A stretch of 64,000 nt of DNA from positions 1,612,001 through 1,676,000 of the forward strand of contig NZ_CP023507.1 in NCBI RefSeq assembly GCF_002386345.1, in the 5' to 3' direction. The DNA is from Streptococcus oralis. GTDB taxonomy: Bacteria; Bacillota; Bacilli; Lactobacillales; Streptococcaceae. Made by a program: the position numbers and the translations under genes. Of the stretch, positions 1 to 64,000 are shown one piece after another; position 1 is the stretch's first letter, and each line of letters opens with the position of its first letter. The notes under the pieces were generated by a model that was given only the letters and a program-made list of their open reading frames with translations, ran no database searches and was not told the DNA's origin.

Positions 1-637
1 CTACAAAGTCTTCAGAAGCACTGTATTCACCAGTAAGAGCTGAAAGGAATCCTTCGTAGATGAAGACCAAACCTTGACCACCTGAGTCTACCACACCAAC
101 TTCCTTAAGGACTGGAAGCATTTCTGGTGTCTTAGCCAAAGCTGCTTTTGCGCCTTCCAAGGCTGCACGCATGACCTCAACAGCATCATCTGTTTGCTCC
201 GCTTTTTTCTTGGCACCAATAGCCGCTCCACGAGAAACAGTCAAAATGGTCCCTTCAACTGGTTTCATAACCGCTTTATAAGCTACTTCGACACCGGATT
301 GGAAGGCAAGAGCCAAGTCTTGACCTGTTAATTCATCTTTTTCCTTGATAGCCTGAGAGAAGCCACGGAAGAGCTGAGAAGTGATAACCCCTGAGTTCCC
401 ACGCGCACCCATCAAGAGCCCTTTGGCAAGAATACTCGCTACTTCTCCAACTGTAGAAGCAGGCTTGTCTGCTACTTCTTTCGCACCATTTTCAATGGTC
501 ATTCCCATGTTTGTCCCAGTATCTCCATCTGGAACTGGAAAGACGTTCAATGAATTGACATATTCTGCTTGCTTATTCAAACGAGTTGATGCAGCTTGCA
601 CCATCTCTTGGAATAAACTGGTAGTAATTTTTGACAC
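1..637 (-). CDS. fakA: Fatty acid kinase subunit A (DAK/DhaL-type), 5' part only
   Basis: This is the N-terminal ~212 residues of a DegV-partner kinase; the rest lies beyond the left window edge. The start is GTG at 637, preceded by AGGAG at 6-8 nt. The segment VPDGDTGTNMG near residue 40 is the Mg-ADP binding motif of the DhaL fold, and MGARGNSGVI follows near residue 75. In Firmicutes FakA phosphorylates fatty acids held by FakB (DegV) proteins, feeding exogenous fatty acids into phospholipid. It starts 3 nt before the upstream Asp23/Gls24 gene ends, so the two are translationally coupled, as in most streptococci. Older annotations call it a dihydroxyacetone kinase-like protein; nothing here supports glycerone as substrate. 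Confidence 0.9.
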   Translation of the reverse strand, partial: MSKITTSLFQEMVQAASTRLNKQAEYVNSLNVFPVPDGDTGTNMGMTIENGAKEVADKPASTVGEVASILAKGLLMGARGNSGVITSQLFRGFSQAIKEKDELTGQDLALAFQSGVEVAYKAVMKPVEGTILTVSRGAAIGAKKKAEQTDDAVEVMRAALEGAKAALAKTPEMLPVLKEVGVVDSGGQGLVFIYEGFLSALTGEYSASEDFV

Positions 638-639
638 GA

Positions 640-1005
640 TTATTCTCCTACAACTTTGATATTTTGAATGTAGACATTCACAGTCTGAGCAGTAATTCCT
701 AGTTGATTTTCTAAACTAAAACGAACACGCTCTTGAATGTTTTTTGACACTTCGCTTATCTTTACTCCGTAGCTCAATACAGTATAAACATCAACTGCAA
801 TGCTACCATCTTCGGCTGCTTTTATAACAACACCCTTAGAATAATTTTCCTTACCAAGAAGGGCTTGGAAATTGTCTTTGAGGGCATTTTTACTAGCCAT
901 ACCGACCACTCCAAAAATCTCAGTTGCGGCACCACCTACTACGGTTGCAATCACTTCATCTGTCAGTTCGATTTGACCATCTTTTGTATTAATTTTTACA
1001 GTCAT
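640..1005 (-). CDS. Asp23/Gls24 family envelope protein (YloU-like)
   Basis: The 121-residue protein covers the whole Asp23/Gls24 domain: an N-terminal strand segment (TKDGQIELTDEVIATVVGGAA), the central VVGMASK stretch and the C-terminal amphipathic ISEVSKNIQERV helix. Family members sit at the membrane or envelope and are linked to alkaline or envelope stress; the YloU subgroup is almost always paired with fakA, as here, which suggests a link to fatty acid use that is not biochemically proven. It has no signal peptide or membrane segment. It is the first gene of the fakA operon and has a promoter just upstream. Confidence 0.9.
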   Translation of the reverse strand: MTVKINTKDGQIELTDEVIATVVGGAATEIFGVVGMASKNALKDNFQALLGKENYSKGVVIKAAEDGSIAVDVYTVLSYGVKISEVSKNIQERVRFSLENQLGITAQTVNVYIQNIKVVGE

Positions 1006-1033
1006 TTTTTTTACCTCAACTAGTTGATACTCT

Positions 1034-1062
1034 ATTTTATCATATTTCAGCCCAAGTGTAAA
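1034..1062 (-). promoter_or_regulatory. Sigma-A type promoter of the Asp23-fakA operon
   Basis: On the minus strand a TTTACA -35 (1057-1062) and a TAAAAT -10 (1034-1039) are separated by 17 nt, 29 nt upstream of the ATG at 1005. This is a prediction from consensus only. Confidence 0.55.
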
Positions 1063-1119
1063 AGCAGAATGCTGTATCTGCGGATATTTACTCTATTTTT
1101 CAAATGGTTTTATCCTTAG

Positions 1120-1150
1120 AGCAAAAGAAAAAGACCAGTTAGGTCTTTTC
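1120..1150 (-). terminator. Rho-independent terminator of rpmB copy 1
   Basis: AAAGACC-TAACT-GGTCTTT forms a 7-bp stem (1130-1148) followed on the minus strand by a T-rich tract. It lies just after the rpmB stop codon. The second rpmB copy at 6294 has no such terminator. Confidence 0.7.
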
Positions 1151-1157
1151 ATTTTTA

Positions 1158-1346
1158 TTAAACGCGTTCAACTTTACCTGATTTCAAAGCACGAGCTGAA
1201 GCCCAAACTTTTTTAGGTTTACCATCGATAAGAACCGTAACTTTTTGAAGGTTTGGTTTTACGGCACGTTTTGTTTGGTTCATCGCGTGTGAACGGTTGT
1301 TTCCTGATACAGTCTTACGACCTGTAAAGTAACATACTTTAGCCAT
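1158..1346 (-). CDS. rpmB: 50S ribosomal protein L28, copy 1
   Basis: The 62-residue protein is a complete bacterial L28 with the typical [20 protein letters not shown] start and [10 protein letters not shown] segment. It has its own terminator and lies next to the Asp23-fakA operon, the usual streptococcal neighbour, so this is probably the original locus. Its amino acid sequence is identical to the copy at 6294-6482, and the nucleotide differences inside the gene (three that I can count) are silent. The ribosome binding site (AGGAGG) sits 8 nt before the ATG. Only one L28 is needed per ribosome, so one of the two copies is dispensable in principle. Confidence 0.97.
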
Positions 1347-1450
1347 TGTGTTTTCCTCCTATTAGATCTAATATAGCGGATGTGCTAGCACCACATACCG
1401 TACTATGTTATCACACTTTCTCTATTTTGGCAAGGAAATTCGAAGACTTT
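1158..1450. repeat. Direct repeat copy A (rpmB plus its 5' region)
   Basis: The ~293-bp stretch from the rpmB stop codon to about 100 bp upstream of its start recurs at 6294-6586, at a constant offset of 5,136 bp. The copies differ by a few silent changes in the gene and a small cluster of changes upstream (for example TACCGTAC versus TGCAGCAC on the plus strand). Similarity ends exactly at the stop codon on one side and about GAAATTCGA on the other. Confidence 0.95.
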
Positions 1451-1660
1451 TTAGTGTCTAAATTTTTGGGACTAGTCAAATATCCTTATAACTCCATAAG
1501 AAAGCGAGATTTTTCAGACAAAAAACTGGAAAAAGTTTCGGCTCTGTAATTTCTGTAGTGGGTAAAACCACTGTAGGAATGATGGAGCCTATTTGTTGTA
1601 GAAAAAAGTCCCATAAGATCTATAATGAAAAGCGACCAAACCATCATTAAAAAGACTTAT

Positions 1661-1933
1661 ATGGAACCATTCAATTTTATCACAAACACACTGGGGATCA
1701 AAGACTAGAACATTACTATTTTGGATGTTCTAGATGCTGGAACTCATAAAGAAATCATCGCTAAGCTGGATTATCCTGCTCCTAAATACCCTCACTTCCA
1801 AGGACAAATGACTAAATATGACTTCCGGAAAGAATCAAAAATTCCCTATTTAGAGTGTGCGGGTTACAAGACTCTCATTCGATTGAGAAAGCGCCGTTTC
1901 CGCTGTAAAATCTGTAAAAAAATGTCTGTCGCA
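1661..1933 (+). pseudogene. Decayed ISL3-family transposase, N-terminal fragment
   Basis: From the ATG at 1661 the frame reads MEPFNFITNTLGIKD, then an in-frame TAG (1706-1708), then continues to LIRLRKRRFRCKICKKMSVA, the N-terminal zinc-finger domain of ISL3/IS1167-type transposases. The first zinc-binding pair, normally CPHC, reads YPHF, so the finger is destroyed. Similarity stops at about 1933 where unrelated DNA begins; the catalytic domain is absent. The sequence GGCTCTGTAATTTCTGTAG near 1540 could be the left terminal repeat, which I cannot verify. Clearly a dead remnant that marks past mobile-element activity beside the duplicated rpmB. Confidence 0.8.
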
Positions 1934-2186
1934 ATCAAGCCCTTAATCAGATTAAAGATAAAGAGGAGAAACATGAGTGGAGTCGTAACCATCAAAACGG
2001 CAGCTTTCGCAATCACACTCGGTAGGGTTTCCATTCCTGACCAGACAGCTTTTCCTAGCCAACGTAGGCCTTGTTTCCACTTCTTCTCTTCTTCAGACCT
2101 GGTAACTTCTGATTTTTTTGAGTTGGAGTGTAGTATCTATAACCACTTCTAGTCACATATGCATCCATTTTCGTGTCCTTTATCAT
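1934..2186 (-). pseudogene. Small membrane protein gene, frameshifted and truncated
   Basis: From an ATG at 2186 with a GGGGGAAGAGAG binding site the frame reads MIKDTKMDAYVTRSGYRYYTPTQ and then runs out of sense after a run of seven A residues (near 2115). The +1 related frame carries on as KKSEVTRSEEEKKWKQGLRWLGKA and a hydrophobic helix (SVIAKAAVLMVTTPLMFLLF), so one extra A would restore a single protein of roughly 85-90 residues. Its 3' end is cut off by the ISL3 fragment at about 1934. I do not recognise the family. A TATAAT sequence and an inverted repeat TTCCCCCTC/GAGGGGGAA (2192-2200, 2228-2236) lie just upstream, the latter overlapping the binding site. Confidence 0.5.
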
Positions 2187-2248
2187 CTCTCTTCCCCCTC
2201 TTTTTATGGCTTCATTATACCATGGATGAGGGGGAATTACTAGATGTT

Positions 2249-5200
2249 CTATTTTTTATGCTTACGAAAACCTGCAAGACCCAACAATCCCAAAATCATT
2301 CCCACAACTGGAAGCATGCTTGCTGCTGTTCCTGTATTTGGAAGTGATGGCTGCGGTTGTGGCTTGCCTGGTTCTTTAGGCTCTGGTTTTGGAGGTTCTG
2401 GCGTTGTTGTTGTCACTTTCGCTGTCATCTCTTGTAAATTGACTGTATTGATAAAGGTATTTTCAACCTTCCCAGCCGAGATACGTTCTACCTCGATGTA
2501 GAAGTCTGCATCAAAGGTTCCTTTAACGCCTAGAGAGTTTAGGAAGTCTTGATTGATAACATACGACCATTTGCCTGCTTTTTCGTCCCATTTGACGGCC
2601 ACAATCTTCTTGAGGAAGTCAGGATTTGTATCCTGGTTCACTTCAAATAAGAAGGCATAAGCTGTACCTTTGACAATCTTGTCACCAGCTTTGACTACTT
2701 TACCATCCTTCAGGATGACATCATAAGGCAAGATAAGGTCTTTCTCAGCTGTGTACTCTGTACCCTTGAAAATGCCTTGCCACTTACCTGTATATCGATC
2801 ATGAACCACATCTAACTGGTCACTACCGTCATATTGGAAGAGGCTATCATGTTTAGCTGGAACAGTTACGCCATCAAGTAGATAGCGGATGTATTGGCCA
2901 ATCTGTACCTCTTGACCGTCCAAGACTTTCTTATTATTCTTTTGATCCAGGGCATGTTTCTCTGGCTTCACATCAGGAACTGAGACAGTCACAAGGTTTG
3001 ATTGATAGCCATTCCCAAAGTCAATCTGTTTAAAGTCATTCTCGACTTTGTCCCCTGCTTTAACCAAGAGTTTGGCTGGAAGATCAACAGTAACATTCTT
3101 ATTTGGTTTCACGTAGTTCTGATAGAAACTCTTAGAATCCTTGGCTACCCAGAGATAGAACTCACCTTTAGGTTGCAAGTTCAATTCCTTCAAAATTTTA
3201 TTGATTGCATCAGTACGTCCTGCATCTGAAAGTACATGATACATGTCAAATAGGTTTTTCACGTCTTTACCAGCAGCAGTCATCTTGATCTTGCTGTGGT
3301 CAACTGTGAAGGCTTTGTCTTGAACATCATCTAAGATTGCAAACTCCTTACCAAGTGCGCTCGCTGAAGCAAGAGTTTTGGCATAAGAACTGTAGTCTGT
3401 CATCAAGCGGAAGGTCACGTTACGATCAAATGTTTTAGCACCATTGATATCCTTTCCAGAATGATCTAACACAGATTTGACTGGTTTTGGAGGTCTTGGA
3501 GTGTAGTTCGTAACAGTATTTGAGAAAACTTCATAGTTATTCACTAACACTTTATAAGTGTTGTCATAGAAGCCCTTGTCATAGATTGGTTTCCAGGTAA
3601 TCACAGGAGCTTCTAAGCGCTTCCCTTCGTAGGTTGCAGTAAAGGTATAAGTATTCTTTCCTGCATCATAGGCAACGCTCCATCCCGCTTTCTCTGCAGT
3701 TGCTTTCGTCACAGCTACATCAGGAACTGCTCCAGCTTCGAGTGGATCAATGATAGTAATCTTGTCACCTTTTTTAAGGTTCGCATAGATATTGTCATGA
3801 TTCAATGTGTAGAGCTGCGTATCGTTTTTAGCAACTGTTTGGCCATCTGTATTCGTTTTATCTGTGTCAGATACAGACTTGCGGACAGTAGGTTTATACT
3901 GCAATTTGTAACCGTGATAGCTTGCGGATAACTTCTGATTTTTAGTTTCAGATAGAGTTTTAAGCGCCAAGGTTGGTTTGGCTGGATTTTTCGCATTGAC
4001 CAATTCAGCTGATACAGGTTCAGTCTTAACTGGCTTCACGGTTGTTTTAGTAATGGTTGCAGTAGCTGGAACTCCAACAACCGGCGCTAAAGCCTTCGTA
4101 TTCAAAGCAAACCAGAAAGTTTGGCCACCTGAATTATCTGGTCCATCCCATTGGATAAATTCGGATGTGAAGGCTGTCCCTTCCTTAAAGACACCAAGTG
4201 CAGCTCCCTTGTATTGGTAAGGTGAGTCAGATTTATCCCAAAGATGCCCCACATCTTGTTGGTCGTTGTAGCCTTCAGCGCGAACATAACCATTATTCTT
4301 GTTATAGCTTACAGTTGAGCCGTTAATTTCAACATGAGTTCCGTTAATGGCTTTCGCACCTTCCCAACCAATACGATTGTGATTGAGTGAAGAATAGGTC
4401 AGGGTTGCAGGAGTCTTTTCACTTGCTTTGAAAGCTACTTCTTTCCCATCCACGTTGTAGTAGTAGGTATCCGTAACCAAGAAATTCATGTAGTCTGCTG
4501 GTACACCGGTTCCATCGTTACGAGCTACTACGAATCCTTCTGTTGGGTCATTCAAGACATAGACATCATTCAATCCTGTCTTCCCTTGATTAAGAATCTC
4601 GAATTTTCGATGGATACGAGAAATATCATGCTTTTTACCATCTGCAGTTGAAACAGTCAAACCTTTCAGATTAGTGTAGTCAACTTCTGTTTTCCATCCA
4701 GTGCCAACATCCTCGTATTTCAAGACTTTAGTCGAGTCAAGAATACGAGCATAGCCTGAGGTTCCTTTTGATGAGAGAATGTAACCTTTAGTAGTTACCT
4801 GCGCTCCTGGAGCAGAGGACTCCACTGTTGCTTCAGGATTTGCTGTCGCAACACTAATGGCTTGCAAGACTACTTCTTTTATGTAGCCTTCCGTGCTTGT
4901 CTTAGCTCGAAGCTCATCGTACTTCTTCTGCCATTCCGCTTGGGTCTGCTTAGCTTTGTCATAAGCTGCTTGGTTTTGTTCCCCAATTTGCTTCGCTTCA
5001 TCAGCTGAAGAAACTTCCTGTGTTTTAGAGGTTAAAAGTACACCAGAGTTTTTCAAATCTGTTGATTTACGATCAGCATCTTGATTAACTTGATCACTAG
5101 CATTCTTCTTCTCTGCATAGGCAGCCATGATGGCTTTGTTAAGCTCCACTTTGCTTTTTGCAGTTGCAATAGCTTTGTCATTTTGTTTCTTCAATTCTTC

Positions 5201-5950
5201 TACTTCTGCGATTGAAGAAACGGTACGTGTCACAACCTTAACCGTTACATCCTTTTTCTCCAAATCTATTGCAGCAGCTTCTACTGCTTGATTTAATTCA
5301 GTAGCTTGTTTGACAGTAGCTTCGTACTTCCCTTTTTCTTCCAGGTAGGTTGAGACAGCTTGCTGATTTCCTGCTAAGACTTTCTTAGCTGTTTGAGTAG
5401 CTTTGTTGTTTTGAGTCGCTGTCCCATCTGTGGCAGTCGAACCATCATTCGTCACTGTAACAGTTGTTGATTGTTCGTGCTTGCCTTTTTCAGTGGCCAC
5501 AAAGCTATTATTAGCTTGAATGGCTTCCTGCGCTTCCTTAAAGGCTTCATTGTTTTGAACTTGTTTTTCAGTCGTTTCTTCAAGTGCCTTTATTTGCTTA
5601 GTCTGGTCTTGTTTAATCTCAGCCTTAGACTGTTCAAGACTTGATGAGGTAGTATTTGTACCCTTATCAATGCTTGATGTCTCAGATACAACTACTCCAG
5701 CTTGTTTAGCCTTGTCAGCAGCCTTTGTGACTGCACTATTATCAATCGCTACGGACTGGCTTCCTGTTGTTTTACCAGCTTGTGTAGCGTACATGTTATT
5801 GTCGTTTTCAATTTCAGGCTGAACTGCTTCATCCGCCAATACAGAACCTGCAGAGAAGGCTACAATACCTGCAACTGCAATTCCTGATACCAGGCCTTTA
5901 GCCCATTTTTTCTTACGGAAATATCCGTGTCCTTGTGTTTTTTCTGCCAT
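2249..5950 (-). CDS. Antigen I/II (AspA/SspB-type) cell-wall adhesin
   Basis: The 1233-residue protein has the layout of the AgI/II family: a long signal peptide with a FRKKKWAKGLVSG variant of the YSIRK motif (cleavage probably after SVLA, about residue 39); an alanine-rich coiled-coil region, about 115-345; a GbpC/V-type domain (about 380-650, with the WDGPDNSGGQTFWFAL motif); C-terminal Cna-like domains (about 690-1190); a short proline-rich wall region; then LPNTG (about 1203), a hydrophobic helix and a FRKHKK tail. Family members bind salivary glycoproteins, collagen or other bacteria and are anchored by sortase A. It is shorter than classical SspA/SspB or PAc (about 1500 residues), mainly through fewer A and P repeats, closer to AspA-like forms. 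The start (ATG 5950) has AGGAGAG at good spacing. It lies inside the rpmB-bracketed island and has no obvious promoter of its own. Confidence 0.93.
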   Translation of the reverse strand: MAEKTQGHGYFRKKKWAKGLVSGIAVAGIVAFSAGSVLADEAVQPEIENDNNMYATQAGKTTGSQSVAIDNSAVTKAADKAKQAGVVVSETSSIDKGTNTTSSSLEQSKAEIKQDQTKQIKALEETTEKQVQNNEAFKEAQEAIQANNSFVATEKGKHEQSTTVTVTNDGSTATDGTATQNNKATQTAKKVLAGNQQAVSTYLEEKGKYEATVKQATELNQAVEAAAIDLEKKDVTVKVVTRTVSSIAEVEELKKQNDKAIATAKSKVELNKAIMAAYAEKKNASDQVNQDADRKSTDLKNSGVLLTSKTQEVSSADEAKQIGEQNQAAYDKAKQTQAEWQKKYDELRAKTSTEGYIKEVVLQAISVATANPEATVESSAPGAQVTTKGYILSSKGTSGYARILDSTKVLKYEDVGTGWKTEVDYTNLKGLTVSTADGKKHDISRIHRKFEILNQGKTGLNDVYVLNDPTEGFVVARNDGTGVPADYMNFLVTDTYYYNVDGKEVAFKASEKTPATLTYSSLNHNRIGWEGAKAINGTHVEINGSTVSYNKNNGYVRAEGYNDQQDVGHLWDKSDSPYQYKGAALGVFKEGTAFTSEFIQWDGPDNSGGQTFWFALNTKALAPVVGVPATATITKTTVKPVKTEPVSAELVNAKNPAKPTLALKTLSETKNQKLSASYHGYKLQYKPTVRKSVSDTDKTNTDGQTVAKNDTQLYTLNHDNIYANLKKGDKITIIDPLEAGAVPDVAVTKATAEKAGWSVAYDAGKNTYTFTATYEGKRLEAPVITWKPIYDKGFYDNTYKVLVNNYEVFSNTVTNYTPRPPKPVKSVLDHSGKDINGAKTFDRNVTFRLMTDYSSYAKTLASASALGKEFAILDDVQDKAFTVDHSKIKMTAAGKDVKNLFDMYHVLSDAGRTDAINKILKELNLQPKGEFYLWVAKDSKSFYQNYVKPNKNVTVDLPAKLLVKAGDKVENDFKQIDFGNGYQSNLVTVSVPDVKPEKHALDQKNNKKVLDGQEVQIGQYIRYLLDGVTVPAKHDSLFQYDGSDQLDVVHDRYTGKWQGIFKGTEYTAEKDLILPYDVILKDGKVVKAGDKIVKGTAYAFLFEVNQDTNPDFLKKIVAVKWDEKAGKWSYVINQDFLNSLGVKGTFDADFYIEVERISAGKVENTFINTVNLQEMTAKVTTTTPEPPKPEPKEPGKPQPQPSLPNTGTAASMLPVVGMILGLLGLAGFRKHKK

Positions 5951-5969
5951 ATATCTCTCCTTTTCTTAA

Positions 5970-6293
5970 TTAAAATAGTTTTTTCTTGTAAAAGTAACCT
6001 ACTGCTGTCAACAACATGCCACCAATTACAGCTGGGAAACTTTGTTCTGTTCCTGTGTTTGGCAAAGTTACCATTTTACCATCCGCAGTTGAAACACTGA
6101 TTATCTTGTCTTCATTTGTAACAGCTCCAAGTGCTTCAGGAGCAACTACAGAACCATCTGAAAGGATAAGATGCCCATTTTGAGTGCTAACAATAGAATC
6201 ACCTGTGCTAGTTTGAACAGGTGATTTCGTAATATCATGCACTGCCTGACCTATTGATGTAGATGCTGTTCCAATTTGTGACTTCCCTTTTTG
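5970..6293 (-). pseudogene. C-terminal remnant of an LPXTG surface protein
   Basis: The reading frame is open from the rpmB copy 2 stop codon to 5970 and encodes about 107 residues ending in TLPNTGTEQSFPAVIGGMLL, a hydrophobic helix and a YKKKLF tail: a complete sortase sorting signal with no signal peptide or adhesive domain in front. The only internal start candidate is GTG at 6242 without a convincing binding site. It therefore looks like the stump of an older surface protein whose 5' part was replaced when the second rpmB copy arrived. A leaderless sorting signal could not be exported, so it is very probably non-functional. Confidence 0.8.
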
Positions 6294-6482
6294 TTAAACG
6301 CGTTCAACTTTACCTGATTTCAAGGCACGAGCTGAAGCCCAAACTTTTTTAGGTTTTCCATCGATAAGAACAGTAACTTTTTGAAGGTTTGGTTTTACGG
6401 CACGTTTTGTTTGGTTCATCGCGTGTGAACGGTTGTTTCCTGATACAGTCTTACGACCTGTAAAGTAACATACTTTAGCCAT
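6294..6482 (-). CDS. rpmB: 50S ribosomal protein L28, copy 2
   Basis: Intact 62-residue L28, identical in protein sequence to the copy at 1158-1346. Start, ribosome binding site and about 100 bp of upstream DNA are also duplicated, so it probably has a working promoter. It differs from copy 1 in lacking the downstream terminator: the stop codon is followed directly by the surface-protein remnant and then the AgI/II gene. The silent differences between copies suggest either old duplication under purifying selection or import from a related strain. Confidence 0.95.
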
Positions 6483-6586
6483 TGTGTTTTCCTCCTATTA
6501 GATCTAATATAGCGGATGTGCTAGCACCACATGCAGCACTATGTTAGCACACTTTCTCTATTTTAGCAAGGAAATTCGATGATTTT
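6294..6586. repeat. Direct repeat copy B (rpmB plus its 5' region)
   Basis: Partner of the repeat at 1158-1450, same orientation. Recombination between the two would excise the 5.1-kb island with the adhesin gene and leave one rpmB. Confidence 0.95.
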
Positions 6587-7261
6587 TTATTTAACGTAAA
6601 CAACTCCAAGTTTACCAAAAGCGACTTCCCCACGGATAATCAAGGTTTTGTTTGTTGGCGCTACAGGAGCATCTGCCTTAGCTGCACCAAAGGAGGTTTC
6701 TACTTTCAAATCGACACGCCAGTGTTGTGGAACATAGACAGTTGCATTCCCGAAGGCCACTTCAATATTTAAAGTTGCAAAATCACCTAGCATCTCTGCA
6801 TTATCATAGTAGATTTTAGCATCCCCAAAAGCGACTTCCACTTGGTCATCTACGAGATCTTGATCTTGCTTATAGAAGGTCCCGCTACCAAAAGCGACTT
6901 CCTTATCCGTGACGACTGTTTTTTTCCCATCGTACCACCATTTTTTTTCATTCCAGAACTTACTTGAATGCGTCAGATAACCAACACCGAGTACCACCAA
7001 GATGCTAGCCCAGATGAGAGAATGATTGGTAACTGGTAACAAGTCATAAGCGTAATTTGCAATGATGAGCGCTAATAACCCTGTAAAAACTGCCGAAGTG
7101 AGATGACGTCTAAGGATAGACTCAATGGACTTATAAGCAAAAAAGGCGATACCTAGTAAAGGCCATATCTTGCCATCCAAAGAAGGAATTCCAAAATTCC
7201 CTTGCAGCAAGATCCAGGCTGCTAAAACCAATAAAACAATACCAAATGCTTTCTTTTTCAT
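6587..7261 (-). CDS. LiaF-like membrane protein (cell-wall-active antibiotic response family)
   Basis: The 224-residue protein has four predicted membrane segments in the first ~105 residues (FGIVLLVLAAWILL, IWPLLGIAFFAY, LLALIIANYAY, SLIWASILVVLGVGYL) and a C-terminal beta-rich half with recurring EVAFG/TSFGAA motifs, the hallmark of LiaF/VraT C-terminal domains (DUF2154). In LiaFSR systems LiaF restrains a sensor kinase; here the partner is instead the LytTR regulator gene whose stop lies 5 bp upstream. By analogy with LytTR regulatory systems of streptococci, where a membrane protein inhibits the co-encoded LytTR activator, this could be the inhibitor, but that is inference. Confidence 0.8.
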   Translation of the reverse strand: MKKKAFGIVLLVLAAWILLQGNFGIPSLDGKIWPLLGIAFFAYKSIESILRRHLTSAVFTGLLALIIANYAYDLLPVTNHSLIWASILVVLGVGYLTHSSKFWNEKKWWYDGKKTVVTDKEVAFGSGTFYKQDQDLVDDQVEVAFGDAKIYYDNAEMLGDFATLNIEVAFGNATVYVPQHWRVDLKVETSFGAAKADAPVAPTNKTLIIRGEVAFGKLGVVYVK

Positions 7262-7266
7262 GTTTT

Positions 7267-7713
7267 TTACCTCATGTTTCTTAGATTTTCTTTTAGGAGG
7301 GATTGGTAATGCCGTGAGACATGAACCTCCTTGTGCGTCTGATAGAAGGAAATGGTGCCCGTTCCTGAAAAGGACTTGTCCACTGAGTAAATCTGACGGA
7401 TGTTTGCGATCGTTGACTTGGAAACTCGACTAAAATAGCGAGGTAAGATGGACTCCAACTCATAGAGCTTGAGGCGAACTTCATAGGCTTCCTTCTGGGT
7501 ATGAGCGTAAATCTTGCTCCCTTCTGTCTCAAAGAAGAGGATTTCCGATAGGTCTAGATAATATTCACCTGTCCCCTTGTAAAAAGTCAACCTCGGAGCC
7601 TTTGACTCTTGCAAAAGCCGTTGCAAGTCCGCAATTTCATCTGTCAAAGCAGGTGTCTTGATGACAATTTCAGTTTCTTCTAAATTGCCGTCAATCTCAA
7701 TTCGTAACTTCAT
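7267..7713 (-). CDS. LytTR-domain transcriptional regulator
   Basis: 148 residues from the ATG at 7713 (a GTG directly before it is less well spaced from AAGGAG). Residues ~45-145 form a LytTR DNA-binding domain, with YYLDLSEILFFET, YEVRLKLYELE and the FSRVSKSTIANI motif. There is no receiver domain, so it is not a phospho-acceptor regulator but resembles stand-alone LytTR proteins such as BrsR/HdrR, which are controlled by a co-encoded membrane protein. It is co-transcribed with the LiaF-like gene, and two LytTR-type direct repeats lie in front of it, suggesting that it activates its own operon. Confidence 0.85.
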   Translation of the reverse strand: MKLRIEIDGNLEETEIVIKTPALTDEIADLQRLLQESKAPRLTFYKGTGEYYLDLSEILFFETEGSKIYAHTQKEAYEVRLKLYELESILPRYFSRVSKSTIANIRQIYSVDKSFSGTGTISFYQTHKEVHVSRHYQSLLKENLRNMR

Positions 7714-7733
7714 CACATCTCCTTTCTGACTCT

Positions 7734-7802
7734 ACTATATCAAAGCTAAATTAGGAAAACAAGGGAAAAAAAGCAAGTGGTCAATATGAAGCAGTAAGTG
7801 GT
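7734..7802 (-). promoter_or_regulatory. LytTR operator and promoter of the LytTR-LiaF operon
   Basis: On the minus strand two near-identical 9-mers, ACCACTTAC (7794-7802) and ACCACTTGC (7773-7781), are separated by exactly 12 nt, giving the 21-nt period typical of LytTR dimers (ComE, AgrA). Downstream follow a TTGTTT -35 (7757-7762), a 17-nt spacer and a TATAGT -10 (7734-7739). The arrangement fits positive autoregulation. Confidence 0.7.
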
Positions 7803-7826
7803 TGTTAGACTAGCTTGACTTACATG

Positions 7827-8330
7827 TCAAAAAAGGAAGAAAAGGAACCCCCACATGAGACCACAAGCGTAACCAACAAGCACATCCTTGGGATAATGCA
7901 CACCCCCTAAAACCCTCACCAAGCCCAGCAAAGCTGAAAAGAGCAAGCATGCTAAGCCAACAGATAGACTAGCATGCAGACAGGCCATGGAGATGATAGT
8001 TGCCGAAAAGACATGGCGACTGGGCATCGACTGTCCCGAACTATCCTTTTCAAGAAGGGGACTGATGTCCCAAGTTTCATAAGGTCGCGGGTGATTGATT
8101 TTCTTACGAAAGAGGGACAAAATTACAAAGCCTGTAGCAGGGACAAGCAAATAGACCCCAACTTTCTGACCAAGTCCTAGCTGCAGGTAAGTAGTGACTA
8201 GCAAGGTTAGATAGACCAGGGGCATAGCTACTGTCATCAAACGATTAAAACTAATCAATAGAAACAAAAGGGTTGGATGGCTAGTTAGTTTGGAGCTAAT
8301 GTTTCTATACCATTCTTGATAATTTTTCAT
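7827..8330 (-). CDS. PAP2-family membrane phosphatase
   Basis: 167 residues with five to six membrane segments and the three PAP2 signature blocks: K-x6-RP (KKINHPRP, ~93-100), PSRH (~122-125) and RVLGGVHYPKD (~140-150), with the catalytic histidines in the last two. Members dephosphorylate undecaprenyl pyrophosphate, phosphatidate or phosphatidylglycerol phosphate at the outer membrane face. Undecaprenyl pyrophosphate recycling (PgpB/BcrC type) is a reasonable guess given the neighbouring envelope-response genes, but the substrate cannot be read from sequence. Confidence 0.85.
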   Translation of the reverse strand: MKNYQEWYRNISSKLTSHPTLLFLLISFNRLMTVAMPLVYLTLLVTTYLQLGLGQKVGVYLLVPATGFVILSLFRKKINHPRPYETWDISPLLEKDSSGQSMPSRHVFSATIISMACLHASLSVGLACLLFSALLGLVRVLGGVHYPKDVLVGYACGLMWGFLFFLF

Positions 8331-8396
8331 TTATTCTTCTCATTATCATTTTATTTTTGCCTAGAAGTGAGGCACTTGTCTTCTAGTATAGTGCAG

Positions 8397-8424
8397 AAAA
8401 AGAAGGCCGTCAAGCCTTCTTTTG
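8397..8424 (-). terminator. Terminator of the ABC exporter operon
   Basis: AAGAAGGC-TTGACG-GCCTTCTT hairpin followed by TTTCT on the minus strand, immediately after the stop codon of the ABC gene at 8427. Confidence 0.85.
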
Positions 8425-8426
8425 AT

Positions 8427-10187
8427 TTATTCTTCTGCTTGGTCTTCTGTGAATTGGCTGTTGTAGAGATCCGCATAGAAGCCAGCTTGGCCCATCAATT
8501 CCTCATGATTTCCTTGCTCGATGATATTACCATCTTTCATGACCAAGATCAAATCTGCATTACGGATGGTTGACAAGCGGTGGGCAATGACAAAGGAGGT
8601 TCTACCCTCCATCAAACGGTCCATGGCTTTTTGAATCAACTCCTCTGTACGTGTGTCAACTGAGGATGTCGCTTCATCCAAAATCAAGAGCGGTGCATCC
8701 TTCAGCAAAGCACGAGCAATGGTCAAGAGTTGTTTTTGCCCAACAGACAAGGTCACAGTGTCATCCAAAACGGTGTCGTAACCGTCTGGCAAAGTCATGA
8801 TAAAGTGGTGGATTCCCACAGCCTTGCTGGCTTCCATCATTCGTTCATCACTGATGTCTGTCTGATTATATATCAGGTTCTCTCGAATCGTTCCTTCAAA
8901 GAGCCAGGTATCCTGCAAGACCATTGAAAAGGCATCGTGTACTTCCGAACGCTTCATATCCTTGGTATCCACGCCATCGATGCGGATACTTCCCTTATCT
9001 ATCTCATAGAACTTCATCAAAAGATTGACAATGGTTGTCTTACCAGCTCCAGTCGGTCCAACGATTGCGACCTTTTGACCTGCATGAGCCGTCGCAGAAA
9101 AGTCATGGATGATGGTGCGCTCTGGTGTATAGCCAAAGGACACATGATCAAAGACTACTTCCCCTTTCATATGGGCCAATTGTCTTTCCTTATGAGATTC
9201 ATCCTGCATCTCAGCTTCAGCTAGAAATTCTAATACACGAGTCATGGCTGCACTCGCTTGTTGCAAGCTCGTAATCCCTTGGGCAATCTGTGACAGAGGT
9301 TGAGAGAAGGTCCGTACGTAAACCATAAAGGCTACAATAATCCCTATAGTGATATGCCCTTCTAACGCCAGCGCGGCCCCAACGATGATGACTAAGACAT
9401 AACTAAAGTTCCCAACAAAGAACATGGCTGGCATCATGATACCAGAGATAAACTGAGATTTCCAGATACTGTCATGCAAGTCTTGGTTTAACCCTGCAAA
9501 TCTCGCTTTGGAGGTGTCCACTGCGTTGTAGCTGGTCACTACATTATGGCCAGAGTACATCTCTTCCACATAACCATTGACGGCTGCTAGATTATTTTGC
9601 TGAGCTTTAAAATAACCCTGTGACTTGGCCATGATTACAGAAACCGCCGCAAAACCAACAAGGGTTGATACAACTGTTACCAATGCCAAAATCCAGTTCA
9701 TCCCAAACATGGTCACCAAGACAGCAATCAACAAGAAACTAGCTGAAAGAACTGTCCCTAGACTTTGGTTGAGAGATTGCGCTGCTGTATCCACATCATT
9801 GGTCACGCGCGAAAGGGTATCTCCTTGTGAATGACGGTCAAAATAGCCAAGTGGCAAACGATTGATTTTTTCAGCGATTGCTGTCCGCAAGCGTTTTGAA
9901 AAATGCTGAATGCTCGTTGAAAAGATATAGGCCTGTGTATAGTTAAGGATGGCGCCAAATACATAGAGAATCACTAAAAAGCTAGCAATACTTGACACAG
10001 CCTCTAAATCAATTCCAGTCATCAAACCATCTGAAATCAAGTTTGTAATTTCTTTAATCTTAGTTGGACCATAAACGGTAATGATGCTTGAAATGACTGC
10101 AGCCACAACTGCTAGTAGGAGAGGGAGTTGGAGGCCTGCCATATAAGGTTTGCACTGTTTCCAGACCGACACTTTTTTATTTTCCAT
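8427..10187 (-). CDS. ABC exporter half-transporter (canonical NBD subunit)
   Basis: Starting at ATG 10187 (GGAGG 8-9 nt upstream) it encodes 586 residues: six membrane helices in the first ~320, then a nucleotide-binding domain with Walker A GPTGAGKTT (about 385), signature LSVGQKQ and Walker B LLILDEATSSVD with the catalytic glutamate intact. Its signature is slightly degenerate while its partner carries the canonical one, the usual split in heterodimeric multidrug exporters where one composite ATP site is active. It overlaps the end of the partner gene by 11 nt. A role in drug or peptide export under MarR control is likely; the substrate is unknown. Confidence 0.92.
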   Translation of the reverse strand: MENKKVSVWKQCKPYMAGLQLPLLLAVVAAVISSIITVYGPTKIKEITNLISDGLMTGIDLEAVSSIASFLVILYVFGAILNYTQAYIFSTSIQHFSKRLRTAIAEKINRLPLGYFDRHSQGDTLSRVTNDVDTAAQSLNQSLGTVLSASFLLIAVLVTMFGMNWILALVTVVSTLVGFAAVSVIMAKSQGYFKAQQNNLAAVNGYVEEMYSGHNVVTSYNAVDTSKARFAGLNQDLHDSIWKSQFISGIMMPAMFFVGNFSYVLVIIVGAALALEGHITIGIIVAFMVYVRTFSQPLSQIAQGITSLQQASAAMTRVLEFLAEAEMQDESHKERQLAHMKGEVVFDHVSFGYTPERTIIHDFSATAHAGQKVAIVGPTGAGKTTIVNLLMKFYEIDKGSIRIDGVDTKDMKRSEVHDAFSMVLQDTWLFEGTIRENLIYNQTDISDERMMEASKAVGIHHFIMTLPDGYDTVLDDTVTLSVGQKQLLTIARALLKDAPLLILDEATSSVDTRTEELIQKAMDRLMEGRTSFVIAHRLSTIRNADLILVMKDGNIIEQGNHEELMGQAGFYADLYNSQFTEDQAEE

Positions 10188-11946
10188 GTTCCAATTCCTC
10201 CTTCGATAGTTGTGAGTAGGCAATTTCTTGGTAGACTTCGTTGGTAGCTAGAAGTTCCTTGTGGGTGCCTTGTCCCACGACTTTACCTTGATCCAATACT
10301 AAGATTAGGTCAGCATCCATAATAGTAGAAATCCGTTGCGCTACGATGAGCTTGGTCATAGATTGTGTTTTTTCAGCAAGTTCTTGGCGCAAGATCCGGT
10401 CTGTCTTGTAGTCCAAGGCCGAGAAGGAATCATCAAAAATGAGGATTTCAGGCTTACGAGCCAAGGCACGCGCAATGGCCAAACGCTGTCTTTGACCTCC
10501 TGAGAAGTTGGTTCCGCCTTGGGCCACTTCTGATGCAAGTCCTGCTTCCTTGTCCTCGATAAAGCTTTTAGACTGGGCCAATTCCAAGGCTTGCCACATA
10601 GCAGCCTCGCTTAGAGGAGTTTCTTTGCTCTTACCAAAGTCCAAGTTCCCCTTGACATTTCCAGAAAAGAGTACAGCTTTTTGTGGAATATAGCCGACCT
10701 TATTGCGCAAATCTTCCAAATTGTAATCTTGTACATTGACACCATCCACTAGGATTTGTCCATCTGAAACGTCGTAAAAACGTGGCAAAAGGTTGACTAG
10801 GGTGGACTTTCCTGATCCAGTCGATCCGATGAAGGCTACGGTTTGACCCGCTTCTGCTTTGAAAGTGACATGTTCCACGACTGCTTCTGAGTTTTTAGAG
10901 TAGCGGAAAGTCACATCACGGAATTCCACTTGTCCTTGAACTGAAGGATCCGCTGTCTGTGCATGACTAGGATTTTCAATAGAAGAATGCAAATCCAATA
11001 CTTGATTGATACGTCCTGCCGAAACCAAGGTACGAGGAAGAACGATAAAGAGTGCTCCCATGAGAAGGAAGCCCATCACGACCTGCATAGCATAGGACAT
11101 GAAGACCACCATATCACTAAAGAGTGGCAGACGTTCTGCCAAACTTGCATCGTTGATGATATAGGCACCAATCCAGTAAATAGCTAAACTTAGTCCACTG
11201 GAAATCGCCATCATAATGGGATTCATAATGGCCATCAATCGATTGACAAAGAGATTGAGACGTGTTACCTCATCGTTGGCTGCTTCAAATTTCTTATCTT
11301 GGTAATCCTCGGCATTGTATGCGCGAACAACTCGAATCCCAGTCAAACTTTCACGAGTGATGCTATTGAGTTTATCTGTCAATTTTTGGATGACCGATTG
11401 TTTAGGAAAGGCCAGAGTCATAAGAACGGTTGTCATCAAGACATTGACAATAACAGCCACAACGACCGCCCAGAGCCAGTATTCCGATTTCCCAAGGATT
11501 TTTCCAATAGCCCAGATTGCCATGATTGGCCCACGAGTAACCACTTGCAAGCCCATGGTAAAGAGCATCTGTACCTGTGTGATATCATTGGTCGTCCGAG
11601 TCAAAAGACTTGGGATTGAAAAGCGCTTGATTTCTGTCTGTGAAAAATCCAAAACCTGATGAAATACGTCAGTGCGTAGATGAGTTGTATAGGATGCTGC
11701 AACGCGAGCAGCAAAGAAACCAACCATAATAGATGAAAAGAAAGCCAATAAAGACAAACCAATCATCTTCGCAGCTGGTGACCAGAGTTCACCCAATTGC
11801 GTTCCAGACGTTCCCAGTAATTCTGTAATTTGCGAAATATAAGTCGGCACCTCTAACTCGAGATAGACCGAGAAACAAGTGAAAAGAATCGTAAGGGCGA
11901 TCATTCCCCACTCTTTTCCTGTAATACGTTTAGCGAGTTTCTTCAT
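10177..11946 (-). CDS. ABC exporter half-transporter (degenerate-site subunit)
   Basis: 589 residues with an ABC exporter membrane domain (~1-320) and a nucleotide-binding domain containing GSTGSGKST, a perfect FSGGQRQR signature and a Walker B reading ILIFDDSFSALD, in which the catalytic glutamate is replaced by aspartate. That is the standard signature of the degenerate half in heterodimers of the PatAB/LmrCD/BmrCD type. The start at 11946 overlaps the MarR gene by 17 nt, so regulator and both subunits form one transcript. This supports drug- or ligand-inducible export. Confidence 0.92.
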   Translation of the reverse strand: MKKLAKRITGKEWGMIALTILFTCFSVYLELEVPTYISQITELLGTSGTQLGELWSPAAKMIGLSLLAFFSSIMVGFFAARVAASYTTHLRTDVFHQVLDFSQTEIKRFSIPSLLTRTTNDITQVQMLFTMGLQVVTRGPIMAIWAIGKILGKSEYWLWAVVVAVIVNVLMTTVLMTLAFPKQSVIQKLTDKLNSITRESLTGIRVVRAYNAEDYQDKKFEAANDEVTRLNLFVNRLMAIMNPIMMAISSGLSLAIYWIGAYIINDASLAERLPLFSDMVVFMSYAMQVVMGFLLMGALFIVLPRTLVSAGRINQVLDLHSSIENPSHAQTADPSVQGQVEFRDVTFRYSKNSEAVVEHVTFKAEAGQTVAFIGSTGSGKSTLVNLLPRFYDVSDGQILVDGVNVQDYNLEDLRNKVGYIPQKAVLFSGNVKGNLDFGKSKETPLSEAAMWQALELAQSKSFIEDKEAGLASEVAQGGTNFSGGQRQRLAIARALARKPEILIFDDSFSALDYKTDRILRQELAEKTQSMTKLIVAQRISTIMDADLILVLDQGKVVGQGTHKELLATNEVYQEIAYSQLSKEELEHGK

Positions 11947-12391
11947 TCTCTCCTCCTATCTTCTCAACATTTTCTTGCAATTGCCCGAGTACCTTTTCAA
12001 AGATTGCCAAGTCTGACTTTGAAACCCCCTCTAGCAGACTGTGATCAATCCGATCAAAAAAAGCTTTAACTTTTTGCATCTGCGAACGCGATTTCTCCGT
12101 CAGGCGAACAAATTTTGCCCGCTTATCGCTCGGGCTCGCCTCTAACTCGACCAAACCATTTTGTACCATGCGCTTGACTAGATTACTCGCCACAGATTTG
12201 CTAATATTGAGTTCCTGCTCGATATCCTTAATCAAGACCAGTTCCTCTTTTTGTTCACAATGGTCTAAAAAACGCAGAACCTGCCCTTGCGGTCCACCCA
12301 TAAATTCAATGCCACATCGCTTAGCTTCTTTCTGTACCATCAGATGAACCTGGTGTCCAAAACGTTTGAACATTAACATCGGCTTGTCCAT
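11930..12391 (-). CDS. MarR-family transcriptional repressor of the ABC exporter
   Basis: 153 residues with the MarR winged helix-turn-helix at ~35-115: LVLIKDIEQELNISKSVASNLVKRM is the recognition region and the wing carries the SPSDKRAKFVRLT motif (D-x-R). It is the first gene of the exporter operon, overlapping the next gene. A perfect inverted repeat sits immediately upstream, so it probably represses its own operon and releases on ligand binding. The inducer cannot be predicted. Confidence 0.92.
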   Translation of the reverse strand: MDKPMLMFKRFGHQVHLMVQKEAKRCGIEFMGGPQGQVLRFLDHCEQKEELVLIKDIEQELNISKSVASNLVKRMVQNGLVELEASPSDKRAKFVRLTEKSRSQMQKVKAFFDRIDHSLLEGVSKSDLAIFEKVLGQLQENVEKIGGENEETR

Positions 12392-12415
12392 GATTGCTCC
12401 TTTCTCACGACAAAT

Positions 12416-12508
12416 ATAGTTCTCACAAGAACTATTTAGGTTTCCATGAGAACTATTTTATCATTTTCAGAAAAGATGTCAAGAAAAAAGTTTCTATGAG
12501 AACTATCT
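12416..12508 (-). promoter_or_regulatory. MarR operator: inverted repeat plus two further half-sites
   Basis: ATAGTTCT-CACA-AGAACTAT (12416-12435) is a perfect 8-bp inverted repeat 25 bp before the marR start. The half-site AGAACTAT recurs at 12449-12456 and 12499-12506, each in the context ATGAGAACTAT. Three copies in 90 bp suggest cooperative binding covering the marR promoter and possibly that of the divergent gene at 12605. Confidence 0.75.
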
Positions 12509-12604
12509 TGGTTTAAATTGACATTAGGCAATATTTTTTCTATAATAAGCACTAACTACTGTGGATAGAAATCCATTCACTCGATGAAGGGAGAAAACTT
12601 TCAA

Positions 12605-13288
12605 ATGAAACCAGAAGAACAAAGAGTTTTAGGAATCTTAGCAACTATTTTTGGAGCCATCGCACTTTTAGGATCCTGGATCCCATTTATTAACTATCTA
12701 TCATTTTTCATCGCCATCGTCGCATTTATCTTGGGGATTATCGGCCTTATCGTCAACCTCAAAAAACGAAAAACCATGGCCATTATCGGAACAGCTCTGT
12801 CAATTGCTTCTATTGTACTTTTCTTTACGACCCAGGTACTGTACGCTAATGTCTACAAAGAGTTTGTCAGGGAGTTTAACCGTTCCTACAGCGAGGCGAG
12901 TGCCTCAATGGAACGCGAAGAAGAAAGCGACTTGACAGATGATAGCGCCTATTCCATCCCAGAGGAGGAAGAAGACGATAACTTCACTTGGACCCAAAAA
13001 GAGTTCGACGCCTTAATCGAAGGTGACCTTGACAACAAAGGAAAGGGTGGTACCAACTACAAGGATATTATTAAAAAACACGGACTACCAGACTCCGAGT
13101 TTGACTCCACTATTGGGGGTTACAATACGAGAAAAGTCACCTATCTCTCCATTGGTGACAAAATCAAGACTGTTACCCTAACTTTTGCAAAAGATGACAA
13201 CGGGCAGCTCTTGCTGGTCCAAAAACATGCAGTTGGTCTAGGTCAAGGAAAAAGCAAGCAACAAAACGATTCTGAAAGTAGAGTCTAA
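12605..13288 (+). CDS. Membrane protein with DUF4190-like N-terminus, unknown function
   Basis: 227 residues from ATG 12605, chosen over 12584 because AAGGGAG is 9-10 nt in front of it. Three hydrophobic segments fill residues 8-90 (LGILATIFGAIALLG, FFIAIVAFILGIIGLIV, AIIGTALSIASIVLFFTT) in the style of DUF4190 proteins, followed by an acidic linker (EEESDLTDD, PEEEEDD) and an extracytoplasmic domain of ~100 residues, FTWTQKEFDALIEG onward. The latter resembles small lipoprotein-type BLIP/DUF domains (substrate unknown). Divergent from the marR operon, with one of the MarR half-sites close by; co-regulation is possible but unproven. Confidence 0.7.
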   Translation: MKPEEQRVLGILATIFGAIALLGSWIPFINYLSFFIAIVAFILGIIGLIVNLKKRKTMAIIGTALSIASIVLFFTTQVLYANVYKEFVREFNRSYSEASASMEREEESDLTDDSAYSIPEEEEDDNFTWTQKEFDALIEGDLDNKGKGGTNYKDIIKKHGLPDSEFDSTIGGYNTRKVTYLSIGDKIKTVTLTFAKDDNGQLLLVQKHAVGLGQGKSKQQNDSESRV

Positions 13289-13297
13289 GCTCCAATA

Positions 13298-13333
13298 TAA
13301 AAAACGAACAGCTAGTAAAACTGTTCGTTTTTC
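13298..13333. terminator. Bidirectional terminator between DUF4190-like gene and yebC
   Basis: AAAACGAACAG (13301-13311) pairs with CTGTTCGTTTT (13321-13331) around a 9-nt loop, with A and T runs on the two flanks, so it can stop the convergent transcripts from both sides. Confidence 0.9.
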
Positions 13334-13335
13334 TA

Positions 13336-14052
13336 TTAGAATCCATCTACGTTTGTGTAGATCTTTTGTACGTCTTCGTCGTCTTCAAGAACGCTGTAAA
13401 GTTTTTCAAAGGTTTCAAGGTCATCACCCGACAATTCCACTTCAGACTGAGGAATCATTTCCAATTCAGTCACTTGGAATTCTTCGATGCCAGACTCACG
13501 AAGGGCAACGATAGCCTTGTGAAGGTCTGTTGGAGCTGTGTAAACCGTGATTGTTCCTTCTTCTGCTTCTACATCGTCCACATCCACATCTGCTTCGAGC
13601 AATTGCTCAAAGACTGCATCCGCATCTTCACCAGCAAATACGATAACCCCCTTGTTGTCAAAGAGGTAAGAAACTGAACCAGAAGCACCCATGTTTCCGC
13701 CGTTTTTACCAAAGGCAGCACGGACATTGGCTGCTGTACGGTTGACGTTAGAAGTCAAAGTATCTACAATCAACATAGAACCATTTGGTCCAAAACCTTC
13801 ATAACGTCCTTCTGTAAAGGTTTCGTCTGTGTTTCCTTTTGCTTTATCAATCGCTTTATCGATAACGTGTTTTGGCACTTGGGCTTGTTTAGCACGGTCG
13901 ATAACGAATTTCAAAGCAGTGTTTGATTCTGGGTCTGGATCCCCTTTTTTAGCTGCTACATAGATTTCTACACCAAATTTTGCATATACTTTAGAGTTAG
14001 CTCCATCTTTAGCCGTTTTCTTGGCTACGATATTGGCCCATTTACGTCCCAT
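13336..14052 (-). CDS. yebC: YebC/PmpR/TACO1-family protein
   Basis: 238 residues, full length for the family, with the N-terminal [21 protein letters not shown] that is typical of the streptococcal YeeN-like subgroup and the conserved [20 protein letters not shown] stretch. The family was long annotated as a transcriptional regulator; recent work in several bacteria links it to translation of proline-rich stalling sequences. It is a single-gene unit with its own upstream region. Confidence 0.92.
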
Positions 14053-14148
14053 TAGGAATCTCCTTTTTTCACATTTTAATCTTTCTTATTATAACACAAG
14101 TTTTTTCGATTTTCACTAGAGGAAATGGATTTTATTCAGCAAATCCAG

Positions 14149-15519
14149 CTAGGATTGTCCTTTAACTACCAAGATTTCCTTGCCTTCTTTTATCAGGGAA
14201 TGGCGGAAAAGTGAAAAGTACAGTTGGGTGGTCATGGCAACCCAGATAAGAGGTTCACAGAGGATGACTCCCCTATAGCCCGCCCAAGGGATAATCAAAA
14301 CCACAAAAACGATTTTCCCGATTAGTTCTATAAAGCTAGAAACTAGAGGGAGGACTTTCTGACCCAATCCCTGCAAGCAATTGCGATAAATCAGCAAAAG
14401 GCTCAAAATCGGATAAAAGACTGAACTGATTTGCAGGTAGAGACTACCGTTTTCTACCAAGTAAGTATCTGTTGAACTGGCCAAGAAGGAAACCAAGGTC
14501 GGACTAGCAAAAATGAGGAAAATACAAACAAAACCTGCCCAGGACATGCTCAAACGACTCCCAATACCAAGACCTTGAACAATGCGGTCTGGTCGCTTGG
14601 CCCCGAGATTTTGAGAGGCAAAGGTCGTCATAGCAGAAGAAATAGCCGTCATCGGAAGGAGAGCAAAAGCCATAATGCGTCGAGCTGCTGTTTGGGCACT
14701 AATAATCACAGCTCCAAAAGTATTGACCGAAGATTGTAAAATCACACTACCGATAGACACAATGGAACTCATCAAACCCATAGCCAAACCTTGCTCTAAA
14801 AGATCCGCGTACAAGGCCTTGTCCCATTTAAAATGCTTGAGTTGAGGAAGCAGTTCTGGAACACTCTTACGGATATAATAAAAGCAGAGAACAGCTGATA
14901 AGCCTTGCGAAATGATGGTAGCAAGCCCTGCGGATTGAACTCCCAGATGCAGTTGCGTAATGAAATACAAATCCAGAACCACATTGACCAAGGCAGAAAA
15001 AATCAGAAATCCAAGAGCTGCTAGACTGTCTCCAATGGACCGCAACAAACCTGCAAAGAGATTATAGGCAAAGCTGACGCCTACACAGGTCACAATCATA
15101 GAAATATATTGATAGGACTGAGGAAGGATTTCTGCAGGAGTATCTAAATATTGCAAGAGTGGATACAGACCGACAAATCCCATCAGCATGACCACAATGC
15201 TCAAAAGAGCACCTAAAATCCAGGTAGCTGCTACTGCTTCCTTGATCTTTGTAAAATTCCGAGCCCCATAATAGCGGGCAATGACGATCCCCATGCCATT
15301 GCCAACACCAAGCGTAAAGCCTATAATCAAGTCAAAAATGGCAGTTGTCGCCCCTACTGCTGCCAAGGAATCTTGACCAAGAAATCGTCCAACAATCAAG
15401 ACGTCAGCTGTATTATAGAGCTGTTGGAAAATATTTGACAGCAAGATTGGAAAGGCAAAGCTTAACAGCGCAGGAAGAATAGGACCATGTATCAAGTCCA
15501 CGGATCGTTTCTTATTCAT
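14149..15519 (-). CDS. MATE-family efflux pump
   Basis: 456 residues with about 12 membrane helices in two homologous halves; the first opens with LIHGPILPALLSFAFPILLSN and the second begins near YADLLEQGLAMGLMSS, as in MatE domains. Members exchange Na+ or H+ for cationic compounds. The start at 15519 follows a short upstream region. It is not the DinF protein that follows recA in pneumococci: the sequence belongs to the larger NorM/YpnP-like group. Substrate unknown. Confidence 0.9.
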   Translation of the reverse strand: MNKKRSVDLIHGPILPALLSFAFPILLSNIFQQLYNTADVLIVGRFLGQDSLAAVGATTAIFDLIIGFTLGVGNGMGIVIARYYGARNFTKIKEAVAATWILGALLSIVVMLMGFVGLYPLLQYLDTPAEILPQSYQYISMIVTCVGVSFAYNLFAGLLRSIGDSLAALGFLIFSALVNVVLDLYFITQLHLGVQSAGLATIISQGLSAVLCFYYIRKSVPELLPQLKHFKWDKALYADLLEQGLAMGLMSSIVSIGSVILQSSVNTFGAVIISAQTAARRIMAFALLPMTAISSAMTTFASQNLGAKRPDRIVQGLGIGSRLSMSWAGFVCIFLIFASPTLVSFLASSTDTYLVENGSLYLQISSVFYPILSLLLIYRNCLQGLGQKVLPLVSSFIELIGKIVFVVLIIPWAGYRGVILCEPLIWVAMTTQLYFSLFRHSLIKEGKEILVVKGQS

Positions 15520-15628
15520 AAAGCTATTATATCAGCTTTCTAAAGGAGCGACAAGGCTCTATCACTAAGTTTGCAATCAATTGCTTACAGAGAGACAATT
15601 TGCTATAATCAAGAAAAGGAGGTCATTT

Positions 15629-16183
15629 ATGAATTTGACCAGTCAATTAATAACCGATGCATTTCCCGATCTGGATAAGGTTGAAAAGCTAAACAAGGAA
15701 GCTTTCCCCAAGGAAGAACGAGTCCCTCTATCCGAGTTCTTGCGCTATCAGGACCGAGAAGACGCTCACTTTTTTGCCTTTTATAACCAAGAAGAGTTTG
15801 TCGGCTTTGCTTTTGCCATCTCCAATCAAAAAGCTTTTTATATCAGCTTTTTTGCCATCATGCCCCACTTGAGAAGCCACGGATATGGAAAAGAAATCAT
15901 CGAAAAGCTGACTGATTTTTACCAGCGAACCATGTTATTGGAAGTCGAGCGATTGGACGAAGAATGCGATAACTTGGAGCAGAGAAAGGCACGCATGGAC
16001 TTCTACCGCCAAAATGGTTTCAAAACAGCCAATGCTTTTCTAGAGTACGAAGGTTTGAGTTTTGAAATTCTCTACCGTGGCGACTATTTTGACGAAGAAG
16101 CCTATCGCGACATCTTCCAAAAGCTACAGAATGAACATTATTTTGACTTTCATATAGAGTATCGTCGTTTTAGTGACCATTAA
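15629..16183 (+). CDS. GNAT-family N-acetyltransferase
   Basis: 184 residues from ATG 15629, preceded by AAAGGAGG at 7 nt, which decides against the in-frame ATG at 15581. The GNAT acetyl-CoA loop is visible in YISFFAIMPHLRSHGYGKEIIEK (R/Q-x-x-G-x-G/A equivalent RSHGYG) near residue 85. The substrate is unknown. It is a single plus-strand gene between minus-strand genes, followed by a strong terminator. Confidence 0.88.
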   Translation: MNLTSQLITDAFPDLDKVEKLNKEAFPKEERVPLSEFLRYQDREDAHFFAFYNQEEFVGFAFAISNQKAFYISFFAIMPHLRSHGYGKEIIEKLTDFYQRTMLLEVERLDEECDNLEQRKARMDFYRQNGFKTANAFLEYEGLSFEILYRGDYFDEEAYRDIFQKLQNEHYFDFHIEYRRFSDH

Positions 16184-16237
16184 ACAGGACTTATCCATCC
16201 AGTGAAGAACCTCTCTTTTTCGATAGAAGCTACATAT

Positions 16238-16274
16238 AAAAATGCATGTAATCTACGATTACATGCATTTTTTA
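16238..16274 (+). terminator. Terminator after the GNAT gene
   Basis: AAAATGCATGTAATC-TAC-GATTACATGCATTTTTT: a 15-bp near-perfect stem with a 3-nt loop and a T tract; symmetrical enough to act on both strands, so it may also stop the transcript of the minus-strand PspC gene. Confidence 0.92.
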
Positions 16275-16314
16275 TTTTCAACTGATCAGAATAAACTTTT
16301 ATTCTCTCTATGGC

Positions 16315-16509
16315 TTAAGCTTCTGCATTGCCTTCCGGAAGAAGGAAGTAGAGAATAGCATAAGCTAAGATTCCAGAACCACCAAGTAGGGTGAAGATAA
16401 TCCAAAGTGCACGAACAAGTGTGTGGTCCATGTTAAAGTAGTCACCGATACCAGCACAAACACCAGCAATCTTTTTGTCTTGTACGTTTCGAACAAGGCG
16501 TTTTTCCAT
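16315..16509 (-). CDS. PspC-domain small membrane protein
   Basis: 64 residues covering one PspC domain: KRLVRNVQDKKIAGVCAGIGDYFNMD, then the VRALWIIFTLLGGSGILAYAILYFLLPE membrane helix. In Gram-positive bacteria such proteins are stress-linked and often sit near LiaFSR-type genes or act at the membrane; the function of this short form is not established. It follows recA but is separated from it by ~130 bp with its own binding site (GGAG near 16516). Confidence 0.88.
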   Translation of the reverse strand: MEKRLVRNVQDKKIAGVCAGIGDYFNMDHTLVRALWIIFTLLGGSGILAYAILYFLLPEGNAEA

Positions 16510-16638
16510 TATAGTAGTCTCCTTTTTATAGAATGATTTAATTTTTTTGATTAAATACTCTTTTATTACGCTTTTGAAGCTTATGGAGACTTAATATTTA
16601 AACATAAAAAGCAGAGAAAGACTTCTCCTCTTTTATTT

Positions 16639-17790
16639 TTAATCTTCAATTTCGATTTCGAGTCCGTCGCCTAGGTCAAGTGTTACTTCTTGGTTAGGTG
16701 CTAAATCTTCTGCAACAGAGGTAGGAGTTGTTCTTTCTTCATCTTCAATCAAACCATATTGAACACGGACTTGGTGGTCAATGGCATCAAAGATTTCTGG
16801 GTGATCCGCCAAGTATTTCTTAGCATTTTCAGATCCTTGTCCGATTTTTTCACCCTTGTAAGAGTACCATGCTCCCGCTTTTTGGATGATATCGAGATCA
16901 CTTGCAATCTTCAAGAGCTCACCAGTCTTAGAAATTCCTTCTCCGTACATGATTTCAACAAAGGCTTCCTTAAATGGTGGAGCTACCTTGTTTTTCACGA
17001 CCTTGATCTTGGTTTCCTTACCGACATTGGTATCTTTTTGATCACCAGTTCCCTTGATTTGTGTGCTTCCACGAACATCCAAACGGACTGAAGCGTAGAA
17101 TTTCAAAGCACGTCCACCAGGTGTTGTTTCTGGATTTCCAAACATGACTCCAACTTTTTCACGCAATTGGTTGATAAAGATGGCAATTGTTTTGGTTTTA
17201 TTGATAGAAGCACCAAGTTTACGCATGGCCTGGCTCATCATACGAGCTTGCAAACCAACGTGACTATCTCCAATATCCCCATCAATTTCCGCACGAGGTA
17301 CAAGGGCCGCAACCGAGTCGATAACGACAAGGTCAACTGCACCTGAGTCAATCAATTTTCCAGCAATTTCAAGACCTTGCTCTCCTGAGTCTGGTTGTGA
17401 CAAGAGCAATTCGTCAATGTTCACACCAAGGGCTGCAGCATAGGCTGGGTCAAGAGCATGTTCCGCATCGATAAAGGCTGCAATACCACCTTCTTTCTGT
17501 GCTTGCGCAACAGCGTGAAGGGCAACCGTTGTCTTACCAGATGATTCTGGTCCATAGATTTCGATGATACGTCCTTTAGGATAACCACCTGAACCAAGAG
17601 CAATGTCCAGAGCCAATGAGCCTGAGCTCATCACTTGAACTTTTTGCTCCGCGCGCTCACCCAAGCGCATGATTGAGCCTTTACCAAAGTCTTTTTCGAT
17701 CAATTTAAGAGCATCGTTCAATGCTTTTTCACGGTCTGCTCCAAATTTTTTCCCAATTTCATCTAATTTTTTTGTTGGTTTTTTCGCCAT
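16639..17790 (-). CDS. recA: Recombinase RecA
   Basis: 383 residues with Walker [10 protein letters not shown] (~75), Walker [11 protein letters not shown], the L2 loop region and a C-terminal acidic tail ([12 protein letters not shown]). RecA forms filaments on ssDNA for repair, SOS and natural transformation. It follows cinA by 54 bp, the conserved streptococcal cinA-recA arrangement, so it should be raised in competence from the cin-box promoter before cinA. In pneumococci the operon continues with dinF and lytA; here it is followed by the PspC gene. Confidence 0.99.
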
Positions 17791-17844
17791 TTTGTTCTCC
17801 TATATTCTACTGGTCCTTAGACCTATCTTTTATTATACCAAAAT

Positions 17845-19101
17845 TTAGTCACTTAATAAAGCCTTGCGAACTAGGTTAAAGGCATGCATGACCGCAATAT
17901 GTCGGACATCTGCTCGACTCCGTCCTGCGATATTAGCCTTGATCACCTCTGTCCCTTTGGCATGTGCCAGTCCAATAAAAACTGTACCAGCTGGATGACC
18001 CTCTAGGCTATCTGGCCCAGCTACACCTGTCAGACTGACTCCATAATCAGACTGAGTCTTGATCCGTGCCTGCTCTGCCATTTTTCGAGCCGTAAACTCA
18101 GAAACAACCCCGTGTTCTTTTAGCTCTTGCTCGGAAATATCCAACATCTTGGACTTTTCTTCTAGGCTGTAAGTGACAAAACCGCCATTAAAGATTGCTG
18201 AAACGCCCGAAAAGTCTGCTAATGTCGCTTGAAAGAGACCTGCCGTCAAGCTTTCTGCCGCAGTAATGCTTTTCTGTCTCTTCTTTAGCTCTTCTACAAC
18301 GACACTTGCGAGGCTGGTTTCTTCCCCATATCCGTAACAGATGTCTCGTAAAGAAATTCCCTCGAAAGTTTGGCGACTCAAGATTTGATTTTCTAAGATA
18401 TCCAGCGCTTGATCAGCCTTTTCTTGACTAACTGCTTTTGTAGACAAGCGCAAGGTCACTTCTCCTGTTTTGGCATACGGCGCCAAAGTCGGATCGGTTT
18501 GATGGTCAATCAAATCCGCCAAAATGGTCACCAACTGACTCTCCCCAATTCCAAAGAAACGGAGCACACGTGAGTATAACTTGGTACCAGTCATTAACTT
18601 AGGTAAGAGTTGATTTAAGACCATAGGTTTCAATTCACTAGGTGGTCCCGGGAGGACCACGTAGGTCACGCCATCCACTTCCGACACCCCTCCTACTGCT
18701 AAACCTGTCTCATTTGGCAGTGGAGTCGCCCCTTCTACAATTTGGGCTTGGCGCTCATTATTCGGTGTCCGAGCATAGTCAGGTCTATGAGCAAAGAAAA
18801 TATCCAGTTTCTCTTGCGCTTGAGGGTCAAACACTAGATCTTTTCCTAAAAATTTTGCCAGGGTTTGTTTGGTCAAATCATCCTCAGTTGGTCCCAAGCC
18901 CCCTGTCAAAATCACAAGATTACTACGTTGGCTCGCAATCTCCAGCAAGGACAAAAGACGAGCTTCATTATCTCCAACAGCAGTTTGGAAATAGACATCT
19001 ACCCCGATTTCGGCTAGTTTCTCTGATAAAAACTGAGCATTGGTATTGACAATCTGCCCTGTTAAAATTTCTGTTCCGACAGCAATAATTTCTGCTTTCA
19101 T
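17845..19101 (-). CDS. cinA: Competence/damage-inducible protein CinA
   Basis: 418 residues: an N-terminal MoCF-like domain (~1-170, with [18 protein letters not shown]) and a C-terminal CinA amidase domain (~255-415, with AAESLTAG and GVAGPD). The family has nicotinamide-nucleotide amidase or ADP-ribose pyrophosphatase activity, and in streptococci CinA brings RecA to the membrane in competent cells. The start has GGAGGAAAC at good spacing. A cin-box lies 18 bp upstream of the start. Confidence 0.97.
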
Positions 19102-19118
19102 GTTTCCTCCTACTTATC

Positions 19119-19126
19119 TATTCGAA
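19119..19126 (-). promoter_or_regulatory. cin-box (ComX/SigX promoter) of cinA-recA
   Basis: TTCGAATA on the minus strand matches the ComX -10-like box TACGAATA at 7 of 8 positions and is preceded by the expected T/A-rich tract. It lies between the terminator of the upstream LCP gene and the cinA start, so competence-specific transcription starts here. Confidence 0.8.
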
Positions 19127-19129
19127 TTT

Positions 19130-19166
19130 TTTTGAAAAAATCGCAGGAAATTTCCCACGATTTGAT
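19130..19166 (-). terminator. Terminator of the tsaE-GNAT-LCP operon
   Basis: On the minus strand AAATCGTGGGAAA pairs with TTTCCTGCGATTT (a small internal mismatch), followed by TTTTTC. It separates the housekeeping operon from the competence-controlled cinA promoter. Confidence 0.8.
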
Positions 19167-19173
19167 TCTTTTC

Positions 19174-20226
19174 TTATTCTGCTTCTTCGTTTGAAGCGTT
19201 CGTACTGGTTGAAGGAGCTGTCCGACCAAAGGCTGTTTCGTACAGTACCGCATTGGTTTCCAATTCTGTCACTGGCTCTTTACCTAGCGAACTACGCAAG
19301 AGATTTTGCATCTCGAGCATATGTTCTGAAGTGACAATCTGATAAGAAATTCCCTGTAGCTCAGCATCTTCCCCACGCAATTGATGCGTTTCGATATTCT
19401 TGAAAGAATCTTGATAGCCGAGCAATTGTGGAATGCTCTTAGCTGACAAGTCCACATTGGTCTGCATGTTATCACTCAAAGCTTTGAGGATACCTTGATA
19501 ATGGCTCACACTGTTTAGGCTCAAAACCTTCTCAACGATTTTTTGAATAACTTCACGTTGACGTTTTTGACGACCATAGTCTCCTTCAGGGTCTTGGTAA
19601 CGCATCCGTGAATACACCAAGGCTTCCTCACCATTCAAAGTTTGTTCTCCAACACCGATGGAAATCTTATTAAACTCCTCTTGGTCAGCAATCGAAATTG
19701 GGAAACCGAGTGTATTGTTGACGGTAATTCCACCAACTGCATCCACCAATTGTTGAAGCCCCTGCATGTTAACCATCACATAGCGGTCAATGTGGATATT
19801 CATCATCTTTTGAATAGTAGAAATTGCAAGTTCCGCACCACCATTAGCATAGGCCGCATTGAGTTTGGCTTCCTGAACTTGACCGTTTCCAGTCTCAATC
19901 TTGGTCAAAATATCCCGTTCCAAACTCATCATTGTGGTTTTCTTTGTTTTGGGATTAACCGTCAAGAGAATCATGGAATCACTATTTCCCGCCCACGGGT
20001 CTGTACGTTCCACATTTCCCGTATCTACCCCCATCAAGAGGATAGTCAGAGGCTCCGTCGCTTCGATAACGTTGGTTTCTTCCCCGATTTTTTTGTAAGT
20101 CTTTTTACTTAGGGTTTCTGTTCCCTGTTGGTAGATGGTATAGCCATAAACCGCTACACCTAAAACTGTTACTGCTAGGAAACCTAGCACCATTCCAATT
20201 AATTTTTTAATCATCTCGTTATTCAT
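19174..20226 (-). CDS. lytR: LytR-CpsA-Psr family glycopolymer ligase (LytR/BrpA)
   Basis: 350 residues: a short cytoplasmic N-terminus, one membrane helix (LIGMVLGFLAVTVLGVAVYGYTI) and an extracellular LCP domain (~60-290) with the conserved LLMGVDTGN, NSDSMILLTVNP, RDI, and YSRMRYQDPEGDYGRQKRQR motifs holding the catalytic arginines. LCP enzymes attach teichoic acid or capsule to peptidoglycan. In S. mutans the orthologue BrpA affects biofilm and envelope stress. It overlaps the upstream GNAT gene by 8 nt and ends in a terminator. Confidence 0.95.
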   Translation of the reverse strand: MNNEMIKKLIGMVLGFLAVTVLGVAVYGYTIYQQGTETLSKKTYKKIGEETNVIEATEPLTILLMGVDTGNVERTDPWAGNSDSMILLTVNPKTKKTTMMSLERDILTKIETGNGQVQEAKLNAAYANGGAELAISTIQKMMNIHIDRYVMVNMQGLQQLVDAVGGITVNNTLGFPISIADQEEFNKISIGVGEQTLNGEEALVYSRMRYQDPEGDYGRQKRQREVIQKIVEKVLSLNSVSHYQGILKALSDNMQTNVDLSAKSIPQLLGYQDSFKNIETHQLRGEDAELQGISYQIVTSEHMLEMQNLLRSSLGKEPVTELETNAVLYETAFGRTAPSTSTNASNEEAE

Positions 20227-20740
20227 TTATCAGCTTGCCCATAAGACAAACATCTAAAAATATCCCTTCTGCTAAATAGGCTCCTCTTTCTTGTAATCCT
20301 TCTGTGATAAATCCCATTTTTGAATAGAGGTGGATCGCAGCCTCGTTTCGTTTTTGTACACTGAGTTGCAAACGGCACAAGACACCACTGGATTTAGCCC
20401 ACTCGATGCCTTCTTCTAGAAGTATAGTCGCCAAGCCTTGGTTCCAGAATTTCTTTCGAACTGCTAGAAAAACATCACCGATATGTCGAACTCTTAAATG
20501 TTGGTCTGCTGTGATATTTAAGACTCCTGCAATCTCATCATTCAGTAAGGCGAGGAGAGTAATTTGATTCTCTGATGCAGCTTGTTTTTCGATAAAAAGA
20601 GCCATTTCAGAAGCTGTCATCATGATACCATTTTCATCCAAGCTGGTAAAATCCGTCTCTTGACCGACACAATCTAAAAATGCAATTAAGGCTGTAGCAT
20701 CTGAAATCTCTGCCTCACGAATACACAACTCATACTCCAT
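20219..20740 (-). CDS. GNAT-family N-acetyltransferase
   Basis: 173 residues from ATG 20740 (AAGGAG 7 nt upstream); longer upstream versions would run far into tsaE. The acetyl-CoA loop is in VRKKFWNQGLATILLEEGIEWAK (~95-117), followed by LQLSVQKRNEAAIHLYSKMGF, both GNAT hallmarks. In gene order it sits where RimI-like genes follow tsaE in other streptococci, but it reads more like a general small-molecule acetyltransferase. It overlaps tsaE by 11 nt and the LCP gene by 8 nt. Confidence 0.88.
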   Translation of the reverse strand: MEYELCIREAEISDATALIAFLDCVGQETDFTSLDENGIMMTASEMALFIEKQAASENQITLLALLNDEIAGVLNITADQHLRVRHIGDVFLAVRKKFWNQGLATILLEEGIEWAKSSGVLCRLQLSVQKRNEAAIHLYSKMGFITEGLQERGAYLAEGIFLDVCLMGKLINE

Positions 20741-21173
20741 CTTGAAGCTCCTTGATGAGTTGTTCAGCCCGAGAGCCATGAGCTGTAAAATGAAGACAAC
20801 GACCCTCAGCTTCTTTCAAAATTTCCAACTCCAAGTAAGAATCTGGTAAATCTTCACCCAAAAGATGCCCCCACTCAATAACAGTCACACCACCACCGAA
20901 GAGAAACTCATCCAAGTCAATAGAATCAGCATCACCTTCGATACGGTAGACATCCAAGTGGTAAAGTGGCAAACGCCCTTCGTACTCTCTGACAATGGTA
21001 TAGGTTGGACTTTTAATCATTTGACGGATATCCAAGCCCTTAGCAAGGCCCTTTGTAAAGGTTGTTTTACCCGCACCCAACTCTCCAGTCAAGATCAGAA
21101 CATCGTCTTTTTGAAGCAAATGACCTAATCTTTCTCCGAGAGCTAGAAGCTCTTCTTCATTTTTTGTGTGCAT
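20730..21173 (-). CDS. tsaE: tRNA t6A modification ATPase TsaE
   Basis: 147 residues with Walker A LTGELGAGKTTFTKGLA (~28-45), the SPTYTIVREY switch segment and Walker B-like VIEWGHLL. TsaE powers the TsaBD complex that makes t6A37 in ANN-decoding tRNAs and is essential in most bacteria. It is the first gene of the TsaE-GNAT-LCP operon. No ribosome binding site precedes the ATG; instead a TATAAT -10 ends 6 nt before it, so the mRNA is probably leaderless. Confidence 0.95.
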   Translation of the reverse strand: MHTKNEEELLALGERLGHLLQKDDVLILTGELGAGKTTFTKGLAKGLDIRQMIKSPTYTIVREYEGRLPLYHLDVYRIEGDADSIDLDEFLFGGGVTVIEWGHLLGEDLPDSYLELEILKEAEGRCLHFTAHGSRAEQLIKELQDGV

Positions 21174-21209
21174 GCTACTATTATACCAAAAAGTTTTCTT
21201 TTGTGTGAA
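21174..21209 (-). promoter_or_regulatory. tsaE promoter predicting a leaderless mRNA
   Basis: TTCACA (21204-21209), an 18-nt spacer and TATAAT (21180-21185) place the transcription start at or within a nucleotide of the A of the tsaE ATG (21173). The six intervening bases contain no Shine-Dalgarno sequence. Confidence 0.65.
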
Positions 21210-21256
21210 TTTTCTTTATGGACTTACTATAACAATTTTGAAAAATTCTCCTCCAC

Positions 21257-21880
21257 TTAAAAGAATACAACTATTGAAAAAACAAACAGGATATCCCGAA
21301 TCAGGTGTCCATAAAAGGAGATTTCCCTTTGGATACATTTGGGAAAAAGGAAACGTGCGCATAGAAAACCAATACTGATATAAAGGAGAATCGAGGAAAT
21401 CACTAAAGGATTCCTCAAGAAAACCAACGTGGCTAGAACGGAAATGACGACTGTTTTCTTTTTATTTAGGTGATTTTCTATATCGCGGAAAATTTTATCA
21501 AAAGGTAAGAAAATCAATAGATCTACTCCTAGCAAGAAAAAGAAGGAGGGTAAAAAGAGGTCAACCAATTCCTGCTGCAATTTGCTAGTGGTCTGGATGC
21601 TTTCTGAGAGAACCAGACAGGTTGCCAGAAGATTGACTACTAAAAGGAGGCAATAAACCAGACTCACTTTCTTTTGAACATGTAAAATACTATGTCTAGA
21701 CTGGTCTGCTGTATGGAAATAATTTATCCCAGCACAAAGAACAGAAATTCCTACTATCAAAATCAAAAAATAAGCATTGGTCTGTTTTAAAGATAAAAAG
21801 GATTCTTTCCATAATAGACAACTACTAAAACTAATCTGGATGACTGCAATCAACAACAATAGGCGAATTGATTTTACCAT
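21257..21880 (-). CDS. Hypothetical multi-pass membrane protein
   Basis: 207 residues from ATG 21880 (GGGAGG 9 nt upstream; the longer open frame to 21994 lacks a binding site and is discarded). About seven hydrophobic segments, beginning with LLLLIAVIQISFSSCLLW and ending with IRDILFVFSIVVFF. I see no catalytic motif and do not recognise the family. It is a single-gene unit between ndk and tsaE, reading toward tsaE. The low density of charged residues and codon use look ordinary for a poorly conserved streptococcal membrane protein. Confidence 0.65.
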   Translation of the reverse strand: MVKSIRLLLLIAVIQISFSSCLLWKESFLSLKQTNAYFLILIVGISVLCAGINYFHTADQSRHSILHVQKKVSLVYCLLLVVNLLATCLVLSESIQTTSKLQQELVDLFLPSFFFLLGVDLLIFLPFDKIFRDIENHLNKKKTVVISVLATLVFLRNPLVISSILLYISIGFLCARFLFPKCIQREISFYGHLIRDILFVFSIVVFF

Positions 21881-21972
21881 TTCTTTTCCCTCCCTATATG
21901 GGATTATACCTTGTGAGGAGTTTGAAATGATTGTTTCCGCCTCAAGTGTCCATTTTTTGTGCTCAACTGACC

Positions 21973-22004
21973 AAAAAACAGCTCTGTTGTGCACAGAGCT
22001 GTTC
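21973..22004 (-). terminator. Terminator of ndk
   Basis: AACAGCTCTGT-GCAC-AACAGAGCTGTT stem (21977-22003) followed by TTTTTT on the minus strand, just past the ndk stop. Confidence 0.9.
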
Positions 22005-22014
22005 TTTTACCAGT

Positions 22015-22434
22015 CTAATCCTTAAACCAGAGAGCAATTTCACGTTTTGCAGAAGCTTCAGAATCGGAGCCATGAACTACATTTTGAATGGCTTGATTGT
22101 CTCCTGCAGCCTTGGCAAAATCTCCTCGGATAGTTCCTGGCAGAGCTTCTTCTGGACGAGTAGCACCCATCATGGTCCGCCAAGTTTCAATCACTTTCGG
22201 ACCTGATAGAATGCCCACCACTACTGGTCCTGAGGTCATAAACTGACGGATAGGAGGATAAAAACTTTTTTCAACCAAGTCTTGATAGTGTTGGTCAATC
22301 AAAGCTTCTGAAACTGTTGAGCGTAGCTCTAATTTTTCGAGTTTGAAACCTCGTTGTTCCATTCTTTGCAGAATTTCGCCGACCAGCCCTCTTTTCACAC
22401 CATCTGGCTTAATGATAAAGAATGTTTGTTCCAT
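22015..22434 (-). CDS. ndk: Nucleoside diphosphate kinase
   Basis: 139 residues from ATG 22434, preceded by AAGGAGGTGTCC; the open frame continues upstream to 22515 but without a binding site. The catalytic histidine is in NVVHGSDS (~115), the start [21 protein letters not shown] is canonical, and FMTSGPVV is the conserved kinase segment. It balances NTP and dNTP pools using ATP. It stands alone between rpoC and the hypothetical membrane protein, with terminators on both sides. Length is slightly under the usual 140-150 residues. Confidence 0.97.
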
Positions 22435-22508
22435 ATGGACACCTCCTTGGCATTTTAGTTCTTCTATTCTACCATACTTTATGAAAAAGTTGGAAAATTT
22501 TCTGAAAT

Positions 22509-22546
22509 AAAGCAAAGAGAACCCAAAGGTTCTCTTGTTTGCTTTT
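22509..22546 (-). terminator. Terminator of rpoBC
   Basis: AGAGAACC-TTTG-GGTTCTCT with flanking AAGCAAA/TTTGCTT pairing, just after the rpoC stop. The stem extends up to the stop codon at 22545-22547. Confidence 0.85.
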
Positions 22547-25500
22547 ATTCTACTGTTTCTTCAACTTGGATTTCCACAACTTCCTCTACAGGAGCAAGTT
22601 CTGCCTCTTCTTGTTCTGGAGCCAGATATTCTGCTTCATTGATAGCTTGTGGTTCAAGGTTACGGTAGCGAGCCATACCAGTACCAGCTGGGATGATCTT
22701 ACCGATGATAACATTTTCCTTGAGTCCAAGGAGATGATCTTTCTTACCACGGATGGCTGCATCTGTAAGGACACGAGTTGTTTCCTGGAAGGAAGCCGCT
22801 GACAAGAAACTATTTGTTTCAAGTGAGGCTTTGGTGATTCCCATAAGAACTGGACGACCAGTCGCTGGAACTCCACCTGCGATAAGAACATCCTTGTTGG
22901 CATCTGTAAAGTCGTTGATGTCCATGAGAGTACCCATAAGAAGATCTGTGTCACCTGGATCCATGACACGAACTTTACGGATCATTTGACGAACCATTAC
23001 CTCGATGTGTTTGTCACCGATTTCTACCCCTTGGCTACGGTAAACTTTTTGTACTTCACCGAGGAGGTAGGTTTCAACTGACAAGACATCACGAACAGCA
23101 AGGAGACGTTTTGGTTGGATAGAACCTTCTGTCAATGCTGCACCGCGAGAGACTTGGTCTCCAACTTCGACACGCATACGTGCTGTAAATGGAACCACGT
23201 ACTCACCTTCGCCAGTTTCACCCTTAACAAAGACTTTCTTGGTACGAGTTGACGCGTCTTCTTCGATAGCTGTAACTTGTCCTTTGACCTCTGTGATGAC
23301 CGCTTCCCCTTTAGGATTGCGGGCTTCAAAGATTTCTTGGACACGAGGAAGACCCTGAGTGATATCGGTATTTGAGGCAACCCCACCCGTGTGGAAGGTA
23401 CGCATTGTAAGCTGTGTACCAGGTTCCCCGATAGATTGGGCAGCGATTGTACCAACTGCTTCACCAACTTCAACCGCATCACCAGTCGCCAAGTTGATAC
23501 CGTAACAGTGACGGCAGACGCCATGACGAGTGTTACATGTAAATACAGAGCGGATAGTCACTTCTTCCACACCAGCATTGACAATTTCACGCGCCTTGTC
23601 TTCCGTAATCAACTCATTTGGACCGATGATCACTGCACCAGTTTCTGGATGTTTAACAGTTTTCTTAGTATAACGACCATTGAGACGTTCTTCGAGAGAC
23701 TCGATCATCTCTTTTCCTTCTGCGATAGAGCGGATCAAGAGACCACGGTCTGTTCCACAATCGTCCTCACGGATGATCACATCTTGGGCAACGTCAACCA
23801 AACGACGAGTCAAGTAACCTGAGTCGGCTGTCTTAAGGGCCGTATCGGTCATACCTTTACGGGCACCGTGAGTTGAGAAGAACATTTCGAGTACTGACAA
23901 ACCTTCGCGGAAGTTTGAAAGGATTGGCAATTCCATGATACGTCCGTTCGGAGCGGCCATCAGACCACGCATACCGGCAAGCTGTGAGAAGTTTGAAATG
24001 TTACCACGAGCTCCAGAGTCCATCATCATAACGATTGGGTTCTTAGGATCTTGGTTGGCAACCAAACGTTTCTCCAATTTTTCACGGGCTGCACGCCATT
24101 CAGCTGTAACAGCGTTGTAGCGCTCGTCGTCTGTGATCATACCACGACGGAATTGTTTGGTGATTTGTTCTACACGTTTGTGTGATTCTTCGATGATTTC
24201 AGCCTTGTCTTCAACGACTGGGATATCGGCAATACCCACTGTCAAACCTGCAAGAGTTGAGTGGTGGTATCCGAGGTTCTTCATGCGGTCAAGTAGGGCA
24301 GAAGTTTCTGTCGTACGGAAACGTTTGAAGATTTCAGCGATGATATTTCCAAGATTTTTCTTCTTGAATGGAGGGTTGAGTTCAAGATTACTGATTGCTT
24401 CCTTGATATCTCCACCTAGTGGCAAGAAGTATTTAGCTGGAACACCTTCTGTTAAGTTGGCATTTGTTGGTTCTTGCAAGTAAGGCAGACCCTCTGGCAT
24501 GATGTCGTTGAAGAGGATTTTACCAACTGTTGTCAGCAAGACCTTGTGTTTTTGCTCTTCTGTCCATGGTTTGTTAAGGCTGTCTGTTGCAATACCAACA
24601 CGTGAGTGGAGGTGAACATAACCATTACGGTAAGCCATAACCGCTTCGTCACGGTCTTTGAAGACCATTCCTTCCCCTTCACGACCAGCTTCTTCCATGG
24701 TCAAGTAGTAGTTACCCAAAACCATGTCCTGAGATGGAGTAACAACTGGTTTACCATCTTTCGGGTTCAAGATATGCTCAGCAGCCAACATCAAGATACG
24801 AGCTTCTGCTTGAGCTTCTTCTGAAAGCGGTACGTGGATGGCCATTTGGTCCCCGTCAAAGTCGGCATTATAGGCTTCACAGACAAGTGGGTGCAAGCGA
24901 AGAGCCTTACCATCAATCAAGACTGGCTCGAAGGCTTGGATCCCCAAACGGTGAAGGGTCGGTGCGCGGTTCAAAAGTACTGGGTGTTCTTTGATTACTT
25001 CTTCAAGAATATCCCAGATACGTTCGTCTCCGCGTTCCACCAAGCGTTTAGCCGCTTTGACGTTCTGCACGATGTCGCGCGCAACGATTTCACGCATCAC
25101 AAATGGTTTAAAGAGCTCAATCGCCATTTCACGTGGCACACCACATTGGTACATCTTAAGAGTTGGACCAACGGCGATAACGGAACGTCCTGAGAAGTCA
25201 ACACGTTTTCCGAGCAAGTTTTGACGGAAGCGCCCTTGTTTCCCTTTAAGCATGTGGCTCAATGATTTCAGTGGACGGCTACCTGGTCCTGTGATTGGAC
25301 GACCACGACGACCGTTGTCAATCAAAGCGTCAACCGCTTCTTGAAGCATACGCTTCTCATTTTGAACGATGATACCTGGTGCGTTCAACTCAAGCAAACG
25401 AGCCAAACGGTTATTACGGTTGATAACACGGCGGTAAAGGTCATTCAAGTCAGATGAGGCAAAACGGCCACCATCCAACTGCAACATTGGACGAAGATCT

Positions 25501-26210
25501 GGTGGAATAACTGGAAGGATGTTGAGAATCATCCATTCAGGTTTGTTCCCAGACTTGTAAAAGGCATCCAAAACATCCAAACGACGGATGGCTTTGACAC
25601 GTTTTTGTCCAGTAGCTGTTTTCAACTCTTCTTTGAGTTCAGCAATTTCTTTTTCAAGATCTACTTGTTTCAAGAGGTCTTGGATAGCTTCGGCACCCAT
25701 TTTGGCAACAAATGAACCATAACCATACTCACGCAAGCGCTCACGGTATTCGCGCTCTGTCATGATAGACTTGTGCTCAAGCGGTGTATCCTTCGGATCA
25801 ATCACCACATAAGCCGCAAAGTAGATAACTTCCTCGAGGGCACGAGGACTCATATCAAGGGTCAAGCCCATACGGCTTGGAATCCCCTTGAAATACCAGA
25901 TGTGAGATACAGGAGCTTTCAACTCGATGTGCCCCATACGCTCACGACGAACTTTCGTACGCGTTACTTCAACCCCACAGCGGTCACAAACAATCCCTCT
26001 GTAGCGAATGCGTTTGTACTTACCACAAGCACATTCCCAGTCTTTTGTAGGACCAAAGATGACTTCGTCAAAGAGTCCTTCACGTTCTGGTTTCAAGGTA
26101 CGGTAATTGATTGTTTCAGGTTTTTTGACTTCTCCATAAGACCATGAACGGACTTTGCTTGGAGAAGCTAGGGTGATTTGCATACTTTTAAAACGATTTA
26201 CATCAACCAC
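22545..26210 (-). CDS. rpoC: DNA-directed RNA polymerase subunit beta'
   Basis: 1221 residues. Visible landmarks are the N-terminal zinc finger [20 protein letters not shown] (~60-80), the catalytic [14 protein letters not shown] with the Mg-binding aspartates (~450), the second zinc site [13 protein letters not shown] (~880-890) and the C-terminal [19 protein letters not shown]. It lies 32 bp after rpoB and is co-transcribed with it. The C-terminus ends in a glutamate-rich tail usual for streptococci. Confidence 0.99.
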
Positions 26211-26242
26211 TATTTCTTCCCTTTCTATTCTAAGTGAGCTGC

Positions 26243-29854
<3,612 letters not shown>

Positions 29855-29997
29855 GATGATTCTCCTTTGTAAATAAATTCCAAGCCTTGTCAATCAGGCT
29901 TTTCTAATCGTCATATGGTTTTTAAAACCCCTATCACCGTGTCCCTTTGACGAATTTTCAGAATCTTTAAATTTTTGTTACAAGCACTCAAAAACCT

Positions 29998-30084
29998 GAA
30001 AAAAAGCACAAAAAGAGCAGCTAAATCTGACTTTTTCAGAAGATTTAACTGCTGTGAGCCTTGTCTGGACAATATTTCAGACAA
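29998..30084 (-). promoter_or_regulatory. rpoB 5' leader hairpins, possible attenuator
   Basis: Downstream of the rpoB promoter the minus strand carries TTGTCTG...CAGACAA (30061-30084, 7-bp stem) and then a 13-bp stem AGCAGTTAAATCT/AGATTTAGCTGCT (30016-30053, one G-U pair, 12-nt loop) followed by a T-rich tract (CTTTTTGTGC then seven T). The second hairpin looks like an intrinsic terminator inside the leader, ~145 nt before the start codon. That is the layout of an attenuator, though no ligand or antiterminator partner can be named. Confidence 0.65.
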
Positions 30085-30108
30085 AACCTACGACAAATGA
30101 TTACTCAT

Positions 30109-30137
30109 ATTATACCTTATTTAGCTAGATTTTTCAA
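30109..30137 (-). promoter_or_regulatory. rpoBC promoter
   Basis: Minus strand TTGAAA (30132-30137), 17-nt spacer, TATAAT (30109-30114): near-consensus sigma-A promoter about 250 bp upstream of the rpoB start. The stretch between 30138 and the pulA promoter holds nothing else recognisable. Confidence 0.8.
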
Positions 30138-30227
30138 GGTTTTTTACTATTTTTTTAAACAATCTTTTCCTATATATTATTTTAAAATTTCAAGAGAATG
30201 AAGCATTATATTTTCTCTTAAAATTTA

Positions 30228-30265
30228 GGAAAACGCTTGCACTAATGTTTACCTCGTGCTATACT
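30228..30265 (+). promoter_or_regulatory. pulA promoter with overlapping cre-like site
   Basis: TTGCAC (30237-30242), a 17-nt spacer and TATACT (30260-30265) form the promoter. GGAAAACGCTTGCA (30228-30241) matches the CcpA cre consensus TGWAANCGNTNWCA at 12 of 14 positions and covers the -35 box, predicting carbon catabolite repression of pullulanase. Confidence 0.75.
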
Positions 30266-30296
30266 GATAGAGAACAACTACACAAGGAGAATTGTG

Positions 30297-33200
30297 ATGA
30301 AAAAGATCCCATCTCAAACTGAGAAAAAAATGATTTATGGTATCCGTTCCTTGAAGAACGGAACTGGTTCTGTCCTTATTGGTGCTAGCATTGTCCTGCT
30401 TTCTGCTACAATGCCAACTATTTCGGCTAACGAAAACCTGCCTCAAACTCAGGAAAATACCAGCGCTGTGACCAAGGCCCCTACTGAGACTGAAACGAGT
30501 CAAACTCAAAAGGAAACGCCTATTTCTGAACAAAAGAATGCAAACGCTTCCCTTGATTCTAAAAAAGAAGCTCCAGCTGTGGAAACTACTACAGCGCCAG
30601 AAACACCCAAAACAGAAGATGCTACTACAAGCCAGGCTAACAGCAAGGAAGAGAAAGTAGATACTAGCACTGCAACGCCAACTTCAGAACAAAAACCACA
30701 AGCTGACACATCCTCTGAAGAACCCATCGCAGACAACCACTTCCGTATCCATGTAAAAAAACTCCCTGAAGAGAACAAAGATTCTCAAGGTCTTTGGACT
30801 TGGGACGATGTTGAAAAGCCGTCTGAAAACTGGCCCAATGGAGCCAAGTCCTTCAAGGATGCCAAGCAAGATGACTACGGCTATTATCTAGATGTCAAAC
30901 TCAAAAATGAGCAAGCCAAGAAAGTCAGCTTCCTCATCAACAATACCAAGGGGGATAACCTGACGGGAGACCGTTCTGTAGAGCGCCTCTCTCCAAAAAT
31001 GAATGAGGCCTGGCTAGATGAAAACTACAAGGTATACAACTACCGCCCTCAGCCAGCAGGAACTATTCGTGTCAACTACTACCGCACCGACGGGAACTAC
31101 GACAAAAAATCTCTTTGGTATTGGGGCGATGTCAAAAACCCAAGCAGTGGAGAATGGCCTGACGGTACTGACTTTACCGCAACTGGAAAATATGGACGTT
31201 ACATTGACATTCCACTCAATGAAGCTGCGAGAGAATTTGGATTTTTATTACTAGACGAAAGCAAGAAAGGCGATGATGTGAAAATCAGAAAAGAAGATTA
31301 TAAATTCACTGATCTAAAAAATCACAGTCAGATTTTCCTCAAAGATGATGACGAAACCATCTACACCAACCCCTACTATGTGCACGATATCCGCATGACT
31401 GGTGCCCAACACGTGGCTAAATCTCGTATCGAAAGCAGTTTTTCTACCCTAGTTGGAGCTAAGAAAGACGACATCCTCAAACACTCCAGCATCACTGATT
31501 ACCAAGGGAATAAAGTAACTATCACAGACGTGGAAGTGGATGAGGCAGGTAAAAAAGTGACCTACATCGGCGACTTCTCTGACACTCAACACCCTTACAC
31601 TGTCAGCTACAATTCAGACCGCTTTACCACACGTTCAAGCTGGCGCCTCAAGGATGAATCCTACAGTTACGATGGTCCACTCGGCGCAACTCTAAAAGAA
31701 GATGGCAAGCGTGTTGACCTCACCCTCTGGTCTCCAAGTGCTGATAAGGTTTCCGTTGTTGTCTATGACAAGAAAGACCCTGAAAAAGTAGTTGGAACTG
31801 TCGCCCTTGAAAAAGGAGAAAAAGGAACCTGGAAACAAACTCTGGATGCAAACTCTGGTCTCGGTATCAGCAACTACACTGGCTACTACTACCACTACCA
31901 AATCGAGCGCCAAGGTAAAACTGTCCTCGTTCTTGACCCTTATGCCAAATCATTAGCGGCTTGGAACAGTGACCTAGCAAAAACAGATACCGCTCATAAG
32001 GTCGCTAAAGCTGCCTTTGTCGATCCAGCGAAGTTAGGTCCGCAAGACTTGACCTATGGAAAGATTCGTAACTTCAAATCACGTGAAGATGCCGTTATCT
32101 ACGAAGCTCATGTACGTGACTTCACTTCGGATCCTGCCATCGCAAAAGACTTGACCAAGCCTTTTGGTACCTTTGAAGCCTTTATCGAAAAACTGGACTA
32201 TCTCAAAGACTTGGGTGTGACCCACATCCAGCTCCTTCCAGTCTTGTCTTACTACTTTGTCAATGAATTGAAAAACCATGAACGTTTGTCTGCCTACGCT
32301 TCAAGCAACAGCAACTACAACTGGGGATATGACCCTCAAAACTACTTCTCCTTGACTGGTATGTACTCAAGCGATCCTAAGGATCCAGAAAAACGTATCG
32401 CAGAATTCAAAAACCTCATCAACGAAATCCACAAACGTGGCATGGGGGCTATCTTGGATGTGGTCTACAACCATACTGCCAATGTTGATATTTTTGAGGA
32501 TATTGAGCCAAACTACTACCACTTTATGGATGCAGACGGAACTCCTCGTACCAGCTTTGGAGGTGGCCGTTTGGGAACTACCCACTACATGTCTAAACGT
32601 GTCTTGGTAGACTCCATCAAGTATCTGGTTGAAACCTACAAAGTAGATGGTTTCCGCTTCGATATGATGGGTGACCACGATGCAGCTTCTATCGAAGAAG
32701 CGTACAAAGCTGCACGCGCCCTCAATCCAAATCTTATCATGCTAGGTGAAGGCTGGAGAACCTATACTGGTGATGAAAATACGCCTGTACAACCTGCTGA
32801 CCAAGATTGGATGAAGAAAACAGATACTGTTGCTGTCTTTTCAGACGACATCCGTAACAACCTCAAGTCTGGCTATCCAAACGAAGGTCAACCTGCCTTT
32901 ATCACAGGTGGCAAACGCGATATCAATACCATCTTTAAAAATCTCATTGCCCAACCAACCAACTTTGAAGCAGACAACCCTGGAGATGTTATCCAGTATA
33001 TCGCGGCCCATGATAACTTGACCCTCTTTGACATTATTGCTCAGTCTATCAAAAAAGACCCAAGCAAGGCTGAAAACTACGCTGAGATTCATCGCCGTTT
33101 GCGACTTGGAAACCTCATGGTCTTGACCGCTCAAGGAACTCCGTTTATCCACTCTGGTCAGGAATACGGACGTACCAAACAATTCCTTGATCCAGCCTAT

Positions 33201-34013
33201 AAGAATCCTGTCTCAGAGGATAAGGTTCCAAACAAGTCTCACTTGTTGCGCGACAAGGACGGCAAGCCATTTGTCTATCCTTACTTTATCCATGACTCTT
33301 ACGACTCTAGTGATGCTGTCAACAAGTTTGATTGGACCAAGGCAACAGATGGCAAAGCATATCCTGAAAATGTCAAGAGCCGTAACTACATGAAAGGATT
33401 GATCGCCCTTCGTCAATCGACAGATGCCTTCCGACTCAAGAGTCTGCAAGACATCAAAGAGCGCGTCCACCTCATTACTGTCCCAGGACAAAATGGCGTT
33501 GAAAAAGAAGATGTGACCATCGGCTACCAAATCACTGCTCCAAACGGTGATGTCTACGCTGTCTTTGTCAATGCGGATGACAAGGCTCGTGAATTTACTC
33601 TAGGAACTGCCTTTGCCCACTTGAGAAAGGCTGAAGTCCTGGCAGATGAAAATCAAGCCGGACCAGTAGGAATCGCTAAACCTCAAGGTCTCGAATGGAC
33701 TGAAAAAGGCTTGAAATTGAACGCTCTCACTGCTGTCGTTCTCCGCTTGTCTCAAGGTGGTGCCATTGTCGCTCCAGCTGTGGAAGAAAAACCAGAATTT
33801 GACCTTTCTAGCTTGGAAGTCGAACAAGAACAAGGCCAAGCTCAAAGCCTAGCAGCCAATCCTGAAACTCAAGAAACCGCTGCAGAGGCTCACTCTCAGA
33901 ATCTCCTTCCAAACACAGGAACTGAGAACAAATCCCTCCTTGCCCTTGCTGGATTCAGTATCCTTGCCCTTCTCGGACTTGGATGGTTGATAAAAAACAA
34001 GAAAAAGAAATAA
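30297..34013 (+). CDS. pulA: Cell-wall-anchored pullulanase (SpuA/PulA type)
   Basis: 1238 residues from ATG 30297 (AAGGAG 7 nt before; the GTG just upstream is less likely). Order: signal peptide with a YGIRSLKNGTGSVLIGA motif (YSIRK variant); Thr/Glu-rich linker to ~140; two family 41 carbohydrate-binding modules (~150-240, WTWDDVEKPSENWPNG; ~255-345, WYWGDVKNPSSGEWPDG); a pullulanase N-domain; GH13_14 catalytic domain (~560-1000) with nucleophile region VDGFRFDMMGDHD, acid/base in IMLGEGW and IAAHDNLTLFD; C-terminal beta domain; LPNTG (~1204) and a KNKKKK tail. It cleaves alpha-1,6 bonds in pullulan and glycogen at the cell surface, and in pneumococci and S. pyogenes also binds host glycans. 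cre-like control suggests sugar repression. Confidence 0.97.
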   Translation: MKKIPSQTEKKMIYGIRSLKNGTGSVLIGASIVLLSATMPTISANENLPQTQENTSAVTKAPTETETSQTQKETPISEQKNANASLDSKKEAPAVETTTAPETPKTEDATTSQANSKEEKVDTSTATPTSEQKPQADTSSEEPIADNHFRIHVKKLPEENKDSQGLWTWDDVEKPSENWPNGAKSFKDAKQDDYGYYLDVKLKNEQAKKVSFLINNTKGDNLTGDRSVERLSPKMNEAWLDENYKVYNYRPQPAGTIRVNYYRTDGNYDKKSLWYWGDVKNPSSGEWPDGTDFTATGKYGRYIDIPLNEAAREFGFLLLDESKKGDDVKIRKEDYKFTDLKNHSQIFLKDDDETIYTNPYYVHDIRMTGAQHVAKSRIESSFSTLVGAKKDDILKHSSITDYQGNKVTITDVEVDEAGKKVTYIGDFSDTQHPYTVSYNSDRFTTRSSWRLKDESYSYDGPLGATLKEDGKRVDLTLWSPSADKVSVVVYDKKDPEKVVGTVALEKGEKGTWKQTLDANSGLGISNYTGYYYHYQIERQGKTVLVLDPYAKSLAAWNSDLAKTDTAHKVAKAAFVDPAKLGPQDLTYGKIRNFKSREDAVIYEAHVRDFTSDPAIAKDLTKPFGTFEAFIEKLDYLKDLGVTHIQLLPVLSYYFVNELKNHERLSAYASSNSNYNWGYDPQNYFSLTGMYSSDPKDPEKRIAEFKNLINEIHKRGMGAILDVVYNHTANVDIFEDIEPNYYHFMDADGTPRTSFGGGRLGTTHYMSKRVLVDSIKYLVETYKVDGFRFDMMGDHDAASIEEAYKAARALNPNLIMLGEGWRTYTGDENTPVQPADQDWMKKTDTVAVFSDDIRNNLKSGYPNEGQPAFITGGKRDINTIFKNLIAQPTNFEADNPGDVIQYIAAHDNLTLFDIIAQSIKKDPSKAENYAEIHRRLRLGNLMVLTAQGTPFIHSGQEYGRTKQFLDPAYKNPVSEDKVPNKSHLLRDKDGKPFVYPYFIHDSYDSSDAVNKFDWTKATDGKAYPENVKSRNYMKGLIALRQSTDAFRLKSLQDIKERVHLITVPGQNGVEKEDVTIGYQITAPNGDVYAVFVNADDKAREFTLGTAFAHLRKAEVLADENQAGPVGIAKPQGLEWTEKGLKLNALTAVVLRLSQGGAIVAPAVEEKPEFDLSSLEVEQEQGQAQSLAANPETQETAAEAHSQNLLPNTGTENKSLLALAGFSILALLGLGWLIKNKKKK

Positions 34014-34130
34014 TACTCAATGAAAATCAAAGGGTAAACTAGTAAGCTAATCGCAGGCTACTCAAAGCACAGCTTTGAGCTTGTAGATAAGGCGAAGCTG
34101 ACCTGGTTTAAAGAGATTTTCGAGGTGTAT
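34014..34130 (-). repeat. BOX element (boxC-like plus boxA-like, no boxB)
   Basis: The minus strand reads a degenerate boxA (AAAATCTCTTTAAACCAGG, with the GTCAGC..CGCCTT core) followed by boxC ending in GATTTTCATTGAGTA, the pattern of pneumococcal/mitis BOX elements. Internal palindrome CTCAAAGC...GCTTTGAG lies at 34061-34080. The usual long boxC central part is shortened and the boxB units are absent. It lies directly after the pulA stop codon. Confidence 0.85.
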
Positions 34131-34148
34131 AACCTAGCCCTCCTATAG

Positions 34149-34199
34149 AGAAAACACCCCATGGTCAGAAGAATCTTCTAGTCATGGGGTGTTGTTTTT
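34149..34199. terminator. Bidirectional terminator between pulA and the ABC operon
   Basis: AACACCCCATG (34152-34163) pairs with CATGGGGTGTT (34183-34193), with an inner hairpin in the loop (AGAAGAATCTTCT) and A/T tracts on both sides. Confidence 0.85.
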
Positions 34200-34215
34200 A
34201 TGATATACTTAGCTA

Positions 34216-34980
34216 TCAAATCATATATTCTACACTATAGGTGGCATCTGATAAGATACGAGCCAGGAACTGCTTGGTTCGTTCTTCTTGTGGACGACTA
34301 AAGAAATCGTGGGGATTGTTCTCCTCTACGATACGGCCTCCATCCATGAAAATAACGTGGTTTGCGACATCTCTAGCAAATCCCATCTCATGCGTGACGA
34401 CAACCATGGTCACACCTTCTCCCGCCAACTGTTTCAGAACATCCAAAACATCTCCAACCAACTCAGGGTCTAGTGCTGATGTTGGTTCATCTAGCAAAAT
34501 GACCTCGGGCTTGACGGCAATGGCACGCGCAATTCCTATTCGTTGTTGTTGTCCTCCAGATAGTTGTGAAGGGTAGTAGTCTTTATAGGCAAGTAAACCA
34601 ACTTTTTCCAAGGCAGATTCTGCACGTTTGAGCGCTTCTTCCTTGGGAACTTTACGAGCGACGATTAGGCCTTCTAGAATATTTTCCAGAGCAGTTTTAT
34701 TCGCAAAAAGATTGTAGTGCTGGAAAACAAAGGCTGTTTTTTGGCGAATTTCTAGAATGTCTTTCTTGCTCAATTTGGATAAGTCATAGGTTTTTCCTGC
34801 CAAGGTCAAACGGCCACTATCAGCTTTTTCTAAGTGGTTGAGACAACGGAGAAAGGTCGTTTTCCCCGAACCTGATGGCCCTAAGATAACGACGACATCC
34901 CCTTTGTTGACCTGGAGATTGACATCCTCCAGCACCTGCCTCTCACCAAATGTTTTTGCGATATGTTCTACTTGTAACAT
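34216..34980 (-). CDS. Polar amino-acid ABC transporter, ATP-binding protein
   Basis: 254 residues with Walker [10 protein letters not shown], signature LSGGQQQR, Walker [13 protein letters not shown] and switch VVVTHEM: the GlnQ/TcyC-type ATPase of polar amino-acid uptake systems. It is the last gene of a seven-gene operon (two URO-D-like proteins, small membrane peptide, binding protein, two permeases, ATPase). Cystine or other sulfur amino acids are a plausible substrate, from context only. Confidence 0.93.
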
Positions 34981-34989
34981 CCTGTCCTC

Positions 34990-35712
34990 CTATACAAAAC
35001 GCGCACTAGATGCTTTTGCACTTTTTTCTTTTTTCACATAGCCTTTTTCCAGTAGGGAGAAGCCCCACTGAATCAAACCACAGATCAAAATATACTGCAA
35101 AAAGATCACAAAATAAGACTCAAAATACTGGTAACCGTAGGACGCTTCTACACGAGCAATAGCGGTGATGTCCTTGATAGTCATAACAAAGACCAGGGAG
35201 GTCCCTTTGACGATATTGATTACCAGATTGGCCAAGTTAGGCAAGGCTGAGCGCAAGGCTTGAGGAAAAACAATCCTTAGATAGGCCTGGGTCGTAGTCA
35301 AGCCAATCGCATGCGCTGCCTCTAGTTGTCCCTTGTCCACCGTCAAGATAGCTGAACGCAAAATCTCCGACAAACTCCCGACTGTCATCAAACTATAAAT
35401 GATAAAAGCATAGTAGAGAGGATCAAGCTTGAAAATATCAAAGTCACTTCCTATGCTTTTGAGAAATTGATTCAGCAAACTTGGAAACAAACTATAAAAG
35501 AAGAGAATCAATAAAATCGGAGGAGTCGCTCGGATGAAGGCCAGATAGACCAGAGAAAAACTCCTCACACCTCGAACCTTGTAAATCTGCCCCAAGGCTA
35601 AAAATAGAGCCGGTAAAAAGCTTAAGACCATAGCCACAATCATGATAATCAAGGTGATTGGCACACCCTTCAAGGTCTCCAGAAAGGTCTTTACAATATA
35701 GTCTATATCCAT
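34990..35712 (-). CDS. Polar amino-acid ABC transporter permease 1
   Basis: 240 residues, about five membrane helices, with the inner-membrane EAA-type loop (QLEAAHAIGLTTTQAYLRIVFPQALRSALP, ~135-165) that contacts the ATPase. HisM/GlnP family. It is encoded 9 bp before the ATPase gene and 3 bp after the second permease, so one heteromeric channel is likely. Confidence 0.92.
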   Translation of the reverse strand: MDIDYIVKTFLETLKGVPITLIIMIVAMVLSFLPALFLALGQIYKVRGVRSFSLVYLAFIRATPPILLILFFYSLFPSLLNQFLKSIGSDFDIFKLDPLYYAFIIYSLMTVGSLSEILRSAILTVDKGQLEAAHAIGLTTTQAYLRIVFPQALRSALPNLANLVINIVKGTSLVFVMTIKDITAIARVEASYGYQYFESYFVIFLQYILICGLIQWGFSLLEKGYVKKEKSAKASSARFV

Positions 35713-35715
35713 TTC

Positions 35716-36408
35716 TTACCTCCCTTTTGTTTCCAAAGACTTCTCAAGCAAACGACTCAAGCTAGAAATAACCAAGGCAATCCCCCAGTAAAGAAGTGCA
35801 ACTGCCGTATAGGTTTCCAGAGAGTAGTTCCCTAAATTGCGACTAATCAAGAGATTGCCTGCCCCCATAACATCAACAAAACCAATCGTATAAGCCAAGG
35901 CAGCATCCCGCATGAGATTGAGAATAGCGGTCGTTATATTGGGAAGAGCAACTTGAAAAGCTTGGGGAAAAATGATTCTCCAAAAAGTCTGACTTGGAGT
36001 CAAACCAATACTAAGCCCGGCCTCTGTCTGCCCCTTTGGAATAGCTTGATAGCTCGCCTTGAAAACCTCGGCAACAATAGCCGCAAACAAGAGAATCATC
36101 GTCAGGAGAACAAAAATAGTTTTAGACCAGTTGTTGATATCCAAACCAAGCCACCATTTCAGAAATTCTGGCAAGCCATAAAAGACTAGAAAAAGCAAGA
36201 CAATCGGCGGTGTACAACGTAGGGTAAAGATATAGCCTTTGGAAATCGCTGCAAAACTCTTGTCTTCTCCTACTTGCGCCCAGGCCAAGAGACCTCCAAA
36301 AAGGGAACCAAGAAGAGTGGTAAAAAAGAGAATGGACAAGGTCATAGGAAGTGCCTGCCATAAGGTCGGTAAAAACTGAAAGACCTTGGAAAAATCATAA
36401 GAAACCAT
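35716..36408 (-). CDS. Polar amino-acid ABC transporter permease 2
   Basis: 230 residues with the same architecture and an EAA loop (QTEAGLSIGLTPSQTFWRIIFPQAFQVALP). Two different permeases and one separate binding protein are typical for cystine and arginine/histidine systems. The start at 36408 follows the binding-protein gene by 32 bp. Confidence 0.92.
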   Translation of the reverse strand: MVSYDFSKVFQFLPTLWQALPMTLSILFFTTLLGSLFGGLLAWAQVGEDKSFAAISKGYIFTLRCTPPIVLLFLVFYGLPEFLKWWLGLDINNWSKTIFVLLTMILLFAAIVAEVFKASYQAIPKGQTEAGLSIGLTPSQTFWRIIFPQAFQVALPNITTAILNLMRDAALAYTIGFVDVMGAGNLLISRNLGNYSLETYTAVALLYWGIALVISSLSRLLEKSLETKGR

Positions 36409-36440
36409 GCAAAACCCTTTCTAGTCTTGGAATTTTTGGT

Positions 36441-37319
36441 CTAGTCTTTGTCTACGTAACTAAAGACATCTTCTTTAAAGTATTGCTGAGATAGCTTAGC
36501 AAGCGTACCATCTTCTTTCAACTCTTTGATTGCTTTTTCGTATTCCTTAGCGAATTGCTCACCCTTTTCATCACGGTGAATCAAGGGATAAGTTGGAATA
36601 CCCTTGTATGGGAACCAGCTGAGTTTATCCGCATATTGGTGGTAAGGGCCATCTTCTGCGGTAACTGCTTTTTCAAAGGACAGTTTGATATCAAAGAAGG
36701 CGTCATAACGTCCTTCCAAGACCCAGGCATAGGCATCTGCCACTTTAAAAGATTCAGCTGCTGTTAGCTCAATCGGTGCATCCTGATGTTTTTCATTGTA
36801 GCTGGTGATAACATTCCATTGAGCATTCTGTGGAGAGATAGGAACCAATTTCCCTTTATTCTTAGCAAAGTCATCAATGGTTTTGTATTTCTGTTCATCT
36901 TCTTTTCTGACAGTAAATCCGATGATGCTCGCTCCGACTGGTTCAGATGGAATGACAAACTTTTTAGCTCGTTCATCTGTGTACCAAGCTCCCTTGGTTC
37001 CGATGTCATACTTGCCTGATTCCAGACCAATCAAGAGGTCGTCATCACTGGTGCCCGTATATTCAAATTGATAGTTTGCCAACTTCTCATCAACAGCCTT
37101 CAAAACAGCTACTTCATAACCATCTGATTCCCCTTTTTCATTGACAAAGTCATAAGGCACATAGTTTTGTGTATGGGCAACCTTCAAGGTTATGACTTCA
37201 GCAGACGAAGCTGTTTCTCCCTCCTTGGCTGGAGCGCCAGCTAAACTTCTCCCGATAATCGTCGCCCCAATTACTGCAACAACTGCTACACCACCGATAA
37301 TCCATGCTTTTTTACTCAT
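36441..37319 (-). CDS. Amino-acid-binding protein of the ABC transporter, membrane-tethered
   Basis: 292 residues. An N-terminal hydrophobic segment (AWIIGGVAVVAVIGATIIG) is followed by SLAGAPAKEG with no lipobox cysteine, so the protein seems to be held by an uncleaved or signal-anchor helix instead of a lipid. The remainder is a solute-binding protein family 3 domain (VPYDFVNEKGESDGYEVAVLKAV; DDLLIGLESGKYDIG; an acidic-rich closing lobe). The binding residues do not reveal the ligand to me. Located between the first URO-D-like gene and the permeases. Confidence 0.88.
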   Translation of the reverse strand: MSKKAWIIGGVAVVAVIGATIIGRSLAGAPAKEGETASSAEVITLKVAHTQNYVPYDFVNEKGESDGYEVAVLKAVDEKLANYQFEYTGTSDDDLLIGLESGKYDIGTKGAWYTDERAKKFVIPSEPVGASIIGFTVRKEDEQKYKTIDDFAKNKGKLVPISPQNAQWNVITSYNEKHQDAPIELTAAESFKVADAYAWVLEGRYDAFFDIKLSFEKAVTAEDGPYHQYADKLSWFPYKGIPTYPLIHRDEKGEQFAKEYEKAIKELKEDGTLAKLSQQYFKEDVFSYVDKD

Positions 37320-37330
37320 CTTTTTCTCCT

Positions 37331-38329
37331 TTAGTTTTCAAGCGCTTCTCTCACCCACTGGATACGTTCAACTGCGATATCACTTGGAATGGTACAATCT
37401 GCCCCAAGTACCAAGCCCTGTTCCCCAGCTTCTGCAACTAGTTTCTTTGCCTCAGCCTGAATGGCATCCTTGCTACCAGTATACAGCAAGCCTGTCTTAC
37501 CATTTTCGAATCCTCCAAGAACCGTACGTCCCTTGAAAATCTCACGACCTTCCTTGAGAGTGATTCCCTCTGGTCCTACAGCCCAGTTAAAGACTTGGGC
37601 TGGGTAGTCTGCAAAAAGATGAATATCATTTCGCGCTCCCTCGTAGCCACAGATATGAAGAACAGTGACGCCACCAACAGCACTAGCTGCTTCCAGAACC
37701 GTTATCTCGCTAGGGGCAATGACGGCTTGATAATCTGCTGCCGACACTCGTTGATCTTGGATACTCTGCACGCTGAGATAGATTCCATCAGCACCAGCCT
37801 CTTCGATGACAGCTCGACTGAGACTCGCAATATCTTCTGCAATCACATCCAACACCTTTTTAAGGGCTTCAGGATCTTCCACCAGAAAGTCTGCAATAAG
37901 GTCATCGCCACCAGACACTTCCCCAAGCAGCCACTTGAGATAGGTCACAGGAGCAAAAATATTGTAAATCGCAACAATATCTTCTGTAAATTCTTGCTTG
38001 ATTTTCTTAACCAAGTCCACCTGCTCTTTTATCCAAGCATGATCTGGTCCGAGTGGTTGAATGGTTGCCAATTCTTGAAGTGATTTGCCTTTGGCAATCG
38101 CTGGATTTGGATAAGCAAAGTAGCCATCACTCATGAGTTTGATAAAGTCTGGCTGAACTTCTCGGATAAAGCGCTTATGGCCCTCAATATTCTTCTCGAT
38201 AATGGCTGGATTTGAGAAACCGTGTAGCCATTCGTCTTCTGATGTGAAATGATGCCAAAAACCAACTGGCACACGATCAACCTTTTCACCTCTAAATGCT
38301 TTTAAAACCCATTCTTTTTTTTCTGACAT
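37331..38329 (-). CDS. MtaA/URO-D-family protein, paralogue 1 (possible thiol methyltransferase)
   Basis: 332 residues of the uroporphyrinogen decarboxylase superfamily (EWVLKAFRGEKVDRVPVGFWHHF start; barrel with DGIYLSVQSIQDQR). The sequence VLHICGYEG (~225) and later VLGADCTIP (~315) give His-x-Cys...Cys, the zinc-thiolate site of MtaA/CmuA-type methyltransferases. True decarboxylases have a different active-site set, and streptococci do not make haem. So a thiol methyl-transfer role, for example onto or from a sulfur compound, is more likely than porphyrin chemistry. No corrinoid protein is encoded nearby. Operon with a second paralogue and an amino-acid importer. Confidence 0.75.
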   Translation of the reverse strand: MSEKKEWVLKAFRGEKVDRVPVGFWHHFTSEDEWLHGFSNPAIIEKNIEGHKRFIREVQPDFIKLMSDGYFAYPNPAIAKGKSLQELATIQPLGPDHAWIKEQVDLVKKIKQEFTEDIVAIYNIFAPVTYLKWLLGEVSGGDDLIADFLVEDPEALKKVLDVIAEDIASLSRAVIEEAGADGIYLSVQSIQDQRVSAADYQAVIAPSEITVLEAASAVGGVTVLHICGYEGARNDIHLFADYPAQVFNWAVGPEGITLKEGREIFKGRTVLGGFENGKTGLLYTGSKDAIQAEAKKLVAEAGEQGLVLGADCTIPSDIAVERIQWVREALEN

Positions 38330-38331
38330 TC

Positions 38332-38535
38332 TTATTCTCCATTTCTTACTTTTTCAACTAATAAACTGCTTGCGATATCATTCGAGCGTAGAAAGGGGAG
38401 ACTGGACTTGGAAAAATCCTGAACTCCATGACATCTCTCTCCATTTTTGCAGTGCTGATTTTTTACGACGCTTATGGCAACCAAGGCCAGCAAACCGACA
38501 ACTGCAATGAAGATGCCCCATCTTTTACTTTTCAT
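38332..38535 (-). CDS. 67-residue membrane peptide, unknown function
   Basis: A single N-terminal membrane helix (WGIFIAVVGLLALVAISVV) follows MKSKR, then an extracytoplasmic tail with two cysteines (KNQHCKNGERCHG) and a serine-rich end. AGGAG lies before the ATG at 38535. It is sandwiched between the two URO-D-like genes with 2-11 bp gaps, so it is clearly part of the operon. I do not recognise the family. The tethering helix resembles that of the neighbouring binding protein, which may mean a membrane anchor or redox-sensing partner, but that is speculation. Confidence 0.65.
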   Translation of the reverse strand: MKSKRWGIFIAVVGLLALVAISVVKNQHCKNGERCHGVQDFSKSSLPFLRSNDIASSLLVEKVRNGE

Positions 38536-38546
38536 AGCTCCTCCTT

Positions 38547-39551
38547 TTAGAGAACAGCTGCCTGCCGAATCCAGTCCAACCTCTCTAAGTCAAAGTCATC
38601 TGGAACAGTACAGTCAGCTCCCAGAAGAACGCCTTTACTACCAGCTTCAGCCAGCAACCGTCTTGTTTCATCTTGCAATTCCGCCTTGGAACCTTGATAA
38701 AGCAAGCTTTTCTTGCCGTTTTCAAATCCACCTAAAACGGCCTTGCCTGGAAACAACTCCTGCCCCTGTGTCAAACTAACATCCTCATGGTGGGTCGCCC
38801 AGTTGACCACTTGAGCTGGATAGTCCTTAAAAATCGTCACATCATTGCTCGCACCTTCAAAACCACAGATATGGAGGATATTGGTCCCACCCACCTGATT
38901 AGCTGCCTCCAAAATCGCTATATTGCTCGGTTCGATATAGGTTTGGTAGAGTGCTGGTGTGATGCGCTCATCTTGAATTTCCTGGGTACTGAGGTAAATC
39001 CCGTCAACACCGCCTTGCTGGATGATTTTCTGAGTTAGGATAGCAATATCTCCTGCAATCACGTCTAGAATAGCTCTAAATTGCTCAGGATTTTCAAGCA
39101 ATAGATCAGCCACTTCCCTATCTCCTCGAGAAGTTTCTGTGCGGAACCAGCGCTTGAGGTAGGAGATTGGTGAAAAGATATTGTAGAAAGAAGCAATCTC
39201 TTCGGTAAAGGTCTCTCGAATCGCTTGTACCACTTCCACCTGTTGCTGAATCCATGGGTGTTCCTCACCAATCGACTCAATAGAAGTCAGCTCCCGAATG
39301 CTTGCAATCTTAGGATTATAGACATTACTTGGATAAAGGAAAAAACCATCGCTCATAATTTTGACAAAATCAGGGCGAATCCTTTCCACATAGCTGCGAT
39401 GCCCATCAACACTTTTTTGAAAGATACGTGGATTATTTAATCCCTGCCCCTTTTCTTCGAGTGTTACAAAATGAAACCAAAATCCGACAGGAACTCTTTC
39501 CACTTCATCGCCTCGAATCGCTCTAAAGACTAAATCTCTTTTGCTTGCCAT
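38547..39551 (-). CDS. MtaA/URO-D-family protein, paralogue 2 (possible thiol methyltransferase)
   Basis: 334 residues from ATG 39551 (GGAGAAAGGT just before; the frame is open to 39590 but has no better site). It is a clear paralogue of the protein at 37331-38329: RDLVFRAIRGDEVERVPVGFWFHF, DGIYLSTQEIQDER, and the zinc motif ILHICGFEG with LLGADCTVP. It leads the operon. Two paralogues in one operon may form a heteromer or act on successive methyl transfers. A 57-bp piece of this gene recurs at 40935-40991. Confidence 0.75.
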   Translation of the reverse strand: MASKRDLVFRAIRGDEVERVPVGFWFHFVTLEEKGQGLNNPRIFQKSVDGHRSYVERIRPDFVKIMSDGFFLYPSNVYNPKIASIRELTSIESIGEEHPWIQQQVEVVQAIRETFTEEIASFYNIFSPISYLKRWFRTETSRGDREVADLLLENPEQFRAILDVIAGDIAILTQKIIQQGGVDGIYLSTQEIQDERITPALYQTYIEPSNIAILEAANQVGGTNILHICGFEGASNDVTIFKDYPAQVVNWATHHEDVSLTQGQELFPGKAVLGGFENGKKSLLYQGSKAELQDETRRLLAEAGSKGVLLGADCTVPDDFDLERLDWIRQAAVL

Positions 39552-39580
39552 ACCTTTCTCCTTCCATTTGGATTGAAACC

Positions 39581-39656
39581 ATCTTACCACTCCTTTTCCC
39601 CTTTTCCCAATATATATTGACTATCAACTCGATTGGAAATTTTTATATCTATAAAG
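39581..39656 (-). promoter_or_regulatory. Activator-dependent-type promoter of the URO-D/ABC operon with operator-like repeat A
   Basis: Minus strand TTGGGA (39605-39610), 18-nt spacer, TAAGAT (39581-39586); the -35 is poor, as in activator-dependent promoters. Immediately upstream is repeat A (39621-39656): CTATCAACTCGATTGGA, AT-rich stretch, TATATCTAT. It is nearly repeated at 39748-39780. Confidence 0.55.
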
Positions 39657-39734
39657 AAAAAAATCCCTGAAAAGCTTGATGTTACTAGCCTTTCAAAGAT
39701 TCACTTTATTTTCATCTATTTTTCAAAAAGGAGC

Positions 39735-39780
39735 TGATATAGATTTTCTATCAAGTCGATTGGATTTTTTTATATCCATC
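39735..39780. promoter_or_regulatory. CmbR/CysR-type LysR box plus operator-like repeat B
   Basis: TGATA (39735-39739), nine bases, TATCA (39749-39753) matches the TGATA-N9-TATCA box of the LysR-type sulfur regulators CmbR/CysR of lactococci and streptococci. It merges into repeat B (39748-39780: CTATCAAGTCGATTGGA, T tract, TATATCCATC), a near copy of repeat A ~127 bp away. The third half-site expected after 2-4 nt is only weakly present. Confidence 0.6.
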
Positions 39781-39858
39781 TTCATTCCCAAATTAAGTAC
39801 ATAATTTTATCCTAATACCAAATTACTACTGAAAAATTTATTTTCTCCCGATATTCCC

Positions 39859-39887
39859 TTGCACAAATCCCGTGAAAACGCTACAAT
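39859..39887 (+). promoter_or_regulatory. Promoter of the acid phosphatase gene
   Basis: TTGCAC (39859-39864), 17-nt spacer, TACAAT (39882-39887), 31 nt before the ATG. A weak cre-like TGAAAACGCTACAA (12 of 14) overlaps the spacer and -10. Both elements lie in the 367-bp intergenic region that also holds the repeats above. Confidence 0.65.
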
Positions 39888-39918
39888 ATTAGTAGACTAT
39901 TATTAGGAGGATGGGATT

Positions 39919-40776
39919 ATGAAAATATCCAAAGTTACCATTACAATTGCTTCTACACTTGCTTCCGTCATTTTACTGACTGGCTGTGGCACAAATTCGG
40001 CAAATTCACAGACAACACAAAGTAGTACATCTGATAATCAGGTTACAATGACCTATGATCAGTTGCGTTCAAGAGAGAACACTATGTCAACTCTTTGGTA
40101 TCAAAAAGCAGCTGAGACCAAGGCACTCTATCTACAAGGTTACAATGTCGCTACTGATCGTTTAAAAGAACTACTAAAAACACAGACAGATAAACCCTAC
40201 TCTATCGTTTTGGACTTAGACGAAACCGTATTAGACAACAGTCCTTATCAAGCTCAAAATGTCAAAGACGGAACAGCATTTACCCCAGAAAACTGGGATG
40301 TCTGGGTAAAAAAAGCCGCAGCCAAGGCTGTACCAGGTGCTAAAGACTTCCTCCAATTTGCAGACAAAAACGGTGTCCAAATTTACTATGTATCTGACCG
40401 CACGATAGATCAGGTAGATGATACGATCAAAAACCTAGAAAATGAAGGAATTCCTGTACAAAGCCGCGATCATCTCATGTTCTTAGAAAAAGGCGTCAAA
40501 TCTAAAGAAGGTCGTAGACAAGCAGTCCAAGAAAAAACCAACTTAGTCATGCTACTAGGAGACAATCTTGTGGACTTTGCAGAGTTTTCAAAGACCTCTG
40601 AAACTGAGCGCGACCAAAAATTAGAGGAATTACAAAAAGAGTTTGGTGAGAAATTCATCATTTTCCCTAACCCAATGTACGGATCATGGGAAAGCACTGT
40701 TTACAATGGTAATAAATTGGATGCCAAGGGTCAAACTGAAGAGCGCCAAAAAAACTTACAAGGTTTTGATAAATAA
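39919..40776 (+). CDS. Surface lipoprotein acid phosphatase (HAD class C/e(P4) type)
   Basis: 285 residues. Signal peptide with lipobox LTGC (cysteine at ~23), then a Ser/Thr/Gln-rich linker and the HAD domain: motif I VLDLDETVLDN (~95), YYVSDRT (motif II), K in FLEKGVKSKEGRR (motif III) and LLGDNLVDF (motif IV). This is the 5'-nucleotidase, lipoprotein e(P4)/LppC/SapS group: Mg-dependent acid phosphatases releasing nucleosides or phosphate outside the cell. It is monocistronic, with its own promoter and terminator. Phosphate or NMN scavenging is the likely role. Confidence 0.93.
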   Translation: MKISKVTITIASTLASVILLTGCGTNSANSQTTQSSTSDNQVTMTYDQLRSRENTMSTLWYQKAAETKALYLQGYNVATDRLKELLKTQTDKPYSIVLDLDETVLDNSPYQAQNVKDGTAFTPENWDVWVKKAAAKAVPGAKDFLQFADKNGVQIYYVSDRTIDQVDDTIKNLENEGIPVQSRDHLMFLEKGVKSKEGRRQAVQEKTNLVMLLGDNLVDFAEFSKTSETERDQKLEELQKEFGEKFIIFPNPMYGSWESTVYNGNKLDAKGQTEERQKNLQGFDK

Positions 40777-40836
40777 AATAAGGGAGCTATCTACCAGTTT
40801 ACACCAACCACAAGATATCGTATTTGCGAGAATATC

Positions 40837-40873
40837 AAAAAAGACGACTTCCAAGCGGAAATCGTCTTTTTTA
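40837..40873 (+). terminator. Terminator of the acid phosphatase gene
   Basis: AAAAAAGACGA pairs perfectly with TCGTCTTTTTT (40862-40872); the 14-nt loop contains partly complementary TTCC/GGAA. Confidence 0.88.
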
Positions 40874-40934
40874 CTATTTTATCTTGTACTTGGTATAAAC
40901 TAGTATATATTCCACTAGATAGTATGCTCTATCT

Positions 40935-40991
40935 CTTGTACCACTTCCACCTATTGCTGAATCCATGGGTGTTCCTCACCAATCGACTCAA
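40935..40991. repeat. 57-bp duplicated fragment of the URO-D-like gene (copy of 39224-39280)
   Basis: CTTGTACCACTTCCACCT and following, up to ATCGACTCAA, is identical to 39224-39280 inside the first URO-D-like gene except for one base (A versus G at 40953). Both are in the same orientation, 1.7 kb apart, with the acid phosphatase gene between. The fragment is too short to code for anything; it marks a partial duplication or a decayed extra paralogue. Confidence 0.9.
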
Positions 40992-41005
40992 CTGATTGAA
41001 TTTTT

Positions 41006-42058
41006 TTATAACTCCTCTTTCATAGCAAAGTAAGCACGTATTTTGGGCGCCACTTGTGTGCCGAAGAGTTCAATAGCTCTCAGAACTTGACCATGAGGCA
41101 TAGAACCAAGCGGTAGATGGAGCATGAAACGGTCCAAGTCTAAATCCTCAATCATGCGAATCAATTTTTCTGCTACCTGATCTGGATTTCCCACAAACAT
41201 GGCACCATTTGGCCCAACTTGCTCCAAATATTGCTCATAGGTCAACTCCTGCCAGTGTGGACGGTCCTTGGAAATCGCATCCACTACTTGCTTGGTCGGA
41301 TGGAAATAATCTTTTATCGCCTGCTCGCCATCTTCAGCAATCCAGCCCCAAGAATGAGCGCCCACTTTCAGGTCTTTATCCGCATGACCGGCTTCCCTAC
41401 CAATCTCACGATAAGCTTGAATCAGCTTTTTAAAATAACGCGGATTGCCACCAATAATAGCATAGACAATTGGCAACCCCGCCTGAGCAATCTTCACTGT
41501 TGACTCTACATGACCACCTGTCGCCACCCACAATGGCAATTTGTCCTGAACTGGACGAGGATAAACTTCTTTTCCAGCAATGCTTTGGGTCAATTGCCCC
41601 TGCCAGTCTATCTTGGTCTTTTCATTGACTAACTGGAGCATGTCTAATTTCTCATCAAAGAGAGCTTCATAGTCTTTCAAGTCATAGCCAAACAGTGGGA
41701 AAGACTCGGTAAATGAACCACGCCCAGCCATAATCTCCGCACGTCCATTTGACAAAGCATCGATAGTAGCATATTGTTGGAACAAGCGAATCGGATCCAT
41801 ACTCGAGAGTATGCTGACTGCACTCGTCAAACGAATTTTCTTGGTATTGACTGCACCAGCTGCAAGAACAATCTCTGGCGCCGATACCGCAAAGTCCTCC
41901 CGATGATGCTCCCCAATCCCGTACACATCCAAACCAACCTTATCAGCCAGCTCTATCTCTGCCACCAGCTGACGAATGCGTTCATCATGACTGTAAAGTT
42001 GCCCAGTCGCTTCCAGAGCTGTTGTTTCACCAAATGTTGAAATTCCTAATTCTACCAT
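41006..42058 (-). CDS. Luciferase-like (LLM-class) flavin-dependent oxidoreductase
   Basis: 350 residues of the bacterial luciferase-like monooxygenase fold: VELGISTFGETTALEATG start, YGIGEHHREDFAVSAPE (H-H motif near residue 50), SALSNGRAEIMAGRGSFTE and the C-terminal FVGNPDQVAEKL segment. These use FMNH2 or F420-like cofactors; streptococci have FMN. The physiological substrate is unknown. It sits next to glmS in the same order as in pneumococci. Confidence 0.88.
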   Translation of the reverse strand: MVELGISTFGETTALEATGQLYSHDERIRQLVAEIELADKVGLDVYGIGEHHREDFAVSAPEIVLAAGAVNTKKIRLTSAVSILSSMDPIRLFQQYATIDALSNGRAEIMAGRGSFTESFPLFGYDLKDYEALFDEKLDMLQLVNEKTKIDWQGQLTQSIAGKEVYPRPVQDKLPLWVATGGHVESTVKIAQAGLPIVYAIIGGNPRYFKKLIQAYREIGREAGHADKDLKVGAHSWGWIAEDGEQAIKDYFHPTKQVVDAISKDRPHWQELTYEQYLEQVGPNGAMFVGNPDQVAEKLIRMIEDLDLDRFMLHLPLGSMPHGQVLRAIELFGTQVAPKIRAYFAMKEEL

Positions 42059-42168
42059 CCCGTTTCCTCGCTATCTCTTTTAGTTTTAGGGTATTTTATC
42101 ACTAATTAGTTTTATTTTCAATACATTTGCTCATTAGAAAAAGTCTAGATGAACTAGACTTTCTTAGC

Positions 42169-43977
42169 TTATTCTACTGTTACTGACTTAGCAAGGTTAC
42201 GTGGTTTGTCCACATCAAGGCCACGGTGGAGTGTTGCAAAGTAAGCGACCAATTGCGTTGGTACGACCATTGAGATTGGTGAGAGGTAAGGGTGGACGGT
42301 CGTAAGGACGATATCGTCTGTCTCTTTAGCAACATTCTCTTCTGCAATAGTGAGAACCTTGGCACCACGGGCTGCGACCTCTTGGATATTTCCACGAGTA
42401 TGGTTAGCAAGGACTGGATCTGACAAGAGGGCCAAGACAGGCGTTCCTTCTTCAATCAAGGCAATGGTCCCGTGCTTGAGTTCTCCTGCCGCAAAGCCTT
42501 CACACTGGATGTAAGAAATCTCTTTTAGCTTAAGACTGGCTTCCATGGCTACGCAGTAATCTTGACCACGTCCAATGTAAAAGGCGTTGCGTGTTGTTTC
42601 AAGAAGCTCATGAACTTTAGCATCAATGGTTTCTTTTTCAGAAAGAGTTGATTCGATAGACTGAGCTACGATTGACAACTCATGAACCAGGTCAAAGGCT
42701 TGCGCTTTAGCATTGCCGTTTGCTTCTCCGACTGCTTTTGCAAGGAAGGCAAGTGCTGCGATTTGTGCTGTGTAGGCCTTGGTTGAAGCCACAGCAATTT
42801 CAGGACCCGCGTGAAGCAACATAGTATGGTTGGCTTCACGTGAAAGGGTTGAACCTGGCACGTTGGTCACTGTCAAGCTCGGGATTCCCATTTCATTAGC
42901 CTTGACCAAAACCTGACGGCTATCCGCTGTTTCACCAGACTGGCTGATAAAGATGAAGAGTGGTTTTTTGCTGAGAAGTGGCATACCATAGCCCCACTCA
43001 GATGAAATTCCAAGTTCAACTGGTGTATCTGTCAGTTCTTCCAACATCTTCTTAGAAGCAAATCCTGCGTGGTACGATGTTCCAGCTGCAAGGATGTAAA
43101 TGCGGTCTGCATCTTGAACAGCCTTGATGATAGCAGGGTCAACCACTACTTGACCTGCCTCATCTGTGTAGGCTTGGATAAGTTTACGCATAACCGTTGG
43201 TTGCTCATCAATTTCCTTGAGCATGTAGTAAGGGTAAGTTCCTTTACCGATATCTGACAAGTCGAGCTCAGCAGTATAGCTAGCACGCTCACGACTGTTA
43301 CCATCATAGTCTTGAACTTCGACGCTATCAGCCTTGACGATTACCAACTCTTGGTCATGGATTTCCATGTATTGGTTGGTCTCACGAATCATGGCCATAG
43401 CATCTGAGCAGACCATGTTATAGCCTTCTCCAAGACCAATCAAAAGTGGCGATTTGTTCTTAGCGACATAGATGACATCTGGATTTTCAGAGTCAACCAA
43501 GGCAAAGGCATAAGAACCACGGATGATGTGAAGGGCTTTTTTGAAGGCTTCAAGAACTGACAAGCCATCTTCTTCAACAAATTTCCCAATCAAGTGAACA
43601 GCGATTTCTGTATCTGTTTGTCCCTTGAAGTGGTGACCTGCAAGGTATTCTTCCTTGATTTCAAGGTAGTTTTCAATGACCCCATTGTGGACCAAGACAA
43701 AACGTTCTGTCTCAGAGCGGTGTGGGTGAGCATTGTCTTCCGTTGGTTTCCCGTGAGTTGCCCAACGAGTATGTCCGATACCAGTTGTCCCCTCAACACC
43801 TGCTGTCTTGGCAGACAATTCTGCGATACGACCGACAGCCTTAACCAGGTGATTTTCAGCACCACCTAGGACAAAAATCCCCGCAGAATCATAGCCACGG
43901 TATTCGAGCTTTTCAAGCCCTTGAATCAAAATATCAGTTGCATTTGTGTTTCCAACAACACCAACAATTCCACACAT
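42169..43977 (-). CDS. glmS: Glucosamine-6-phosphate synthase (isomerizing glutamine amidotransferase)
   Basis: 602 residues starting at ATG 43977, required so that the nucleophile Cys follows the removed Met (MCGIVGVVG). N-terminal glutaminase domain with [10 protein letters not shown], two SIS sugar-isomerase domains (~290-590) and the conserved C-terminal [13 protein letters not shown]. It makes glucosamine-6-phosphate for peptidoglycan. AAGGAG is 30 nt upstream of this ATG, with a small hairpin between. Two NagR-like sites flank the promoter. No glmS ribozyme is present. Confidence 0.98.
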
Positions 43978-44015
43978 AGTATATACGACACAGACCAGCT
44001 GTGCTTTCTCCTTAA

Positions 44016-44113
44016 ATTGGTATAGTCTAATTCTCACTTTACGGAATCAGCAAAAACAGTATATACTTGTTTTTCTCACTTGTCAAGGATAAAAATTGGT
44101 ATAGTTTTTCTAT
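44016..44113 (-). promoter_or_regulatory. glmS promoter flanked by two dre-like NagR sites
   Basis: TTGACA (44081-44086), 17-nt spacer and TATACT (44058-44063) form an almost perfect promoter on the minus strand. Plus-strand ATTGGTATAGTCTAAT (44016-44031) in the leader and ATTGGTATAGTTTTTCTAT (44095-44113) upstream of -35 share the ATTGGTATAG motif of GntR-type NagR/YvoA dre operators. In S. mutans NagR controls glmS and the nag genes by binding dre sites. Confidence 0.75.
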
Positions 44114-44192
44114 CTGGTGTTTTATCAAGATTTCACTTGATACCTGACAAGTCAGCATCAATTACTTATAATAAAAAGAGGAGGTATTTGCC

Positions 44193-44606
44193 ATGTGGTT
44201 TTTCTTCGCACTTTTATCAGCTATCTTTGCAGCCTTAACGTCAATTTTAGCTAAGATTGGAATTGAGGGAGTTCCATCCAATCTAGCAACCGCTATTCGT
44301 ACGGTCGTCGTCATTCTTATGGCCTGGGCCATGGTTTTCTTGACCAATAGTCAGACCGAAATTGTCAATATCAGTAGAAAAAGTTGGCTCTTTCTCATCT
44401 TATCTGGTTTGGCCACTGGCGCCTCTTGGCTCTGCTACTACAAGGCCTTGCAGATGGGCAGTGCAACTGAGGTATCTGCTGTCGATAAATTCAGTCTCGT
44501 CCTTACCCTCGTTCTAGCCTTTTTCTTCCTACAAGATATCCTGACGTTTAAAACAATTATTGGCTGTATCCTGATTACGATCGGGACCTTGGTGATGATA
44601 TTGTAA
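44193..44606 (+). CDS. EamA-family small membrane transporter
   Basis: 137 residues, a single EamA/DMT domain of four to five helices (AIFAALTSILAKIGIEGVPS; LIGALATGASWLCYYKALQMG-type segment; LDILTFKTIIGCILITIGTLVM). One domain instead of two implies a dimer. Substrate unknown; RhaT/YdcZ-like metabolite exporters have this size. The start has AAGAGGAGG at good spacing. Followed by a strong terminator. Confidence 0.88.
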   Translation: MWFFFALLSAIFAALTSILAKIGIEGVPSNLATAIRTVVVILMAWAMVFLTNSQTEIVNISRKSWLFLILSGLATGASWLCYYKALQMGSATEVSAVDKFSLVLTLVLAFFFLQDILTFKTIIGCILITIGTLVMIL

Positions 44607-44607
44607 T

Positions 44608-44641
44608 AAAAAGTGAGATGAACGCCATCTCACTCTTTTTA
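44608..44641. terminator. Bidirectional terminator between the EamA gene and the GH1 gene
   Basis: AGTGAGATG (44612-44620) pairs with CATCTCACT (44626-44634), flanked by A and T tracts on both sides, so it serves the convergent transcripts. Confidence 0.9.
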
Positions 44642-44644
44642 TTC

Positions 44645-46024
44645 TTAAAATCCATTATGGTCGCTGAGTTCTTTGAACCAGTGGCCTGATTTCTTCAGGC
44701 GACGTTCCTGTGTTTCCAAGTCAAGCTCAACCAGACCATAGCGATTTTTATAGCTGTTGAGCCATGACCAGCAGTCGATAAAGGTCCAGATTAAGTAACC
44801 CTTACAATTGGCTCCGTCTTCTATGGCACGGTGAAGTTCACGCAGATGTCCTTTGACAAAGTCGATACGATAGTCGTCCTGAATCATGCCATTCACACGG
44901 AATTTATCCTCACCTTCAACACCCATGCCATTCTCTGTCAGCATCCACTCAATATTACCATAATTTTCCTTGATATTTTGGGCAATATCATAAATCCCCT
45001 GCTCATAGATTTCCCAACCGCGGTGAGGATTGATCTTACGGCCCGGCATGACGTAAGGTTCGTAGAAATGCTCTGGCAAAAGCGGGCTATCAGGATGTTT
45101 AGCAAAACGTGGCGCCATAACGCGCAAAGGTTGGTAGTAATTGACTCCAAGGAAATCAACTGTATTCTCCCGAATAAGGTCCAACTCCTCAGCTGTAGAA
45201 TTCGGTAACAAATCATACTCAGCTAAAATTTCCACCAATTCCTTTGGATAAGCTCCCAGTACAGACGGGTCTAAGAAAGATTGGGCTTGGAAGAGATCCG
45301 CAATGCGAGCAGCCTTGACATCTGCGGGATGCTGGCTACGTGGATAGGCTGGTGTCAAGTTGAGGACAATCCCAATCTTGGAATCAGGCAAAACTTCATG
45401 ACAGGCCTTAACCGCAAGACTACTAGCCAGTTGTGTGTGATAGGCAACCTTAACCGCCGCTTTGGCATCTACCTTATGAGGATAGTGGGCATCGTAAAAA
45501 TAGCCAAACTCTACGGGAACGATGGGCTCATTAAAGGTAATCCATTGGTCCACCAAGTCACCGTATGTCTCAAAACAAAAACGAGCATAGTCTTCATAAG
45601 CCTTGACAGTTGCCTTATTTTCCCAACCGTCGCCGTCTTCTTGGAGGGCAAAAGGCAGGTCGAAGTGATAGAGATTGACTAAGAGACGAATCCCTTTGGC
45701 CTTAATAGCTTCAAAAACCTGACGGTAGAAAGTCACCCCTTGCGGATTGACTTCTCCACGGCCCTGTGGGAAAATACGAGACCACTGAATAGAAGTTCGG
45801 AAGGCTGTATGCCCAGTCTCTACCAAAAGCTCAATATCCTTTTTCCAGTTTTCATAGAAAGTCGATGTTTTGTCAGGTCCAATCCCATTGTAGTAGCGAT
45901 TGGGTTCCACCTGATACCAATAATCCCAGAGATTGTCTCCCTTTCCGTCACCAGGTACACGACCTTCTGTCTGTGGTCCAGAAGTGGAGGAACCCCAAAC
46001 AAAATCCTTTGGAAATTTTAGCAT
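44645..46024 (-). CDS. Glycoside hydrolase family 1 beta-glucosidase/6-phospho-beta-glucosidase
   Basis: 459 residues, complete GH1 barrel: FPKDFVWGSSTSGPQTEG start, acid/base in WITFNEP (~170) and nucleophile in LTENGMG (~365). Near the C-terminus the aglycone motif SWLNSYKNRYGLVELD is read, with a Ser-x-x-Lys-type stretch like phospho-beta-glucosidases. It therefore may act on phosphorylated cellobiose or aryl-beta-glucosides imported by a PTS, although no PTS gene is in the window. Same neighbour order (proS side) as in pneumococci. Confidence 0.88.
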   Translation of the reverse strand: MLKFPKDFVWGSSTSGPQTEGRVPGDGKGDNLWDYWYQVEPNRYYNGIGPDKTSTFYENWKKDIELLVETGHTAFRTSIQWSRIFPQGRGEVNPQGVTFYRQVFEAIKAKGIRLLVNLYHFDLPFALQEDGDGWENKATVKAYEDYARFCFETYGDLVDQWITFNEPIVPVEFGYFYDAHYPHKVDAKAAVKVAYHTQLASSLAVKACHEVLPDSKIGIVLNLTPAYPRSQHPADVKAARIADLFQAQSFLDPSVLGAYPKELVEILAEYDLLPNSTAEELDLIRENTVDFLGVNYYQPLRVMAPRFAKHPDSPLLPEHFYEPYVMPGRKINPHRGWEIYEQGIYDIAQNIKENYGNIEWMLTENGMGVEGEDKFRVNGMIQDDYRIDFVKGHLRELHRAIEDGANCKGYLIWTFIDCWSWLNSYKNRYGLVELDLETQERRLKKSGHWFKELSDHNGF

Positions 46025-46121
46025 ACCTTTACCTCTTCATTTACTCATTTTCCCCATTATACAGAAAAAACAAGGTAAAAACTAGTTACATTTTTGCCTT
46101 GTTTTTCTTCTGATTATAGTT

Positions 46122-47987
<1,866 letters not shown>

Positions 47988-47991
47988 TTAT

Positions 47992-49248
47992 CTAAAAGAA
48001 GAGTCGCATAATGTCATTCCAGGTCACAGCTAGCATCAAGACAACCATCATAACTACACCAGCCATGGTGACATAGGTTTCAATTTCTTGTTTAAGGGGT
48101 TTCCGGCGGATAGCCTCTAGGATATTGAGCACAATCTTTCCACCATCCAAAGCCGGAATCGGAATCAAGTTAAAAATCCCGATATTGATGGAAATCATGG
48201 CTAGGAAATAGAGGACATTCTCAATTCCATTTTTAGCAGCATCGCTACTTGCCTTAAAAATGGCAACGGGACCGCCGAGTTTGTTCAAATCTGGATGGAA
48301 AATCAAGTTTTTCAGAGCCGAAAGGATACGAAGCCCTGAGTCAGCAGCGGTTGTAAATCCACCAACAAACATGGATAGAAAGTCTGACTTGACTCCCGGT
48401 TGAACCCCAAGAATATAACGTCCTTGATTCTCTTCTGGAGTCACCGTGACTTGTTTTTCACTACCATTTTCGGAAATGGTCACATCCAAGGTCGGAGCGG
48501 TCTTGTCCTTGGTATCTGCTTCCACAGCCTGGGTCAAGTCTTGCCAATTCTTAACCTCATGCGAGCCGACCTTGGTAATTTGAGCGGTCTCAGCTACGCC
48601 CACCTTAGCCAAAGCTCCCTCTGGCATGACATGAAAGAGATTGGTCTGAGTGTCTCTAACACCGCCTTGTAAAAAGATCAAGATCCAAAAAACAACAACA
48701 CCTAAGATAAAGTTATTCATGGGACCTGCAAAGTTGGTGATGAGCTTGCCCCAGATAGAAGCATTTTGGTACTGCACATCCAGAGGGGCAATGCGCACTT
48801 CGGTTCCGTCTTCTTCAACAACCGTTGCATCATGATCCACTGCAAAAGTCTTTTCTTCTTCCAGGACCAAACCCTTAATAAAGAGCTTGTCTTCAAAGTC
48901 AAACTGGGTTACCTGCATAGGAAGAGCCGTTTGATCCAGTTTCTTCCCTGAGAGGTTGATCCGTTTGACCTTACCATCGTCAGCAAGTGTTAAACTGACT
49001 GGAGTTCCTGTCTTGATTTCTGTCGCATCATCACCCCAGCCTGCCATACGAACATAGCCTCCTAGAGGAAGGATTCGAATGGTATAAGCCGTGCCATCCT
49101 TACCGATATGGGAAAAAATCTTGGGCCCCATACCAATGGCAAATTCACGAACTAAAATGCCTGATTTCTTGGCAAAATAAAAATGTCCAAACTCATGCAC
49201 CACCACAATAATCCCAAAAACGAGGATAAAGGTTAGCAATCCAATCAT
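47992..49248 (-). CDS. rseP: Intramembrane zinc metalloprotease RseP/Eep
   Basis: 418 residues with the HEFGH zinc site ([14 protein letters not shown], ~17-30), one PDZ domain (~190-280) and [12 protein letters not shown] (~360), the second zinc-binding motif. Site-2 proteases release pheromone and signal peptides and cleave anti-sigma factors; Eep in streptococci processes the lipoprotein signal peptides used as SHP or cAM-type signals. It is placed between cdsA and proS, as in other streptococci. Confidence 0.96.
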
Positions 49249-49263
49249 TCAATATTCCTTTCT

Positions 49264-50067
49264 TTAAAACAGGCCAAATAAGTGCATCATTGGAAACACA
49301 ATCAGCATGCTGTCAAAGCGATCCAACACACCGCCATGTCCAGGGATAAATTTCCCAGAATCCTTGACACCGAAATGGCGTTTCATGGCACTCTCAATCA
49401 AGTCACCAAACTGACCTGCCACACTGAAGAAGGCAGCAAAGAGACTCATTCTATAAATCCCATAAGGAAGAGCAACTGTACTGTCCACTAGCATGAAGAT
49501 TACCGTTATCAGTACCGCACCTAGAATACCCCCGACAAATCCCTCAATACTCTTATTAGGAGAAACTCTCGGAGCCAACTTATGCTTGCCAAAATTCATC
49601 CCTATCAGGTAAGCTGCGCTATCTGTCGCCCAGACAATAAAGAGGGCCAAAAGCACCTTATCAAAACCTGCCACCCGAGCATCTAGTAAGGCATTGAAGC
49701 CAAAACCAACATAAAAGCTCACAGCAATTGGGAAAGCGGCATCTTCAATCGTATAGTTTTTACTGAAAACGGTGGTCCCTAGCATTATGGTAATCAAAAC
49801 ACTGTAGGCAACCACATTCCCATCAACAGGCAAAAATGTTAGGTAATTTTCTAAAGGAACTGTGAGAGCGAAGGTCGCAAAAAGAGTCAAAGCACCCTCA
49901 ATGGTCATAGTCTTTAGCCCCTTCATGTGCAAGAGCTCATGGACGCCTAGCATCGCTAACAAGCCAATCCCTATCTGCAACAAGAGCCCACCCGCAAACA
50001 AGACTGGAAGGAAAATCGCCAGGGCCAATACCGCAAACAATGTTCTCTTTTGTAAATCCTTGGTCAT
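49264..50067 (-). CDS. cdsA: Phosphatidate cytidylyltransferase
   Basis: 267 residues, eight or so membrane helices and the signature SAMKRHFGVKDSGKFIPGHGGVLDRFDS (~225-252) of CDP-diglyceride synthetases. It makes CDP-diacylglycerol, the precursor of phosphatidylglycerol and cardiolipin. 8 bp after uppS. Confidence 0.97.
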   Translation of the reverse strand: MTKDLQKRTLFAVLALAIFLPVLFAGGLLLQIGIGLLAMLGVHELLHMKGLKTMTIEGALTLFATFALTVPLENYLTFLPVDGNVVAYSVLITIMLGTTVFSKNYTIEDAAFPIAVSFYVGFGFNALLDARVAGFDKVLLALFIVWATDSAAYLIGMNFGKHKLAPRVSPNKSIEGFVGGILGAVLITVIFMLVDSTVALPYGIYRMSLFAAFFSVAGQFGDLIESAMKRHFGVKDSGKFIPGHGGVLDRFDSMLIVFPMMHLFGLF

Positions 50068-50075
50068 ATCTTCTC

Positions 50076-50834
50076 CTAAACTCCTCCAAAACGGCGATTG
50101 CGATGGTTAAAAGCAGCAATAGCTTCCTGCAAGGCGACTTCATCAAAATCAGGCCACAAGGTATCCGTAAAGTAAAGCTCGCTATAAGCTGCTTGCCATG
50201 GCAAGAAATTACTTAAACGCAACTCACCACTTGTACGGATAATCAAATCCGGATCCCGCAAATCCTTTGGCAGGTGTTGCGTGAAAAGATAGTCCCCAAT
50301 CATATCTTCTGTAATGTCACCAGGGTTGATTTTAGCATCTAGAACATCTTGAGCCAAGCCCTTAAGAGCCTGCGTAATTTCAGCACGACCACCATAGTTA
50401 AGCGCAAAATTGAGAATCAAGCCCGTATTGTTCTTGGTCAACTCCTCTGCTTTTTTCAAAGCTTCAAAAGTCGGCTTAGGCAAACGGTCCGTCTCCCCAA
50501 TCATCTGAATCTTAACATTATTTGCGTGCAATTCAGGGACATAGTTATCATAAAACTCGACTGGCAAGTTCATGATAAACTTGACTTCTTGATCTGGGCG
50601 CGTCCAATTTTCCGTTGAAAAGGCATAAACCGTGATGACCTTAACTCCCATCTTGTTAGCTGCCTTGGTCACCTTTTGGAGGGCTTCCATCCCCGCCTTA
50701 TGACCAAAAACCCGTGGTTGCATCCGTTTTTTAGCCCAACGACCATTCCCATCCATGATGATGCCAATATGAGCAGGAACCTGTGTTGGAACCTCGACTT
50801 CTACAGCTTTATCTTTCTTAAAAAATCCAAACAT
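50076..50834 (-). CDS. uppS: Undecaprenyl pyrophosphate synthase
   Basis: 252 residues from ATG 50834, with GIIMDGNGRWAKKR (~25-38, catalytic Asp) and the C-terminal DLIIRTSGELRLSNFLPWQ that are diagnostic of Z-prenyltransferases. It builds the C55 lipid carrier for cell-wall polymers. First gene of the uppS-cdsA-rseP-proS operon; the longer open frame to 50852 has no better binding site. Confidence 0.97.
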   Translation of the reverse strand: MFGFFKKDKAVEVEVPTQVPAHIGIIMDGNGRWAKKRMQPRVFGHKAGMEALQKVTKAANKMGVKVITVYAFSTENWTRPDQEVKFIMNLPVEFYDNYVPELHANNVKIQMIGETDRLPKPTFEALKKAEELTKNNTGLILNFALNYGGRAEITQALKGLAQDVLDAKINPGDITEDMIGDYLFTQHLPKDLRDPDLIIRTSGELRLSNFLPWQAAYSELYFTDTLWPDFDEVALQEAIAAFNHRNRRFGGV

Positions 50835-50923
50835 GTTCTTATTCCTATTCAAAAATCTATCGTTTCATTATACCATATTTCCCCATTTTCTTCTATTGGT
50901 AAGTTATTAGCTCTCCGTACAGA

Positions 50924-51018
50924 CAAAAAATAAGCCGCCTGATTGGGCGACTTAATTTTATAGGGAGATTATTATGAAAAAGTTTTAGGAGTTTAAGTTA
51001 AGTTCCTCTTAACTTATG
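50924..51018 (-). ncRNA. csRNA A (CiaR-controlled small RNA), between uppS and the nucleotidyltransferase gene
   Basis: Predicted RNA of about 95 nt on the minus strand. The promoter has the CiaR direct repeat CTTAAG-N5-TTTAAG (51040-51056), then exactly 10 nt, then a TATACT -10 (51024-51029). The RNA begins with a hairpin (AAGTTAAG/CTTAACTT), carries ACTCCTAAAAC and ends in the terminator hairpin AGTCGCC-CAATCA-GGCGGCT plus a T tract. This layout matches the csRNAs of pneumococci, which base-pair near start codons to reduce translation, for example of comC. It lacks the CCTCCTAA loop found in the other three copies. Confidence 0.85.
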
Positions 51019-51039
51019 AACCTAGTATACCGTCCCTAA

Positions 51040-51056
51040 CTTAAATTTTTCTTAAG
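51040..51056 (-). promoter_or_regulatory. CiaR binding site of csRNA A
   Basis: CTTAAG-AAAAA-TTTAAG on the minus strand; it overlaps the stop codon of the nucleotidyltransferase gene by a few bases. Confidence 0.85.
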
Positions 51057-51625
51057 TTTTTTGAGAAAGTCAGATTTTTCCATTTTTCTTGCCAATTTTT
51101 CTTGGACAAGCGTTCTTGATAGTGCTTCATTCGGTCCTCATTCTCTAAAAAATGAGGAGTTGGGGAAACCTGAAAGTTCAAAATATCCTCTATACCATAA
51201 GGCGCAAAGAGCTCCAAAGTTGCGTCGGCATGCAAGCGGAGTCCTATCGCCGTACATCGTTCTGGATACTTACTCATGGCATCACAAGAACTCGTGTAAG
51301 GCACAGTGTGGGGACTGTGCAGATGCATATAGACCTGATTTTTCAACTCCCACTGATATCGAGGGAAATCTTCTCTCAGCTTTTTCTCTAGGGATACTGT
51401 TTCCTCATAAGAAACATCTGGATCAAAGAAAATCACATCCACATCCGTCTCACTATCAAAAGGCGATTTGTCTGACAAGAGATTCCAGATGAAATTCCTG
51501 ACAGAACCTGCTGCCAACCACGAATCTTTCAGACCAAGGTCACGGATGATGGTCAGAATGGTCATCATATCTGGATTTTCTCTGAAAGCATCTAGAATTT
51601 CTTGCTCATTTTTCACTGTATTCAT
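51041..51625 (-). CDS. Nucleotidyltransferase-fold protein (DUF925 group)
   Basis: 194 residues. The nucleotidyltransferase signature is seen as [11 protein letters not shown] (~40-50, G-S) followed by [10 protein letters not shown] (~60-70, D-x-D). This matches Nucleotidyltransf_10/DUF925 proteins, whose targets are unknown. Its start overlaps the end of ruvB by 20 nt. The CiaR site and promoter of csRNA A lie just beyond its stop. Confidence 0.82.
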
Positions 51626-52604
51626 AACCTAAATGCTCATATGCCTTAGCAGTTGCCACCCGTCCAGAACGAGTTCGCATGATGAAACCTTTCTGAATCA
51701 GGTAAGGTTCGTACATATCTTCGACTGTCTCACGCTCCTCGGCAATATTAACAGAAAGAGTTCCTAAACCGACAGGACCACCACCGTACATCTCAATCAT
51801 GGTGCGAAGGATTTTTTGGTCTACATAGTCCAAACCTTCACGGTCTACATCCAGCATGGTCAAAGCCTTATCCGTAATCTCATCATCAATCAAGCCATCC
51901 CCCATAATCTGGGCAAAGTCGCGCACGCGCTTGAGGAGACGATTGGCGATACGAGGAGTTCCACGACTGCGTAAAGCCAGCTCGGCAGCTGCCTCATGGG
52001 TGATTTCCATCTCAAAAATATCTGCTGTCCGCTCAACAATCTCTGTCAAGTCAGCGTGGGCATAGTATTCCATATGACCTGTAATCCCAAAACGTGCCCG
52101 CAGAGGATTTGAGAGCATCCCCGCACGTGTCGTAGCCCCAATCAAGGTGAATGGTGGCAAGTCCAAATGGACACTGCGACTGCCCTCTCCAGCCCCAATC
52201 ATGATGTCAATGTAGAAGTCTTCCATGGCACTGTAAAGCACCTCTTCCACCGACATGGGCAGGCGATGAATCTCGTCAATAAAGAGGACGTCTCCAGGTT
52301 CCAAATCATTCAAAATCGCTACCAGATCCCCCGCTTTTTCGATGACAGGGCCAGAAGTCTGCTTGAGATTGACTCCCAGTTCATTGGCAATAACAAAGGC
52401 CATGGTTGTTTTCCCCAAACCTGGAGGTCCAAATAAGAGGACATGATCCAGCGCCTCATCCCGCATCTTCGCTGCTTCGATAAATATTTGAAGCTGATCC
52501 TTGACCTTGTCCTGCCCAATATATTCACGTAAATACTGAGGACGAAGGGTACGTTCTACCAACTCCTCATCCCCCATGATTTCATTATCTAAAATTCTAC
52601 TCAT
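51606..52604 (-). CDS. ruvB: Holliday junction branch migration ATPase RuvB
   Basis: 332 residues with Walker [10 protein letters not shown] (~60), Walker [10 protein letters not shown], sensor GATTRAGML and the C-terminal winged helix region ([17 protein letters not shown] onward). RuvB drives branch migration with RuvA. The ATG at 52604 comes 6 nt after a TATAAT and has no Shine-Dalgarno sequence, so the mRNA seems leaderless. Confidence 0.98.
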
Positions 52605-52639
52605 GGCTCTATTATATCAAAAATCCAAGCCACAAACAA
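52605..52639 (-). promoter_or_regulatory. ruvB promoter predicting a leaderless mRNA
   Basis: TTGTTT (52634-52639), 17-nt spacer, TATAAT (52611-52616), with the ATG starting 6 nt after the -10 box, as at tsaE. The -35 box lies within the T tract of the csRNA B terminator, so the two units are packed without any gap. Confidence 0.7.
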
Positions 52640-52735
52640 AAAAGCCACCTGATTGGGTGGCCTCTTTAGGGAGATTATTATGAAAAAGAAAAGTTTAGGA
52701 TTTCATTAAATAAAGTTAGGAGGTCTTTATTTAAT
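52636..52735 (-). ncRNA. csRNA B (CiaR-controlled small RNA), upstream of ruvB
   Basis: About 100 nt. CiaR site GTTAAG-N5-TTTAAG (52758-52774), 10 nt, -10 TATTAT (52742-52747). The RNA starts with a perfect 11-bp stem ATTAAATAAAG/CTTTATTTAAT that exposes ACCTCCTAA, complementary to Shine-Dalgarno sequences, and ends in GCCACC-CAATCA-GGTGGC-TTTTTT. Tandem with csRNA C 190 bp away, an arrangement also known for two pneumococcal csRNAs behind ruvB. Confidence 0.9.
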
Positions 52736-52757
52736 GATTATATAATACAAGATGAAT

Positions 52758-52774
52758 CTTAAAGCTAACTTAAC
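52758..52774 (-). promoter_or_regulatory. CiaR binding site of csRNA B
   Basis: GTTAAG-TTAGC-TTTAAG on the minus strand, 10 nt upstream of the -10 box. Confidence 0.85.
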
Positions 52775-52822
52775 TTTTTCTTTGATTTATCATTTTTTAA
52801 AAAAATTTTCCTCTCCAAGCCA

Positions 52823-52920
52823 TAAAAAAGCCACCTGATTGGGCGGCTTTTTTAGGAGATTATGATGAAAAAGAAAAGTTTGGGATTTCATTAAATAAAG
52901 TTAGGAGGTCTTTATTTAAT
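52823..52920 (-). ncRNA. csRNA C (CiaR-controlled small RNA), tandem copy
   Basis: About 98 nt. CiaR site CTTAAG-N5-TTTAAG (52943-52959), 10 nt, -10 TATCAT (52927-52932). Nearly the same RNA as csRNA B: stem ATTAAATAAAG/CTTTATTTAAT with the ACCTCCTAA loop and terminator GCCGCC-CAATCA-GGTGGC-TTTTTT. The sequence of the two copies is almost identical over the whole RNA, so they probably share targets. Confidence 0.9.
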
Positions 52921-52942
52921 GATTATATGATACACAAGGAGA

Positions 52943-52959
52943 CTTAAACTTTACTTAAG
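52943..52959 (-). promoter_or_regulatory. CiaR binding site of csRNA C
   Basis: CTTAAG-TAAAG-TTTAAG on the minus strand, 10 nt upstream of the -10 box, just after the GNAT gene stop codon at 52974. Confidence 0.85.
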
Positions 52960-52973
52960 AAAAAATAATTTTT

Positions 52974-53390
52974 TTATCTTTTTCGATCCACCCAAATCAT
53001 TCCTGTACAATCATAAGTAGATAAGGTTTCAAAACCCAGTGAACGGTAGAATCCCAAGTTTTTATCTGTTTGGTCTGTCACTAGTTGGACTTGATAGGCA
53101 TCTTTGTAATCACCTAAAGCCTCTTTCATCAAGTTGCTACCAATCCCTTGGCGCTGATAGCTAGGCAAAACGATCAAATCCTGGACAAAAATCGATGAAA
53201 AACCATCTCCAACCAAACGGACCAAGCCCACCACGGCATCGCCATCAAGTGCTATATAAATCGCTAATGAGTGAGACAAGGCTTTCTTCAACATCTGAGG
53301 TTGATGTGTATAATTTGTCCATCCAACTGCCTGATAGAGATGCAAAACATCCTCTAGCTTGACAATTTCTTGCCTTCTAATAGTCATCAT
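52974..53390 (-). CDS. GNAT-family N-acetyltransferase
   Basis: 138 residues, a minimal GNAT fold: VGLVRLVGDGFSSIFVQDLIVLPSYQRQGIGSNLMKEAL contains the acetyl-CoA binding RQGIGS loop (~80). GAGGT lies before the ATG, and a second in-frame ATG follows directly. It is encoded 11 bp after the RimJ/RimL-like gene, so the two are co-transcribed. Substrate unknown. Confidence 0.9.
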   Translation of the reverse strand: MMTIRRQEIVKLEDVLHLYQAVGWTNYTHQPQMLKKALSHSLAIYIALDGDAVVGLVRLVGDGFSSIFVQDLIVLPSYQRQGIGSNLMKEALGDYKDAYQVQLVTDQTDKNLGFYRSLGFETLSTYDCTGMIWVDRKR

Positions 53391-53401
53391 CTCAATACCT
53401 C

Positions 53402-54097
53402 TCAGAATTCTCTCAAGCTCTTGTACTGTCGTCCATTTTTATCAAAATTTTCAGGAGTCAACCATGTTTCTAAACGAGCTTTGACTTGAGGCCAGTCCTT
53501 ATCAATCATAGACAACCAATCCGTATCTCTCGTACGCCCCTTATAAACAACTGCCTGGCGGAAGGTTCCTTCATAAACAAAGCCCAAACGCTCCGCAGCT
53601 CGTCTTGATGGCAGATTTAGAGCATCGCATTTCCACTCATAGCGACGATAGTTAAGCTCCTCAAAAACATAGCGAGCTAGGAGATATTGAGCCTCTGTCC
53701 CTATACGTGTTCCCCTTAATTCTGGAGAAAAAGTGACGGCACCCACTTCTATTACTCGGTTATTCTGGTCAATACGCATGAGAGAAAAAGTCCCCAAAGC
53801 CTTACCAGTTGCCTTGTCTATAATCGCATAGTAAAAACGGTCCTTACGAGCCAACATCTGATTTAAGACAGTAACCAGTTCCTCCATATCTGCCACTGGT
53901 TCCTGAAAGAGGTAGGTCCACATCTCCCGAGGAGTATCTGGACCATAAACAGCTAATGAATCCTCCGCATGCTTTTCCACCGAAAGAGCCTCTATCCGAG
54001 CGTAGCACCCTTCTAAGAAATCAATGGAAGGCAATTCTCCTGGAGTATAACCTTCCATTGACTCACCAATTATCTGACCATATTCATTTACTGGCAT
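53402..54097 (-). CDS. GNAT-family N-acetyltransferase, RimJ/RimL-like
   Basis: 231 residues. VITFSPELRGTRIGTEAQYLL (~130, acetyl-CoA loop), then YEWKCDALNLPSRRAAERLGFVYEGTFRQAVVYKGRTRDTDWLSM, the RimL/Acetyltransf_3 signature. Larger than most GNATs of the group because of an N-terminal extension with MPVNEYGQIIGE. Probably acetylates small molecules or protein N-termini. Starts ~195 bp downstream of leuS and past its terminator. Confidence 0.88.
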   Translation of the reverse strand: MPVNEYGQIIGESMEGYTPGELPSIDFLEGCYARIEALSVEKHAEDSLAVYGPDTPREMWTYLFQEPVADMEELVTVLNQMLARKDRFYYAIIDKATGKALGTFSLMRIDQNNRVIEVGAVTFSPELRGTRIGTEAQYLLARYVFEELNYRRYEWKCDALNLPSRRAAERLGFVYEGTFRQAVVYKGRTRDTDWLSMIDKDWPQVKARLETWLTPENFDKNGRQYKSLREF

Positions 54098-54159
54098 TGT
54101 TTTCTCCTTGATTCACTTTTCAAACTTTATAATTGCACATAGTATATCATACTTTCATG

Positions 54160-54201
54160 AAAAAATTCAAAAAATCCTCCAGATTCTACTCTGAAGGATT
54201 C
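54160..54201 (-). terminator. Terminator of leuS
   Basis: AATCCTTCAGA-GTAGAA-TCTGGAGGATT (54173-54200, 11-bp stem with one mismatch) followed by a T-rich tract on the minus strand. Confidence 0.8.
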
Positions 54202-54206
54202 CTATC

Positions 54207-54323
54207 TTATTTCACAACGATATTAACGAGTTTGGTTGGCTTCAATAGTCCAGTGGACTATTGAAGGTGGCAGATAGGGCTAATAAACTCGTTATTTAAC
54301 GACGATATTAACGAGTTTATTAG
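54207..54323 (-). repeat. Duplicated leuS tail with nested inverted repeats
   Basis: After the leuS stop (54292-54294) the minus strand carries a second reading of its last codons (54207-54236: TKLVNIVVK plus stop). Between the two lie a 12-bp palindrome TTCAATAGTCCA/TGGACTATTGAA (54241-54265) and a perfect 15-bp inverted repeat CTAATAAACTCGTTA/TAACGAGTTTATTAG (54280-54294, 54309-54323) that spans the stop codon. It looks like a small insertion or recombination scar that re-created the gene end. Confidence 0.8.
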
Positions 54324-56793
54324 GGACACTAATCACTTTCACGATTTCCTTACCGTCAATCTCTGCTTTGACTTTTTCATCCGCTAGAGCAATTTCTTGC
54401 AATTCTTCACGTGATAGGTCTTTAGCGACCATGAGTTTGGCACGGACTTTTCCTTTGATTTGGATGACGATTTCGATTTCGTCTTCAACCAATTTGCTTT
54501 CGTCCCAAGTTGGCCAAGCTACATAAGAGATGGACTCACCTGTTGCAGCAACAGTTTGCCAGAGTTCTTCTGCCAAATGAGGTGCAAATGGGGCAATCAA
54601 TTGAATAAAGCCTTTGGCGTAGTCCACATAGAGTTTGTCTTCCTTATTAGCAGCGTTGACAAAGACCATAAGTTGGGCAATGGCTGTGTTGAATTTCATG
54701 GATTCGATTTGCTCAGTAACAGATTTAACGGTTTCATTGTAAACCTTGTCAAGAGCACCATTATTTTCCGCAACAATTTCTTTACTTGTAATCAAACGGT
54801 AAACACGGTCAAGGAACTTACGGCTTCCTTCCAGACCTTCTTCTGACCAAGCAATTGAAGCATCAAGTGGCCCCATGAACATTTCATAAACACGAAGGGT
54901 ATCGGCACCATATTGTTCCACCACATCGTCTGGGTTAACAACGTTCTTGAGCGATTTAGACATCTTGGCTGGTGCTTGCTCCAACTCTTCTCCTGTTTCC
55001 AGATGGAAGAAAGAACCGTCACGTTTTTCAACCTTATCAGTCGCTACAAGAGCTCCACGGTGGTCACGGTAGCTTGTTCCCAAAATCATCCCTTGGTTAA
55101 AGAGTTTTTGGAATGGTTCCTTAGTCGGAACAACACCGAGGTCATAGAGGAATTTGTGCCAGAAACGAGCATAGAGCAAGTGAAGTACAGCATGCTCTGC
55201 ACCACCCACGTAGATATCTACTGGCAACCATTGTTTGAGGAGGTCCTCATCAGCCAATTTCTCAGTATTGTGCGGGTCAATATAGCGGAGGTAGTACCAG
55301 CTTGAACCAGCCCATTGTGGCATGGTGTTGGTTTCACGACGACCTTTGACGCCATCTTCACGAGTCACTTCCAGCCAATCTGTCAAGTTAGCCAACGGGC
55401 TTTCACCAGTACCTGAAGGACGGATGTCCTTGGTTACTGGCAAGACAAGTGGCAATTCATTTTCAGGAACAGCTGTTGAAGTCCCATCTTCCCAATGAAT
55501 GATTGGGATTGGTTCACCCCAATAACGTTGACGGCTAAAGAGCCAATCGCGGAGACGGTAGGTAACCTTCTCTTGACCGCAACCTTTCTCTTCCAACCAA
55601 GCCACAATCTTAGCAATAGCGTCTTCTTTGTTAAGGCCATCTAGGAAGTCTGAATTGACATGAAGACCATCTTCAGTATAGGCAGCTTCTTCAACGTTTC
55701 CACCTTCTAGCACTTCTACGATTGGAAGGTCAAATTGTTTGGCAAATTCCCAGTCACGTTGGTCATGGGCTGGCACAGCCATAACGGCACCTGTTCCATA
55801 ACTAGCAAGAACATAGTCTGCAATCCAGATTGGGATTTCCTTGCCATTGACAGGATTGATGGCATAAGCACCAGTCCATACACCAGTTTTTTCTTTGGCA
55901 AGGTCGGTACGAGCCAAGTCAGACTTGAGACTAGCTTGGTGTTTGTAGTCTGCAACTGCATCAGCTTGCTCTGAGCTTGTGATGGCATCTACTAGTTCAT
56001 GCTCAGGAGCCAAGACTGTGAAGGTCGCACCGAAAAGAGTGTCAGGACGAGTCGTAAAGACTGTGAATTCCTTGTCTGTTCCCTTAACTTTAAAGGTTAC
56101 ATTGGCACCAGTTGATTTACCAATCCAGTTGCGTTGCATATCCTTGATAGACTCTGGCCAATCCAACTCATCCAAGTCGTTAAGCAAGCGCTCTGCATAG
56201 GCCGTGATTTTAAGCATCCATTGGCGCATTGGTTTGCGAACAACAGGATAGCCACCACGTTCAGAAGTTCCGTCAGGCAGGACTTCTTCGTTGGCGATAG
56301 CTGTTCCCAATTCTTCTACCCAGTTTACTGGTACTTCGGCTTCATAGGCCAAGCCTTTTTCGTAAAGCTTGGTGAAGATCCACTGAGTCCATTTGTAGTA
56401 GTTTGGATCTGTTGTGTTGACTTCACGGTCCCAGTCGTAAGAGAATCCAAGCGCATTGATTTGACGTTTGAAGTTGGCAATGTTTTCTGCTGTAAATTCT
56501 GCCGGGTCATTCCCCGTATCCATAGCGTATTGCTCAGCTGGCAAACCAAAGGCATCCCAACCCATTGGGTGAAGGACATTGTAACCTTGGGCACGTTTGT
56601 AACGGCTAAGGATATCAGTCGCTGTATAACCTTCTGGGTGTCCTACGTGCAATCCAGCTCCTGAAGGATATGGGAACATATCGAGAGCATAAAACTTCGG
56701 TTTTGATGCATCTGTTCCTGTCTTAAATGTATGATGTTCTGCCCAGTAGCCCTGCCACTTAGGTTCAATTTCTTTATGATTGTAAAAACTCAT
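54292..56793 (-). CDS. leuS: Leucyl-tRNA synthetase
   Basis: 833 residues, full length: HIGH-type motif [15 protein letters not shown] (~42-56), the CP1 editing domain (~220-420, with [12 protein letters not shown]), [10 protein letters not shown] (~615) and the C-terminal [10 protein letters not shown] end. The end is duplicated downstream. No T-box leader is seen in the ~165 bp upstream, only a plain TATAAT-type promoter and GGAGAG binding site. Confidence 0.98.
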
Positions 56794-56961
56794 GGTCTCT
56801 CTCCAATTTTATGATGTTACTATTATACCATTTTCAAGAGATTTTTACAGATGAAATCATGAAGTTTCCATTGATACCTATTACAAAACATACTCTAACT
56901 ATTTCCTTTTAATTGACCACTAAAATTGAAAGTTGTATAATGCTAACTGGAGGAAATAATC

Positions 56962-57525
56962 ATGGATTTACAAACTATTTTTGCATATGGGTTCATTCTC
57001 ATTTTCATCATCACAGAAACGTGGATTAAAAGGAAAACAAAATCAAACAATGAAAATAACTCTGAAGACAAAGGAAGTCGTTACATCATTATTGGTAGTG
57101 TTGTTTGTTGTCTTCTATTAATGAATGAACAACTTCTACCTTCTATAGCTCAATTGCCACATTTTTTGATCTATATTGGAATTCTCCTTTCTCTAGCCGG
57201 CTTTGTATTACGTATCTATGCAGTTAATTATCTTGGGAAGAATTTTACACTTGCGGTTCAAACAACAGATAGTCAGCAGTTGGTAGAAGCAGGTCCCTAC
57301 TCTATAGTAAGAAATCCTGCCTATACTGGTAGCATCGTATCCATACTTGGCTTGTCAATTGTTTCATTAAATCCTCTCACAATTATTATTTGTCTCATTC
57401 TATTGGTAGTTGGTTACAGTATTCGATTAAAAGTAGAAGAAAAAGCCTTATACAATCATTTTGGAGAAGCATATGAAACATACTGTCAAAAGGTTCGCTA
57501 TCGAATTTTCCCTTATATTTGGTAA
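56962..57525 (+). CDS. Isoprenylcysteine/phospholipid methyltransferase-family membrane protein
   Basis: 187 residues with five to six membrane segments. The C-terminal half carries the ICMT/PEMT signature: GPYSIVRNPAYTGSIVS (~110-126, RHPxY equivalent) and EEKALYNHFGEAYETYCQKVRYRIFPY (~160-186). Such enzymes use SAM to methylate lipids or small thiol/acid groups; in bacteria the substrate is usually unknown. It is a lone plus-strand gene in the leuS to gpm interval, where pneumococci have other genes, so it is probably accessory. Confidence 0.8.
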   Translation: MDLQTIFAYGFILIFIITETWIKRKTKSNNENNSEDKGSRYIIIGSVVCCLLLMNEQLLPSIAQLPHFLIYIGILLSLAGFVLRIYAVNYLGKNFTLAVQTTDSQQLVEAGPYSIVRNPAYTGSIVSILGLSIVSLNPLTIIICLILLVVGYSIRLKVEEKALYNHFGEAYETYCQKVRYRIFPYIW

Positions 57526-57600
57526 TTTCATTCAAATATAACATACCTTTCAACTAGATTTGAATGATTACTAAACATGATAAATATTTTTTTAATGAAG

Positions 57601-57636
57601 GATTGAGTTTTGCGTTATGCAAGATTCAATCTTTTT
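57601..57636 (+). terminator. Terminator after the methyltransferase-family gene
   Basis: GATTGAGTTTTGC (57601-57613) pairs with GCAAGATTCAATC (57619-57631) with two weak positions, followed by TTTTT. A separate 10-bp inverted repeat TCATTCAAAT/ATTTGAATGA lies nearer the stop (57529-57568). The rest of the ~290-bp gap to 57786 shows nothing I can name. Confidence 0.75.
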
Positions 57637-57786
57637 AGTTTGATTTCACTCTGTTTATATCGGATACCACTATGTTGGACTTTAGGGTATTATTTCTCTA
57701 AAATAATTCTAGCTTTCCTTTCATAACATCTCCCAAAAATTTTTACTTTTTCGGAACTATTGATTTAAATCATATCCTTTAACTCA

Positions 57787-57813
57787 AAATTAGCTCCTAA
57801 TCGGAGCTAACTT
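57787..57813 (-). terminator. Terminator of the phosphoglycerate-mutase-like gene
   Basis: TTAGCTCC-GATTA-GGAGCTAA followed by TTTTG on the minus strand, right after the stop codon. Confidence 0.88.
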
Positions 57814-57816
57814 CTA

Positions 57817-58509
57817 TTAACTATTTGTCTCTAACATCTTCTCACGTCCGAGCTCTCGATAACTACGGTCACCAACAACTTCTACGCTAAACTGACCGTC
57901 CTCATATTCAAGAATCGTCACGCTACCATTATCGAGACCATGCGGATGCATGCCATTGATCAGATAAACAATGGTACCAATCGTCATTCCATGGCTCACA
58001 ACGAGGGCATTACCCCCACCTTGTTCTTCCATTTCTTTAGCAATCGCTTCAAAGCCTTCCTTGATTCGACCACTGAGTTTTTCCCAACCTTCAGCCCAGC
58101 CTGCAGTATCAACCTCTACCAAACCTTCTGCTAGTTCTGCATAGGACAACTGATGAACATGGTCTACATTGAAAATTCTCGGAATCAATCCCATAAAGAG
58201 GTCCCCATCATAGGCCCCATCAAAACTACCAAAGCACCACTCTCTGATGCGCTTGTCCATGCGGTAAGGGATTTTCCCCTGTAGTCCAAGTTCTTCTAGG
58301 ATAATTCCCATGGTTTGAATAGTGCGACCTGAATCACTGGAATAAGCGCGGTCAAACTGCAAGCCAGACTCTCTCAAGCCAATTCCCAGTTCATGGATTC
58401 CCAACTCACCTTCTGCAGTCAGAGGTGTATCACTCCATCCTTGAGCACGTCCAATGGTGTTAAACATCGTTTTCCCATGACGGACCAAATACAATCTTAC
58501 TTTAGACAT
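57817..58509 (-). CDS. Histidine phosphatase/phosphoglycerate mutase-family protein
   Basis: 230 residues. The phospho-acceptor motif is LVRHGKT (~9-15); the second catalytic histidine is in VVSHGMTIG (~175). The branch with the RAQGWSDTPLTAEG start and GMHPHGLDNGSVTILEYED end is the GpmB-like histidine phosphatase group, often broad phosphatases and not true glycolytic mutases. It is a single gene with its own TATAAT promoter and terminator. Confidence 0.88.
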   Translation of the reverse strand: MSKVRLYLVRHGKTMFNTIGRAQGWSDTPLTAEGELGIHELGIGLRESGLQFDRAYSSDSGRTIQTMGIILEELGLQGKIPYRMDKRIREWCFGSFDGAYDGDLFMGLIPRIFNVDHVHQLSYAELAEGLVEVDTAGWAEGWEKLSGRIKEGFEAIAKEMEEQGGGNALVVSHGMTIGTIVYLINGMHPHGLDNGSVTILEYEDGQFSVEVVGDRSYRELGREKMLETNS

Positions 58510-58594
58510 TTTCTATCCTCCATTTTCTTCTATTATATCATGGATCAAAGAAATATTCGGCTTTCAAAAGCAAAGCCAACATTTGTAAATTATC

Positions 58595-58690
58595 CAAAAG
58601 AAAAGCTACCCTCATGGTAGCTTCCCTAGGAGATTATTATGAAAAAGTTTAGGATTTCTATTAAACAAAGTTAGGAGGTCTTCATTTAAT
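58595..58690 (-). ncRNA. csRNA D (CiaR-controlled small RNA), upstream of the gpm-like gene
   Basis: About 96 nt. CiaR site TTTAAG-N5-TTTAAG (58713-58729), 10 nt, -10 TATACT (58697-58702). 5' stem ATTAAATGAAG/CTTTGTTTAAT with loop ACCTCCTAA, middle part as in csRNAs B and C, terminator AAGCTACC-ATGA-GGGTAGCTT then TTTTCTTTT. It differs from B and C mainly in the terminator stem, where the compensating changes keep pairing, evidence that the structure is under selection. Confidence 0.88.
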
Positions 58691-58712
58691 GATTATAGTA
58701 TACACATCCATC

Positions 58713-58729
58713 CTTAAAAACAACTTAAA
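58713..58729 (-). promoter_or_regulatory. CiaR binding site of csRNA D
   Basis: TTTAAG-TTGTT-TTTAAG on the minus strand, 10 nt upstream of the -10 box, placed just past the UPF0210 stop codon. Confidence 0.85.
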
Positions 58730-58744
58730 TCATCTCACTTTTTC

Positions 58745-60082
58745 TCAATTTTTAAAACTATGGATTGGAGCTGGGATTTGCCCACCACGAGAGATGAAAT
58801 CAACAGACGAAGCCCCGTTGACTTTCATCACTGGAGCTGTCCCTAGCAAGCCACCAAACTCAATCATATCGCCTTCTTTGCCCTTTGGAATAATACGGAC
58901 AGCCGTTGTTTTCATGTTAATAACACCAATGGCCGCCTCATCCGCAATCATAGCTGCAATGGTTTCAGCAGGCGTATCTTCCGGAATGGCAATCATATCC
59001 AGCCCAACTGAACAGATAGCCGTCATGGCTTCTAGTTTCTCTAAATTCAGAGAGCCATCTTGCACCGCAGCAATCATCCCCTCATCTTCAGAAACGGGGA
59101 TAAAAGCACCTGACAAGCCACCGACTTGGTTACAAGCCATCACTCCGCCCTTCTTAACTTGGTCATTCAAAAGAGCGAGGGCAGCCGTCGTCCCATGCGT
59201 ACCAACTGTTTCTAGGCCCATTTCCTCAAGGACACGTGCCACAGAATCACCAACTGCAGGAGTTGGCGCCAAGCTTAGATCGACAATTCCAAAGTTAACA
59301 CCCAGTCTCTCGCTGGCCATCTGACCAACTAATTGACCGATACGAGTAATCTTGAAGGCCGTTTTCTTGACTGTTTCCGCTACTACATCAAAGCTCTGTC
59401 CACGAACTTTTTCCAAGGCACGCTTGACCACACCAGGGCCCGAAACTCCAACATTAATGATAACATCTGCTTCACCAACACCGTGGAAAGCCCCTGCCAT
59501 AAAAGGATTGTCCTCAACAGCATTAGCAAATATGACCAACTTGGCCGCACCCATATCTGACAGCATAGCTGTTTCCTTGATGATACGTCCCATATCAGCG
59601 ACCGCAGTCATGTTGATACCTGACTTGGTCGAGCCGATATTGACGGACGAACAAACCTTGTCTGTCTCAGCTAGAGCGCGGGGGATAGAATTGATGAGAA
59701 TTTCATCTCCTTTTTGGTAGCCTTTTTGTACCAAAGCTGAGAATCCACCGATAAAGTCAACACCGATCTTCTTAGCCGCCCTATCAAGAGCCTTTGCCAA
59801 AACAAGATAGTCTGTCGTATCAGTCGCAGCACCAATTAAAGAAATCGGAGTCACCGATACCCGTTTATTAACAATAGGAATCCCAAGTTCTGCAGCAATT
59901 TCGTCTCCTACAGCCACTAAATTTGCAGCTTTAGTGGTGATTTTTTGGTAAATCTTTTCAGCAGCACGTTCAATATCTGGATCAATGCAGTCCAAAAGGG
60001 AAATCCCCATGGTGATGGTTCTGATATCGAAGTTCTGCTCCTCAATCATGGCAATGGTTTCTGTAACTTGTCTAATATCCAT
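58745..60082 (-). CDS. UPF0210/DUF711 family protein
   Basis: 445 residues of the PFL-like DUF711 family: [32 protein letters not shown] start, [26 protein letters not shown] and the C-terminal [13 protein letters not shown]. Structures of family members exist but no activity is firmly assigned; the fold is related to pyruvate formate-lyase without glycyl radical parts. It is always encoded beside the ACT-domain gene and follows it here by 9 bp. Confidence 0.9.
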
Positions 60083-60091
60083 AGCCGCCTC

Positions 60092-60358
60092 CTAGATATT
60101 ATACATAGCGTCAAAAATCGCCGCACTTTGAATATTGATTTTGACATTCAAGGCCTGACCGAAAGTTTCAAACTCATTTCGTAGATAAGTGAAATCCTGT
60201 TTTTCGTCACTAGAAACGACCGCCATCATAGTAAAGTATTCATCCAACACCGTCTGAGAAATATCGTCAATATTCAAACCCAAGTCTGCAATCTTAGTAG
60301 ACACGCCTGCAACAATCCCAGCCTTATCCTTACCAACCACTGTAATAATAGCCTTCAT
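60092..60358 (-). CDS. ACT-domain protein (UPF0237)
   Basis: 88 residues covering one ACT domain (MKAIITVVGKDKAGIVAGVSTKIADLGLNIDDI), the amino-acid sensing module of the GcvR/UPF0237 group. It is encoded immediately upstream of the UPF0210 gene, which strongly suggests a ligand-sensing partner or subunit for it. A TATACT -10 is visible near 60420. Ligand unknown. Confidence 0.93.
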   Translation of the reverse strand: MKAIITVVGKDKAGIVAGVSTKIADLGLNIDDISQTVLDEYFTMMAVVSSDEKQDFTYLRNEFETFGQALNVKINIQSAAIFDAMYNI

Positions 60359-60446
60359 CCTTATACCCCATTTCTACGATTTTTAGAAAAACTGAACGTT
60401 TTTGATTTTCTTTTTCCCTAGTATAGCATATTTCCATAGAAAATAC

Positions 60447-60505
60447 TAAAAAACGCCTGCTTACGAAGTTGTTCTTAAGAAAAAAACAATTTCGTAAACA
60501 AGCGT
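60447..60505 (-). terminator. Terminator of the ribosomal protein operon
   Basis: A 21-bp imperfect stem (ACGCTTGTTTACGAAATTGTT with AACAACTTCGTAAGCAGGCGT) and TTTTTT on the minus strand, directly after the L17DE element. Confidence 0.85.
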
Positions 60506-60517
60506 CTACCCTATCAA

Positions 60518-60606
60518 ATGATGATGAGTGTTCCCGCTAGGACTGAAGTCCCAGCGGTAGACCAGAGCTAGACTAAGAGCACAAGACTCCATCATCATAA
60601 CACTCA
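60518..60606 (-). ncRNA. L17 downstream element (L17DE) RNA
   Basis: The 3' untranslated region between rplQ and its terminator folds into a closing stem (ATGATGATGGAGT with ACTCATCATCAT) around a GC-rich hairpin CCGCTGGGACT/AGTCCTAGCGG (one G-U). The outer GAGTGTT/AACACTC can pair alternatively. Position, size and shape match the L17DE motif known only from lactic acid bacteria downstream of L17. Its function is unknown; mRNA 3' end stabilisation or L17 autoregulation are the usual suggestions. Confidence 0.85.
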
Positions 60607-60621
60607 ACAAAATTGATGATT

Positions 60622-61008
60622 TTATACTAATTCGATGATCGCCATTGGCGCAGCATCACCACGACGTGGTTCAGTTTTAAGGATACGAGTGTATCCACCG
60701 TTACGTTCAGCATAACGAGGTGCGATTTCTGAGAACAATTTTTGAAGTGCTGTAGTAGAAGTGTACTTATCAGTTGCTTCATCATAGTTTTCAGATGCGA
60801 TTTCATTACGTACGAAAGCAGCTGCTTGACGACGTGCATGCAAATCACCACGTTTACCTAGAGTAATCATTTTTTCAACAGTTTTACGGATTTCTTTAGC
60901 ACGAGCTTCAGTTGTCACGATTGATTCGTTGATCAAAAGGTCAGTTGTCAAATCGCGAAGCATTGCTTTACGTTGTGAGCTAGTGCGTCCTAGTTTACGG
61001 TAAGCCAT
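60622..61008 (-). CDS. rplQ: 50S ribosomal protein L17
   Basis: 128 residues with the standard [20 protein letters not shown] start and [14 protein letters not shown] end. Last protein gene of the rpsM-rpsK-rpoA-rplQ group; 11 bp after rpoA. Followed by the L17DE RNA and terminator. Confidence 0.99.
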
Positions 61009-61019
61009 GTATTCCTCCT

Positions 61020-61955
61020 TTATTTATCTTTTAATCCAAGACCCAAGTCAATGAGTTTGAGTTTCACTTCTTCCAAACTCTTGCGTCCAAGATTTCGTAC
61101 TTTCATCATCTCTGCTTCAGATTTTTCTGTCAAATCATGCACAGTATTGATACCGGCACGTTTCAAACAGTTGTATGAACGCACAGACAAGTCCAGTTCC
61201 TCAATCGTACGATCCAAAATACGATCGTCAGATTCAGTATCAGCTTCTTTCATCACTTCAGTTGACTTAGCAATCTCAGTAAGATTTGTAAACAAATCAA
61301 GATGTTCTGTCAAGATACGTGCTGAAAGCCCTAAAGCATCTTCTGGAATAATTGTTCCATTAGTCAAGATTTCAAGGGTTAATTTGTCAAATCCATCATT
61401 GCTACCTACACGAGCAGGCTCTACTTGATAGTTGACTTTTGTAACTGGTGTATAAATAGAATCTACAGCAAGTGTTCCAACTGGTGCATTATCTTTTTTG
61501 TTTTCATCAGCAGGTACATATCCACGACCACTGTTAACAGTCATTGTCGCTTTTAGAGAAGAACCTTCACCGATTGTAAAGAGATAATGATCTGGATTTA
61601 CAATCTCAATATCACTGTCAGTCAAAATGTCTCCAGCTGTAATTTCAGCAGGACCTTCAACGTCCAGTTCAATGATTTTTTCGTCTTCAACGTATGATTT
61701 CACTGCAATCCCTTTAATGTTCAGAATGATTTGCATCACGTCTTCACGAACACCTGGAACTGTGTCGAACTCATGCAAGACACCTTCAATGTTGATAGAT
61801 GTCACTGCTGCTCCTGGTAGAGAAGCTAGTAGTACACGACGAAGAGAGTTACCAAGAGTTGTACCGTAGCCACGTTCAAGTGGTTCGATTACAAACTTGC
61901 CATAATCTTTATTTTCATCAATTTTTGTTATATTTGGTTTTTCAAACTCAATCAT
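61020..61955 (-). CDS. rpoA: DNA-directed RNA polymerase subunit alpha
   Basis: 311 residues: N-terminal assembly domain ([30 protein letters not shown]) and C-terminal domain with [45 protein letters not shown], the UP-element and activator contact surface. AGGGAG before the ATG. Placed in the ribosomal operon as in all Firmicutes. Confidence 0.99.
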
Positions 61956-61997
61956 TTAGTTACTCCCTCTTAAACGAAAAGCAGTGTAATGCGATGA

Positions 61998-62381
61998 TTA
62001 TACACGGCGACGTTTTGGAGGACGAGCACCATTGTGTGGCACTGGAGTCACATCACGAATTGCTGTTACTTCAAGACCAGCGGCAGCAAGCGCACGAATA
62101 GCTGACTCACGACCAGAACCTGGACCTTTTACAGTAACTTCAACTGATTTAAGACCGTGTTCTTGTGCAGATTTAGCAGCAGCTTCAGAAGCCATTTGAG
62201 CAGCGAATGGTGTAGATTTACGAGAACCTTTGAAACCAAGAGCACCAGCTGATGACCAAGCAATTGCATTACCATGCACATCAGTAATCATAACAATAGT
62301 GTTATTAAATGTAGCGTGAATATGAGCAATACCAGATTCGATATTCTTTTTCACACGACGTTTACGTGTTGGTTTAGCCAA
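61998..62381 (-). CDS. rpsK: 30S ribosomal protein S11
   Basis: 127 residues with [28 protein letters not shown] and the [19 protein letters not shown] end. 17 bp after rpsM. Confidence 0.99.
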
Positions 62382-62398
62382 GACTTTTACCTCCTATA

Positions 62399-62764
62399 TT
62401 ATTTTTTCTTACCAGCAATCGCAACAGCTTTACCTTTACGAGTGCGAGCGTTGTTTTTAGTGTTTTGTCCACGGACAGGAAGTCCACGACGGTGACGAAT
62501 ACCACGGTAAGAACCGATTTCCATCAAACGTTTGATGTTCAAGTTTACTTCACGACGAAGGTCACCTTCAACTTTGATTGCATCCACTTCACGACGGATA
62601 GCATCTTCTTGATCTGATGTAAGGTCACGTACACGAACATCTTCTGAGATTCCAGCAGCAGCCAAAATTTTCTTAGATGTTGCAAGTCCGATACCATAAA
62701 CGTAAGTCAATGAGATTACTACGCGTTTGTCATTTGGAATGTCAACTCCAGCAATACGAGCCAT
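62399..62764 (-). CDS. rpsM: 30S ribosomal protein S13
   Basis: 121 residues, [26 protein letters not shown] start and [19 protein letters not shown] near the end, the helix-two-turn-helix and tail that contact the small-subunit head. 17 bp after rpmJ. Confidence 0.99.
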
Positions 62765-62781
62765 GTTTTCTCCTTTCTATC

Positions 62782-62898
62782 TTATCCTTGACGTTGTTTG
62801 TGTTTTGGATTTGCTGGGCAAATTACCATAACACGACCATTACGACGAATTACTTTACAGTATTCGCAAATTGGTTTGACCGATGGTCTTACTTTCAT
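62782..62898 (-). CDS. rpmJ: 50S ribosomal protein L36
   Basis: 38 residues encoded between infA and rpsM: start [19 protein letters not shown], then [19 protein letters not shown]. The C-x2-C...C...H zinc ribbon is intact, so this is the zinc-binding (C+) form. The binding site GGAGGG lies before the ATG at 62898. Confidence 0.98.
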
Positions 62899-62922
62899 TT
62901 CTTATCCCTCCAAGTTTTTCGA

Positions 62923-63141
62923 TTATTTAAAGCGGTAAGTGATACGTCCACGTGTCAAGTCATATGGACTCATCTCGACAGTAACACGATCTCCCGCTAA
63001 AATACGAATATAGTTTTTACGAATTTTACCAGAAACTGTTGCTAAAATCTGATGTCCATTTTCAAGTTCAACCGTAAACATTGCGTTAGGCATTGTATCG
63101 ACTACTTTGCCTTCAACTTCAATCACATCGTCTTTTGCCAC
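62923..63141 (-). CDS. infA: Translation initiation factor IF-1
   Basis: 72 residues starting at GTG 63141 ((M)[21 protein letters not shown]), chosen because GGAGGT lies 8 nt upstream; the frame stays open to 63195 without another binding site. It is one S1/OB-fold domain, ending in [15 protein letters not shown]. It occludes the A site during initiation. Twenty-four bp before rpmJ. Confidence 0.98.
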
Positions 63142-63257
63142 GCAAAAGCACCTCCATAAATTTCGATTCGATGCCTCTGAAAACAGAGACAACAATTATA
63201 AGTCAGACTATTTCAGTATAACATTTGTAGCGATTTTTTGCAAGTGTGAAAAACGCT

Positions 63258-63896
63258 TTATTTCAAATTTGTCAATACTTTTTCGATATCTTTGAACACA
63301 TCATTGATATCTTGATTTCCTTCGATATCGTGGACCAATCCTTTGGCACGGTAGTGAGCAATGATTGGTTCACCTTGGGCGATATTCACATCCAAACGAC
63401 GCTTCACTGTCTCAGGTTTGTCATCCTCACGTTGGTAATAATCTTCCTCTTTATAGTCAACGGGTGGGTTGAAAACTTTGTGGAAGGTTTCACCTGTTTC
63501 GCGGTGGATGATACGGCCACTCAAACGTTCCAAGAGACAATCTGGGTTCACTTCGATATTGATCACACCTTCTAGTTCGATACCGAGTTCCGCCAATGTT
63601 TTGTCCAAGGCATGAGCTTGTTCAATCGTACGTGGGTAACCATCCAACAAGAAACCTGTTTCTTTGATGTCGTCCTGTGAAAGGCGTTCTTTAACAATTC
63701 CATTTGTAACTTCATCTGGAACCAACTCACCTTTGTCAATATATGACTTCGCAAGTACACCCATTTCAGTTTGATTTGCCATAGCAGCACGGAACATATC
63801 TCCAGTTGAAATGTGTGCCACGTGGAATTGCTCCACAATTTTAGCCGCTTGCGTTCCCTTACCTGCTCCAGGTAAGCCCATAATCAAAAGATTCAT
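63258..63896 (-). CDS. adk: Adenylate kinase
   Basis: 212 residues with P-loop [11 protein letters not shown] (~7-17), DGYPRT (~85) and the long-form LID ([20 protein letters not shown], ~127-146). The LID lacks the four cysteines that hold zinc in many Gram-positive enzymes and instead has the His/Ser/Thr/Asp set of the hydrogen-bonded type, which is usual in streptococci. It lies upstream of infA as in the spc-alpha operon order secY-adk-infA. Confidence 0.99.
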
Positions 63897-64000
63897 GATA
63901 GGATCTCCTTATTTTGTATTTAAATAGAAGCAGAAATCTCTTTCAACCCCTATTTAAAAACAAAATAGAAGAGGGGAGACGAAAATCTCTCTGATAGATA
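63897..64000. other. Intergenic sequence at the right edge
   Basis: No coding feature is supported. The AAGGAG binding site of adk lies at the left side. secY is expected upstream on the minus strand, but its end is not recognisable within the window. Confidence 0.6.

Follow-up and report, generated by a model that had tools for sequence, protein, structure and literature searches.

On the minus strand of a Streptococcus oralis contig, at positions 34216–39590 of the 64,000-nucleotide stretch analysed here (the window), seven close-packed open reading frames (ORFs) encode two URO-D paralogues, a membrane peptide, a binding protein, two permeases and an ATPase. We give about an even chance to the reading that they form a TcyDEFGH-type module for the supply of sulfur amino acids, in which the URO-D-fold proteins would carry out a corrinoid-free zinc-thiolate alkyl transfer on the cargo or on an acceptor. 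This reading is based on the gene content, the linkage of the URO-D genes to the importer, a zinc-ligand pattern in their sequences, the failure to find a corrinoid-binding domain in the genus and T-box leaders for methionine or cysteine in relatives. New here are the importer linkage in 109 genomes, the residues that mark the clade, the lack of any B12-binding domain above the cut-off in 284 Streptococcus genomes and the methionine and cysteine T-boxes.

A TcyDEFGH-type operon with a fixed importer

All seven ORFs listed in an earlier note on this DNA were found. The first, UROD1 (38547–39551), encodes 334 amino acids (aa) from ATG 39551; the note had begun it at GTG 39590 (347 aa), but the ATG is probably the start, because it has a good Shine–Dalgarno sequence and homologues start at the same Met. 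It is followed by a 67-aa single-span membrane protein (38332–38535; hydropathy peak of 2.7 from residue 6), UROD2 (37331–38329), a family 3 solute-binding protein (SBP; 36441–37319), amino-acid ABC permeases A (35716–36408) and B (34990–35712) and an ABC ATPase (34216–34980), with intergenic gaps, 5′ to 3′, of 11, 2, 11, 32, 3 and 9 nucleotides (nt).

The last four proteins have the Pfam composition of a PAAT ABC importer: SBP_bac_3 (PF00497, 80.2 bits), two BPD_transp_1 (PF00528, 73.2 bits for permease A and 60.6 for B) and ABC_tran (PF00005). The binding protein carries a hydrophobic N-terminal membrane anchor and no lipobox, as expected of the non-lipidated protein that the note had described. 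Its closest PDB sequences are, in rank order, 4eq9, 4c0r, 9d5w, 2yln, 4gvo and 2o1m; the ligands of 4eq9, 4c0r and 2yln are glutathione or cystine, which fits a sulfur-containing cargo, and the lower-ranked chains are general amino-acid binders. For permease A the top NCBIfam model is the cystine permease PRK15100, with a score under its cut-off, and for the ATPase it is TcyN, at 314.6 bits against 406 required. The 67-aa protein has no Pfam or NCBIfam match at 1e-3. Other streptococci have small ORFs that resemble it by eye, at the equivalent position or a little upstream of it, and these lack its two Cys residues.

The locus is new only in part, since a form with one URO-D copy is known as the Streptococcus mutans operon SMU.932–936, which we take to be tcyDEFGH. 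Because this orthologous operon already has a name, the note's label of ‘candidate new system’ is not supported. Orthology, including that of UROD2 to SMU.932 (TcyD), and gene order were both found to hold, and the C-terminal peptides of SMU.932, SMU.933 and SMU.929 are present in locus L036. The two operons share the order URO-D, SBP, permease, permease, ATPase; they differ in that the window adds a second URO-D and the 67-aa membrane protein and has no adjacent LysR gene. A LysR gene adjoins the operon in L036, L049, L100 and L113, which are of the S. mutans type and others.

Linkage of URO-D with the transporter, as the note had proposed, is borne out across the genus. Among 284 Streptococcus genomes (113 URO-D-positive and 171 without a URO-D match), an SBP orthologue (E at most 1e-60) occurs in 109, all of them URO-D-positive, and in 0 of the 171. 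Likewise, all 53 TcyD-type genes, from 67 loci, have homologues of the SBP, at least two permeases and the ATPase on the same strand within 5 kb, with fragments counted and in several gene orders. URO-D is fixed next to the importer, which is probably for sulfur amino acids. The pair of URO-Ds, present in the window, is not universal: 70 of the 113 positive genomes have at least two matches, a count that includes partial ones and ones of another subtype, and 43 have one, so the pair is not essential.

A rival explanation is that the operon is a plain cystine or cysteine importer, and that TcyD is a zinc protein in an accessory role (as a sensor, for storage or to stabilise the importer) that does not act catalytically on the cargo. 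What is known of S. mutans speaks for it: tcyDEFGH has been named a cysteine/cystine transporter there, with cysteine or cystine as the proposed cargo (PMC5131005), a role that needs no methyl chemistry; the SMU.932 protein decreases together with SMU.933, 935 and 936 (PMC12815764); and zinc stress raises tcyEFGH transcripts (PMC9387928). An importer alone would also account for the regulation. Even so, eight positions are invariant in 80 of 80 clade members, which come from more than one class, and clade URO-Ds also lie beside unrelated importers, namely a branched-chain-type ABC importer in L134 and L137 and a mannose-type PTS in L109–L111, which fits an enzyme acting on the cargo better than an importer subunit. 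We consider the plain importer quite unlikely.

A distinct URO-D clade with a putative zinc site

UROD1 and UROD2 score 62.3 and 81.3 bits against PF01208 (cut-off 23.9), and URO-D is the only Pfam family of either at 1e-3; neither PF01717 (Meth_synt_2, MetE) nor PF02574 (MmuM S-methyltransferase) matched them in the Pfam search. In UROD2, HIC at 225–227 and Cys312 of GADC align by HMMER with the HIC and C of Methanosarcina mazei MtaA (4ay7), and UROD1, 50% identical to UROD2, also has the HIC…GADC motif. The MtaA-type His-x-Cys…Cys pattern claimed in the note is thus borne out, and it is kept in 39 of the 40 streptococcal URO-Ds examined, the exception, in L043, being another subtype; in subtype b, a His replaces the first Cys. 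At the sequence level, the window URO-Ds match the ligand pattern of the MtaA/CmuA type. A PDB sequence search with UROD1 gave no match at 1e-3.

The Pfam family, the best fold match in structure comparison (also the URO-D family) and the public-database label ‘uroporphyrinogen decarboxylase’ would all suit a uroporphyrinogen decarboxylase or another haem-pathway enzyme. We regard that assignment as almost certainly wrong. HemE has the RQAGR stretch and no zinc motif whereas TcyD shows the reverse, nine HemE sequences branch apart from the TcyD-type clade, and the host genome contains no PF01208 match beyond these two. The clade is marked instead by invariant W25, H27, K64 and W249, the full set of which is found in 0 of 28 other URO-D ORFs, and these residues suggest that the clade has its own substrate. 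One S. mutans paper calls TcyD a ‘hypothetical protein’ (PMC10782952), and our literature search, with most subscription journals outside it, found no paper that treats TcyD as an enzyme of the zinc or URO-D type.

No corrinoid-binding domain found in the genus

MtaA/CmuA and the type 1 mlp clusters (PMC10418091) resemble the TcyD loci in their URO-D fold, His-Cys-Cys ligands, adjacent URO-Ds and sulfur-metabolism neighbours. They differ in that no corrinoid protein or activase was found for TcyD, the TcyD hosts are lactic acid bacteria rather than strict anaerobes, and the TcyD operon has a fixed importer and other conserved residues. Neither ‘Streptococc’ nor ‘ABC transporter’ appears in the main text of that paper. 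M. mazei MtaA, the only SCMT compared, is 21% identical over 302 residues in a structure alignment; an Mlp is by definition more than 25% identical to an SCMT that has been characterised (PMC10418091).

A classical corrinoid methyl transferase, with its corrinoid protein encoded elsewhere, would explain the MtaA-like fold and motif, and two further observations are in its favour: the B12-binding domain PF02310 occurs in 5 of 18 non-streptococcal carriers (genomes other than those of L128–L131), and the subtype-c locus L111 lies near cobalamin-synthesis-like genes and an AdoCbl riboswitch. We nevertheless judge it very improbable. PF02310 is above its cut-off in 0 of 284 Streptococcus genomes, the window's own included, and is absent in 13 of the 18 other carriers and in 6 of the 10 TcyD-type carriers among them. 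The paralogues score 37.7 and 32.6 bits against the MtaA/CmuA model TIGR01463, far from its curated cut-off of 235.4, and the clade is separate from the other URO-Ds compared. No ORF in 99 loci showed a corrinoid sequence pattern; the pattern was detected beside other URO-Ds (L153, L154/L164, L156 and L161). The note had seen no corrinoid partner in the window and had named a B12 system in the genome as fatal to its own idea; the search through PF02310 did not refute that idea.

The host genome has its own MetE and no PF02574 match. MetE also differs from TcyD in belonging to another sequence family, TcyD having one barrel only. We considered TcyD as a replacement for MmuM and rejected this, as PF02574 and URO-D co-occur above expectation (PF02574 in 55 of 113 URO-D genomes versus 44 of 171 others, uncorrected for phylogeny).

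Methionine and cysteine T-boxes in relatives

T-box leaders precede the first gene of the operon in 10 of the 28 non-streptococcal loci scanned with Rfam (28 of 33, the others being L115, L132, L135, L136 and L138; scores below gathering were used only on L106, L107, L116 and L131). Nine leaders have a Met (AUG) specifier, in L101, L104, L105, L106, L107, L108 (twice), L116 and L118, and two a Cys (UGC) specifier, in L128 and L129. The same procedure read the right codon for ileS, thrS, pheS, serS, trpB and trpE of the window's genome, a control that drew on six of its ten T-boxes, those other than L171, L178, L179 and L180. From these leaders and the control readings, the most likely role of the operon is to provide the cell with methionine or cysteine. 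The sulfur-amino-acid role suggested in the note gains support from them and from S. mutans, in which HomR activates tcyDEFGH (PMC5131005). Subtype b URO-Ds, with His in place of Cys227, also lie behind Met T-boxes (the first leader of L108, and L116), so the link to sulfur does not depend on Cys227. In L131, a PF01053 gene and a MalY-like gene are divergent from the operon.

The UGGN bulges of L106 (UGGC), L107 (UGGC) and L118 (UGGA) do not match the discriminator base expected for tRNA-Met, A73. No T-box or riboswitch was found in the window, and none reached the gathering score in the 10 streptococcal loci scanned. The T-box L171 of the window's genome reads UGG.

A proposed zinc-thiolate reaction

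In our working model, the PAAT-family importer would take up an amino acid that contains sulfur, or a small compound derived from one. The cytosolic URO-D-fold proteins, the two paralogues perhaps as a heterodimer resembling the UROD homodimer, would bind zinc through His225, Cys227 and Cys312. The sulfur bound as a zinc thiolate might belong to the cargo or to an acceptor thiol, for instance homocysteine, and an alkyl group, most likely methyl, would be transferred without a corrinoid to make methionine and/or cysteine available. Such a transfer is our best guess at the reaction. A His-Cys-Cys ligand set favours sulfur or selenium (PMC10418091), and MetE, which has a related barrel, transfers an alkyl group to a thiol with no need of B12 (PMC539065).

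The same fold and ligands could serve a different zinc-thiolate enzyme, in which a bound thiol (cysteine, homocysteine or glutathione-like) attacks a non-methyl electrophile, or reduces or transfers a disulfide. Epoxyalkane:coenzyme M transferase is B12-free and acts on epoxides. That enzyme is counted in the URO-D superfamily (PMC10418091), the proposed S. mutans cargo is cysteine or cystine, and the invariant clade residues suggest a distinct substrate. However, the enzymes best known for this fold and motif transfer methyl groups, and Met T-boxes suit a methionine-forming reaction better than cystine reduction; we find this alternative somewhat unlikely.

Tentatively, as a possibility rather than a probability, we extend the alkyl-transfer reading to the whole clade: TcyD proteins may be importer-coupled, corrinoid-independent zinc S-methyl (alkyl) transferases for which imported S-alkylated amino acids, be they sulfonium compounds or even thioethers, are the source of methionine and cysteine. 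We know of no thioether demethylation without Co(I). If true, the clade would join MetE/MmuM and the B12 systems as a third solution, one carried by many streptococci and lactic acid bacteria. The picture of sulfur nutrition in streptococci and lactobacilli would then have to be revised. A B12-free alkyl transfer would also add another mode to a fold tied to methyl-folate (MetE), corrinoid (MtaA) and epoxides. The current labels of TcyD conceal its link to an importer that is under Met or Cys control in relatives. The pairing of such an importer with two predicted zinc proteins for which no B12 partner was found hints at an undescribed route to methionine or cysteine, and the T-box codons make the question of the reaction testable at the bench.

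The leader of the window operon

Upstream of UROD1, a palindrome, TGATA-N9-TATCA (39735–39753), is a possible CmbR/HomR-type operator, for which PMC5131005 prints the consensus GYGATAAAAAWWAYTTATMAC. The pattern YGATA-N9-TATMA, the published CmbR consensus shortened after the site was seen, has three hits in the window against 0.37 expected, two of them being the two strands of the palindrome; 2 of 100 shuffles reached three hits. The LysR-type sulfur box of the note holds for close relatives, with the palindrome upstream in 28 of 30 loci (L003–L032; in the other two, one URO-D was recognised and a different place inspected, and row L032 of the promoter alignment begins inside the gene). As a genus-wide feature, an operator-like box was rejected, since among 34 streptococcal loci that are less closely related just 2 have the pattern (0.42 expected). 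A terminator scan of the leader found none; by eye, a hairpin whose loop is longer can be made out. The leader also contains a 43-nt direct repeat, with its proximal copy at 39610–39652 and a second copy at 39737–39779 that is 84% identical.

A probable, unrecognised enzyme family in a known operon

All seven genes described in the earlier note are present on the minus strand (34216-39590), encoding two URO-D paralogues (UROD1 and UROD2), a 67-residue membrane protein, a family-3 solute-binding protein (SBP), two permeases and an ATPase. They are separated by gaps of 11, 2, 11, 32, 3 and 9 nt, and Pfam agrees on the families (URO-D twice, SBP_bac_3, BPD_transp_1 twice and ABC_tran). The genome, a single contig of 2.05 Mb, has two PF01208 matches, both inside this operon. 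As had been claimed, the SBP appears to be non-lipidated: its N terminus is hydrophobic and lacks a lipobox, as in the streptococcal orthologues compared. The lipobox pattern is present in the SBPs of loci L101, L108, L118 and L128-L131.

The tcyDEFGH operon of Streptococcus mutans is reportedly SMU.932-936 (Sperandio 2010). The C termini encoded in L036, an S. mutans-type locus (URO-D, IAWVKEAVTL; SBP piece, GEDVFNYVTK; a nearby 116-residue protein, AALLYLF), match the SMU.932, 933 and 929 peptides in PMC10782952 and, because of this agreement, UROD2 is orthologous to SMU.932. In the literature, SMU.932-936 are reported as an amino-acid transporter set that changes jointly (PMC10900908, PMC11921374 and PMC12815764), and tcyDEFGH as activated by HomR in S. 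mutans (PMC5131005). The 'candidate new system' of the earlier note is therefore an operon that is already known, but one whose URO-D family, probably of enzymes, had gone unrecognised. The SBP gene of L036 is broken into two ORFs (6028-6881, minus strand).

Linkage with the importer

Of 284 Streptococcus genomes, 113 contain a UROD2 match (E 1e-3). In 70 of the 113 there are at least two URO-D matches, some being incomplete or belonging to a different subtype. With no more than eight candidates scored in each genome, an SBP orthologue at an E of 1e-60 or below was found in 109 genomes, every one among the 113, and the URO-D-positive genomes without it (G210, G218, G245 and G248) have weak URO-D matches only. 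URO-Ds with the motif HxCG...GADC or GANC (TcyD type, subtype a) lie within 5 kb and on the same strand as homologues of the SBP, at least two permeases and the ATPase in 53 of 53 cases, counted over 67 loci (34 from streptococci, 20 from other Lactobacillales and 13 from further afield) with fragments accepted as homologues. The link between URO-D and transporter thus holds. An order-level sample of 395 genomes gave matches at 1e-3 in 57, spread over 19 of the 80 genera and with distant URO-Ds included; eight genera, Streptococcus among them, match below 1e-60. Of 398 genomes sampled across the phylum, 14 have a match at 1e-10, including two streptococci. Locus L066 carries a tandem pair of SBP genes (4547-6336, minus strand), 92% and 69% identical to that of the window.

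A separate URO-D clade with subtypes

In UROD2 numbering, W25, H27, K64, G182, H225, W249, G273 and C312 are invariant in all 80 homologues gathered by similarity to UROD2, and D61 and N248 are kept in 79. Because the homologues were selected by that similarity, a control set was needed. The 30 best loci of a search through 40 genomes supplied 28 further URO-D ORFs (nine HemE; 25 separate genes once overlapping loci are allowed for), and none of them combines W25, H27, K64 and W249. FastTree analysis of 105 sequences placed the 80 homologues in one clade (support 0.907) and, within it, all 55 TcyD-type sequences in a clade of their own (0.898). Subtype b (HxHG...C, 21 sequences) forms no clade, subtype c (HxCK...GADC, three sequences) has support 1.0, and one homologue falls outside all three motif subtypes.

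Eleven of the 21 subtype-b sequences have an importer like that of the TcyD type beside them, and in L134 and L137 subtype b has branched-chain-type ABC genes alongside. Subtype c is found in mannose-type PTS operons that also encode an M20 peptidase (by Pfam in L109 and L111, by likeness in L110), and in L109 it adjoins a Cys/Met PLP enzyme; these three operons perhaps handle a PTS-imported sulfur compound. In L139 (536-3723), a subtype-b URO-D is flanked by octopine-dehydrogenase-family and acyl-CoA:6-APA acyltransferase-family genes.

UROD1 of four streptococci forms a single clade (support 1.0), the URO-D pairs of L104 and L105 fall within a seven-member clade without streptococci (0.961), and the streptococcal TcyDs overall form a weak one (0.385). 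As judged from this tree, paired URO-Ds have at least two independent origins.

Methionine and cysteine T-boxes

Counting only those that precede the first gene, T-boxes stand before the URO-D/importer operon in 10 of 28 non-streptococcal loci scanned: at or above the Rfam gathering score in L101, L104, L105, L108 (two operons), L118, L128 and L129, and below it in L106, L107 and L116 (74 to 81 bits versus 93). The specifier codon, taken at Rfam model positions uuc, is AUG in L101, L104-L108 (both operons of L108), L116 and L118, and UGC in L128 and L129. As a control, the same reading for six of the ten T-boxes in the window's genome gave AUC for ileS, ACU for the operon in which thrS comes second, UUC for pheS, UCU for serS and UGG for trpB and trpE, genes recognised by their sequences. 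Judged by the discriminator bases of the tRNAs, the acceptor-end bulge agrees with methionine in L101, L104, L105, L108 and L116 (UGGU) and with cysteine in L128 and L129 (UGGA), and is at odds with methionine in L106 and L107 (UGGC) and L118 (UGGA).

In L131 a PF01053 enzyme and a MalY-like protein of aminotransferase fold are encoded divergently from the operon, and LysR genes adjoin the operon in L036, L049, L100 and L113. L116 has a second Met-type T-box (1-207, plus strand; GAA-G-AUG-A, 51 bits) before an M20-type-amidohydrolase-like gene, followed by a binding protein, permease and ATPase. About 6 kb from the Cys T-box operons, L128 (14468-14570) and L129 (14775-14874) carry a plus-strand SAM riboswitch, which in L128 precedes a methionine-binding-lipoprotein-like gene. 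A Gfo/Idh/MocA oxidoreductase gene (assigned by Pfam in L101, by likeness in L118) sits between subtype-a and subtype-b URO-Ds in the Met T-box operons of L101 (7137-8195) and L118 (7298-8410), both on the minus strand.

Corrinoid partner

The lack of a visible corrinoid partner, noted from the window, extends to the genus: none of 284 Streptococcus genomes has a B12-binding domain (PF02310) over cut-off, with sub-cut-off matches in five. The domain is also absent from 13 of 18 non-streptococcal carriers, including six of the ten with a TcyD-type URO-D, a set outside which the L128-L131 genomes fall. A corrinoid sequence pattern matched no ORF in 99 fetched loci (32 of only about 4 kb; three from the window's genome); it does fire in L153, L154/L164, L156, L161 and L165. 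Counted against corrinoid absence is an AdoCbl riboswitch in the subtype-c locus L111, where it lies near the URO-D with genes that we take to be for cobalamin synthesis (12536-15965); that genome lacks a PF02310 match.

A proposed role in sulfur-amino-acid supply

The importer is of the amino-acid class, and the chains nearest to the SBP in sequence are glutathione and cystine binders. Given Met or Cys T-boxes ahead of the operon in two sets of relatives, and HomR in S. mutans, we read a sulfur amino acid as the output of the module, whose role is very probably sulfur-amino-acid supply.

TcyD shares its fold and its ligand set with enzymes in which zinc binds a thiol that is then alkylated. 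His-Cys-Cys is argued, in PMC10418091, to mark sulfur or selenium substrates, and PMC539065 describes MetE as alkylating a zinc-held thiol without B12. In the simplest joint reading, TcyD would convert the imported cargo into methionine or cysteine, or make them using the cargo; methyl transfer from an S-alkylated cargo onto homocysteine would fit either case. B12-free methyl or alkyl transfer by TcyD, close to what had been proposed, is a serious but tentative candidate; other thiol chemistry and a non-catalytic role are alternatives of lower probability.

Leader and flanking sequence

An operator-like palindrome in the operon's leader is conserved among close relatives only. Between it and UROD1, a hairpin followed by a T run was seen by eye (39662-39701), its loop exceeding the limit of the terminator scan; in L022 and L066, different sequences at the equivalent position fold into a similar hairpin, which is perhaps the terminator of the upstream gene. 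Between the operon and a luciferase-like gene lies a gene for a 5'-nucleotidase of the lipoprotein e(P4) family (39919-40776, plus strand), which L066 lacks at this place.
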